Assembly (NCBI GenBank): GCA_028820655.1 | Contig: JAPPIK010000059.1 | Span: 1-32,855, forward strand | Direction: 5' to 3' | Length of the DNA stretch: 32,855 bases | Source: Candidatus Poribacteria bacterium | GTDB taxonomy: Bacteria; Poribacteria; WGA-4E; JAJDTR01 | Shown here: positions 1-32,855 of the stretch, piece by piece | Layout: every line of letters starts with the position of its first letter | Position numbering within the stretch: the stretch's first letter is position 1 | Notes under the pieces: generated by a model | Database searches by the model: none | Seen by the model: the letters and a program-made list of their open reading frames with translations, nothing else | Told to the model about the DNA's origin: nothing | Made by a program: the position numbers and the translations under genes

Positions 1-277
1 CTAGTCGAAAAGATTACTTATCTAACTGTCTAGTTTTTGGGGGTAATTACACCTAACTTGAGTAGTACTCTGAGAATTACAGCGAAAACCTCCATCTTAA
101 TTTGTTCTCCTCTGAAGTTAGAGCATGAATTAACGCGTTACTTCAATCTTCCAGCCGGGTACGCATCGTTCAACATATATTGTACAAGCATGATGAAGGA
201 TTGTTTAAGGTACATGCCAATACTTAGCGGTTTGCGTGTTAGCTTATTTAGGATAGAGATGAAATAAACAGATACTC
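1..277. other. Leading spacer, no gene seen
   Basis: AT-rich stretch downstream of the J-domain gene. A 76-codon open frame exists on the plus strand (37-267), but it has no ribosome binding site, no recognisable domain and an ordinary composition, so I do not call it a gene. No clear terminator hairpin with a T-run is visible after the J-domain stop. Confidence 0.5.
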
Positions 278-1201
278 TCAAGATCGCTGCCTCGCCCTTA
301 GATTTTCCAGGCCACGCGCTATGTATAGGCGTTGATGGAAGGAACGTATAGCAGATTGATTGTGTGAGGCAAATTTTAGTCCGGTATCATAGTCTTCTAT
401 TGCTTCAGCATAATACCCAAGAGGTCTTTTGGCATCGCCGCGAGCCCGGTAGATCTTCCACAGAGACGGTTTTATCATTTGTGCGCGATTAAAGTGATTG
501 ATTGCTAGTTTGGAATAGCCACCTGTATATAGTATTGAGCCCCAGATGAAGAACCCGCCCGCCTTAAAATCGCGGTCGGTCAATTCTATGCGTTCCTCAA
601 TCAAATCATCACATATATCTTCATCAAGCATCAACTTCACAATCGGGTGAACTAGGAGGCGCCTATCGTTGTCATCGTTAGGTTTGCCTTTGACAGCAAT
701 CATTGCCATCCGGTACGGGTGTTTCCAAAAACGTATATTACGTTCGCGATCAGGCAAACTAAGCCAATCAGCTGTAATAGTTTCTTGGGCGACTACTGGA
801 CGTTCCACTTCCACCTCCCACTTGGCCCCCTTTAATTCCGTGCTTCTACGGACCAATTCTATCCTCAGTGTGGCTTCTGCTTCTACAGTTGCTTTAAGTG
901 TTTGCCTTGCCTCAGCAGTCCCAATGTCAGAAGATTGTACTTCTGCCATGCGCTTGGCTTCGCTTGCTTCAGCTATTTTTCGTTGTAGTTCCGCAATGCG
1001 TTCAGCCACCTTACGGTTTGTATCTGCCTTTACGGTCACCTCAAGTGTTTCGTACGCCACCTGTACCAGCTTAAACAGTTCGGCAGATCCCATCTTGTCT
1101 GGGTGGTTTGCCCGTGCTAATCGCCGATATGCGGATTTGATGTCGGCTGGCGTTGCCTTGGCGTCGAGTCCAAGTATGCTAAGAGCCTTATCCTTGTTCA
1201 T
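278..1201 (-). CDS. J-domain protein with coiled coil and TPR-like C-terminus
   Basis: A 307-residue protein. The N-terminus (residues 4-55) is a DnaJ J domain: ALSILGLDAKATPADIK, then a basic helix II and the invariant HPD at residues 33-35, the motif that stimulates Hsp70 ATPase. Residues about 62-125 are Glu/Arg/Ala-rich and probably coiled. From about residue 195 the pattern is TPR-like (a GGYSKLAINHFNRA helix pair, then YYAEAIEDYDTGL). There is no Gly/Phe linker or zinc-finger domain, so this is a class C J protein and not canonical DnaJ. The open frame extends 23 codons further upstream, but I start at 1201, where an AGAAG-like site precedes ATG and the J domain begins at once. It stands apart from the metabolic cluster by about 360 bp. 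Probable role: recruiting DnaK to a client bound by the TPR part (inference). Confidence 0.85.
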   Translation of the reverse strand: MNKDKALSILGLDAKATPADIKSAYRRLARANHPDKMGSAELFKLVQVAYETLEVTVKADTNRKVAERIAELQRKIAEASEAKRMAEVQSSDIGTAEARQTLKATVEAEATLRIELVRRSTELKGAKWEVEVERPVVAQETITADWLSLPDRERNIRFWKHPYRMAMIAVKGKPNDDNDRRLLVHPIVKLMLDEDICDDLIEERIELTDRDFKAGGFFIWGSILYTGGYSKLAINHFNRAQMIKPSLWKIYRARGDAKRPLGYYAEAIEDYDTGLKFASHNQSAIRSFHQRLYIARGLENLRARQRS

Positions 1202-1562
1202 AACGATTCGCTTCTCCGTCTGATTGAGTTTGAAAGGATAAAAGACAAGGGCATTGCAGCATGAAAGCATACCGCGAATCCTGCTACCGATAATCTTTTA
1301 TTTTGATGGCTGGTAGGTGCAACCTAAGTTCTTGATTCAGTTCGTTGATGGCTTTGCAAATCCCCAATTTTCTCTCGTCAATTCCTCTGTCGTCTGCAGG
1401 TACGCACCGTCTTCTAATCTGTGGAATCAGCGTAATCCGTTTAATCCGTGATTCAGACGATTGCCAAATCCGCAGACGGAACCTTCAAGATGAATCGCAA
1501 CTCCACTCTTCCAACCTTCCTCGCACTCTGCATTTACACGTGACTTCTCTGCTAACTAGCTC
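1202..1562. other. Spacer of about 360 bp, no gene
   Basis: No supported gene. It contains a short, internally repetitive element at 1416-1457 (AATCYG-type units). The plus-strand frame at 1345-1638 overlaps the SDR 3' end and has no protein-family character. Confidence 0.5.
1416..1457. repeat. AATCCG-type short repeat
   Basis: Three related units in a row: AATCTGTGG, AATCAGCGT, then AATCCGTTT/AATCCGTGATTCAG. It lies in a gene spacer. It reads like a dispersed intergenic element, but this window holds only one copy, so the dispersal is inferred. Confidence 0.3.
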
Positions 1563-2312
1563 TTATTGCGCAGTATACCCCCCATCCACAATTAGCGATG
1601 TGCCCGTAACCCACGCGGACTCGTCGGAGGCGAGGTAGAGTGCGGCGGAGGCAACATCCTCGGGCGTCCCCACCCTGCCGATGGGGTGCATGGCGGCGAT
1701 TTCGTCGCCGCGTTGCTTGAGGTCTTCACGGTTAAAATCTATCTCCACCCACGCCGGGCAGACTGCATTCACGCGTATCTTATGCTCGGCAAAATCCAAC
1801 GCCATACACTTCGTCAGGAGTTCGATGCCGCCCTTGGCGGCGTTGTAAGCGCCCTGTTTTCGCTGTCCGACGTGACCCGAGATTGAGGAGCAGTTCACGA
1901 TGGCGCCGCCGCCGTTCTGTATCATGTGGGGAAGAGCGTATTTTGAACACAAGAAATTGCCCCGCAGATTTATTCCCATCAGGCTATCCCATTCCTCTTC
2001 GGTCAGCTCCATGATAGTTTTTCCGATACCGATAAACACTCCGGCGTTGTTGAAGAGAATATCGAGCTTGCCGTACTTCGTTACGGTTTGGTCGATCATG
2101 TCTTGGACTTGGTCGGACTTTGACACATCCATGGAACAGTAGCTTGCCTCTCCGCCTTCCGACGCAATCTGATTCACGGTGTCTTCGATCGGTTGCGGCC
2201 TCCTGCCGGTAATCATGACCTGTGCGCCCTCTTGGGCAAATCGTATCGCCGTACCTCGACCAATTCCTGTTCCGCCGCCGGTGACGATGGCGACCTTGTT
2301 TTTTAGTCTCAT
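1563..2312 (-). CDS. SDR family NAD(P)-dependent oxidoreductase
   Basis: A 249-residue classical short-chain dehydrogenase/reductase, the normal length for the family. The cofactor motif TGGGTGIG is at residues 11-18, NNAG at 88-91, Asn115 in the NLRG segment, catalytic Ser143, and YNAAK with Tyr156 and Lys160. The C-terminus [15 protein letters not shown] is typical of FabG/glucose-dehydrogenase-like SDRs. The residue after the second strand is in TGRR (36-38), an arginine pair that favours NADP(H) (family knowledge). The ATG at 2312 is immediately followed by [13 protein letters not shown], leaving no room for an alternative. It is the last gene of the same-strand metabolic cluster; the substrate is probably a sugar or sugar acid but cannot be read from the sequence. 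Confidence 0.92.
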
Positions 2313-2375
2313 ATTTGCCTATCCTTTGGTGAAACACGTTTTCATTCTGAATACAAAGCCGTTGCAGTTGTGCGA

Positions 2376-2405
2376 AGTGGCCAGTTGCCAGTGACCTGTG
2401 GCCAG
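2376..2405. repeat. Heptamer tandem repeat (GCCAGTG-like)
   Basis: Degenerate 7-bp tandem units, GCCAGTT GCCAGTG ACCTGTG GCCAGCG, in the spacer upstream of the SDR gene. It is the same heptamer as at 2505-2529 and 6911-6944, in reverse-complement orientation. Confidence 0.6.
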
Positions 2406-2504
2406 CGAGACAATCCGATTTTGCCGACCACTAGCTGCTGACCACAGGATGCTGATGTGGAGAAGCGGCCCCGTCAAAAGTAACCTGTGGAAATAACGGG
2501 TTTT

Positions 2505-2529
2505 ACTGGCCACTAGCCACTAGCCACTG
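2505..2529. repeat. Heptamer tandem repeat overlapping a stop codon
   Basis: Units CACTGGC-like / CACTAGC / CACTAGC / CACTGC with a 7-bp period. It crosses the 3' end of the hydroxyacid dehydrogenase gene, so the last codons (Ala-Val-Ala-Ser-Gly) and the TAG stop at 2513-2515 are written in repeat sequence. Confidence 0.6.
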
Positions 2530-3478
2530 CATTTACAACTCCAAGCGGTTGCTTGCCTTCAAAGACTTTGACAACGTTTTCGGCTGCGCCGAGCGCCATC
2601 CGATACATAGCCTCCTCGGTTGACGCAGCCACGTGTGGACCTAGCACGACGTTTTCGATTGATAGCAACGGACTGTTCGTTGGCGGCTCCTGCGAGAACA
2701 CATCCAATCCCGCTCCCGCAATCCAACCCGCTCTAAGCGCCTTGATGAGGCTCGGTTCGTCGACGATGGGGCCGCGAGCGGTGTTGATGAGATAAGCGGT
2801 CGGCTTCATCAGCTTTAATTCGGGTTCGCCAATCAAACCGGATGTCTCCGGACTCAAAGGCGAGTGGATGCTGACGAAGTCGGCGCGCGACAGGAGTTCG
2901 TTCAGCGGAAGGTAGGTCACGCCGTAATCTGCCGCGAACGCCTCGTCTTGATAAAGATCATTAGCCAACAACGTCATGTCGAACCCGTATGCCCGTTTCG
3001 CCAATCGCTTGCCAATTTTGCCCAGCCCGACAATCCCCAGTGTCTTTTGGTATAACTCAACGCCGAGATAGGGTGACCAGCCGCCGCGGCGGATATCTCT
3101 GTCGGCCTGCGGAATTTGACGGGCAACGGCTAGCATCAATCCCATCGCCAACTCGGCGACGCTTTCGCTGTTCGCGTCAGGGGTTGTCGTCACGATGATG
3201 CCGCGTTCTGTCGCCGCTTCCAGGTCAATGCCGTCGAAACCGGCGCCGGTGCGCGAGATTATCTTCAGATTGTCCGCGGCGGAAATCACGCGTCTGGTAT
3301 AAGGGTGGCTCCCCGTGATGACTCCATCTACGCCGCCGATGAGCGAGATAATTTCGTCCTCGGTTACCGGTTTATCGGGATGATGCACGGAGAGTCTGCA
3401 ATTTCGCGCTTCCAGAAAAGAGAAAATCTCGCTCGCATCCCATTCTTGGGGAAAAGCCAGAATTAATACATTGTTCAT
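2513..3478 (-). CDS. D-isomer-specific 2-hydroxyacid dehydrogenase (phosphoglycerate-dehydrogenase-like)
   Basis: A 321-residue NAD-dependent oxidoreductase of the formate/glycerate dehydrogenase fold. The Rossmann motif is GLGKIG at 151-156. The catalytic Arg235 lies in NTARGPIVDE, Glu264 in FSQEPP and His282 in GPHVAAST, giving the complete Arg-Glu-His set. There is no ACT or ASB regulatory extension, so it is a short, single-module enzyme, unlike full-length SerA. The likely substrate is a 2-hydroxyacid or its keto form, such as glycerate, hydroxypyruvate or a sugar-acid fragment; the sequence does not decide. The last residues AVASG and the stop lie inside a heptamer repeat, so the C-terminus may have been set by the repeat. 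It sits between the alcohol dehydrogenase and SDR genes. Confidence 0.92.
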   Translation of the reverse strand: MNNVLILAFPQEWDASEIFSFLEARNCRLSVHHPDKPVTEDEIISLIGGVDGVITGSHPYTRRVISAADNLKIISRTGAGFDGIDLEAATERGIIVTTTPDANSESVAELAMGLMLAVARQIPQADRDIRRGGWSPYLGVELYQKTLGIVGLGKIGKRLAKRAYGFDMTLLANDLYQDEAFAADYGVTYLPLNELLSRADFVSIHSPLSPETSGLIGEPELKLMKPTAYLINTARGPIVDEPSLIKALRAGWIAGAGLDVFSQEPPTNSPLLSIENVVLGPHVAASTEEAMYRMALGAAENVVKVFEGKQPLGVVNAVASG

Positions 3479-3560
3479 CTGTTGCCTCTGTTTTTGGTAT
3501 TTTTATGGTGTAGGACTTGTGCAAGTTGACTCGATTCGTTGAAAAAATATGAGGGATAAA

Positions 3561-3587
3561 TAATACGTAATGCGTAATACGTAATGG
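3561..3587. repeat. GTAATACGTAATG short tandem element
   Basis: Two near-identical 13-15 bp units, TAATACGTAATGCG then TAATACGTAATGGG, in the spacer between the hydroxyacid dehydrogenase and the alcohol dehydrogenase. No function is visible. Confidence 0.45.
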
Positions 3588-3610
3588 GATTTGCTGTGGG
3601 TTCTCTACCG

Positions 3611-3664
3611 TGGGAACTCCTATCGGTCAGTTGATCGCTCCTTATTCACTCGTTTGATTCTATA
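3611..3664 (-). repeat. Dispersed repeat family A, copy 1
   Basis: Reads (plus strand) GGAACTCCTATCGGTCAG, then TTGATCGCTCCTTATTCACT and CGTTTGATT. It is a diverged copy of the family whose sense form carries ATCAAG..GAGTGAATA..GCGATAGAAATCCC. It lies about 105 bp downstream of the alcohol dehydrogenase stop, in sense orientation to that gene. Confidence 0.55.
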
Positions 3665-3768
3665 GTGGCAGTGGTTCGATGTTAGCGGGGAAAGGAGGAG
3701 CGCTGGTACAAGCCGCCGGCGTCAATCTTAAACCCGGTGCTTTTGAATGTTCCAATACCATCGTTAGC

Positions 3769-4926
3769 CTACGGTACCACAACCACTTTCATGCACTCAT
3801 CGGGTTCCATCGACTTTAGCATCGCCGACTCTGTTTCCACGAGCGGGAATACGTGCGACACGAACTTTTCGAACGGAAAGTGATCGGCATACCGTTGCAT
3901 TAGATCCATGCTGGGGGTATAACCCGTGAAGGGGTGGTTGGTCATGCCGATGAGGCGGATATTCTTCGAACAGAAGTGGCGGTGCGGGCTGAGCGACACC
4001 TCCCCGGTCTCGGCGAAATTCCCCGGCTCAAGGTAGATGCCTCCTTTGCGCGTCATGTCCAGTCCTTCGGGCACGACCTCGGCGATGCCTGCACACTCGA
4101 TAACGATGTCGGCGCCGCGTCCGTGCGTTAGAGAACGCACAAACTCGATGCGCTCCTCCGACGTGGTTTCGGCGGCGTTAACGGTGTGATCGGCGCCGAA
4201 CTCCTCCGACAGTCCCAAGCGATATTCCGAGCGGTCAACCGCGATGATGTTTCCGGCTCCCATTACGCGCGCCTTGATGAGGTGACAGATTCCCATGGGA
4301 CCGACGCCCTGGATGACGACCGTGCTGCCGGTAGCGAAGCCGTCGCCCGTCAGGGTAAATAGCTCTTTGGTCTTGTCGAGGTTATAGCTGACCGCCATCA
4401 ACTCCGCCATGACCGCGACGCGCAGAGGTATGCCTTCGGGCACTTTGTACAGGAACGCATTGGGCAGGATGTACATGTATTCCGCCCAACCCCCGAACAG
4501 GTGGGGCGATTCGGCGGACGTGAAGGCATTGCCGTAACCGCGCAGCTTCTCGCACCACGGGAAAGCGAAGGTATGCCGGCATTCGTAGCATTCGCCGCAC
4601 ACGACATCCGGGCACAGCGCGACGCGATCTCCCACGTTCAGGCGTTCTCCGTTGAAGTCGAGGCGCGGACGTTCGCTGTCGTTGATGTCGGCAACCACGC
4701 CTATGATTTCGTGTCCCGGGATGATCGGGAACGGCGTGTCGGATTCAGCGTCGGTGCCGGCGTACTGCTTCGTCTCGCCGCGCCAGGTGTGTTTGTCCGT
4801 GCCGCAGATGCCGCACATCTCGACCTTGAGGAGAACGGCGCCGTCTTCCAGTTGCGGAAAGGGGAACTCCTGAATCTCGATCTTTCCCGGATGCACCATT
4901 ACGGCGGCGCGTACACTGTCGCTCAT
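3769..4926 (-). CDS. Zinc-dependent alcohol dehydrogenase, MDR family
   Basis: A 385-residue medium-chain dehydrogenase. The catalytic zinc ligands are Cys41 (MCGICGTDKH), His72 and Glu73 (PGHEIIG). The structural zinc loop has Cys110, Cys113, Cys116 and Cys125. Its last gap is 8 residues, one longer than the usual 7, and the lobe is extended before it. The nucleotide-binding motif GVGPMG is at 207-212, followed by Asp231, which favours NAD+. This fits sorbitol/threonine-dehydrogenase-like polyol or sugar dehydrogenases. The ATG at 4926 has AGAAAGAA just upstream. The 74-bp gap to the GH127 gene contains a strong hairpin. It probably oxidises an alcohol, polyol or sugar released in the pathway; the substrate is unknown. 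Confidence 0.92.
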   Translation of the reverse strand: MSDSVRAAVMVHPGKIEIQEFPFPQLEDGAVLLKVEMCGICGTDKHTWRGETKQYAGTDAESDTPFPIIPGHEIIGVVADINDSERPRLDFNGERLNVGDRVALCPDVVCGECYECRHTFAFPWCEKLRGYGNAFTSAESPHLFGGWAEYMYILPNAFLYKVPEGIPLRVAVMAELMAVSYNLDKTKELFTLTGDGFATGSTVVIQGVGPMGICHLIKARVMGAGNIIAVDRSEYRLGLSEEFGADHTVNAAETTSEERIEFVRSLTHGRGADIVIECAGIAEVVPEGLDMTRKGGIYLEPGNFAETGEVSLSPHRHFCSKNIRLIGMTNHPFTGYTPSMDLMQRYADHFPFEKFVSHVFPLVETESAMLKSMEPDECMKVVVVP

Positions 4927-4960
4927 GTTGATTCTTTCTATCGGACGTTAAACCTTCGGT

Positions 4961-4984
4961 GCGGGGCAAGATGCCCCGCCTACG
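4961..4984. repeat. GCGGGGCA hairpin repeat, copy 1
   Basis: GCGGGGCA-AGA-TGCCCCGC makes an 8-bp perfect stem with a 3-nt loop, followed by CTACG. The whole 24-bp unit recurs, reverse-complemented and identical, at 12292-12315. It lies between the GH127 stop and the alcohol dehydrogenase start. It could attenuate or process the transcript there, but lacks a T-run and so is not a standard terminator. Confidence 0.7.
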
Positions 4985-5000
4985 GAGAAAGAAAATGATA

Positions 5001-6806
5001 TCACCAAATAATATCCTTGATTTCGGGGATAAAGCGCGTTTTTTGGATTGGCTCGCCGCCAGATCGGTTCTCGTAGAGCGGGAGTGCGACGCCTTTCGGA
5101 TCAATGGCGACCACGTCCGACCCGCGCATGGTCAATTTGTACGGGATTTCGCCAATCACCCGGTGCACGTCTCGTTCGGGTACGGGGAAGGTTATTGCGA
5201 CTTCGTCGCCCGGATTGAGCAGGCTAATCTTCACGTAACGCCCTTCGGTTACGTAACGGCATGGGCGATTCCCTACGGTAACCTGCACATCGTCGATCGA
5301 ACACCATTCCGGTATTCTGACAGCGACTTTCGAGGCGTCTTTGATGTGCAGCACGGCTTTGCCTTCGAAGGGAAGATAGCTATCCACATCCAACCAAGTT
5401 GAAGCCCGGTTCAGGAGAAGGTTGACACGCACCTCGTCCGACTCCTTCGTGACGATGCTGTCCCAGACGTAGTAGAAGGTTCGCGCTCCGTTCGCCGTGC
5501 AGCAGTGCATGATAGATTGACCCGATAGTTTCGGCCCGTTCTCCGTTTGTTCGACATGCAACCCGTCGTTCGCGCGCATCCAGCCGAGGAACGAACCCAC
5601 CGAGCGTTCGGGAATGTCTCGTATGTCGAGGTGCGGTCGTCCACTGGGATCCGAGCAGAAGTAGCTGTCCGGTATGCCGTCGAGGAAATCGGTATCGCAC
5701 ATCTGACCTTCGGCATACACGTTTCGCACCCAACGATCGACGTCATCCCAGTAGTCGCCTAGTCCGGCACGGGTCAAATAGAGCGCGAGGAGCACCATGT
5801 CCGCGACTTCGCAGATTTCCGTGGTGTTGCCCGCCCTTCCGAGATACCAGTCCGATCCCGGCATGGCTTCCGGAAAGTAGCCGATTAACGGATCGCCCAT
5901 CTCGCGTACCCAGCGGTAACAGGCGTCCACGCGCTCCAGAATCTTTCGGTCGTTTATGGCATAACCGTATTCACACACCGCGATGAGCGCGTACAAGCTG
6001 TGGTGATAATGCCAGAAGGTGTAGCGCCCGTCATCGTTGTTGAACACACGCGCCAGCGCCCATCGCGCCAAGCCTCCCGCCAATTCGAGCGCAGGTTCGT
6101 AACCGGTCACGCGATAAAATAGGGCCGCGCCGTGACCGAGCGCGCCTATCGAGTAAATCATGCTGAAAACGGGATCGTAATCGGCGAGGGAACCGCCTTC
6201 GATACCTACGGCGGGTTCGTCTGCATCGGCAGGCACAGTATCGCCCGGACGGAATCGCCCCCGCCACAAGAATCGGAATCCATCCTTTTCGCGGGAGAGT
6301 TCCAACAGCCGGTCAACCTTGCGCTTGCCGGCTTCGATCCAACGCGAATCGTCGTCAACCTGCGCCACCATTGAGAGCGCCAGAAGCAGTCTGCCCTCCC
6401 CCCATACTTCGGAGAAGGGGCGGGGTTCGGTAAACTGATCCAGCGTGTCCGTTGGGCAATAGGTCAGACCGTCCTCGCCCAGCAGATCCAGTTGCACGCG
6501 GAGTACCTCCAGATCCGACTCCAGTCCGTCGGTGTTGCCCGACGCCAACCGGCAGACAGCCAGCGCTTCAATAAACTTGGCTGGGATGTTCAGATAGGCG
6601 TCGGTGATGTGGCTCGGATAGAGTTCGGTCGGACGCCGGGAGAAATCCACAATGAAGCCCAAAGCCCATTTTTCATCGGGATACCATACGTTGGTGAGGG
6701 CGATCACCGCGAGCCCCATCCGGTCAGCCAAGTCGAGGGTGTCGGGCACCGTGGCTTGGTAACGCTCGCCGACGGTGCATTTTGACATTGGATTGTTGTT
6801 AAGCAT
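5001..6806 (-). CDS. Glycoside hydrolase, GH127/DUF1680 (beta-L-arabinofuranosidase-like)
   Basis: A 601-residue (alpha/alpha)6-barrel-type glycosidase. In the characterised family member HypBA1 the active site is Glu-x-Cys plus a Cys-Cys pair that bind zinc, one Cys being the nucleophile. The same set is visible here: TTEIC with Glu330 and Cys332, and HCCTANGAR with Cys435-Cys436. The C-terminal beta-rich part (VRIPEWCSIDDVQVTV, then GDEVAITFPVP) matches the family's sandwich domain. No signal peptide is seen, so it may be cytoplasmic. The open frame runs 74 codons further upstream, but those codons translate a heptamer repeat. I start at 6806, where GGGAG lies 8 bases before ATG. Likely role: removing L-arabinofuranose or a related sugar from an oligosaccharide. 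Family assignment is firm; substrate is not. Confidence 0.85.
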   Translation of the reverse strand: MLNNNPMSKCTVGERYQATVPDTLDLADRMGLAVIALTNVWYPDEKWALGFIVDFSRRPTELYPSHITDAYLNIPAKFIEALAVCRLASGNTDGLESDLEVLRVQLDLLGEDGLTYCPTDTLDQFTEPRPFSEVWGEGRLLLALSMVAQVDDDSRWIEAGKRKVDRLLELSREKDGFRFLWRGRFRPGDTVPADADEPAVGIEGGSLADYDPVFSMIYSIGALGHGAALFYRVTGYEPALELAGGLARWALARVFNNDDGRYTFWHYHHSLYALIAVCEYGYAINDRKILERVDACYRWVREMGDPLIGYFPEAMPGSDWYLGRAGNTTEICEVADMVLLALYLTRAGLGDYWDDVDRWVRNVYAEGQMCDTDFLDGIPDSYFCSDPSGRPHLDIRDIPERSVGSFLGWMRANDGLHVEQTENGPKLSGQSIMHCCTANGARTFYYVWDSIVTKESDEVRVNLLLNRASTWLDVDSYLPFEGKAVLHIKDASKVAVRIPEWCSIDDVQVTVGNRPCRYVTEGRYVKISLLNPGDEVAITFPVPERDVHRVIGEIPYKLTMRGSDVVAIDPKGVALPLYENRSGGEPIQKTRFIPEIKDIIW

Positions 6807-6910
6807 TTCATCTCCCTTCTCTCTGTTCTTGTGAAATGTGTTGGCACCGAAACTTGGGTAGGCCCTCTTTCCAAAAGCCTGTTGCAGTGTCTCGTGAAAC
6901 TTTCCCCTGA

Positions 6911-6944
6911 CACTGGTCACTGGCCACTGGCCACTGGCAACTGG
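6911..6944. repeat. Heptamer tandem repeat (CACTGGC)
   Basis: Five 7-bp units: CACTGGT, CACTGGC, CACTGGC, CACTGGC, AACTGG. They begin four bases past the RraA-like stop (gene strand) and lie in the spacer before GH127. Same heptamer as at 2376-2405 and 2505-2529. Confidence 0.75.
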
Positions 6945-6948
6945 TTTT

Positions 6949-7626
6949 TCACTCTTCGTGTGTTTGGCGCAGGGATTCAAACTGTTCGTCCAAGTTGTAT
7001 ATTTCAACTTGCGAAACGCCGCCGGCAACCCTGCTACGCAATACCTCTTCGTGTTCTACAATCGATTGAGCGCGTGCCAAAACCGCCTCTGCCTTCCGCT
7101 TCGGAACTACGGCGACGCCGTCGGTGTCGCCAACGATAATGTCGCCGGGGTGAATCACCGTTCCGCCGCATCGGACCGAGACGTTGACTTCGCCGAGCGA
7201 ACCCCGCTCCGCCACCCGCGGTGTGGTGCCGCGCGCAAACACGGGAAAACCCATCTCGCGTATCTCGGCAATATCCCTGACCAAGCCGTCCAAGACAATC
7301 CCCGCAAGTCCCTTCAATTGTGCCTCGGTGCTCGTAATCTCTCCCCATAGCGCGGTGTCGGGAGTTCCCTGATTGTCAATTACGAGAACGTCATCCCTCT
7401 GTGCGGCGTGCAGGGCTTTGAGGACGGGGAGGAAATCGCCGGTCGTGGTGACGGCGGTGCAGGCGGGACCACAGATGCAAGAGCCGCTAAGGGCTTGAAT
7501 GCCGGAATCCATGGTGTTGAGATTCGCCATGGCGTCGCTAATGTTCGCCACGGCGATTTGGGAAAGCGCATCCACCAACGCCGCGTCGGGCCGTTCGATT
7601 GCTTGGTTGACTTCAAATAGACTCAT
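6949..7626 (-). CDS. RraA-like / 4-hydroxy-4-methyl-2-oxoglutarate aldolase family protein
   Basis: A 225-residue protein of the RraA/HMG-aldolase family. Diagnostic stretches are LKGLAGIVLDGLVRD (Asp and Arg of the DGxxRD metal/substrate motif), FPVFARGTTP, VRCGGTVIHPGDIIVGD and TDGVAVVP, all in family order. Members of this fold are either RNase E regulators (RraA) or metal-dependent aldolases/decarboxylases of oxaloacetate-like acids. In a catabolic cluster the second reading is likelier (inference from context). The ATG at 7626 follows AAGGGAAAA, a good ribosome site. About 30 C-terminal residues after the core are charged and probably helical. A heptamer repeat begins directly after the TGA stop. 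Confidence 0.88.
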   Translation of the reverse strand: MSLFEVNQAIERPDAALVDALSQIAVANISDAMANLNTMDSGIQALSGSCICGPACTAVTTTGDFLPVLKALHAAQRDDVLVIDNQGTPDTALWGEITSTEAQLKGLAGIVLDGLVRDIAEIREMGFPVFARGTTPRVAERGSLGEVNVSVRCGGTVIHPGDIIVGDTDGVAVVPKRKAEAVLARAQSIVEHEEVLRSRVAGGVSQVEIYNLDEQFESLRQTHEE

Positions 7627-7715
7627 AAATATTTTCCCTTGGTATGATTTCGCGCTGCAACAGGTTTTCGGTCACTACTCTTGTCCGATTAGGCGGATGC
7701 CGGTGTCAATGGTGG

Positions 7716-7769
7716 GCGAGGGATTTCTATCGCAGTCGCTATTCACTTCTTTGATCCCACCCTACGGGA
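7716..7769 (-). repeat. Dispersed repeat family A, copy 2
   Basis: Plus strand: GGATTTCTATCGCAGTCGC, then TATTCACTTCTTTGATCC and CACCCTAC. It starts about 30 bp downstream of the PhyH stop, in sense orientation to that gene, and lies within the PhyH-RraA spacer. Confidence 0.75.
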
Positions 7770-7800
7770 AGAATTGCTTTATACTGTGTCTCGTGTGAAT

Positions 7801-8508
7801 TTAGATTTCGGCGGAACGTGCCGTCAGTTCTTGCAAGCGCGGGGAGAATGTCTCGTAAACTTCACGCTTGATTAGGGGCCAAGCCGTTGGGCCGCGGTAT
7901 AACACTGCCGGCATATAGTATACGTTTGCCAGCATGCGGTGTTGGTCGGTTGTCGTGTTCGCGCCGGACCGGTGCCAAAGTCCGTTGTGGTAGACAAAGG
8001 CAGAACCCTTCTTTCCGGTAACCGGCATTTCCTGCGGATAGCTTTCCCGGCTGGGGCTGCGTTGCGTGAGGTGGCTAAAAGGCACAATTCGCGTGGCGCC
8101 GTTTTCCGGGGTGCTGTCGGTGAGCATCCAGAACACCTGAAGCCCGTTCCAAGGCGGGAAGAGCGAGCTTGGATCCGCCGCCAACGCGCCGCGTGTTGGC
8201 CAATCGGCGTGCAGGCTGCCGGCGGGGGTTCCGGGTTTGCACCATTTTAACGCAGCATTGTTCGCCAAGAAATAGCCTTCTCCGAGCACGGCTTCCGCAA
8301 TCTCAAGAATCAGCGGATGTGTGCACAGTGTCGCCAGTTCCGGAATATCGTTCAATGATCCTTCGAGGCTGATATACGCCGATCCCATGGACTCCATTAT
8401 CGACCGCGCCATGCCGTCGAGACGTTCCGCCTCTTGCGGGTCAAGCAATCCCTCGAAAATACAGTAACCTTCCTCTGCCAGTCTATCCTTAATCTCGTTG
8501 ATATCCAT
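7801..8508 (-). CDS. Phytanoyl-CoA dioxygenase (PhyH) family protein
   Basis: A 235-residue Fe(II)/2-oxoglutarate-dependent oxygenase. The iron ligands are seen as HAD (His100, Asp102) and His179 in LWHRSG; Arg191 is placed to bind 2-oxoglutarate, 12 residues past that His. The N-terminal helix-turn EEGYCIFEGLLDPQEAERL is typical of the PhyH family, and the length is near normal for short bacterial members. The frame continues 19 codons upstream, but I start at 8508, where AGAGGGAAAA precedes ATG and the family N-terminus begins. It is the first gene of the metabolic cluster. A TTGCCA/TATAGT promoter candidate lies about 95 bp upstream. Substrate unknown: such enzymes hydroxylate many small molecules, and phytanoyl-CoA itself is unlikely here. 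Confidence 0.88.
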   Translation of the reverse strand: MDINEIKDRLAEEGYCIFEGLLDPQEAERLDGMARSIMESMGSAYISLEGSLNDIPELATLCTHPLILEIAEAVLGEGYFLANNAALKWCKPGTPAGSLHADWPTRGALAADPSSLFPPWNGLQVFWMLTDSTPENGATRIVPFSHLTQRSPSRESYPQEMPVTGKKGSAFVYHNGLWHRSGANTTTDQHRMLANVYYMPAVLYRGPTAWPLIKREVYETFSPRLQELTARSAEI

Positions 8509-8603
8509 CGTTTTCCCTCTGTACGTGCCTCGAACGCCGATACATTTTTTGGTGAATGTTGACAAGCCTAATACATAAATAATTCGCCTTTCGGGAAGTT
8601 TAC

Positions 8604-8632
8604 ACTATAGCCGATTTTGATTAGGATGGCAA
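8604..8632 (-). promoter_or_regulatory. Sigma70-type promoter candidate for the PhyH gene
   Basis: On the minus strand, TTGCCA (8632-8627) is followed after exactly 17 bp by TATAGT (8609-8604). Each hexamer has one mismatch to TTGACA/TATAAT. The start codon is about 95 bp downstream. Read from sequence only; it could also serve the genes beyond PhyH. Confidence 0.5.
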
Positions 8633-8887
8633 CAGAAATCTAGGGTGTTCACCGAGCCATCGCAGCATATCATTAGTTATGGATCTGCCCCCGCTTCACT
8701 CTATGGTGGACGGGATGGGGGGCGTTGACACGCCCCTTGTTATTCTATAAAATACGAGGTATGCAACCCCTTAATTGTTTCAGGAGCGTATTCTCTAAAG
8801 AACAGCGGCACATTTCCTCAAGAGCCCGTTCGAATAGTCCGCAGTAAAGCCATTATTGACAGAAATGAGCGCGTTTGAAAAACACAA

Positions 8888-8980
8888 TTGTAGGGTGCAA
8901 TCAAGTGAGTGAATAACGAACGATCAAGGGAGCGAATAGATCAAGTGGCTAAATAAGGAACGCGATAGAAATCCCATAGA
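8888..8980 (+). repeat. Dispersed repeat family A, copy 3 (long form)
   Basis: The longest readable copy. It opens with TAGGGTGC, then has three sub-repeats starting ATCAAGTGAGTGAATAACGA, ATCAAGGGAGCGAATAG and ATCAAGTGGCTAAATAAGGA, and closes with CGATAGAAATCCCATAGAGA. It is the left arm of a long imperfect inverted repeat with 9313-9433. Confidence 0.75.
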
Positions 8981-9003
8981 GATCTTCTCTAGGTCGTGAT
9001 TCC

Positions 9004-9031
9004 CCGCTCCAGCGGAGCGGCATGTCAATAG
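9004..9031. repeat. Covarying hairpin repeat, copy 1
   Basis: CCGCTCC-AGC-GGAGCGG: a perfect 7-bp stem with loop AGC, followed by CATGTCAATAG. The sister copy at 9053-9080 has the same loop and tail with paired stem changes. Confidence 0.75.
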
Positions 9032-9052
9032 CAGGGAGACGCCTCGATTCTT

Positions 9053-9080
9053 GCACTCCAGCGGAGTGCCATGTCAATAG
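9053..9080. repeat. Covarying hairpin repeat, copy 2
   Basis: GCACTCC-AGC-GGAGTGC with tail CATGTCAATAG, 49 bp after copy 1. Two stem positions differ from copy 1, and both arms change together, so pairing is kept. Confidence 0.75.
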
Positions 9081-9312
9081 ATGTTCTAAAAATAGCTTTG
9101 CCGCCGACTAGTCAGACAGGTGCTGAAGTTGATGATGGAAGGGACAACCGGTCAATCAATCGGACTCATGGAAGTATCTAGGCGGTTTTTGCTCGTTCGA
9201 AGAGATACGACCAAGATCTAGTATGTGAAAATTCGAGATTACACAAGTCTATTATGAGGAAGATGAGTTGAAGACTCATTTTTTCATTTTTGTAATTGGC
9301 CGAAAAACACCT

Positions 9313-9433
9313 GTGGAATCTCTATGGGAGTTCTATCGCACTCACTACCCGTCCGGTTGATCCCTCGCTGTTCACTCGCTCGCTGTTCACTCGGTTGATC
9401 CATCCTTAATCAGTCGGTCGCCCGCACCCTACC
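9313..9433 (-). repeat. Dispersed repeat family A, copy 4 (long form, inverted)
   Basis: Right arm of the inverted repeat. It reads TCTCTATGGGAGTTCTATCG at its inner end and GCACCCTACC at its outer end. It holds a 15-bp-period duplication of TCGCTGTTCACTCG at 9365-9378 and 9380-9393. Confidence 0.7.
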
Positions 9434-9439
9434 ACTGAC

Positions 9440-9478
9440 GAGTCGAGGCGTATTTTGTTCGCGGTCGAGTCGAGGCGT
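9440..9478. repeat. GAGTCGAGGCGT direct repeat upstream of the metzincin gene
   Basis: Two exact 12-bp copies, 9440-9451 and 9467-9478, 27 bp apart; a one-mismatch inverted copy lies at 9039-9050. A weak promoter-like pair TTGTTC (9455-9460) and TATGAA (9479-9484) with an 18-bp spacer brackets the second copy, so the repeat could be a regulator site. That is speculative. Confidence 0.35.
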
Positions 9479-9553
9479 TATGAATAAAGTTGATGACACC
9501 TAACGTAGCTGCCACGATATTGGCGACACACCAACAACAGAGAAGGTAATAAA

Positions 9554-12019
9554 GTGCGATTCAAATGCATAGTGTTTTTAGCCATCGTCTCGTTAAGTGT
9601 TCCACTGCACGGTGAGGCGCAAGAACCGACGATCCTTGAGTATGGACAGGCAGTATATACGGTTGCATTTTCACCGGTGAATTCTTCGATTATCGCTGCT
9701 GCCGGTAAGGCCAATGATCCTGATGACAACATCATAAAAGTTTGGAATCTTGAGACAAATAAGGCAATAATGCTACATGGACACACCAGTAAAATCAACT
9801 CCGTGGCTTTTTCTCCAAACGAGGAGTTACTTGCCAGCGGAGGCGATGATTGGACCTTCAGATTGTGGGATATTTCACAAAAGCAAAATATCGCTACCTT
9901 TAAGCACATTACAAACCGAGGGCGATCACAAGTCAAGGTCGTAGCATTTTCACCAGATGGGGAACTCCTTGCCACCGCTGGGAGACATGTAAAGTTATGG
10001 CAGGTCAGTAACCAAACCGAGATAGCTACACTTCAACACAACGGGTACGTTTGGGCGTTAGCCTTTTCCCCTGATGGACAACTCCTCGCGGCTGGCGACA
10101 ATACCGGGAGCGTGAAAGTTTGGACTGTTCAGACGAGACAAGTGATTGCGCGGCTAGAAGGCGATACGACCGGAGTATATTCTGTCGCATTTTCACCAGA
10201 TGGCAGAACCCTTGCGAGTGCCGGGTATCAGGGACAGATTAAATTGTGGGCTGTGGCAAATTGGGAACTCCTTGGCACGCTCCAAAATAGCGGAACTGCT
10301 TTTACTGTTGATTTCTCCCTTGATGGGAAAGCACTTGCGAGCACAGGGCACGAAACTATCCGCCTGTGGTCTGCCGAGAGCGGCGAAAAGATTACTTCGC
10401 TGACAGGGCACACCGGCTGGGTCAGGGCTGCCGCCTTTTCACACGACGGAGCCACCCTCGCCAGCGGCGGTGATGATGGGATTGTTCGTGTTCAGAATAT
10501 TGAAACTCATCTCCAGACACTGCAACAACGAAAGATGGTTCGCCTAATCTACTTTCTCCCTCAAGACCGCTTACACCGGGAGGATATAGGCACAAAGCTG
10601 GATATGTTGATAATGGACACACAGCAGTTTTACGCCGAACAGATAAAAAACCACGGATTCGACAGAAAAACTTTTGTGTTTGAAACCGATGTAACTGGAG
10701 CGGCTGTGGTGCATCATGTGAATGGGAAGTTCACCGATCGGCATTATTATAATGACACGCTCGACAAAGTCATGGCAGAAATTGATGAACAGTTTGACGT
10801 GTCAAAAAATCTCTATCTCATAGCTATAGATATTGGCGGCGAGCGCATTGACACGCGATGGTGTGGTCGAGGTGGATTTGAATGGTCCGGGACTGGGAAG
10901 GCAATCATCCCTGCCTCCGGTGATTGTTTTGCCGTTGATACCACTGCACACGAACTCGGGCACGCCTTTGGATTAGAACATGATTTCCGCAACGATGCCT
11001 ATATTATGTCATACGGGAGTGGAGCTCGCCGCCGATTGTCGCACTGTGCCGCCGAATGGTTAGATGCCAGCCGATTTTTCAACGCCAACCAAACCGCTTA
11101 CAACGAGCCAGCCACAATTCAGATGCTTGAACCGCTGGCAATTCCACCGAATGCCATTAGCCTTCGCTTTGAGGTAACCGATACTGATGGGCTCCATCAA
11201 GCTCAATTAATTATTCCGACAATTGCTGGCGACCCGGCCGAAGGTGTTAAATTACACGGTTGTAAAACCTTTAACGGTGAAATGAACCTGATTGAATTTA
11301 TCACAACAGATTTGAATGCGGCCTCCGGTAACGAAGTGAGCCTTCGTGTGATTGATGTGCATGGAAACTTTTCACAGGAAACGTATTTGATCGAGATGGA
11401 TGATGTAGTGCGGGTAGATGTCAACGGCGATGGAATAATTGATGTTGCAGATCTGGTGCTTGTAGCGTCTTTCTACGGTCAATCTAGGGCGCCTGGCACA
11501 ATCTTAAATTCAGATGTTAATGGCGATGGCGTCGTTGATGTGAACGACCTCCTACTGGTTGTCGCCGCGCTGGAGGCCTCGGCAAATGCACCTGCTGCAC
11601 ATTCACAACCATTTGCGGCTAACCTGGAGCGGTGGATTGCCGAAGCAAAGCAACGCGACCTTGGAGATAAAATTTTCCAAAAAGGTATTGCAGTGCTAGA
11701 GCAGCTCCTAGCGAGGGTTCGTCCGACAGAAACAGTGCTGTTGCCCAACTATCCAAATCCGTTCAACCCGGAGACGTGGATACCGTATGAATTGGCGACT
11801 GCCAGCGACGTGCAAATCACGATTTACGATGCGCAGGGCGCAATCGTCCGCCGGCTAGACGTTGGTAAACAACAGGCAGGTTATTTCGGGGACAGAAATC
11901 GTGCCGCGTATTGGGATGGCCGTAACGGATCCGGTGAGCGCGTTGCTAGTGGTCTGTACTTCTACACATTAACCGCCGATGAATTCATCGCCACGGGGAA
12001 AATGTTGATTGGAAAATAG
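9554..12019 (+). CDS. Secreted WD40 / metzincin metalloprotease / dockerin / C-terminal sorting-type protein
   Basis: An 821-residue exported protein with a GTG start; AGAAGG lies 7 bases upstream. Residues 1-22 are a signal peptide. Residues 28-318 hold about seven WD40 blades (repeated VAFSPDG, LASGGDD, VKLW). Residues 330-510 form a metalloprotease domain with HELGHAFGLEH at 466-476, the metzincin zinc motif (His466, His470, His476, catalytic Glu467), and a Met485 turn in IMSYG. Residues 619-672 are a type I dockerin with two calcium loops (DVNGDGIIDVADL and DVNGDGVVDVNDL). Residues 731-821 run from NYPNPFNPETWIPY to YWDGRNGSGERVASGLYFY, a FlgD-Ig/type-IX-sorting-like end module. All catalytic residues are present, so it is probably an active surface or secreted protease whose propeller presents substrates. 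It is the only plus-strand gene. Which secretion route reads the end module is unknown. Confidence 0.9.
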   Translation: MRFKCIVFLAIVSLSVPLHGEAQEPTILEYGQAVYTVAFSPVNSSIIAAAGKANDPDDNIIKVWNLETNKAIMLHGHTSKINSVAFSPNEELLASGGDDWTFRLWDISQKQNIATFKHITNRGRSQVKVVAFSPDGELLATAGRHVKLWQVSNQTEIATLQHNGYVWALAFSPDGQLLAAGDNTGSVKVWTVQTRQVIARLEGDTTGVYSVAFSPDGRTLASAGYQGQIKLWAVANWELLGTLQNSGTAFTVDFSLDGKALASTGHETIRLWSAESGEKITSLTGHTGWVRAAAFSHDGATLASGGDDGIVRVQNIETHLQTLQQRKMVRLIYFLPQDRLHREDIGTKLDMLIMDTQQFYAEQIKNHGFDRKTFVFETDVTGAAVVHHVNGKFTDRHYYNDTLDKVMAEIDEQFDVSKNLYLIAIDIGGERIDTRWCGRGGFEWSGTGKAIIPASGDCFAVDTTAHELGHAFGLEHDFRNDAYIMSYGSGARRRLSHCAAEWLDASRFFNANQTAYNEPATIQMLEPLAIPPNAISLRFEVTDTDGLHQAQLIIPTIAGDPAEGVKLHGCKTFNGEMNLIEFITTDLNAASGNEVSLRVIDVHGNFSQETYLIEMDDVVRVDVNGDGIIDVADLVLVASFYGQSRAPGTILNSDVNGDGVVDVNDLLLVVAALEASANAPAAHSQPFAANLERWIAEAKQRDLGDKIFQKGIAVLEQLLARVRPTETVLLPNYPNPFNPETWIPYELATASDVQITIYDAQGAIVRRLDVGKQQAGYFGDRNRAAYWDGRNGSGERVASGLYFYTLTADEFIATGKMLIGK

Positions 12020-12124
12020 AAAGGTACGCATTCCACTATCCACCCGCTGTAAGGGCGTTCTCCTCGTCGCAAGCAGAACTCGCTCCAACAACCTAGGAAG
12101 ACAGAGGCGGCCCGCAGGCATAGG

Positions 12125-12138
12125 TAGGGTGCACCCTA
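12125..12138. repeat. TAGGGTGCACCCTA palindrome
   Basis: A perfect 14-bp palindrome about 105 bp after the metzincin stop. It shares the TAGGGTGC core that opens family A copies and that precedes each GCGCAC palindrome of the end array. Confidence 0.5.
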
Positions 12139-12291
12139 GAGGAATCAAATGCAGGAACGATTCAGGAACCATGGGTGTGGGGTTTCACATTTTCTCTATC
12201 CGCAGGCCAGTGTTTTTATAAGTTGGATTCTAATACCATTTCGCTTGAATAACAGTGCATATAATGCCTTAATTGTGTCATTCACCTTTAC

Positions 12292-12315
12292 CGTAGGCGG
12301 GGCATCTTGCCCCGC
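12292..12315. repeat. GCGGGGCA hairpin repeat, copy 2
   Basis: CGTAG followed by GCGGGGCA-TCT-TGCCCCGC; identical over 24 bp to the reverse complement of 4961-4984. Confidence 0.7.
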
Positions 12316-12431
12316 CGGCTTTGCACGGAGACAAGGTTTCTTACTACACAAGTCTCTTTACCTAATCCAAGTAATTGATGCACTGCCGTTCTAGAGAAAT
12401 GGTATAACTTCACGCTAACACAACTCCGCGC

Positions 12432-12448
12432 TTGGCTGTTCAAGCCAA
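12432..12448. repeat. TTGGCT hairpin
   Basis: TTGGCT-GTTCA-AGCCAA: a 6-bp stem with a 5-nt loop, followed by CCTACATGAC. Single copy in the window. Confidence 0.4.
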
Positions 12449-12480
12449 CCTACATGACTTGACAGAATAACTGTACCACA

Positions 12481-12537
12481 AGGGATCTCTATCACACTCG
12501 CTATTCGCTCGCTTGATCTATCCGCTCAGTTAATCTC
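12481..12537 (-). repeat. Dispersed repeat family A, copy 5
   Basis: Plus strand AGGGATCTCTATCACACTCG, then CTATTCGCTCGCTTGATC. It lies about 117 bp downstream of the DUF6785 stop, in sense orientation to that gene. Confidence 0.75.
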
Positions 12538-12555
12538 GCCAATGGAGAATAAGAA

Positions 12556-12581
12556 GTCGCGGCCTGGAGATCGCTCCTACC
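12556..12581 (-). repeat. Solo copy of the terminal-array hairpin
   Basis: Minus strand reads GGTAGGAGCGATCTCCAGGC then CGCGAC, matching the GAGCGATCTCCAGGTCGCGA unit repeated at 32434-32855. This shows that the end-array unit is dispersed. Confidence 0.6.
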
Positions 12582-12653
12582 ACATCGCGGAATATAACAA
12601 ATGTATCTATTTGCGAATACTCTCCGACTGTAGTCGTACAACTTATCCTGCCG

Positions 12654-14585
12654 CTACCAGCCCCACTCGGTGAAATAGGGGAAGATGCGATAGACATGCT
12701 GCCCCCGAATTTCGCCAAAGATTGTCCATAAACTGCCGATGACGTGCTGCCCCAGAATGATGCCGATGAAGAACGGCACCATACGCCGGTAAAGTTGAAT
12801 TCCGCCGAATTTCAGAATCGCCCACTTTAAAAACCACGCCACGAACACCGAGAACCAGATGCCGCCCATCATCCAGCCGCAAGCCACGGCATAGCCGACG
12901 GGATGGAAGGGGAATCCGAGAAATTTTTGATGTAGCACACGGAGGGCGATTGTAACCCCCGCGCCTATCCCGACATCGCGGAGCATCGGATAGTTTTGGC
13001 TGCGCGGGTGTTGGATCCAAGAATCCAACATGCGGAAACCGTTGTCGCCGATATTGTGGTAGACGTTGTCCGCGCCGAAGTGATACATGTTGTGCAAGAG
13101 CGCCCAAAAGCCGGCATACGTACCCACGATTGAGGCGACAATCATGGCAATCAGGAAATGACGGCTTGGCGCATTAAGCAGTTGCGCCATCTTGAAACCT
13201 TCAATCTGATGGCCGACCGGATGGGAACGATATGCGCGGCACATCCAGAACAGGTGGCTGAACATGGCGATGTTTGTTACCCCGATGCGGCGTGGACCAA
13301 CTACATTCAAGAGCATCTGATCGGGCCCCATAAATTCGGCGTCGTGGGCGGGAGGCCCAATCTCCGCGCGGATGCGGGCAATAGCCACCGCATAGAGGAT
13401 GTAGATAAGCAGAAAGAGAAGGACGACCCAGGCGGACATGCCGGCGTAGCCGAGGAACGCGACCAGAGCGATGAAACCCAATACGATGCCGGCGAGCGCC
13501 GATCGGTAACTCATCGCCTCGTTGGCGGCGGTTTCGGGGCTCTTCCCACGGATAATTTCTTTCAACACCTGCTTCAAGTGCAGTCGCGCAGACCACAGTG
13601 GTAGAATGGCCAATATTATCCACGAACCCGCCGTTTGATAGCTTCGGAAGGGGCCCGGAGTTGCCCAGATTCCCATCGCGTTTCGGTAAACGAGGTCCGC
13701 TTTCCAAACGAGGTGGAAAAACCAGGCTGAGAACGCCAAATTCAACGGAAGAAAATACGCCATCCCGACCACGAACGGATAAACCGCCATCGGTAACCAA
13801 CCAACGGCGCTCCACGGTTTTTCGGTAAAAAACCTGCCGAGATTGTAGATTGGCGCGAAATTTGGAGCGACGGGCCACAACCCGTGAAGCCCGTTCATCA
13901 GGTCAAATGTGCCCGCAATCCCGAATCCGATCCACAACATCCGATTGGAAAGCAGCCCGGTGCCACCCTTCGCCATCTCCATCGGGAGTTGGATGACGGG
14001 GTAAGCCAATTTTTCATTTTCTGTCCATTGCTTCCGAATGATGACATTGATGCAAACAATGACGAAAAATAGAACAATCAGGAAACCGCCCCAACCTAAT
14101 GCCGGAATTAACCAAGGCTTGAAATGTTCGGAAATATAGAGAGTGGTTTCCCCTTGATGGTAGCCTTGCAGCGCGGTTGAGTCGTAAACGGTTGCCCACT
14201 CGGGCACGTGTCTGCCAAAAAGAGCCATCCATTCGTTTTCCGGGGTCACGAACCAGAAACTCGTGAGGTGTTGAACCATTACGAGCAATAGGTCGTGCCC
14301 AAAAATGCCTGTGGCGATGGCGTTCATCACATAAATGATAAGTAGTTCGATGGGCTGGAGCGCGGCGTTGGGAGCGTATTTGTTGAGGAATGCGTTGAGC
14401 ACCAACAGCAGGAATAGGGTAAAGGTAACGTTGTAAAAGAGGGTGAAGAGTGTCGAAAAGACAGGTTGGTAGATGGTTTCGGCGAGCGTCAGCCAGTATA
14501 GGTTTATTGGGATGAGGAGTGCGCCGATAAGCAGAGCGCGGTAGGATAGAGTAGTAGCGCTATGATGTGTCGGTCCGGCTTTCAA
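12654..14585 (-). CDS. DUF6785/DUF6784-type multi-pass membrane protein
   Basis: A 643-residue inner-membrane protein with about 12 hydrophobic segments, the first at residues 17-38. Family-like landmarks are the segment RKQWTENEKLAYPVIQLPME after the fourth helix and a conserved-looking loop with EIGPPAHDAEFMGP, then HPVGHQIEGFKMA. I place it in the DUF6785 (N-terminal) / DUF6784 (C-terminal) family from pattern memory; the function is not established, though the shape is transporter-like. The start at 14585 is TTG (TTG AAA GCC GGA CCG) without a clear ribosome site, and no in-frame ATG lies before the first helix, so the start is uncertain by a few codons. It is convergent with the metzincin gene. 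Confidence 0.75.
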   Translation of the reverse strand: MKAGPTHHSATTLSYRALLIGALLIPINLYWLTLAETIYQPVFSTLFTLFYNVTFTLFLLLVLNAFLNKYAPNAALQPIELLIIYVMNAIATGIFGHDLLLVMVQHLTSFWFVTPENEWMALFGRHVPEWATVYDSTALQGYHQGETTLYISEHFKPWLIPALGWGGFLIVLFFVIVCINVIIRKQWTENEKLAYPVIQLPMEMAKGGTGLLSNRMLWIGFGIAGTFDLMNGLHGLWPVAPNFAPIYNLGRFFTEKPWSAVGWLPMAVYPFVVGMAYFLPLNLAFSAWFFHLVWKADLVYRNAMGIWATPGPFRSYQTAGSWIILAILPLWSARLHLKQVLKEIIRGKSPETAANEAMSYRSALAGIVLGFIALVAFLGYAGMSAWVVLLFLLIYILYAVAIARIRAEIGPPAHDAEFMGPDQMLLNVVGPRRIGVTNIAMFSHLFWMCRAYRSHPVGHQIEGFKMAQLLNAPSRHFLIAMIVASIVGTYAGFWALLHNMYHFGADNVYHNIGDNGFRMLDSWIQHPRSQNYPMLRDVGIGAGVTIALRVLHQKFLGFPFHPVGYAVACGWMMGGIWFSVFVAWFLKWAILKFGGIQLYRRMVPFFIGIILGQHVIGSLWTIFGEIRGQHVYRIFPYFTEWGW

Positions 14586-14783
14586 ACATACACCGCCGCG
14601 AAGGTTGTCAGTTGCTAACGTAGAAATGGGGAATTATCCCTGAACGTCCGGGATGCTACTAATCTCCCTGTTTTCGAGGGCGGCGAGATTCGTCTTAGAG
14701 CCCTGTCGGTCGAGCTTGGGCTCAAGAGGGAACGCGGGTAGACTCTTGCATTGGGCAGAATGCATGGAGAGTTGTTGAAAGGT

Positions 14784-15533
14784 TTATCTCAATCGTTTAA
14801 TTGCTCCCCACGATGTCGCCAGCGAATTGAGAAAAGACACGGATTGGGGTTTATCCGGTTCAAATTCGAACAATTCCCGCACCTCTTTGGCATCGAATCC
14901 GCGGTCATAGACGCGCAGGTCGTCCATGACACCCACAAAAGCGTTCAACCCCATAAAGCCGATCTGTATTCTTGAGTCCGTTTGCGCTATCTTGCCAACA
15001 CCGTTGTTATTTCCCATGGCGGCAGCGTTCGTGTAATAGCTTGCGGTACCCTTGTGCAACGTTCCGACGATATGATTCCATTCATCCAAAATCAGTTTCT
15101 CCCCGGGCCCCGTCCCTTTCCATACGCCGCCGACACGAATCTCGATTCGCCCGGCACCGCTAAGAATATCTATGTTATATTGACCGTCCTTGTAGATGGC
15201 GCGGTTCTCACCGGCGTGGTCTAGTTTCTTCGGCTTGACCCAGAAGGAGACGGCAAATTCCTTTTCGACTGTCAAGCGTTCCGTCTTGTGTATCACGGCG
15301 CTATGGGATTGCTCGTCAAACAGCAAGCCGTCCCCGAATTTGCCGTCTCGCGTCCGCTTGGCAGTGATAATCTGACCGTCATTCCCGTTACCGGTTTCGT
15401 CCCTGAGCACCTTGTCTTTGCCCTCGAACGGGTAATAACCGATGAGGCCGTCTTCAAGATCGGCGGAGACCGGCAACACCAAGATAACTGCAATAATCAT
15501 TAGAAAAATGCCAAACGGCAGTTGACCTGTCAT
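14784..15533 (-). CDS. Secreted LamG-domain protein, copy 1
   Basis: A 249-residue protein with a signal peptide at residues 1-24 (hydrophobic FGIFLMIIAVILVLPVSA) and a concanavalin-like LamG domain filling about residues 28-225 (GLIGYYPFEGKDK, EFAVSFWVKP, WNHIVGT, FVGVMDDLRVYDRGFDAKEV). It ends in a tail with SLATSWGAIK that is shared with both neighbours. LamG folds bind carbohydrates or proteins; no catalytic domain is attached, so it is probably a binding or adhesion protein outside the cytoplasm. ATG at 15533 follows AGGAG (in ATGAGGAGCC), a strong site. It is a paralogue of the 16102-16881 protein. Confidence 0.88.
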   Translation of the reverse strand: MTGQLPFGIFLMIIAVILVLPVSADLEDGLIGYYPFEGKDKVLRDETGNGNDGQIITAKRTRDGKFGDGLLFDEQSHSAVIHKTERLTVEKEFAVSFWVKPKKLDHAGENRAIYKDGQYNIDILSGAGRIEIRVGGVWKGTGPGEKLILDEWNHIVGTLHKGTASYYTNAAAMGNNNGVGKIAQTDSRIQIGFMGLNAFVGVMDDLRVYDRGFDAKEVRELFEFEPDKPQSVSFLNSLATSWGAIKRLR

Positions 15534-15599
15534 TTAAGGCTCCTCATGTCAAAGTTAATTCTGAATCTTCTCGGCGCGAAACACCGAAATCCGGAGCAT

Positions 15600-15926
15600 T
15601 CACCGAACTATTGCGTCTTGATCCGTTGCCTTCAGGTCGCCCCATATAGTCGACAATGAGTCAACGGGAGAAACCGAGAATGCCCCGGGATTGTGTCCAA
15701 AGAGTTGCTCAATTTCTTGGTCGTCAAGCGTGCGGTCGTATATCCGCAACTCATCAAATACTCCCACAAAGCCCGTTAACCCGCAGCATGAGCCTAATCG
15801 CCGTGGCGACTGAATCCGGGTAAGTTGATCCGAAGCGGTTTTTCCGATGCTGACGTGTACCCCGTCCACGAAAAATGCGCCTGTCTTTTTCTGCGATTCG
15901 AACGTTCCGGCTAGGATATCCTCCAC
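15600..15926 (-). pseudogene. Truncated LamG-domain gene (C-terminal remnant)
   Basis: An open frame of 108 codons from a GTG. It matches only the last third of the flanking LamG proteins: a DILAGTFES strand, then GFVGVFDELRIYDRTLDDQE, and the tail SLSTIWGDLKA. There is no signal peptide and no N-terminal two thirds. An in-frame TAG sits just upstream of the GTG, and the preceding 160 bp (15940-16101) in any frame does not look like LamG. The N-terminal part therefore seems to have been deleted rather than frameshifted. It lies between two intact paralogues, so it is probably a decayed tandem duplicate. It could still be expressed as a small protein, but it would not fold as a complete LamG sandwich. 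Confidence 0.7.
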
Positions 15927-16101
15927 CCAATGCCGCTATTCGAGCATCGGGTTAGGTTGGCAAAAAAGGGCGATAGGAGGTTTCCCGGTAACGTTTTCAG
16001 CACAAACGTGACGCACGGAGACTAAGACGAAGTCCAGTTTCGTATTTGCACATTGCAGCACCCCACCTTCGTCCGTAACCCTTGAATACAGGTTATAAAG
16101 G

Positions 16102-16881
16102 TTACTTCCGATTCGCTTTGATATTACCCCATGTGGTAACCAGCGAACCGTTGGGAGAAACCGATACGCTTGGATCCAATTGAAACAGCGCCTGTACGTC
16201 GTCTTCGCTGAAGGCGCGCTCATAGAGCCGCACATCGTCCAGACTGCCGACCATGCACTGAATTCCCATGTGCCCGAAATGAAGCGTGGATTGTGCCACT
16301 TGGATAGCCGGGGGAGCTGCCGTGCCTACCAACTCGCCGTTAACGTAATGCGATGACAGTTGCGCGTTGGCATCGTAGGTTCCCAAAATGTGGTGCCACG
16401 CTCCTACTGCCAGATCACCTCCCGCAGCGGGTGTACCTATCCAAGCGTCGGGGTTCTTTATTTCAAAGCGTCCCTTGGCGTGAAGCACATCAAGATTAAG
16501 TTGGTTGGAATAGATGACCCTGTTTTCGAATTCCGGCCACGTGTCACCTGTTGAAAGCGCCTCCGGATGAATCCAAGCGGCAACTGTTAAATCACCTTCG
16601 AATGTCAGACTCTCGGAGCCGGGCACGGATGCTTTATCGGTGTTGTTGGCGAACCGGATGGCTTTTCCGAATCTTCCGTTATCAACTCGTTGAGCCGAAC
16701 CTAGGTCGCCGTTATTCCCCATCCCGCTCGCATCTGCCAGCGTATTGTCGCTTCCTTCGAACGGGTAATGCGCGACAAGTCCATCGTCCAGCGCGGCAAA
16801 CGTCGTCGAAACGGACCCCGACAGCATCAAGGCGAGTCCCGCAAATAGTGAGACGATGTAAAGAAATGAGTAAGTTTTCAT
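16102..16881 (-). CDS. Secreted LamG-domain protein, copy 2
   Basis: A 259-residue protein. The signal peptide is residues 1-29 (MKTYSFLYIVSLFAGLALML), then ALDDGLVAHYPFEGSDNTLAD and a LamG domain to about residue 235 (DLTVAAWIHPE, WHHILGTYD, MVGSLDDVRLYERAFSEDDV). It ends with SLVTTWGNIKANRK, the tail seen in the two neighbours. Two in-frame ATGs are possible. I choose the second (16881) because GGAG, formed partly by the first ATG, lies about 9 bases before it and the signal peptide then begins with a Lys. The first ATG (16896) would add five residues. Role as for copy 1: a non-catalytic extracellular binding domain. Confidence 0.87.
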   Translation of the reverse strand: MKTYSFLYIVSLFAGLALMLSGSVSTTFAALDDGLVAHYPFEGSDNTLADASGMGNNGDLGSAQRVDNGRFGKAIRFANNTDKASVPGSESLTFEGDLTVAAWIHPEALSTGDTWPEFENRVIYSNQLNLDVLHAKGRFEIKNPDAWIGTPAAGGDLAVGAWHHILGTYDANAQLSSHYVNGELVGTAAPPAIQVAQSTLHFGHMGIQCMVGSLDDVRLYERAFSEDDVQALFQLDPSVSVSPNGSLVTTWGNIKANRK

Positions 16882-16979
16882 TGAGTAATTCTCCATGATA
16901 GGTTTGTTCGAGGTTTAGTGGTTCATTCGATAAGACTTCAATGCTTACGAGACTGGCACAAAAACCTGTTCTACCAAAC

Positions 16980-17064
16980 CGGTAGGTGCGGTTAGACGAA
17001 GTTAAAAACATAATTCGGTAATATCCTAACGATGCTCGGTGCGGTTAGGAAACCGCACCTACCG
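16980..17064. repeat. GGTGCGGTT hairpin with outer inverted partner
   Basis: GGTGCGGTT-AGGA-AACCGCACC at 17038-17059 is a 9-bp perfect stem with a 4-nt loop. A second half-site, CGGTAGGTGCGGTT at 16980-16993, is the exact inverse of AACCGCACCTACCG at 17051-17064, so two alternative stems can form. It lies about 100-180 bp upstream of LamG copy 2. Confidence 0.65.
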
Positions 17065-17291
17065 ACGGTGTTAAATGGCTCTCCCGCCCAGTCTAGGAAG
17101 TTTTGAATTCTTAGAAGGCAAATTATAGCGCAACCGCGCTTAATGGCAATTATTGTATTTGAATCGTCAAAGAAGATCAACTACTTTCCGCAAATGTGAA
17201 GAATCAGGGGATAATCACTAATCAACAGAATCGGGACAACCAGATTCCCATGCTCGCGATGTAACCGAATGGGCTTTTAAGGCTGGTGCGC

Positions 17292-17340
17292 AGGGGATTT
17301 CAATCGAACTCGTTATTCACTCGCTTGATTGCACGCTACA
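17292..17340 (-). repeat. Dispersed repeat family A, copy 6
   Basis: Plus strand AGGGGATTTCAATCGAACTC, then GTTATTCACTCGCTTGATTG. It starts about 24 bp downstream of the BatA-type stop, in sense orientation to that gene. Confidence 0.75.
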
Positions 17341-17363
17341 AAACCTGCTCTTCAAATAGGCTT

Positions 17364-19271
17364 TTAATCAATCCGTCTGCGTTGATACAGGAACCACTCC
17401 ACTACACTCAGGACGGCGGCAAGGAAAACGAGGTACACCCAGGGCGGGTATTGCAAGAGCGAGGAACCGACGAGTGTGACCTCCGGGGTCAACAGATCCT
17501 CTACCGAGGCGTCAACGCCGATGTGCGATTCCGAATCGTCCGAGAGGTTGACCGCCCACATCTTTTCGCTATCACCGATTTTCAACGTATAGAAACCGGC
17601 AATTTCTGTGCGATCAAAGAGTACTTCACCCCGCTCGAGGGCGGTTTCCCACGTCTGATCTCCAGGTCCGGTGATTGTAGCGGTAGCAGGGGCGTCCGTC
17701 CCATCGCCGTCGGATTTCCACGTCAACACTTCGCCGGTGTGCAGATGGTATTCCTCAATCCCCGAACTATCTTGAAACCACTGAATCGTGTTGGCAATGA
17801 TAACCGGAAAGGCGATACGCAGCGGGAGGTCGGATTGCAGGATGTCAATAGCCGCAAAGACGATCTTGCGCTTGGGCGTTACATCGACAAACAGCACGGG
17901 GTCTTCAAACGAACGGGCTAACACCGCGGCTGTAGCGGGCGGCTTGACGTGGTACGCCTCGCCGATCTGCACATTCTCCAGATGAACGTGACGCAGGATT
18001 GGATGCGTCCGCTCCCAATCGGTGACAATGGGCGTATCGAGCGGGTCGCCGATTTCCCAACTCGCGACAGCGGGGCTTTTTTTGGGAGGATAGACAATCA
18101 TATAATTCCCATCACCGAGCGTTTGCGGGGCGAATCGATCGAAGATGACTACATTATACCCGGTTGCATTCGCATCATAGTCCTCCGGCCTAGTGACGCT
18201 GAGGCTCAGATTTTCGTCAACGGAGAGCGCTTTTTCGAGGAACGGATTCTCTTCGGTCACAAGCAAAACCGGGATATGCTCGCGTTTGGGTAACGCGGCG
18301 TAGGCAACGTTATCGGTATGCAGCGCATCCGCGACATCCAACACCGCCTTGAGCTGCCCGCCTTCGAAGGTAAAATTGCCGAAGATTTCGGATTTGCTTT
18401 CGCCGGGTGCGAGCGTGTAAGGCCGAACATCAAAGAGGCCTTCGTTGAAATAGAGTTCGACGTTGCACTTCTTCTTCTCTTCCGATGCATTGACAACGGT
18501 TAACAGCGTCTGGTAATCGAACGCATTAACGAGACTCTTTCGTACGCGGAATTGAGTGATGCCGACATTGTCACTTACCGCGCCAACCTGAATCGGATGG
18601 AGCGTAATCTCATCGCCCGAGTCGTGGAGTTGCGTCAGCATTTCTTCGGAAACTGTTTGAAAGTCGCTGAAGATGACAATTTCGGCGCTGGGCTTTGTTC
18701 GGGCAACGGCATGCGCCAAACCGAGTGCTGGTTCAAGATTCGTTCTGATGTCGGTTGGCTGTATGGATTGAATTGCACCTCGAAGCGACTTCCGGTGGTT
18801 GGTGAATGGACTATGGATTGTTGGCTTCGCATGGCAACTTATCACCATCATTTCGTCCATGAAGCGCAGACCTTCTACCATTCGGAGGGCGCGCTGCTTG
18901 GCGGACTCCAACCGCGAGTTTGATGCGGCACGATTAGACTCACGCTCTTCGTCGGAAGACTCCTGGGCATTCATGCTTGCCGAATGGTCGATTATCAAGA
19001 TGATATGCCGGGCGGACTTGGTAATGAATGCGAACTGAGGTCGGGCGATCGCAAGCACCAAGAGTGTCAAAAACAGGAGTTGGAGCAGCAACGACAGCAG
19101 GTGCTTCAGTTTTTGGAACAGCGATGTCGTCTGCTTCTCTTTGAATAGCTGCTCCCAAAACATCAACGTGGAGACCGGTTCGCGACGTCGGCGAAGTTTG
19201 AGAATGTACAGAAGGACGATTGGAGCGGCGAGACCAAACAGAAGAAGAGATGTGGGGGATAGGAAGTTCAT
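17364..19271 (-). CDS. BatA-type VWA membrane protein
   Basis: A 635-residue protein. It begins with the aerotolerance/BatA N-terminal segment: a first membrane helix (about 7-25), then LKLRRRREPVSTLMFWEQLF, and a second helix (57-76) ending LAIARPQF. A von Willebrand A domain follows, with the MIDAS start DHSAS at 95-99 (Asp95, Ser97, Ser99). The middle part is beta-rich and presumably periplasmic. A last helix at about 608-627 ends with the basic anchor YQRRRID. BatA proteins bind partners through the metal site and occur with MoxR and DUF58 proteins, as here, where it is the last gene of the block, 64 bp after DUF58. It could be the membrane receptor of the complex (inference). The ATG at 19271 has only a weak ribosome site. 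Confidence 0.88.
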   Translation of the reverse strand: MNFLSPTSLLLFGLAAPIVLLYILKLRRRREPVSTLMFWEQLFKEKQTTSLFQKLKHLLSLLLQLLFLTLLVLAIARPQFAFITKSARHIILIIDHSASMNAQESSDEERESNRAASNSRLESAKQRALRMVEGLRFMDEMMVISCHAKPTIHSPFTNHRKSLRGAIQSIQPTDIRTNLEPALGLAHAVARTKPSAEIVIFSDFQTVSEEMLTQLHDSGDEITLHPIQVGAVSDNVGITQFRVRKSLVNAFDYQTLLTVVNASEEKKKCNVELYFNEGLFDVRPYTLAPGESKSEIFGNFTFEGGQLKAVLDVADALHTDNVAYAALPKREHIPVLLVTEENPFLEKALSVDENLSLSVTRPEDYDANATGYNVVIFDRFAPQTLGDGNYMIVYPPKKSPAVASWEIGDPLDTPIVTDWERTHPILRHVHLENVQIGEAYHVKPPATAAVLARSFEDPVLFVDVTPKRKIVFAAIDILQSDLPLRIAFPVIIANTIQWFQDSSGIEEYHLHTGEVLTWKSDGDGTDAPATATITGPGDQTWETALERGEVLFDRTEIAGFYTLKIGDSEKMWAVNLSDDSESHIGVDASVEDLLTPEVTLVGSSLLQYPPWVYLVFLAAVLSVVEWFLYQRRRID

Positions 19272-19335
19272 GGTGATGTCGGGAAATCTCGACGCTCGGG
19301 ATCGCTAATTGGGCGAAGGTGGAGCGTCGCGGGTG

Positions 19336-20223
19336 TCAAGACACGAACCCGCCCATGCGGAAGATTCGCAGGATTAACTCTTCAAAGGGGGATTGCGTCG
19401 TTGTCCGCACGAGGCCAATCTCGCGCTGAACACAGTATCGGTCAAGGTCGTCGCAATACTGTTGAAAGAGGGCTTTGTAGCGTTTAACGTGATTCTCGTT
19501 AATGGTGACGGGGCGGAGTTCATTTGTTTCGACATCCACAAGATGGTAGTCGCCGAGCAATTCCGGTTTCGTCTCTTTCTCGTCAACAATGTGGATTACG
19601 AACAGGTCGTGCTTCTGAAACTTCAACACATTCAATCCGGAAGCAAACCCGCTCGGGTCAAAGAGATCGGAGATTAGGACAATGAGTCCGCGGCGTTTGG
19701 TGGTATGCACAAAGTTCCGAAACGACCGCTCCAAGTTCGTTTCGCCGGTACCGTCAATCCCCTCGAGAAAGTCGAGCACGGTGAATATTTTTCCTTTACC
19801 GCGCTCTGTGGGCAGTCGATTGGTATCTTCGTCAGTAAAGGCGGAAACACTGACACGGTCGAGGTTGGATAACCCGATGTAGGCTAACGCGGCGGCAACA
19901 CGCTTGGCATATATCAGCTTCGGCAATTCACCGTAGGTCATCGACCGGCTCGCGTCGACGAGAAAATAGATGTGCAGGTCCTCCCGTTCCTCGTAGAGTT
20001 TCAGCAGGAGTTCATCTAGTCGGGCGAAAGCGTTCCAATCGATATAGCGGAAGTCGTCGCCTGCCGTATAGTTGCGGTAATCGGCAAATTCTACGCTCAC
20101 CCCTCGCCGCGTGCTGCGGCGCTCGGCTTTGATTCTCCCGGCAAAAATCTTCTTCGAGACAATGTAGAGGTACTCCAGTTTCTTGAGGAATTCGCTGTCG
20201 AAGGCGGATTGGGTGTTGTTCAT
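19336..20223 (-). CDS. DUF58 domain protein
   Basis: A 295-residue protein with the full DUF58 signature: GVSVEFADYRNYTAGDDFR at 41-59, IDWNAFARLDELLLKLYEER at 61-80, then a VWA-like strand and metal motif DASRS at 90-94. The rest is a VWA fold (LIVLISDLFDPSG) with a C-terminal helical end. There is no membrane helix, so it is cytoplasmic. DUF58 genes are standard partners of MoxR ATPases. It stands 170 bp after moxR and 64 bp before the BatA gene. No good ribosome site precedes ATG 20223, so its translation may be weak or the start may lie slightly elsewhere. Confidence 0.92.
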   Translation of the reverse strand: MNNTQSAFDSEFLKKLEYLYIVSKKIFAGRIKAERRSTRRGVSVEFADYRNYTAGDDFRYIDWNAFARLDELLLKLYEEREDLHIYFLVDASRSMTYGELPKLIYAKRVAAALAYIGLSNLDRVSVSAFTDEDTNRLPTERGKGKIFTVLDFLEGIDGTGETNLERSFRNFVHTTKRRGLIVLISDLFDPSGFASGLNVLKFQKHDLFVIHIVDEKETKPELLGDYHLVDVETNELRPVTINENHVKRYKALFQQYCDDLDRYCVQREIGLVRTTTQSPFEELILRIFRMGGFVS

Positions 20224-20393
20224 ATGCGATTGGAAGCGTTTCTCCGGGAAGGACGGTCAAGATTGAAGATGGTATAGCGAGATCGCGAAAGAGTAATCGG
20301 GAGAAGGGCTGATGAATTTGGCACAAAATCTATCGTACTACAAGGGATGTTAAGCCATAGCTTCTCCACATTTCGAGAGAATCGCATCACTCA

Positions 20394-21377
20394 TTATTGA
20401 ATCTCCTCGAGCAAGTGCTGGATGATTCCATCGGGGTCGATGCCTTCCGCTTCACCTTCAAAACTGAGGATGAGTCGGTGTCGAAGGCTCGCCAACGCGA
20501 CCGCCTGAATATCCTCGCGGGACACATTGTAGCGGCCGTCAAGAATCGCTTTAACCTTGGCGCCGAGAATCAACGACTGTGCGCCGCGCGGGCTTGATCC
20601 GTAACGGACATATTTTCGCGTGATTTCAGGCGCTTCCTCGGCATCCGGATGCGTGCTTAGCACAATTCGCAGCGCGTACCTTCGCACATCTTCGGCAATA
20701 ATGATATCGCGAACAATTTGTTCCAGCGCGTTGATCTCGGCGCCGTCGCTGACCTTCTGGACAGACGGCACTTCCCGCTTCGTCGTGCGTTCCATTACGA
20801 GGTCGAGTTCCTCGAGGTTGGGATATTCAACCTTGAGTTTGAAGAAGAAGCGATCAAGTTGGGCTTCGGGGAGCGGATAGGTGCCCTCCATCTCGAGAGG
20901 GTTTTGCGTTGCCATGACAAAGAAAGGCAGACTTAACGCACGGTGCTGACCGGCGACGGTTACGGACTTTTCCTGCATCGCCTCCAACAGCGCCGATTGC
21001 GTTTTTGGTGTTGCGCGATTGATTTCGTCGGCGAGGATCAGATTCGCGAACACGGGACCCTGCTGAAATTCAAAGAATTTTCGACCCTCCTCATCTTCGG
21101 CGACGACGTTGGTGCCGATGATGTCGGCGGGCATCAGATCCGGCGTGAATTGTATGCGGGAAAACCCGAGATCCAGCACCTCGCGCAGTGTGCGGATAAG
21201 CAGGGTTTTTCCCAAGCCGGGAACGCCTTCCAACAGTGCATGACCACCCGTCATCAGACAGATTAGAACGCCTTCGATAATCTCTTTCTGGCCGACGATG
21301 CGTTTGGAGACTTCATCCCGTATCTTCAGGAAGGTCTCGCGAAATTCCTGATACTGTTGTTCAGCTTGCTCGGACAT
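20394..21377 (-). CDS. MoxR family AAA+ ATPase
   Basis: A 327-residue AAA+ ATPase. Walker A is GVPGLGKT at 51-58, Walker B LILADE at 113-118, and sensor 1 is Asn159 in ATQNP. The insert QKSALLEAMQE-type segment (TPKTQSALLEAMQEKSVTVAG) and the C-terminal lid (GSSPRGAQSLILGAKVKAIL, ALASLRHRLILSFE) are those of the MRP-type MoxR family. Such ATPases are thought to act as chaperones that insert cofactors or mature complexes together with VWA proteins. GGGAG precedes ATG 21377. Only 8 bp separate it from the upstream membrane-protein gene, so the two are almost certainly cotranscribed. Confidence 0.95.
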   Translation of the reverse strand: MSEQAEQQYQEFRETFLKIRDEVSKRIVGQKEIIEGVLICLMTGGHALLEGVPGLGKTLLIRTLREVLDLGFSRIQFTPDLMPADIIGTNVVAEDEEGRKFFEFQQGPVFANLILADEINRATPKTQSALLEAMQEKSVTVAGQHRALSLPFFVMATQNPLEMEGTYPLPEAQLDRFFFKLKVEYPNLEELDLVMERTTKREVPSVQKVSDGAEINALEQIVRDIIIAEDVRRYALRIVLSTHPDAEEAPEITRKYVRYGSSPRGAQSLILGAKVKAILDGRYNVSREDIQAVALASLRHRLILSFEGEAEGIDPDGIIQHLLEEIQ

Positions 21378-21385
21378 TTTACTCC

Positions 21386-22852
21386 CTACTCATCGCTCGG
21401 TTTGATTGATTCAAAATAACGTTTTACGTAAAACTTATAACCTAGCGGAATCTGCTCCTGCGTGAGCGCATCCTCGGAGAGTTTCTGATACTTGGTGTAA
21501 GCCTCCTTGTAGCTGACACTGGATTGCTGTCCTTCCGGAGATGACACAACAGTTTGGACAGCGGATTCGCCTTCGCTCTGCACGCCGGTAATGCGCGTGA
21601 GATTCAGTGCGGCATCGAGCGATGTCAATTGGCCAGGCTGGTTAGCGGAAGTCGCCTTGCCTGCATTGTTGTTCGGGCTGGTGCTCTGTGCATATGTCAG
21701 TCCGGCGCTTTTACAAACTCCAGCGATTCCCGCTTTGCACGCTTGGCATTCGGACAGCAATTTTGCCAAACGCCAGTTGCGCTTCTTTAGAAGCCCAAAG
21801 TTGCGAATTCTTCGGCTCGATCTGCTTAGGCGCGTTTGGGTGCCTTCACTATCGCCGGCGTCTAATGCTTCACCTGCACCGGATAACTCAGAACCGAGTC
21901 CGCCGAAATCGGTGTTCTGCAAACCTTTTCCACCTCGTTTCAGCGCGTCGGATATGTTTTGCCGTTTCTCTTTGTCAATTTTTGGGACTGTCTTCGCTAC
22001 CTTGTCGAGGTCGGAAGCGGCTTGTTGGTAATCGCCGCGCTTCAATTGTTGTCCGAACTCTCCAAGATACGGATTGCCGACAAACTGCTGACCGAGTCCT
22101 CGCATCGATTCTTCCTGCCTTGCCATCTTCTCGGGATCGATCTTGGTTTTCAACAACGCACTTAATTCCGTCATCCGGGCAAGCGCTTCCTTGGGCGCAA
22201 TCTGTGGTTTTTTCAGTTCAAGTGCTCGTTCTTCAATCTGGTTCAAAATCTCCTTGAGTTCTTGGTCTTCGTCCCGTTCGGCTTCCTTTTTTGCTTCCGT
22301 GATTTGCTTCAGCAGGGGCTCTGCCTCGGCAGCGATTTGCGGTGAGAAGTCGATTTCGGTTGAAATTGCCGGGGGTGCGAAAAATTCAATGAACGAGAGC
22401 GTAACGAGAAACACGGCGATGGGGAGGACATATTTTGTCTCTCGCGGAACGGTATAACGCGCAACTTTAGCTACGGGCACCGCTTGCAACTTGCTGGAGG
22501 TGTCTCGCAGTTGAAGCGGCGTCAGAGTTTCATCGTTTTGATGTTGAATCTGCTCCAACCCGCTTACGACACGGTCCTTAAGCGAGGCGCCCATGTCAAT
22601 TGACCGTGCGGCGTCGTAGAGGCTCACCGGTCGAATAAGGCGAACAACCAAAGCGATTAGAGCAATACCAAGCGCCGCCCAGAGTAACGTCCCCTGCGGG
22701 ATATTGAAGGCAGTTAAACTGTCGATCACCAGCACCGGTAGACACGCCAGAGATCCGTAGAATAGAAACTGCGCAAGGGTTTGAAAATACCGCTGTACGG
22801 TCAAGCGGGAACGTACTTGTCGGATTTTGGTGAGGATCAGTTCTTCAGGCAT
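21386..22852 (-). CDS. MoxR-associated three-TM membrane protein with coiled coil
   Basis: A 488-residue protein of no named family that I can state. Hydrophobic helices lie at about 28-46, 55-73 and 141-159. A highly charged helical part (about 170-250; EAKKEAERDEDQELKEILNQ) and Gly-rich amphipathic segments follow, presumably outside the membrane. A cysteine cluster CQACKAGIAGVC comes at about 380. The end, YTKYQKLSEDAL, then EQIPLGYKFYVKRYFESIKP, looks conserved. A strong site, AAGGAG, lies 7 bases before ATG 22852. It overlaps nothing but sits 8 bp from moxR. Odd: the segment SRSSRRIRNFG (nt about 21800-21835) is unusually basic, and a shifted frame there also reads well, so a compensated frameshift is possible. 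Role: probably a membrane partner of the MoxR complex. Confidence 0.75.
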   Translation of the reverse strand: MPEELILTKIRQVRSRLTVQRYFQTLAQFLFYGSLACLPVLVIDSLTAFNIPQGTLLWAALGIALIALVVRLIRPVSLYDAARSIDMGASLKDRVVSGLEQIQHQNDETLTPLQLRDTSSKLQAVPVAKVARYTVPRETKYVLPIAVFLVTLSFIEFFAPPAISTEIDFSPQIAAEAEPLLKQITEAKKEAERDEDQELKEILNQIEERALELKKPQIAPKEALARMTELSALLKTKIDPEKMARQEESMRGLGQQFVGNPYLGEFGQQLKRGDYQQAASDLDKVAKTVPKIDKEKRQNISDALKRGGKGLQNTDFGGLGSELSGAGEALDAGDSEGTQTRLSRSSRRIRNFGLLKKRNWRLAKLLSECQACKAGIAGVCKSAGLTYAQSTSPNNNAGKATSANQPGQLTSLDAALNLTRITGVQSEGESAVQTVVSSPEGQQSSVSYKEAYTKYQKLSEDALTQEQIPLGYKFYVKRYFESIKPSDE

Positions 22853-22895
22853 CGGTCAACTCCTTTCTCAGCTAATACGGGGTTGCTCTGCGATT

Positions 22896-23441
22896 TTATG
22901 TCACATCGGTAACATCGGTAAAAACCTCTATACCAAGTTTTTCGGCGATACCATTTGCACCGGGTTTGAGAAACGGGCACACAATCAGCTTTCGATCGAC
23001 TTTCCGATTTTCCTGGGCTTCGTAGAATTCGACAACGCGCTCCAACGTATAAACGTCGGATCGATTCATCGAGGATTTAATCTCGATAAGCATGAGTTTA
23101 CCGTCCCGAATCACGACATCTATTTCAACTTGAGCCGGATGACCATGAACGCGTCCTTCCGTGTCGCGCTTGATATAGTTTTCTACCTCAAAACCCAAGT
23201 CGCTCAAGATACCGCTCAGGGCTTCGCGGAATGACTCTTCGGTCTCGATTCCATAGGTTGCAGCCAAAGCGTGCACTGTGCGTTCGAGCCTACCTATCGG
23301 GGTATCGGCTGGTTTCCCAGGTCGAGCAATATCCTTAATGATTTGGTCGGTTTCTCTTCGTATCTGTGCCGCTTCTCTCAAGGCAGTGCGAATCTCCTTC
23401 TGGTTTTGGGTCAATTCGGCGACAGTGTCCTCTAAACGCAC
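22896..23441 (-). CDS. PD-(D/E)XK nuclease-like protein (DUF3782 type)
   Basis: A 181-residue protein. The N-terminal 40 residues are coiled (QKEIRTALREAAQIRRETDQ). The core contains FREAL at 71-75, then the restriction-endonuclease-fold signature: Glu106-Asp108 in QVEIDVVIRDG and Glu120-x-Lys122 in LIEIKSS, with the expected spacing. This layout is that of the DUF3782 / COG5493 coiled-coil family, whose function is unknown. The open frame begins at a TTG (23477), but I prefer the GTG at 23441 because GGAGG sits 5 bases upstream of it. The protein ends in a duplicated TDVTDVT. It lies between the giant TPR gene (62 bp) and the membrane protein (43 bp), so it is in the MoxR block, although such genes can also be passengers. 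Confidence 0.8.
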   Translation of the reverse strand: MRLEDTVAELTQNQKEIRTALREAAQIRRETDQIIKDIARPGKPADTPIGRLERTVHALAATYGIETEESFREALSGILSDLGFEVENYIKRDTEGRVHGHPAQVEIDVVIRDGKLMLIEIKSSMNRSDVYTLERVVEFYEAQENRKVDRKLIVCPFLKPGANGIAEKLGIEVFTDVTDVT

Positions 23442-23503
23442 TGGATCCTCCGTGATAGTTGCTCCGCCAATTGCCAAACTACCATACTTCTCACTTCAGA
23501 TTG

Positions 23504-26500
23504 TTACTTGCCTGTAGAATCCTTCGCCAACTCTAAATCCGGAAGAACCTTGCCATCCGTGCCGGTGATTCGTAAATGGAATCCCCAAGACGATGTCTCG
23601 TTGCAGACCTTGACCAAGATGCTGTTTTCTCCCGCTTTCAGGGTGAAGGGAACAATGTGCCGGTCAATTCCTTGGGGTTCGGAATGGAGATCGGTGTCAA
23701 TATTTGCTTGAGTGAAGATTTCCTCCCCGTTTAACCACACCTTCGCTTGATCGTCACTGCCGAATCGTAGGTGAACTCCCCGTTCGTCCGGGGACGCAAC
23801 CGATGTCCAAGCATACGCTGTCGCCCGAGCCGAGTTCCCTTTGAAGATTTTGTTGAAATTGACGTAACCGTCGAAACTGCCATCATCCCGTTTTTCCCAC
23901 CCAACCTGTCCACCAACCCCCGGAAACTGCGTCCCCGTGTCGAATTGCGCTGCGTTTTCCGGAATATGCGCCACATAGTAGCCGATTCCCGACTTATTGT
24001 CAAATGGTCCGATTACCGACCACCGACTTTCGGCAATGAAACCGGTTCGGTTCATGTAAACCGATACTTTATCGGGCTTATCGTGTTCACGATAATATTG
24101 TGCAAGTGCGAGGTCGGCGTGTAGTTGGTTAATCAGTGAATTGGAACCGGCGTTCTTCAGATTCTCGACTATCTCAAGGAAACGCCCTTCGTCGTTTGCA
24201 TTTTTGCCGGCTTGTGCAACATGCCTCCACATCCACTGCGCCGCTTGCGCGACATTCGTACCGGGACGAGTCGCGTTGTTCATGCTGAGCTTAAACTGCT
24301 CAAGTGCCTCCTCGTATCGTCCGTTGGCAACGTACGCCCTCGCCACGGTAGAAGCGTGATACCAATTCCCTCCAATCTGAGATCCGCGCTCGGCAAGTTC
24401 CAGCGCCTTCTCCGGCAAAATGTCTTTGTCGAGAAGTCTTTGAGCCAAATTCACATACTCCCATGGACGCTGCGTCCCGGCAATCTCTTTTTGACGAAGT
24501 CTCAGCCATTCACTGTACGCGGCATCCGATTTTTCAACATTGTCCGTCTTTCTGTAGGCATCGCCCAACAATTCGTGCAGATTAGGCCTCGCCGCCATGC
24601 TGGTCTTGAATTCCTCAAGGGCCGCGATGCCTTCGTCGTATTTCGACTCGTCGGCATAGAGACGCCAGACACTCGCGAGCGCGCTATCGTGTTCACTCTT
24701 TTCTAGCGGGGCGTCTAGCGCTTGGCGATATACGGCTATAGCCTCCGGTAATCTATCTTCCTTCGCGAGAGCGTCTGCCAACAGGTTGTAATGTGCATAC
24801 GAATCCGGTTCAATTTCGACCGCTCTTCTGTATGCTTCCGCTGCCTTTGACAAAGTCTCCGTTCGCTCCGGTTGTTTTTGGTAGAGATCTCCGATCGTTT
24901 TTTGCCATCGCGCCTCGTCGGGTTGAAGTTCGCTGAGTTTCCGGTAGTGGTCAATGGCTTCGGTGGGCATATCGTTCCACTCGTAGGACTGGGCAAGAGC
25001 AAAGCGGGCATCGGGGTCGTCAGGGTTCTCTTCAACCTTCTTCAATCGTTCGAGGATTTGCTTTTCGTAGAGGTTCCCGGCTCTGTATGCTCTATGTATC
25101 GCCGTTTCCGCTTTCTGACGAGTCCAGTCCTGCCGGGCTACGTTTGCCATCTGCTGGTAGGCATTGACCGCCTCCTCGTACAACTCTGCACCGAGATAAC
25201 AATTTCCAAGCAATTCATACATTTCTTCCTGCCCCCAACCACCGCCGCCGTACCTGGCGCTTTCGGTAATCGCATCGTGGACAAGTTCTATGGCTGGGGC
25301 ATACATCTCTCCGTCGGCACAGATAGTGGCAAGTGCGGCGAGGTACCACATGTCGTCTTTTTGGTGGCTAGACGAAAGCGCAACTTCCCCCTGACTTAGC
25401 ATTGTATCAGACATGACCGGATTGCGGTTCCGGTTGAATGCTGCCGCTGCGTAATAGAAACTCCGAACATTGCTCGGTTGGGCTTTGGAGAGAGTTTGAT
25501 AGGCTTCCGCAGCCTGTTCGTGTTGGTTCCCGTTCCTATATATCTCGGCAACCATCTCAAGCAGCGCGGGATTATCCGATTCCGTTTTGAGCCGGTCTTC
25601 ATAATGGGTTTTCAACTGCTCCAGTTTTCCGTCGTTTTTGTACGCGGTAATTAGAGTTTCACGCGCCTGATCTCCTCCGAGCATGACTTTGATACCGGAT
25701 GGTCCGTGGCTGATCGACATGCCCCTGGAAGCCGACCGCGACAGCATTTCGCTGACTTCTATCGCCAAGTCTTTCTCGCCAAGTTGCACGTATAGCATCA
25801 CCAACTCATTGTAAATATTGTCCTTCTCCCAGCTTTGGGCAGTCATGTCGAGCGCTTTCTTGTAAGTTTCGACGGCTTTCTCCATTTTACCCTCATTCCG
25901 AAAACCTTGGGCTCGTTCCCGCAGCATCACCAGTGTGAGAGTGCCTTCCTCTTCCGCTTTCTTCAACATTTCCTCCAACTTACCCTGGCGCCGGTAGATC
26001 TGCGTGAGTTGCCGTTCGATTTCGCCCCGCTCCCATTCCTGTCCGGTATATTGAACGGCTTCTTTGAATGCCGCCTCGGCGGAATCCAGGTCGTCTTTAC
26101 GAAGATAGAGCTGCGCCAGTTCGCGGTAGGCCTCTCCGTTTCCGGGTGCAAGTTCTACCGCTTTTTCGTAGGTTTTGAGGGCGACGTCGACTCGATCTCC
26201 GGCGGCGTACACTCTCGCGAGACGGATGTAATGAACGCCATTGTCGGCTTCTTGATCGACGTACTTTTGAGCGACTTCAAGAGCTTCGGCGAATTTGTCG
26301 GCGGACTGTAAGGAGTTGACGAATCCGTCCTGATACTTCGTGTTCTCCGGATCGACTTCAAGCAGCGATTTCCAAGCGTCGATTGCCTCGCTGTGTTGAC
26401 TTTGGCGTGTATAGATAGTAGCGAGTTGGGCGCGAGATTCCAAGTCATCCGGCATTACTTTCACTATTTGATCGTATATTTCCGCCGCCTTCTTGAGTTG

Positions 26501-29500
26501 ATTCTGCTGCATGTATTGTCCCGCCAACGATCGTTGAGTACCGACGTTGAGTTCTCCCGCTTTTTCCGCCAGTCGGGTTGTCGTCGTCAATCCGTCTCGT
26601 CTCTGTTTAATCTGCATTAGCTGTTGCTGCGCCTGTTCTCGGGTCCAATGTTGCGCGGAAAGGTCGTTGATGATTTCGGTAAGAATTGCTTCGGCATCAT
26701 CCCACATCTCGTGCTGCATGTATGTGGTCGCCACCCGTTCTTTCTCCCACGGGCTTCCGCCACGGTTCTGTAGAAGCGTGATTGCGCCCATCTTTCGAAA
26801 CGTGTTCCGCGCTTTCTCTTTCTCGTCTTGCCGGAAGTAGGCTTCGCCAAGTTTCTGATAGACTTCTGACACATTCCACCAGTTCCGAGGATCAAGTTTC
26901 TCCGTCGCGGTTTCAAGCAATCGGATTTCTCGCTCTCGATCATTTGCACCGCGGTATGCATCCGCCAATACCTTTAACAACTCCGGGTTCTCCAGCATCG
27001 AAGTATCATTCAGCAGTTGACTCACGAGGGAATCGGATTCGTCAAGTTGATCCGCCGCAATTTTTAACGTTGCCGCGAGATACAGCAGCGTTGAATCCCC
27101 AGCATCCTCGCTGAGTTTGGCTTCGTACTCGGCGGCAAAGCTTTCAACGCTATCGGATGCCTTATAGAGTTCAATTAGTTTAGAGACCATTTGTGCATGT
27201 GTGTAGGAGTTTTGTGAAATCGATGCACCGTCAGACTCCAACTTTTCACGTAGAAACTGAATTGCTTTTTCGCGCTCGCCGGACGCGGCGTATGCCGATG
27301 CCAGATCCGTGTACATGTGGTGCTGATTGGGCTGTGCCTTGATGATCTTTTCGTAAATATCAGCCGCCGCTTTCGGGTTGTTGTTTTGCGTACACTGGTG
27401 TGCCGCATTTCGCGCAAAATCGTTCCCATAGTTCCGCCCGAAAGACGGTGCAATCATAACTTTTGCAAGTGAAACCAGTTCCTCAACCTTGCCGGCTTCG
27501 AAGAACGTCTGAATTACCTCCCACGTGTTGTGACCAAGCGCGTTGGGGTTCTCCTCAAGGAGGGTTTTGAACTGAGTTAAGGCTTCATCCGCTTTTCCGC
27601 TGCGCTGCAGCATTTGGGCATACCGCTGACGTGTCATGCCATCTTTTGGGCGCAGTTTGAGCGCCGCCTCGAACGCCGCAGACGCCTTGTTGATCTGATT
27701 TGTGCTATCGTAGAACGCCGCCAATCGCGCTTGAGCCTGGAATGAATCAGGATTCTTCCCGGCGGCTTCAAGTAATTGAGGTTCCCGCTCGCGTGCGGCT
27801 TTGGAGCGACTCACCAGATGTGTGGCTCGCTGAAAGTTCCATGAGTGCAACGTCCGGCCGTGGCGATCGCGTTGGTTGGCGAATCGCAGTGCCCGCTCGG
27901 CTACGCTTGCGGCGTCCCGGCCTCTGCCAAGTTCTTCCAAGTGCTGGCTGAGTTCCATAAGGAAGTTCGGATCACGTTGACTCATCGATAGCGTCATCAC
28001 CCTCTTGGCAGCCGCGATTGCAAATTGAGTCAGACCGCTCTGCTGCAGTTTTTTTGAGAACTCGTAAAGTTCCCGGACGCCGCTAGGCGAATTTAACACT
28101 TTAGACATTAGCTCGCGCACCTTGATTGTGTTGCCGGTGAGCGCGGCAAGCTGTAGAGTAAGATTGTAATATTGGCGGCGATTTCGCGGGTCACTCCTAG
28201 CGAGTTCATCCAGTAGTTGCAGCGCTATCGCGTGATCACCTGTCTGAATCGATACAAAAACGGCATTGATCTTGAGCGTTAAGTCTTCCGGATTATCATT
28301 CTGCAATCTTGAGAGTATTTCTTGCGCTTGCCCGCGTTTTCCTTCCCACCAATGACAGTAGCTTAGTGCCAAACTTGGATAGATGCGGTCTCTCCCTTCC
28401 GTCGCATCCAAAACGGCGTGAAGTTTGGTGTACAAGGTCTCCTGTTGATTCTTCGTCCAGAGTTGTAGAAATACCTGCTGAAGATACTCCAAGCGGAGTT
28501 GATTGTAGTAAGTCGTTGGCGATGGATACGTCGACTGGAGCGGAGTGTACCCGCTGTAAGAGTATTGCGCGTATGACAACGACGCCACTCGTCGGGCGTT
28601 TGCCAAAACAGGTTTGGTCCTCTCAAAGAACGTCCAAAGCACGTCAACGCCTTTTTCTATATTTCCTTCGCGCACATAAGCAGTGGCAAGCGACTGGTAG
28701 ATGTTTCTATACCGCCACCACTGCTGCTGGGGAATTGAAGGTGCACGCATACCGGAGGGTTGCCTTGCTGTCTTTGGAACCGAAAGTTGGGCGAGGATGT
28801 TCTCGGCAACGTCAAACTTCCCTTGCTGTGCGAATGCATCGACAAGCGTTGCACCGGTGTTCAAATCGGTCACGTTTGTCGTGTCAAGTTCGCCAAGCAT
28901 TCGTGCGGCTTCCTCCTTCTGACCCTGGGTGTAGAGACGCTTGGAGAATTGCGCAATATGCGAAAGGCGTGCGTCGGGTTTGATCGCAGTCATCCCGTCA
29001 AGCTGTTTTTTGAAGGTTCCGTAATCAGCGTTCTGGCGCATTAACTGCGTCAATCGCATGTCCTGATAAACCGGATCGCTCGGTGACGCGGCAATGAGAC
29101 GATCGGTAATTCCTTGAACCTTGTCGTTGTTTTCAGTCAAGACATAAATCTGAACCAAGAGTTCCAGTTTCTGAATATCTCTTGGATTCGCATCCGCGTC
29201 TTCCTCGAATTTCCGGACAAACTCAGCCAATTCTCGCTTCTGTTGTGCGATTGTTGCCAATTGCACCAGTGCGGCGGCTTGAGTTTCTTCGAAACTGTTC
29301 GGTATCCACGGTTGCCCGCTACCGGAAGAGCGGTGTCCCTGTACATTCCAAACCAAGTTCCGCGCAAGATTTAAGTTGCGCGAACCGATGCCGGGTAGTC
29401 CTGATGCCGTCTGATTCGCAGTAGCTTTGCCACCCTTCGCCGGTTTTTCCACCGGTTTAGGCATTTCCAGTATCCGCACAAAATGCGGGCGGGCGCGGTC

Positions 29501-32332
29501 TAATTCATTCATCTGCACCAATGCTGCGCCAACCTGATAAATCGTTTTCGCGTCCTTCGCTTTTCCGCCGGCTCGGTCAAGCGCGGACAGCGCCTCCTGT
29601 ATCAGTCCGTGCCGAATCAGCAATGCCGCCAGTTTGACTTCAGCCTCCAACGACTGACTCCTGGCATGAAGCAACTTTGTCCACACCTGAATCGCTTCCT
29701 GCTCCCGTCCCGCATCGAACAGCAGTTCGCCGAGTCGCTGCTGGTGAAACGGCTCCGGCTGCGCCTTGACGAGACGCTGTTGATAGGATAATGCATCCTG
29801 CGTGTCCCCGAGGTCCAGGCTGATTCTAATTAGCTCAGCCAACAGGTCGGGGTTTTCGTGATCCCTTTCCAATGCTCGCGCCAATTGGAATTGCGCTCCG
29901 GGGAGATCGCTCCTCATACGGTAAACGGCAGCCAATGCCAGAATGGGACTCGTATCGGAAGGACTGATTTTCGACATCTGCTTAAGCTTCTCTTCAAGCT
30001 CGTTGCCCCGACCCAAGTCGTAATACGCTTCGGAAAGTGATTTGACAAAACCGAGCTTGTTGTCCACGCTTTCGCTCAATTCCCAGCATCGCCAATACTG
30101 ATCGATTGCCTGCCGCGGGTTGCCGGCAAGTTTGTAGATTTCTGCGAGTTCCCCTCGAATGTCGGTTGCTTCCGGGCGAAGACGAACCGCCTGCTTGTGG
30201 TAGTCCGCCGCAGATTCGTAGTTGCCTAGTTGCTTTGATATCTCGCTCAGCAGCCGATACCCTTCGGGGTTGCGTGGACTGTGCAGCACAACCTGTTTTG
30301 CCGCCTCTGTTGCGGCATCGGAATCCATCATGTCCAGATGAATCCGTGCGATGTCTGTGTAGTATTCGCGCGCATTCGCGCCGTCAATTTCGATTAAATG
30401 GTAGTAGATGGCGTTGGCTTCATCGCTTCTTCCCTGCTGTGCATAGACTTCTGCGAGCCAACGGTTGACAGAGATATCGCTGCGGTTGAGGGTTCTGGCT
30501 TTCGTTAACACCTCGACCGCGTAGCTGGTGTTACCCAATTTGAAGTACATCTTGACGAGCTGCTTTTGCCCTTCAAAGGCAGTCGTTGCGGAAACATCGG
30601 GCTCCGCAAGTTTCGCTTCCAACTCATCAATCTTCTCGACGAGTGTCCCTTGACGCCGATAGAGTTCAATTCGCCGGTCATCCATCCGTTCGGCAAAGAA
30701 TTCGTTAGGAGCAAGATTTGCCGCTTCCGTGTATTCCGCCAACGCCTGCTCGTAGTCTTTGTTTTCCATCAGTCGGTTCGCCAACTCTTCACGATACTGA
30801 AACGAATCGGGATTTAATTCAACCGCCTTTTTGCTTGCGGCGATAGCTTCCGCGCGGAATTCCTTTGCATCAAGCAACTGTGCCAGCCGATGATAATTTG
30901 CCGCGACCGACTTATCACTCTCGACCATCCGATTCCACGTCTCAAGGGTTTTCGCGCGGTCACCCTGACGTAGATAAAACTCGCCGAAATACTCGATGTA
31001 ATCAGAGTTATCGGGTGCGAGCGAGATTGCCTTTTCGTACTCTGCAACGGCATCATCTACCCATTCATGACCGGCGTAGATCTCCGCGAGGATGAGGCGG
31101 GTTCCCGCGTTCTCCGGGTCGTGATCTGTCATCCTCTGATAGGTTGCTCGCGCCTTCTCTTCATCGTCTAACTGCAGATACAATTCCCCCAGTTCACGGT
31201 AAATACCGAAATCATCGGTTTGTTGCTCGCTTAGGGCTTCGTATTCCGCCGCCGCGTCGCCGAATTTTTCCGCGCTGCGGAGGGCGGCAATCAAATTCAA
31301 GCGCAATCCCGTATCGGTCGAGGCGAGCGCCAACCCCTTACGGTACTCGACAATTCCTTCATCCGGCTGCTGGTTCTCCATGTACGCCGAAGCCAACAGA
31401 CCGATTATCTCGGGGTCATTTGGTGACGTTTCAATTTTGGCTTGATAGTATGCAATTAAGCCCTCCCAATCGCTGTCGGCGGCGTATATGCCCACGACGC
31501 GTTGCCGGAGGTCTTTGCGAAGCCAATTTCCCGGTGCCGTCAGCGCAATCGCTGCGTCATAACTTTCAATGGCTTGCTGAAATTCCCCCGTTTCCTCGTA
31601 AATCTTTCCAATTTCCCGAAGACTCAAGCAGACGCGATACGCGTCATCCTTCTTGGTGTCCGTTATTGCTCGGTGTTGTGCAATGGCTTGCTCGTAGAGC
31701 TCCTGCTCCCGAAATAGATCGGCGAGTTCAAGGCGTGCGAAGACGTTCTGTGTGTCAAGTTCGGAGATTCTCGTCCACGCCTCAATTGCCTCATCCACCA
31801 TATCCCGTCTGAAGTAGGCACGCCCGAGAGATTTGTAAATCTTAGTCAGTTCATTGGGCGCTACGGACTGCGACGCTTCCGACAACTCTGCAGCCTTGGA
31901 CAGTTCGGCTATGGCGTCTCCATGGCGGCGTAACACCGCATACATCTGCCCTAGAGCGAAATGGGGATAATAGTCGTTGGGGGTTAGTTCTGCGGCGCGT
32001 TGATAGGCGGCGACGGTCTCGGCATCTTTGCCGATCCGTTTGTAAATGTGTCCCAAAACAAGCTGTGCATTCGGATTATCGGGACTAGAGTGTGCCTCCG
32101 CTTCATAGTCCGCAATCATGGCGTCCAAGCCGGCGCCTTCAAGATAAAGTTGGTAGAGCCGGTCAAACGCGTTTCCCTCCTTCGGATTACGTTTGAGCAT
32201 CTGTTTGTAACGTTGAATGACTTTTTCATCGGATGCCCCGCCCTGCGCAAGAATCATTGATGAATGACACAAGGCGTAGGCGACGAACCAAAGCAGACAT
32301 GCGGCAATTCGTTGCTTTTTTCGCACAAACAT
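23504..32332 (-). CDS. Giant secreted TPR protein with C-terminal beta-sandwich module
   Basis: A 2,942-residue protein without frameshift. I start at ATG 32332, which has GGAGG 7 bases upstream, and discard 29 upstream codons that run into spacer. Residues 1-30 are a signal peptide (basic FVRKKQR, hydrophobic core, cleavage near ILA-Q). From about 35 to 2750 nearly everything is TPR-like 34-residue units (A-x-x-x-Y-x-x-A and P-x-N/D-x-x-A patterns), dozens in number. Two non-TPR linkers interrupt them: a Lys/Gly/Ser-rich one at about 955-1015, and a Pro/Gln/Tyr/Ser-rich one at about 1185-1285. Residues 2755-2942 form a different module: SRWSVIGPFDNKSGIGYY, LRFGSDDQAKVWLNGEEIF and LKAGENSILVKVCNETSSWG, a PA14/jelly-roll-like sandwich. 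No membrane anchor follows, so it should be periplasmic or exported. First gene of the MoxR block; probably its scaffold. Confidence 0.9.
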   Translation of the reverse strand: MFVRKKQRIAACLLWFVAYALCHSSMILAQGGASDEKVIQRYKQMLKRNPKEGNAFDRLYQLYLEGAGLDAMIADYEAEAHSSPDNPNAQLVLGHIYKRIGKDAETVAAYQRAAELTPNDYYPHFALGQMYAVLRRHGDAIAELSKAAELSEASQSVAPNELTKIYKSLGRAYFRRDMVDEAIEAWTRISELDTQNVFARLELADLFREQELYEQAIAQHRAITDTKKDDAYRVCLSLREIGKIYEETGEFQQAIESYDAAIALTAPGNWLRKDLRQRVVGIYAADSDWEGLIAYYQAKIETSPNDPEIIGLLASAYMENQQPDEGIVEYRKGLALASTDTGLRLNLIAALRSAEKFGDAAAEYEALSEQQTDDFGIYRELGELYLQLDDEEKARATYQRMTDHDPENAGTRLILAEIYAGHEWVDDAVAEYEKAISLAPDNSDYIEYFGEFYLRQGDRAKTLETWNRMVESDKSVAANYHRLAQLLDAKEFRAEAIAASKKAVELNPDSFQYREELANRLMENKDYEQALAEYTEAANLAPNEFFAERMDDRRIELYRRQGTLVEKIDELEAKLAEPDVSATTAFEGQKQLVKMYFKLGNTSYAVEVLTKARTLNRSDISVNRWLAEVYAQQGRSDEANAIYYHLIEIDGANAREYYTDIARIHLDMMDSDAATEAAKQVVLHSPRNPEGYRLLSEISKQLGNYESAADYHKQAVRLRPEATDIRGELAEIYKLAGNPRQAIDQYWRCWELSESVDNKLGFVKSLSEAYYDLGRGNELEEKLKQMSKISPSDTSPILALAAVYRMRSDLPGAQFQLARALERDHENPDLLAELIRISLDLGDTQDALSYQQRLVKAQPEPFHQQRLGELLFDAGREQEAIQVWTKLLHARSQSLEAEVKLAALLIRHGLIQEALSALDRAGGKAKDAKTIYQVGAALVQMNELDRARPHFVRILEMPKPVEKPAKGGKATANQTASGLPGIGSRNLNLARNLVWNVQGHRSSGSGQPWIPNSFEETQAAALVQLATIAQQKRELAEFVRKFEEDADANPRDIQKLELLVQIYVLTENNDKVQGITDRLIAASPSDPVYQDMRLTQLMRQNADYGTFKKQLDGMTAIKPDARLSHIAQFSKRLYTQGQKEEAARMLGELDTTNVTDLNTGATLVDAFAQQGKFDVAENILAQLSVPKTARQPSGMRAPSIPQQQWWRYRNIYQSLATAYVREGNIEKGVDVLWTFFERTKPVLANARRVASLSYAQYSYSGYTPLQSTYPSPTTYYNQLRLEYLQQVFLQLWTKNQQETLYTKLHAVLDATEGRDRIYPSLALSYCHWWEGKRGQAQEILSRLQNDNPEDLTLKINAVFVSIQTGDHAIALQLLDELARSDPRNRRQYYNLTLQLAALTGNTIKVRELMSKVLNSPSGVRELYEFSKKLQQSGLTQFAIAAAKRVMTLSMSQRDPNFLMELSQHLEELGRGRDAASVAERALRFANQRDRHGRTLHSWNFQRATHLVSRSKAAREREPQLLEAAGKNPDSFQAQARLAAFYDSTNQINKASAAFEAALKLRPKDGMTRQRYAQMLQRSGKADEALTQFKTLLEENPNALGHNTWEVIQTFFEAGKVEELVSLAKVMIAPSFGRNYGNDFARNAAHQCTQNNNPKAAADIYEKIIKAQPNQHHMYTDLASAYAASGEREKAIQFLREKLESDGASISQNSYTHAQMVSKLIELYKASDSVESFAAEYEAKLSEDAGDSTLLYLAATLKIAADQLDESDSLVSQLLNDTSMLENPELLKVLADAYRGANDREREIRLLETATEKLDPRNWWNVSEVYQKLGEAYFRQDEKEKARNTFRKMGAITLLQNRGGSPWEKERVATTYMQHEMWDDAEAILTEIINDLSAQHWTREQAQQQLMQIKQRRDGLTTTTRLAEKAGELNVGTQRSLAGQYMQQNQLKKAAEIYDQIVKVMPDDLESRAQLATIYTRQSQHSEAIDAWKSLLEVDPENTKYQDGFVNSLQSADKFAEALEVAQKYVDQEADNGVHYIRLARVYAAGDRVDVALKTYEKAVELAPGNGEAYRELAQLYLRKDDLDSAEAAFKEAVQYTGQEWERGEIERQLTQIYRRQGKLEEMLKKAEEEGTLTLVMLRERAQGFRNEGKMEKAVETYKKALDMTAQSWEKDNIYNELVMLYVQLGEKDLAIEVSEMLSRSASRGMSISHGPSGIKVMLGGDQARETLITAYKNDGKLEQLKTHYEDRLKTESDNPALLEMVAEIYRNGNQHEQAAEAYQTLSKAQPSNVRSFYYAAAAFNRNRNPVMSDTMLSQGEVALSSSHQKDDMWYLAALATICADGEMYAPAIELVHDAITESARYGGGGWGQEEMYELLGNCYLGAELYEEAVNAYQQMANVARQDWTRQKAETAIHRAYRAGNLYEKQILERLKKVEENPDDPDARFALAQSYEWNDMPTEAIDHYRKLSELQPDEARWQKTIGDLYQKQPERTETLSKAAEAYRRAVEIEPDSYAHYNLLADALAKEDRLPEAIAVYRQALDAPLEKSEHDSALASVWRLYADESKYDEGIAALEEFKTSMAARPNLHELLGDAYRKTDNVEKSDAAYSEWLRLRQKEIAGTQRPWEYVNLAQRLLDKDILPEKALELAERGSQIGGNWYHASTVARAYVANGRYEEALEQFKLSMNNATRPGTNVAQAAQWMWRHVAQAGKNANDEGRFLEIVENLKNAGSNSLINQLHADLALAQYYREHDKPDKVSVYMNRTGFIAESRWSVIGPFDNKSGIGYYVAHIPENAAQFDTGTQFPGVGGQVGWEKRDDGSFDGYVNFNKIFKGNSARATAYAWTSVASPDERGVHLRFGSDDQAKVWLNGEEIFTQANIDTDLHSEPQGIDRHIVPFTLKAGENSILVKVCNETSSWGFHLRITGTDGKVLPDLELAKDSTGK

Positions 32333-32433
32333 AAGCGATCCTCCCTGAAGGTACGTGTAGAATAGCATATCGGCGGAAGAGAGATTTAATCTATCGGTTG
32401 CATGAGCCTTGCGGTGCAAAAGTTTGGTTTATC

Positions 32434-32855
32434 CATGTGGGAGCGATTTCCAAATCGCGATTCCCCGCTGTAGGCGCGATCTCCAGATCACGATCCCCCC
32501 GCTCGTGATGTAGGGTGCGCACTGCGCACCAGCCTTTACAAGCAGTTGTACGAGCGACCTCCATCTGTGGGAGCGATCTCCAGGTCGCGACTCCCCGCTC
32601 CAGTTGTAGGGTGCGCACTGCGCACCACCTTTATAAGCAGTTGTAGGAGCGACCTCCATCTGTGGAAGCGATTTCCAAATCGCGATTCCCCGCTGTAGGA
32701 GATCAATGGAATGAACAATGACTGCGATAGAGATCTTCTCCAGGTCGCGACTCCCCGCCCCAGTTGTAGGGTGCGCACTGCGCACCAACCTTTACAAGCA
32801 GTTGTACGAGCGACCTCCATCTGTGGGAGCGATTTCCAAATCGCGATTCCCCGCT
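32434..32855. repeat. Nested tandem array of hairpin repeats at the window end
   Basis: The unit combines a GAGCGATTTCCAAATCGCGA-type hairpin, CCCCGCT, a TAGGGTGCGCAC palindrome, ACAAGCAGTTGTA and GAGCGACCTCCATCTGTGG. Palindromes GGTGCGCACTGCGCACC occur at 32514-32530, 32610-32626 and 32770-32786. The first two are 96 bp apart; the third is 160 bp on because a family A piece is nested between them. The GCGATTT/AAATCGC and GCGATCT/AGGTCGC forms both keep the stem. The array continues past the window, so its size is unknown. It lies upstream of the giant TPR gene. Confidence 0.85.
32699..32741 (+). repeat. Dispersed repeat family A, copy 7 (partial, nested)
   Basis: Plus strand GATCAATGGAATGAACAATG, then ACTGCGATAGAGATCTTCTC. 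It matches the sense form of family A and sits inside the hairpin array, where it lengthens one unit by about 64 bp. Confidence 0.55.

Follow-up and report, generated by a model that had tools for sequence, protein, structure and literature searches.

A small irregular hairpin unit dispersed among REP-type palindromes in a Candidatus Poribacteria genome

REPs are already minimal elements, dependent on a transposase that is encoded elsewhere. The small dispersed repeats (SDRs) of cyanobacteria are 21-27 nt long and are hosted by HIP1 octamers, tandem heptamers and minitransposons. They were reportedly described in Nostoc and its relatives by Elhai et al. in 2008 (Genome Res. 18:1484, cited in PMC3116915). 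Among REPs, the transposase TnpA-REP is known to act on the GTAG strand only and to tolerate changes in the upper half of the REP, and the irregular group 2 REPs of E. coli carry AA opposite GC in the stem (PMC8266576). REPs lying inside palindromes have been reported as GTAG-15 in A. variabilis, GTAG-23 in T. roseum and CGTC-1 in H. neapolitanus (PMC3733652). REP-targeting insertion sequences are known as well (PMC1525189), and IS1397 is cited as one in PMC3116915. Here we describe a non-coding unit from a Candidatus Poribacteria bacterium (assembly GCA_028820655.1) that itself appears to reside within REPs; its copies in the window, the whole stretch of 32,855 nt analysed from contig JAPPIK010000059.1, are given in Table 1.

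The repeat unit and its predicted fold

A first-pass annotation had listed seven copies of a dispersed repeat in the window; all are present where it placed them, and a profile of the unit finds exactly those seven places. The profile also passes the check proposed there, that it should fetch further copies, with 277 units at E<0.1 in 1.606 Mb of Poribacteria genome, against five weak matches, all with E>0.6, in a reversed-sequence control. Similarly, a 25-mer with up to three mismatches has 284 genome-wide matches and none in the reversed control, and the core word GCGATAGARATC with up to two mismatches occurs 15 times against 5.5 expected, a number reached in 0 of 100 shuffles. Scaled from 277 units per ~1.6 Mb, the whole genome holds about 1,000. 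The unit measures 34-37 nt and reads ATCAA-(NNGANN)-GNATA-(NNGANN)-GCGATAGARATCCC, with ATCAA and GCGATAGA strongly conserved, as is the fold. The repeated modules noticed initially are real, and are actually hairpin modules of 23 nt with a 12-nt tail module behind them; tandem and multi-hairpin copies occur, and elsewhere in the genome arrays reach five profile units. TAGGGTGC, which had been counted as part of the repeat, instead forms the 5' half of another palindrome family (TGTAGGGTGCGCACTGCGCACCA), which hosts some of the copies. A known RNA family was ruled out as the identity of the unit by the lack of an Rfam match: the covariance models gave none in the window at the gathering threshold, and at a relaxed threshold only weak sub-threshold eukaryotic matches outside the unit copies. 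Viral contigs contained no exact match to the unit, which argues against carriage by viruses.

The fold is argued from covariation, since the folding energy of the plain consensus as a single sequence is not better than that of shuffles. At four stem pairs 89.6% of the cells are paired (60.4% when shuffled) and 143 show double changes (33 in shuffles); this signal vanishes on sliding, and the same four pairs rank top among 301 distinct units. Two nearly invariant G·A pairs sit between the covarying ones, at which G·T (n=89) outnumbers A·C (n=21), so that the sense strand is taken to be the folded strand. The pattern shows, at the level of sequence, a sense strand predicted to fold as an irregular hairpin, with two short helices around the two G·A pairs and a GNATA loop. 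At the hairpin base, AA and GC are 93-98% conserved, unpaired and facing each other in the predicted fold, and the putative stem below them is nearly invariant. An outer GATC/GATC stem was rejected, as it shows no covariation, and so was quasi-palindrome correction as the source of the covariation, because the invariant G·A mismatches would have gone too. Mutual avoidance between the neighbouring hairpins of two-hairpin copies was likewise discarded; these belong to different subtypes, with no further avoidance (p=0.15).

Host palindromes, gene context and distribution

At least eight kinds of hairpin or palindromic repeat host the unit, mostly GTAG-tagged REPs. Its position is fixed within each host kind, where 0-4 host bases are replaced and, in comparisons of empty and filled sites, none are duplicated; the unit thus lacks the target-site duplication of a MITE, as well as the terminal inverted repeats of 15-30 bp, its ends sharing only GATC, without covariation. 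An uninterrupted paralogue exists for 94 of 219 cases, against 14-25 when flanks are shuffled, and hosts without mutual sequence likeness, some of them without GTAG, carry the same unit at a set point; for 113 of the 219 copies no host family was recognised. GTAG stands on the left of 85 copies, CTAC on the right of eight and on the left of one, an imbalance which identifies the folded strand as the GTAG strand of the host. The unit has no GTAG foot of its own, as a REP would: the GTAG found up to 14 nt leftward in 85/219 copies belongs to the host. Since it is near only these copies, and three host families lack it, GTAG is not required for entry. Each host family holds many stem types, and some have as many stem types as copies. 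Stem types are weakly associated with host (4.05 within, 4.45 between) and one of them dominates in the P3 hosts of genome G004; part of the spread is therefore host-driven. In general, left and right flanks are complementary only slightly above the shuffled level, because many hosts are degenerate or chimeric; the array at 8888-8980, read by eye, is a chimera of hosts P2 and P1.

Table 1. Unit copies and uninterrupted host palindromes in the window
Feature	Position (strand)	Host palindrome or flanks	Profile E	Gene context, counterpart or basis
Degenerate unit copy, weak match; first hairpin with 2/4 stem pairs	3611..3664 (-)	none recognised	0.013	follows stop of gene 3769-4926
Unit, 4/4 stem pairs	7716..7769 (-)	within P2, GTAGGGTGG...CGCCCACC	8e-9	32 bp past stop of gene 7801-8565
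Hairpin-module array	8888..8980 (+)	left, P2 5' half (TGTAGGGTGC); right, P1 3' half (CTCTAGGTCGTGATTCCCCGC)		between divergent genes; sequence and profile
Hairpin-module array	9313..9433 (-)	left, P2 5' half (GTAGGGTGC); right, CCACAGGT, as on P7 3' side		between divergent genes; sequence and profile
Two modules, last with 4/4 stem pairs	12481..12537 (-)		2e-10	117 bp past stop of gene 12654-14585
Unit, 4/4 stem pairs	17292..17340 (-)	within P2, TGTAGCGTGCA[unit]CCCTGCGCACCAGCC		24 bp past stop of gene 17364-19271; uninterrupted paralogue exists
Unit, 3/4 stem pairs	32699..32741 (+)	within P1, GTAGGAG[unit]TTCTCCAGGTCGCGAC		uninterrupted paralogue at 32437
P3 palindrome, uninterrupted	4961..4983 (-)	GTAGGCGGGGCATCTTGCCCCGC		
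P3 palindrome, uninterrupted	12293..12315 (+)			empty counterpart to filled site in G001:C32
P1 palindrome, uninterrupted	12555..12580 (-)	GTAGGAGCGATCTCCAGGCCGCGACT		pair I8
P2 palindrome, uninterrupted	32510..32530 (+)	GTAGGGTGCGCACTGCGCACC		more copies at 32606-32626 and 32766-32786

With respect to genes, four window copies (3611-3664, 7716-7769, 12481-12537 and 17292-17340) do lie in sense orientation 24-117 bp past a stop codon, from which either a transcript-end function or a small mobile element with a bias in its target sites had been suggested. Extending the orientation check to the whole genome, as had been advised, a modest sense bias is seen, the sense to antisense ratio of units in tandem intergenic regions being 96:50; in convergent and divergent intergenic regions units are neither enriched nor avoided. 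A transcript-end function is unsupported for the unit itself, 50 of the 146 tandem-region copies being antisense and 37 copies lying between divergent genes. The uninterrupted GTAG palindromes, which are the usual hosts, have a like ratio (83:42) and are more strongly shifted to the upstream stop (mean fractional position 0.35, against 0.43 for units); the 3'-end tendency of the unit is therefore inherited from its host REPs. The second suggestion was thus largely right, except that the bias is a property of the host repeats, which cautions against inferring function from repeat position. A replication-strand bias was rejected, the unit strand having no clear GC-skew pattern.

Among relatives, some hold 11-77 copies of host P3 without any unit, and the distribution of the unit within the order is patchy. 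In 11 of 12 syntenic gaps holding units, these occur in only one of the two species. Whole intergenic alignments were too diverged to yield clean orthologous insertion sites, with one good case: at one orthologous place P2 is interrupted in one species and intact in its sister, so that at least one counterpart palindrome of the sister species is shown to be without the unit. The genome encodes a curated REP-associated tyrosine transposase, with a unit ~20 bp behind the gene; other Y1 genes or remnants have P1 REPs and P1-plus-unit copies beside them, and host REPs as well as units flank RAYT genes. No gene, and in particular no transposase, is known to be confined to unit-bearing genomes: Y1 genes occur equally in genomes that lack the unit, and their counts do not separate the two.

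Candidate modes of spread

We propose, with moderate confidence, that the unit is a non-coding mobile element of very small size, selected for its structure, which acts as a folded single strand and is moved by REP-type transposases. Movement probably proceeds as single-stranded DNA through these enzymes, a route that we infer as follows. The unit would be recognised by its irregular hairpin while spreading as single-stranded DNA, and REP-associated (HUH, Y1) tyrosine transposases would move it in trans, as they do GTAG palindromes; it would enter the upper part of the host hairpin, on the GTAG strand, with a few bases replaced, and the composite of REP and unit could then be copied onward as a REP. 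Chimeric and multi-hairpin copies may arise by recombination between units, and the diverse yet intact stems may reflect selection for the fold among moving copies rather than function per locus. Tentatively, the unit could even be an independently moving 35-nt tandem-G·A hairpin, which enters the upper part of the folded palindromes of many REP families, unrelated to one another, in single-stranded DNA form and uses their strand and transposases; if true, it would parasitise miniature parasites and rank with the smallest known mobile elements.

The hairpin could instead be that of an RNA, the unit being transcribed, folded, reverse transcribed and inserted, as has been proposed for the Nostoc small dispersed repeats. 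A sense-strand fold with G·T (G·U) pairs and the minor sense bias relative to genes would suit this route, which we nevertheless consider unlikely, given that the folded strand is the host GTAG strand, as a single-stranded-DNA route through TnpA-REP predicts, and that the gene-sense bias is no greater than in uninterrupted REPs. It seems similarly improbable that the unit is a long variant of the REP loop, copied with REPs by RAYT and swapped among REP families by recombination without being self-mobile: the set-point unit in mutually unrelated hosts, some without GTAG, the host families whose stem types are as numerous as their copies and the relatives rich in P3 yet without any unit all speak against it, even if the slight association of stem types with hosts, the single dominant type in the P3 hosts of G004, chimeric flanks such as those at 8888-8980 and the tolerance of TnpA-REP to upper-half changes in REPs point towards it. 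Very unlikely, finally, is a regulatory or processing RNA selected at each place, as the transcript-end function would imply; the strong conservation of the fold, ATCAA and GCGATAGA, the sense bias and a slight nearness to stop codons are consistent with such an element, but one third of the tandem-region copies are antisense, the host REPs have the stronger positional bias, syntenic sites mostly do not share units, the distribution within the order is patchy, and there is no Rfam match.

For a mobile, structure-selected unit, the four matched and freely varying stem pairs, together with the loop, the tail and the G·A pairs, which are fixed, give an unusually clear picture of what the machinery of movement has to recognise, so that the spread of elements below 50 nt becomes testable with synthetic oligonucleotides and a few transposases.

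Comparison with described repeats

Compared by description, the unit is like the SDRs in being non-coding, far below 100 nt, present in many copies and confined to one lineage, in that compensatory changes back its hairpin, and in being embedded in other repeats, nested or in tandem; it differs from them in length (34-37 nt rather than 21-27 nt), in its invariant in-stem G·A pairs and in its hosts, which are mainly GTAG palindromes. With the insertion sequences that target REPs it shares site-specific insertion into REP palindromes, but those carry genes, whereas the unit has ~35 nt and neither gene nor terminal repeats. GTAG-15, GTAG-23 and CGTC-1 are similarly small hairpin repeats within another palindrome; they are tagged and occupy one palindrome kind per species, whereas the unit is untagged and occupies at least eight kinds, mostly REPs. 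The REPs and REPINs of RAYT/TnpA-REP systems are matched in that the unit is a short, high-copy, strand-specific dispersed intergenic hairpin, with RAYT genes present and a sense-biased place near gene ends; unlike them, it has no GTAG of its own, borrows that of the host where present, and sits inside other REPs. Moreover, the G·A pairs of its upper half and its loop are conserved, whereas E. coli TnpA-REP does not require these features (PMC8266576). At the equivalent place of the predicted fold, above a nearly invariant putative lower stem, AA faces GC in the unit as it does in the irregular group 2 REPs of E. coli.

Extent of the repeat family

All seven copies reported by the first-pass annotation are present where it had placed them, and a profile of genome-wide copies matches exactly those seven places in the window, which represents bases 1-32855 of contig C48 in a genome of 5.88 Mb and 61 contigs. 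The core word occurs 15 times in the window versus 5.5 expected, a number reached in 0 of 100 shuffles, and a 25-mer with up to 3 mismatches has 284 genome-wide matches and none in a reversed control. That annotation had also suggested scanning the genome with a profile, and 277 units were obtained at E<0.1 in 1.606 Mb, with 5 weak matches in the reversed sequence; by extrapolation, the whole genome would hold about 1,000. In the public genome collection, the exact core is confined to Candidatus Poribacteria MAGs. The 1.606 Mb contain 207 arrays, 149 of a single unit and the largest of five, and 2 of the 207 lie within predicted genes, although the coding share is 72-84% of each sequence (gene calls come from our own codon-usage script and their boundaries are approximate). 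Further features of the window and of related contigs are collected in the table.

Features of the window, host repeats and related loci. Replaced bases, in brackets within the empty site, were read off empty/filled alignments with an accuracy within a base or two; G000 is the window's genome, G001 its sister species, and L numbers are extracted loci.
Feature	Location	Empty site	Bases replaced	Remarks
Host P1	window copy 32699; right half of copy 8888	GTAGGAG(CGAT)CTCCAGGTCGCGAC	CGAT	GTAG-tagged
Host P2	window copies 7716 and 17292 (P2-type); left half of copy 8888	GTAGGGTGC(GCA)CTGCGCACC	GCA	GTAG-tagged
Host P3		GTAGGCGGG(GCAT)CTTGCCCCGCC	GCAT	GTAG-tagged
Host P4		GTAGGTG(CGG)TTTCTAACCGCACC	CGG	GTAG-tagged
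Host P5		GTAGTAGC(GCAA)TTCATTGCGCG	GCAA	GTAG-tagged
Host P6		CACTCCAGCGG(AGT)GCAATGTC	AGT	
Host P7		CCCCAGCGGGG(CG)ACAGGT	CG	
Host P9		CACTAGCC()ACTAAACAC	none	
Direct repeat of 42 nt, six copies spaced by about 120 bp	window 9803-10471			in gene 9554-12019, whose product looks, from its sequence, like a putative repeat-domain protein of WD40 type
2971-aa open reading frame, TTG start	window 23504-32419, minus strand			takes up over a quarter of the window
72-kb segment with 16 repeat arrays	G000:C15:141776-213915			segment missing from the syntenic place in G001, which measures 663 bp
Stretch with no repeat arrays	G000:C15, first 125 kb			
Unit arrays concentrated on a single short contig	G014:C72:8545-13950			another genus, hosts typical of the window's genus; possibly transfer or binning contamination
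CAGCAA...GCGGTAG subfamily, example	C15:429941-429975			subfamily genome-wide
Transposase gene	L155:1200-1860			has inverted pairs of P7, the AGCCCCAGCGGGGCGA hairpin, on either side
Tandem duplication, three copies of about 207 bp	L157:700-2300			each with P1-plus-unit; adjoins the Y1 region
Open frames built of a tandem repeat (RRESPVGGESFPRFFSTLSPV...)	L156:360-1388			border the RAYT gene on its upstream side; the repeat is probably non-coding, with frames that only look like protein

Fold and modular structure of the unit

Conservation among the aligned copies begins at (A/G)ATCAA and ends around GATCCC; outside this span the sequence is near random. A Watson-Crick coupling scan of the 34-nt core returned the pairs 10-18 (GC 71, CG 30, AT 28), 7-21 (CG 85, GC 19, TA 17), 6-22 (GC 53, GT 39, CG 16, AT 16) and 11-17 (TA 48, CG 43, TG 37), as counted over 141 distinct cores. 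G·A occupies positions 8-20 in 134 of these cores, and A·G occupies positions 9-19 in 126. When 103 sequences are aligned without gaps, 89.6% of cells pair versus 60.4% when shuffled, and 143 cells have changed on both sides versus 33; the pairing signal is gone when the partner is slid along this alignment. When coupling was analysed in 301 distinct units, some of them from another Poribacteria family, the three strongest of the same pairs came out on top, and 11-17 was recovered as well. Since the collecting profile scores sequence only, the choice of copies cannot have made this covariation. At the covarying pairs of the 141 cores G·T (89) exceeds A·C (21), which identifies the sense strand as the folded strand. 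The minimum-energy fold predicts an extra lower stem, ATC/GAT, with AA facing GC, which is unproven because its bases are nearly invariant; an outer GATC/GATC stem was tested and found to be without support.

In a full unit, a hairpin module of 23 nt is joined to a tail of 12 nt (GCGATAGARATC). Hairpins spaced 23 nt are each well paired (3.89 of 4) and differ in stem type; units spaced 35 nt resemble one another and are probably tandem duplicates. The CAGCAA...GCGGTAG subfamily is common in 35-nt tandem arrays, and its positions 2 and 26 switch jointly from T-A to G-G in 18 of the 301 units, a coupling that is not Watson-Crick and may reflect descent or a non-standard contact.

Host palindromes and position relative to genes

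The flanking sequences locate the unit inside other repeats. After masking of every unit, 40 nt from either side of each of 219 copies with precise bounds were joined, and these flanks matched an uninterrupted site in 94 cases, and in 14-25 when flanks were shuffled between copies. GTAG is found within 14 nt to the left of the unit in 85 of the 219. CTAC occurs 8 times within 18 nt to the right and once on the left, and the folded strand of the unit is therefore the GTAG strand. The mixed P2/P1 flanks of window copy 8888 are read, on their sequence, as a putative recombination between units.

Many stem types occur in each host family (P4 9/9, P5 13/14, P2 21/30), and their association with hosts is slight, differences being 4.05 within versus 4.45 between hosts (0 of 300 shuffles reach this). 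Four relatives hold P3 palindromes (77 in G007, 11 in G012, 26 in G016 and 31 in G018) and have no unit at all. In G004, another relative, units are abundant and occupy that same point of P3, mostly with a single dominant stem type, and host and unit can therefore spread jointly too; for unit-rich genomes, unit counts across relatives are to be read as at least the value obtained. Near 234.8 kb of C41, G000 has an intact P2 palindrome whose counterpart in locus L035 of G001 is interrupted, as judged by eye, the adjoining automatic alignment being poor. Among twelve unit-holding syntenic gaps compared between C15 and G001:C20, the unit is in just one species in 11; in the twelfth each species holds units, some of which may be shared. 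A shortened copy occupies orthologous positions in the two species, at C41:253862 and in L039.

The bias toward the sense orientation and gene 3' ends, first noticed among the window copies, extends to the genome: in tandem regions there are 96 sense and 50 antisense arrays (72 versus 41 once per region, p=0.005), and sense copies are shifted to the upstream stop (position 0.43, p=0.009). A cause specific to the unit is not upheld, however, since uninterrupted GTAG REPs show the same ratio (83:42; 61:33 once per region) and a stronger shift (position 0.35, p=6e-7), which makes the bias a property of the hosts. Array numbers in convergent and divergent regions are about those expected from region length.

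Transposases and the nature of the element

The genome yielded seven Y1 transposase genes or gene fragments. Y1 genes do not mark unit-bearing genomes, since those that lack the unit have them to an equal degree. A curated model identifies the L156 gene as a REP-associated tyrosine transposase (138.5 bits, cut-off 80); a unit follows it after about 20 bp. The L155 gene is an IS200/IS605 transposase (curated model, 62.6, cut-off 55), and together with its P7 pairs points to a unit of REPtron-like or IS200-like type, its hairpin being one of the dispersed repeats of this genome. P1 REPs flank the Y1 regions of both L157 and L158, and in L157 four uninterrupted P1 palindromes lie on the side opposite the tandem duplication; the L157 Y1 gene no longer contains an ORF that reaches 100 aa from a usual start codon.

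Taken together, the unit is best read as a mobile hairpin of very small size that lies within REPs and is selected for its structure, and its movement more likely involves single-stranded DNA via RAYT/HUH proteins than RNA. According to published work, TnpA-REP has single-stranded REP DNA as its substrate and uses the REP strand but not the complementary one, and in E. coli an AA-GC irregularity in the stem is required of REPs (PMC8266576). In the unit, AA and GC stand at the corresponding position with the same polarity, a likeness that, by analogy, offers a lead toward its possible recognition by TnpA-REP. Filing the unit as a REP was rejected because it has no GTAG of its own, and filing it as a MITE because it has neither terminal inverted repeats nor target duplication. 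REPs located within palindromes have already been described (PMC3733652), and in its behaviour the unit appears closest to the small dispersed repeats of Nostoc, which are cited in PMC3116915.

Follow-up and report, generated by a model that had tools for sequence, protein, structure and literature searches.

What is a pair of nearly identical hairpins doing between two genes that diverge from each other, at distances of ~440 and ~475 bp? The pair, here termed a doublet, lies in the window, by which we mean the whole analysed stretch of 32,855 nucleotides, contig 48 of a Candidatus Poribacteria genome of 5.88 Mb (completeness 95%). Its two members, HP1 (CCGCTCC-AGC-GGAGCGG) and HP2 (GCACTCC-AGC-GGAGTGC), each consist of a 7-bp stem and an AGC loop, are both followed by the identical tail CATGTCAATAG and start 49 bp from each other (Table 1). 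The two stems differ in two pairs (C-G to G-C and G-C to A-T), both compensated. A preliminary description made from the letters of the window had reported these twin hairpins with their fixed loop and tail, compensated changes and 49-bp step, all of which is borne out, and had proposed that a folded nucleic acid is under selection, which might be an RNA motif or a REP-like element that a transposase recognises. As described below, the doublet is one copy of a short repeat scattered between genes in Poribacteria.

Each of the two hairpins folds better than 200 of 200 shuffles (z ~ -3.5, DNA parameters), and a pair of hairpins of at least 7 bp that share an identical 11-nt tail within 120 bp occurs once in the real window and never in 100 first-order Markov versions. 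The 10-nt core of the tail, ATGTCAATAG, has one further occurrence in the window, at 17842, where it stands without a hairpin. No ortholog of the window locus was present among the retrieved loci of relatives, and locus L156 has the doublet region alone in common with the window (97 bp, 92.8% identity).

Table 1. Features of the window around the doublet
Feature	Position	Strand	Remark
PhyH-like gene	7801-8565	minus	one neighbour of the doublet gap
GTAG-type REP remnant, probable	8982-9003	+	by eye; a GTAG-type REP often lies directly 5' of HP1 in this genome
HP1 hairpin	9004-9020	+	stem CCGCTCC, with other loops, also flanks subclass 1.2 gene L241 (same-genus genome)
Tail CATGTCAATAG (general form ANNTNNRTAG)	9021-9031	+	conserved; likely counterpart of the REP foot
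Spacer, 21 nt	9032-9052	+	free sequence in units of other genera, 20-22 nt in 37/45
HP2 hairpin	9053-9069	+	most frequent HP2 type in other-genera units, 15/45
HP2 tail CATGTCAATAG	9070-9080	+	conserved part at this place in other genera is NATGT only
WD40 protein gene	9554-12019	plus	other neighbour of the doublet gap

Copies Between Genes

Genome-wide, the pattern CTCCAGCGGAGNNNCATGTCAATAG with at most three mismatches gave 136 forward and 100 reverse matches, 236 altogether, against 0 and 0 for the reversed control, and a looser pattern with one mismatch was present in 28 of 39 genomes, the window genome included. Sequence records with the repeat number at least 80, mostly from Candidatus Poribacteria among the matches listed. 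The window's own genome was sampled as 60 stretches (tiles) of 1.11 Mb in total. Exact ATGTCAATAG, searched with no hairpin required, occurs there 104 times, with a stem of at least 6 bp in 81 cases, of 5 bp in 5, of 4 bp in 1 and with none in 17, whereas five altered 10-mers used as control gave 5 matches in the same 1.11 Mb, one of them with a stem of 6. By eye, several of the hairpin-less tails resemble hairpins broken by another repeat. Hairpin-tail matches in 20 of the 60 tiles numbered 26 in the real sequence vs 0 in its Markov control. The same 1.11 Mb holds 94 hairpins with a stem of at least 6 and an ATGT-type tail, and although ORFs of at least 150 aa cover 72% of its bases they contain just 8 of the 94, so that the copies avoid genes. 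The repeat is, in this respect like a REP, a short hairpin in many intergenic copies.

Selection on Stem Pairing

For a test of pairing, copies were picked by their tail and then by their four inner pairs, and the three outer pairs were compared with 1000 redealings of the right arms. The outer pairs alone were tested because the inner pairs of the 26 loci from other genera are preselected, these loci having been found via a CTCC/GGAG pattern. In the own genome (104 tails, 53 distinct, 30 with inner pairs) the paired share was 0.911 vs a shuffled mean of 0.671 and maximum of 0.778, and in other genera together with genome G038 (82 tails, 46 distinct, 38 with inner pairs) it was 0.754 vs a mean of 0.445 and maximum of 0.588; the shuffles ignore the relatedness of copies, and these values are therefore not p-values. 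Changes that preserve pairing occur at several positions: pair 1 appears as T-A, G-C or C-G, pair 3 as A-T or G-C, and pair 5 as T-A, C-G or G-C. Among the copies so picked, both in the own genome and in other genera, unpaired outer positions are thus rarer than in the re-pairing control, and the proposed selection on a folded nucleic acid is supported by this covariation.

Compensation that keeps stems paired, in sampled copies that lie mostly outside long ORFs, would also be expected if the hairpins were kept for a role at the RNA level, be it as mRNA stabiliser, as terminator or as small RNA. We consider this very improbable, and the RNA motif of the preliminary description found no support here: no Rfam family reached its gathering score in the window (three matches, all far below theirs), the hairpins have no T-run behind them, the window copy stands hundreds of base pairs from neighbours that diverge from it, and the motif flanks one type of transposase gene.

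The Doublet as the Repeat Unit

The unit measures ~75 bp and reads HP1 - NATGTnnATAG - ~21 nt of free sequence - HP2 - NATGT, with many copies in other genera taking the form HP1 - NATGTCTATAG - spacer - HP2 - NATGT. Its edges were determined on 60 units with a hairpin, taken from G038 and from 26 loci in other genomes, in which conservation drops 3 nt before HP1 and, in units with HP2, stops right after the NATGT of HP2. HP2 is present in 45 of the 60, and the letters of the spacer are free (lengths in Table 1). Same-strand neighbours in the own genome are spaced mostly 49 and 50 bp apart, with 51 bp seen once and 88 bp four times; 16 same-strand ATGT-type neighbours within 120 bp were counted in 1.1 Mb, where no two hairpins within 400 bp form an inward or an outward pair. 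Orientation was also surveyed in G038, over 400 kb of which part had been picked because of repeats already known there. Of the neighbouring opposite-strand hairpins at most 400 bp apart, 7 pairs face outward and 5 inward; the tails of the inward pairs are separated by 115-118 bp in four cases and by 350 bp in one. Same-strand neighbours within 130 bp that both have the full tail amount to two cases. At a contig end of the same-genus genome G001 (C106:24-453), seven hairpin matches follow each other in steps of 51 or ~100 bp; the adjacent subclass 1.2 gene (C106:563-871) has an internal stop.

It might be asked whether the copies are passive passengers of the other repeats in which they are nested (the GTAG REP and adjoining modules), spread by the classical RAYTs of the genome, given that HP1 often directly follows a GTAG REP in the own genome and that two other Y1 genes there are flanked by the same GTAG REP. 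We hold this to be improbable in view of the sharp ends of the 60 units described above and of six other own Y1 loci (L061-L066) whose searched flanks contain no hairpin tail. By eye, some copies in other genera also seem to lie in surroundings without another repeat.

Several other repeats were noticed around these copies. By eye, the left part of the remnant at 8982-9003 has seemingly been replaced by another repeat module. A second repeat, approximately GATCAAGYGAGTGAATAACGAGCGCGATAGARATCCC, flanks the window doublet in inverted copies, at 8897-8985 and, reverse-complemented, at 9318-9420; elsewhere in the genome this type seems, again by eye, to break into REPs and hairpins at much the same places, and it resembles a further small mobile repeat, one end of which is at GATAG. 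Window positions 9086-9268 form a ~180-bp repeat module with some six to eight further matches in 1.1 Mb, some copies of which stand directly after a doublet tail. Beside two other Y1 genes of the own genome, L062 and L063 (G000:C61:117664-117990, 100636-100965), stand members of a canonical GTAG REP family, TGTAGGAGCGAYCTCCNGGTCGCGATTC, whose GTAG foot faces away from the genes. At L090 7604-8469 (+), L071 18474-19439 (+) and L079 12025-12687 (reverse), we saw by eye arrays built of a ~60-bp repeat with terminal inverted repeats, GAGTGTTACTTG/CAAGTAACACTC, in alternation with single hairpins or groups of several.

Doublets Beside Transposase Genes

In a search with PF01797 (HUH/Y1 domain), 37 of 39 genomes had matches, and the own genome had them at 7 places. 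With a protein of the doublet group as query, 59 of 84 genomes of the phylum matched at E 0.001, weak matches to other Y1 proteins included, and 42 of 84 at E 1e-20 or better (hand tally). The genes in question have the signature of TnpA_Y1 subclass 1.2, as discussed in the next section. A strict motif, that is an inward perfect hairpin followed by ATGTNNRTAG with at most one mismatch, lies on any flank of 20 and on both flanks of 15 of the 34 distinct Poribacteria subclass 1.2 loci, vs 1 (a chance-like exception) and 0 of 23 loci with other Y1 genes; in the outward orientation it was found at 3/34 and 0/23, respectively. When the flanks of the 14 strict-motif negatives were read, they held hairpins, mostly doublets, with AGGT, ATCT, ATTT, ATAT or similar in the place of ATGT. 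The relaxed form ANNTNNRTAG accordingly occurs on any flank of 34/34 and both flanks of 27/34 Poribacteria loci (hand count; 41 and 30 in the 44-row totals), vs 1/22 and 0/22 other Y1 loci, locus L227 falling between cut-offs and into neither set; these counts are not independent because the motif had been loosened on flanks of the same Poribacteria loci (the 14 negatives and 3 positives).

A test free of letters was therefore run, in which two perfect hairpins of at least 5 bp had to lie 38-62 bp apart and at most 220 bp from the gene. Such doublets are found upstream of 27, downstream of 24 and on both sides of 20 of 32 Poribacteria genes, and in Bacteroidota the corresponding numbers are 19, 17 and 12 of 32, which leaves 12 and 20 loci, respectively, with doublets not on both sides. 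The other Y1 loci gave 0, 0 and 0 of 16, this set being the 16 of 23 loci with a usable weak match and flanks, and Markov flanks gave 2, 1 and 0 of 320, 0 of 320, and 0 of 160. The letter motif is weak in Bacteroidota, with any inward flank at 15/30 loci, both at 5/30 and outward at 8/30 (30 loci, 29 of them new; the letter-free test was designed afterwards). In Flavobacterium rivuli, hairpins with ATGTTTATAG stand on both sides of the gene, and the two records from a plasmid search had flanks with one-sided motif matches only. Among more distant Y1 genes (L284-L301, in records titled as other groups), several lie by eye among repeated hairpins with other tails.

We regard the doublet and its link to the subclass 1.2-type gene as well supported, and the link suggests that this enzyme type spreads the doublets. 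The REP-like element with a Y1 transposase that had been anticipated thus stands in so far as the motif is inverted beside one class of Y1 genes, in relatives and less often in Bacteroidota, the gene of the own genome being of AGGT type; its unit is a doublet rather than a single hairpin.

Doublets that border the gene on both sides, as the ends of an insertion sequence do, could themselves be ends of an IS200/IS605-type element, whose dispersed copies would then be internally deleted relics (MITEs) with no REP-like role. In keeping with this are the inward pairs in the partly chosen 400 kb of G038 (5, against 7 outward), one inward AGGT-type pair 200 bp apart in the own genome (C15:188440 and 188640), and the NCBIfam name of the protein, IS200/IS605 family transposase (NF033573). 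The genes are few and diverse per genome, however, while pattern matches run to tens or hundreds in many genomes, the ATGT-type hairpins of the own genome are arranged directly throughout the 1.1 Mb sampled, and the other Y1 genes, mostly IS200-like, are without doublets, so that we see relic IS ends as a rather unlikely, if serious, explanation.

The Enzyme Class

The motifs DH[IV]H, WQ and Y---Q--HH occur together in 33/33 Poribacteria proteins and in 23/33 from Bacteroidota, where Y---Q--HH is present in 31/33; the latter motif was found in 0 of 16 IS200-like proteins. Residues H55, H57, Y115 and Q119 are invariant in 11 aligned proteins. Three proteins scored 92-95 bits with PF01797, and an HUH/Y1 domain with intact catalytic residues, as expected of IS200/IS605 transposases, is what their sequences predict. 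With NCBIfam profiles, NF033573 gave 72-75 bits vs a cut-off of 55, and NF047646 (REP_Tyr_transpos) gave 28-32 bits vs a cut-off of 80 for 3 proteins. Searches with phmmer against solved transposase chains, ISHp608 among them, gave E values of 9e-8 to 1.2e-3, and the best-matching chains are presumably those of ISDra2.

Judged by the motifs that Quentin et al. (2018; PMC6006769) print for TnpA_Y1 subclass 1.2, the linked enzyme belongs there by its signature, and without the Y---NP of class 2 it is, on this sequence criterion, not a classical RAYT. The RAYT-like Y1 transposase that was to be looked for in the genome hence proved right as to the Y1 link, and the signature is that of a subclass nearer to IS200 than to classical RAYTs. 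In Table 1 of that paper the REP entry for subclass 1.2 is "no", its genes are described there as generally without typical terminal IS200 structures, and the word "Poribacteria" is absent from the main text of PMC6006769.

Comparison with Known Systems

The doublets have several features of the REP/REPtron systems of TnpA_REP (RAYT), class 2 of Quentin et al. (2018), namely many copies of a short hairpin between genes, a conserved single-stranded end, inverted repeats that flank a Y1 gene, and a gene type that pairs with a repeat type. Unlike the REPs of RAYTs, they have no GTAG/GTGG foot; the conserved part, NATGTCAATAG, lies 3' of the hairpin (reverse complement CTATTGACAT), and only its last bases RTAG resemble GTAG. 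Moreover, the doublet tail ANNTNNRTAG faces the gene, whereas the GTAG foot of the own canonical REPs nearest Y1 genes faces away, the doublet unit is direct, and its enzyme is without Y---NP. The motifs, a length of ~150 aa, few copies per genome and Bacteroidetes hosts agree with subclass 1.2 as portrayed in PMC6006769, from which our loci differ by the hairpin doublet on a flank in most Poribacteria and about half of the tested Bacteroidota loci.

With IS200/IS605 (subclass 1.1; IS608, ISDra2) the system shares the HUH/Y1 core and hairpins at both ends, but it has two hairpins per end instead of one and a conserved tail in addition; at the other Y1 loci, mostly 1.1-like, doublets number 0/16. 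REPINs and BIMEs are likewise dispersed as hairpin dimers, and inverted four-hairpin arrangements are seen in G038, yet the basic dimer here is direct, ~50 bp apart and not inverted. A Helitron/IS91-like reading, in which a hairpin lies ~11 nt before an end, was dropped once the Y1 link appeared.

Tail Types and the Enzyme Tree

In a careful tree of the enzyme, AGGT-type loci fall into one clade of 13 rows (support 96/96), which includes one row led by AAGT and one row whose two tails are ATGT and AGGT; a second clade, of 4 rows (96/93), is formed by the ATCT/ATTT loci; with four tail states (ATCT and ATTT merged) the tree requires 5 changes. A quick tree of the Poribacteria rows only, with AAGT merged into AGGT and ATCT with ATTT, gave 4 changes of tail type, vs a mean of 14.3 and a minimum of 10 in 300 shuffles. 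Such agreement is partly expected because flanking repeats are linked to the gene, and it shows joint inheritance, not recognition. Among dispersed copies, the AGGT share has a median of 0.73 in 11 genomes with an AGGT gene vs 0.28 in 14 with an ATGT gene (one-sided Mann-Whitney p 0.006), a comparison that is rough because the AGGT and ATGT patterns overlap when the stem is GCCCC, that ignores relatedness, uses hand-typed counts, and drops G001 and G014 (both types) as well as genomes with untyped gene flanks.

By hand tally within the phylum Poribacteria, one or both of two repeat patterns are matched in 41 of the 42 genomes that have a clear gene, and in 25 of the 42 that do not, because of which the repeats seem to outlive the genes. 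The F. rivuli protein has matches at E 0.001 in 142 of 296 genomes drawn from its phylum, and of eight genomes reached via hairpin matches outside Poribacteria, seven have a protein match, of very unequal strength.

Possible Mobility and the Window's Own Genome

One locus allows presence and absence of the repeat to be compared. The gene pair of locus L057, which in G038 is ~260 bp apart with doublets inside, was recovered in 24 of 29 relatives' loci; the two genes are at most 60 bp apart in 14 of the 24, L350 has another doublet in the same gap, and the other 9 have other DNA there, with an ATCT-tailed hairpin seen by eye in L335. The comparison concerns this single locus in species ~80% identical, and the joint is not exact.

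The own genome contains a single subclass 1.2 gene (C4:202349-202809, minus strand), split over two frames, with AGGT-type hairpin pairs on both sides that carry AGGTGTATAG and not ATGTCAATAG. A first search had found no hairpin tail around seven own-genome Y1 loci; the own subclass 1.2 gene, as it turned out, carries the AGGT tail. AGGT-type pattern matches number 47 in the own genome, and exact AGGTNNRTAG with a stem of 6 was not found in the 1.1 Mb sample, which leaves out the contig of the C4 gene. The ATGTCAATAG family of the window is most like the hairpins of the open gene L241 in the same genus (G001:C83), with stem CCGCTCC and tail ATGTTGATAG; this was also the nearest to an open gene with the window's exact tail, of which none was found. 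In G038, source of the most-studied doublets, no clear subclass 1.2 gene is present in the assembly (best E 8.1e-8). The window family may thus be a fossil in its own genome, or its driving gene may be absent from the assembly; the driver there is presumably lost, broken or unassembled.

A Candidate Substrate for Subclass 1.2 Transposases

Taken together, the doublet is probably a REP-like non-autonomous mobile element that is processed as single-stranded DNA by the subclass 1.2 enzyme. What we observed directly is the unit with its compensated stems, its dispersal, the link to the gene in two phyla, one locus of presence and absence, and a tail type that follows enzyme clades. By analogy with known HUH/Y1 chemistry, which is our guide for binding, cut site, strand used and transposition itself, the transposase would bind the hairpins in single-stranded DNA (e.g., of the lagging strand) and cut near the conserved tail via a 5'-phosphotyrosine link, and the freed strand would be joined elsewhere, whereby doublets would spread between genes. 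We are evenly divided on the broader proposal that subclass 1.2 Y1 transposases, in two phyla or more, represent another type of REP system, whose substrate would be a tandem doublet, its hairpins 20-22 nt apart by the spacer and its 10-nt tail (ANNTNNRTAG in Poribacteria) turned towards the gene, and in which two hairpins would be read per end (perhaps one per dimer subunit) under a rule unlike the GTAG foot of RAYTs or the guides of IS608.

The literature on REP and RAYT, among the matches listed, holds no link between REPs and subclass 1.2 in the portions of PMC6006769, PMC3733652 and PMC8266576 that were covered (subscription papers, preprints and supplements lie outside this statement), and a literature search with the tail strings returned no match that by its title concerns bacterial repeats. 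Subclass 1.2 had previously been tabled, in PMC6006769 as far as covered here, as REP-less and without a clear substrate. Should the link prove correct, a candidate substrate would lie right beside many subclass 1.2 genes, which would make binding and cleavage directly testable, and the tail types ATGT, AGGT and ATCT/ATTT would offer natural specificity pairs for how the enzyme reads DNA, while the spacing of the doublet suggests a substrate of two hairpins. Part of the repeated intergenic DNA of Poribacteria would, on the same condition, be accounted for.
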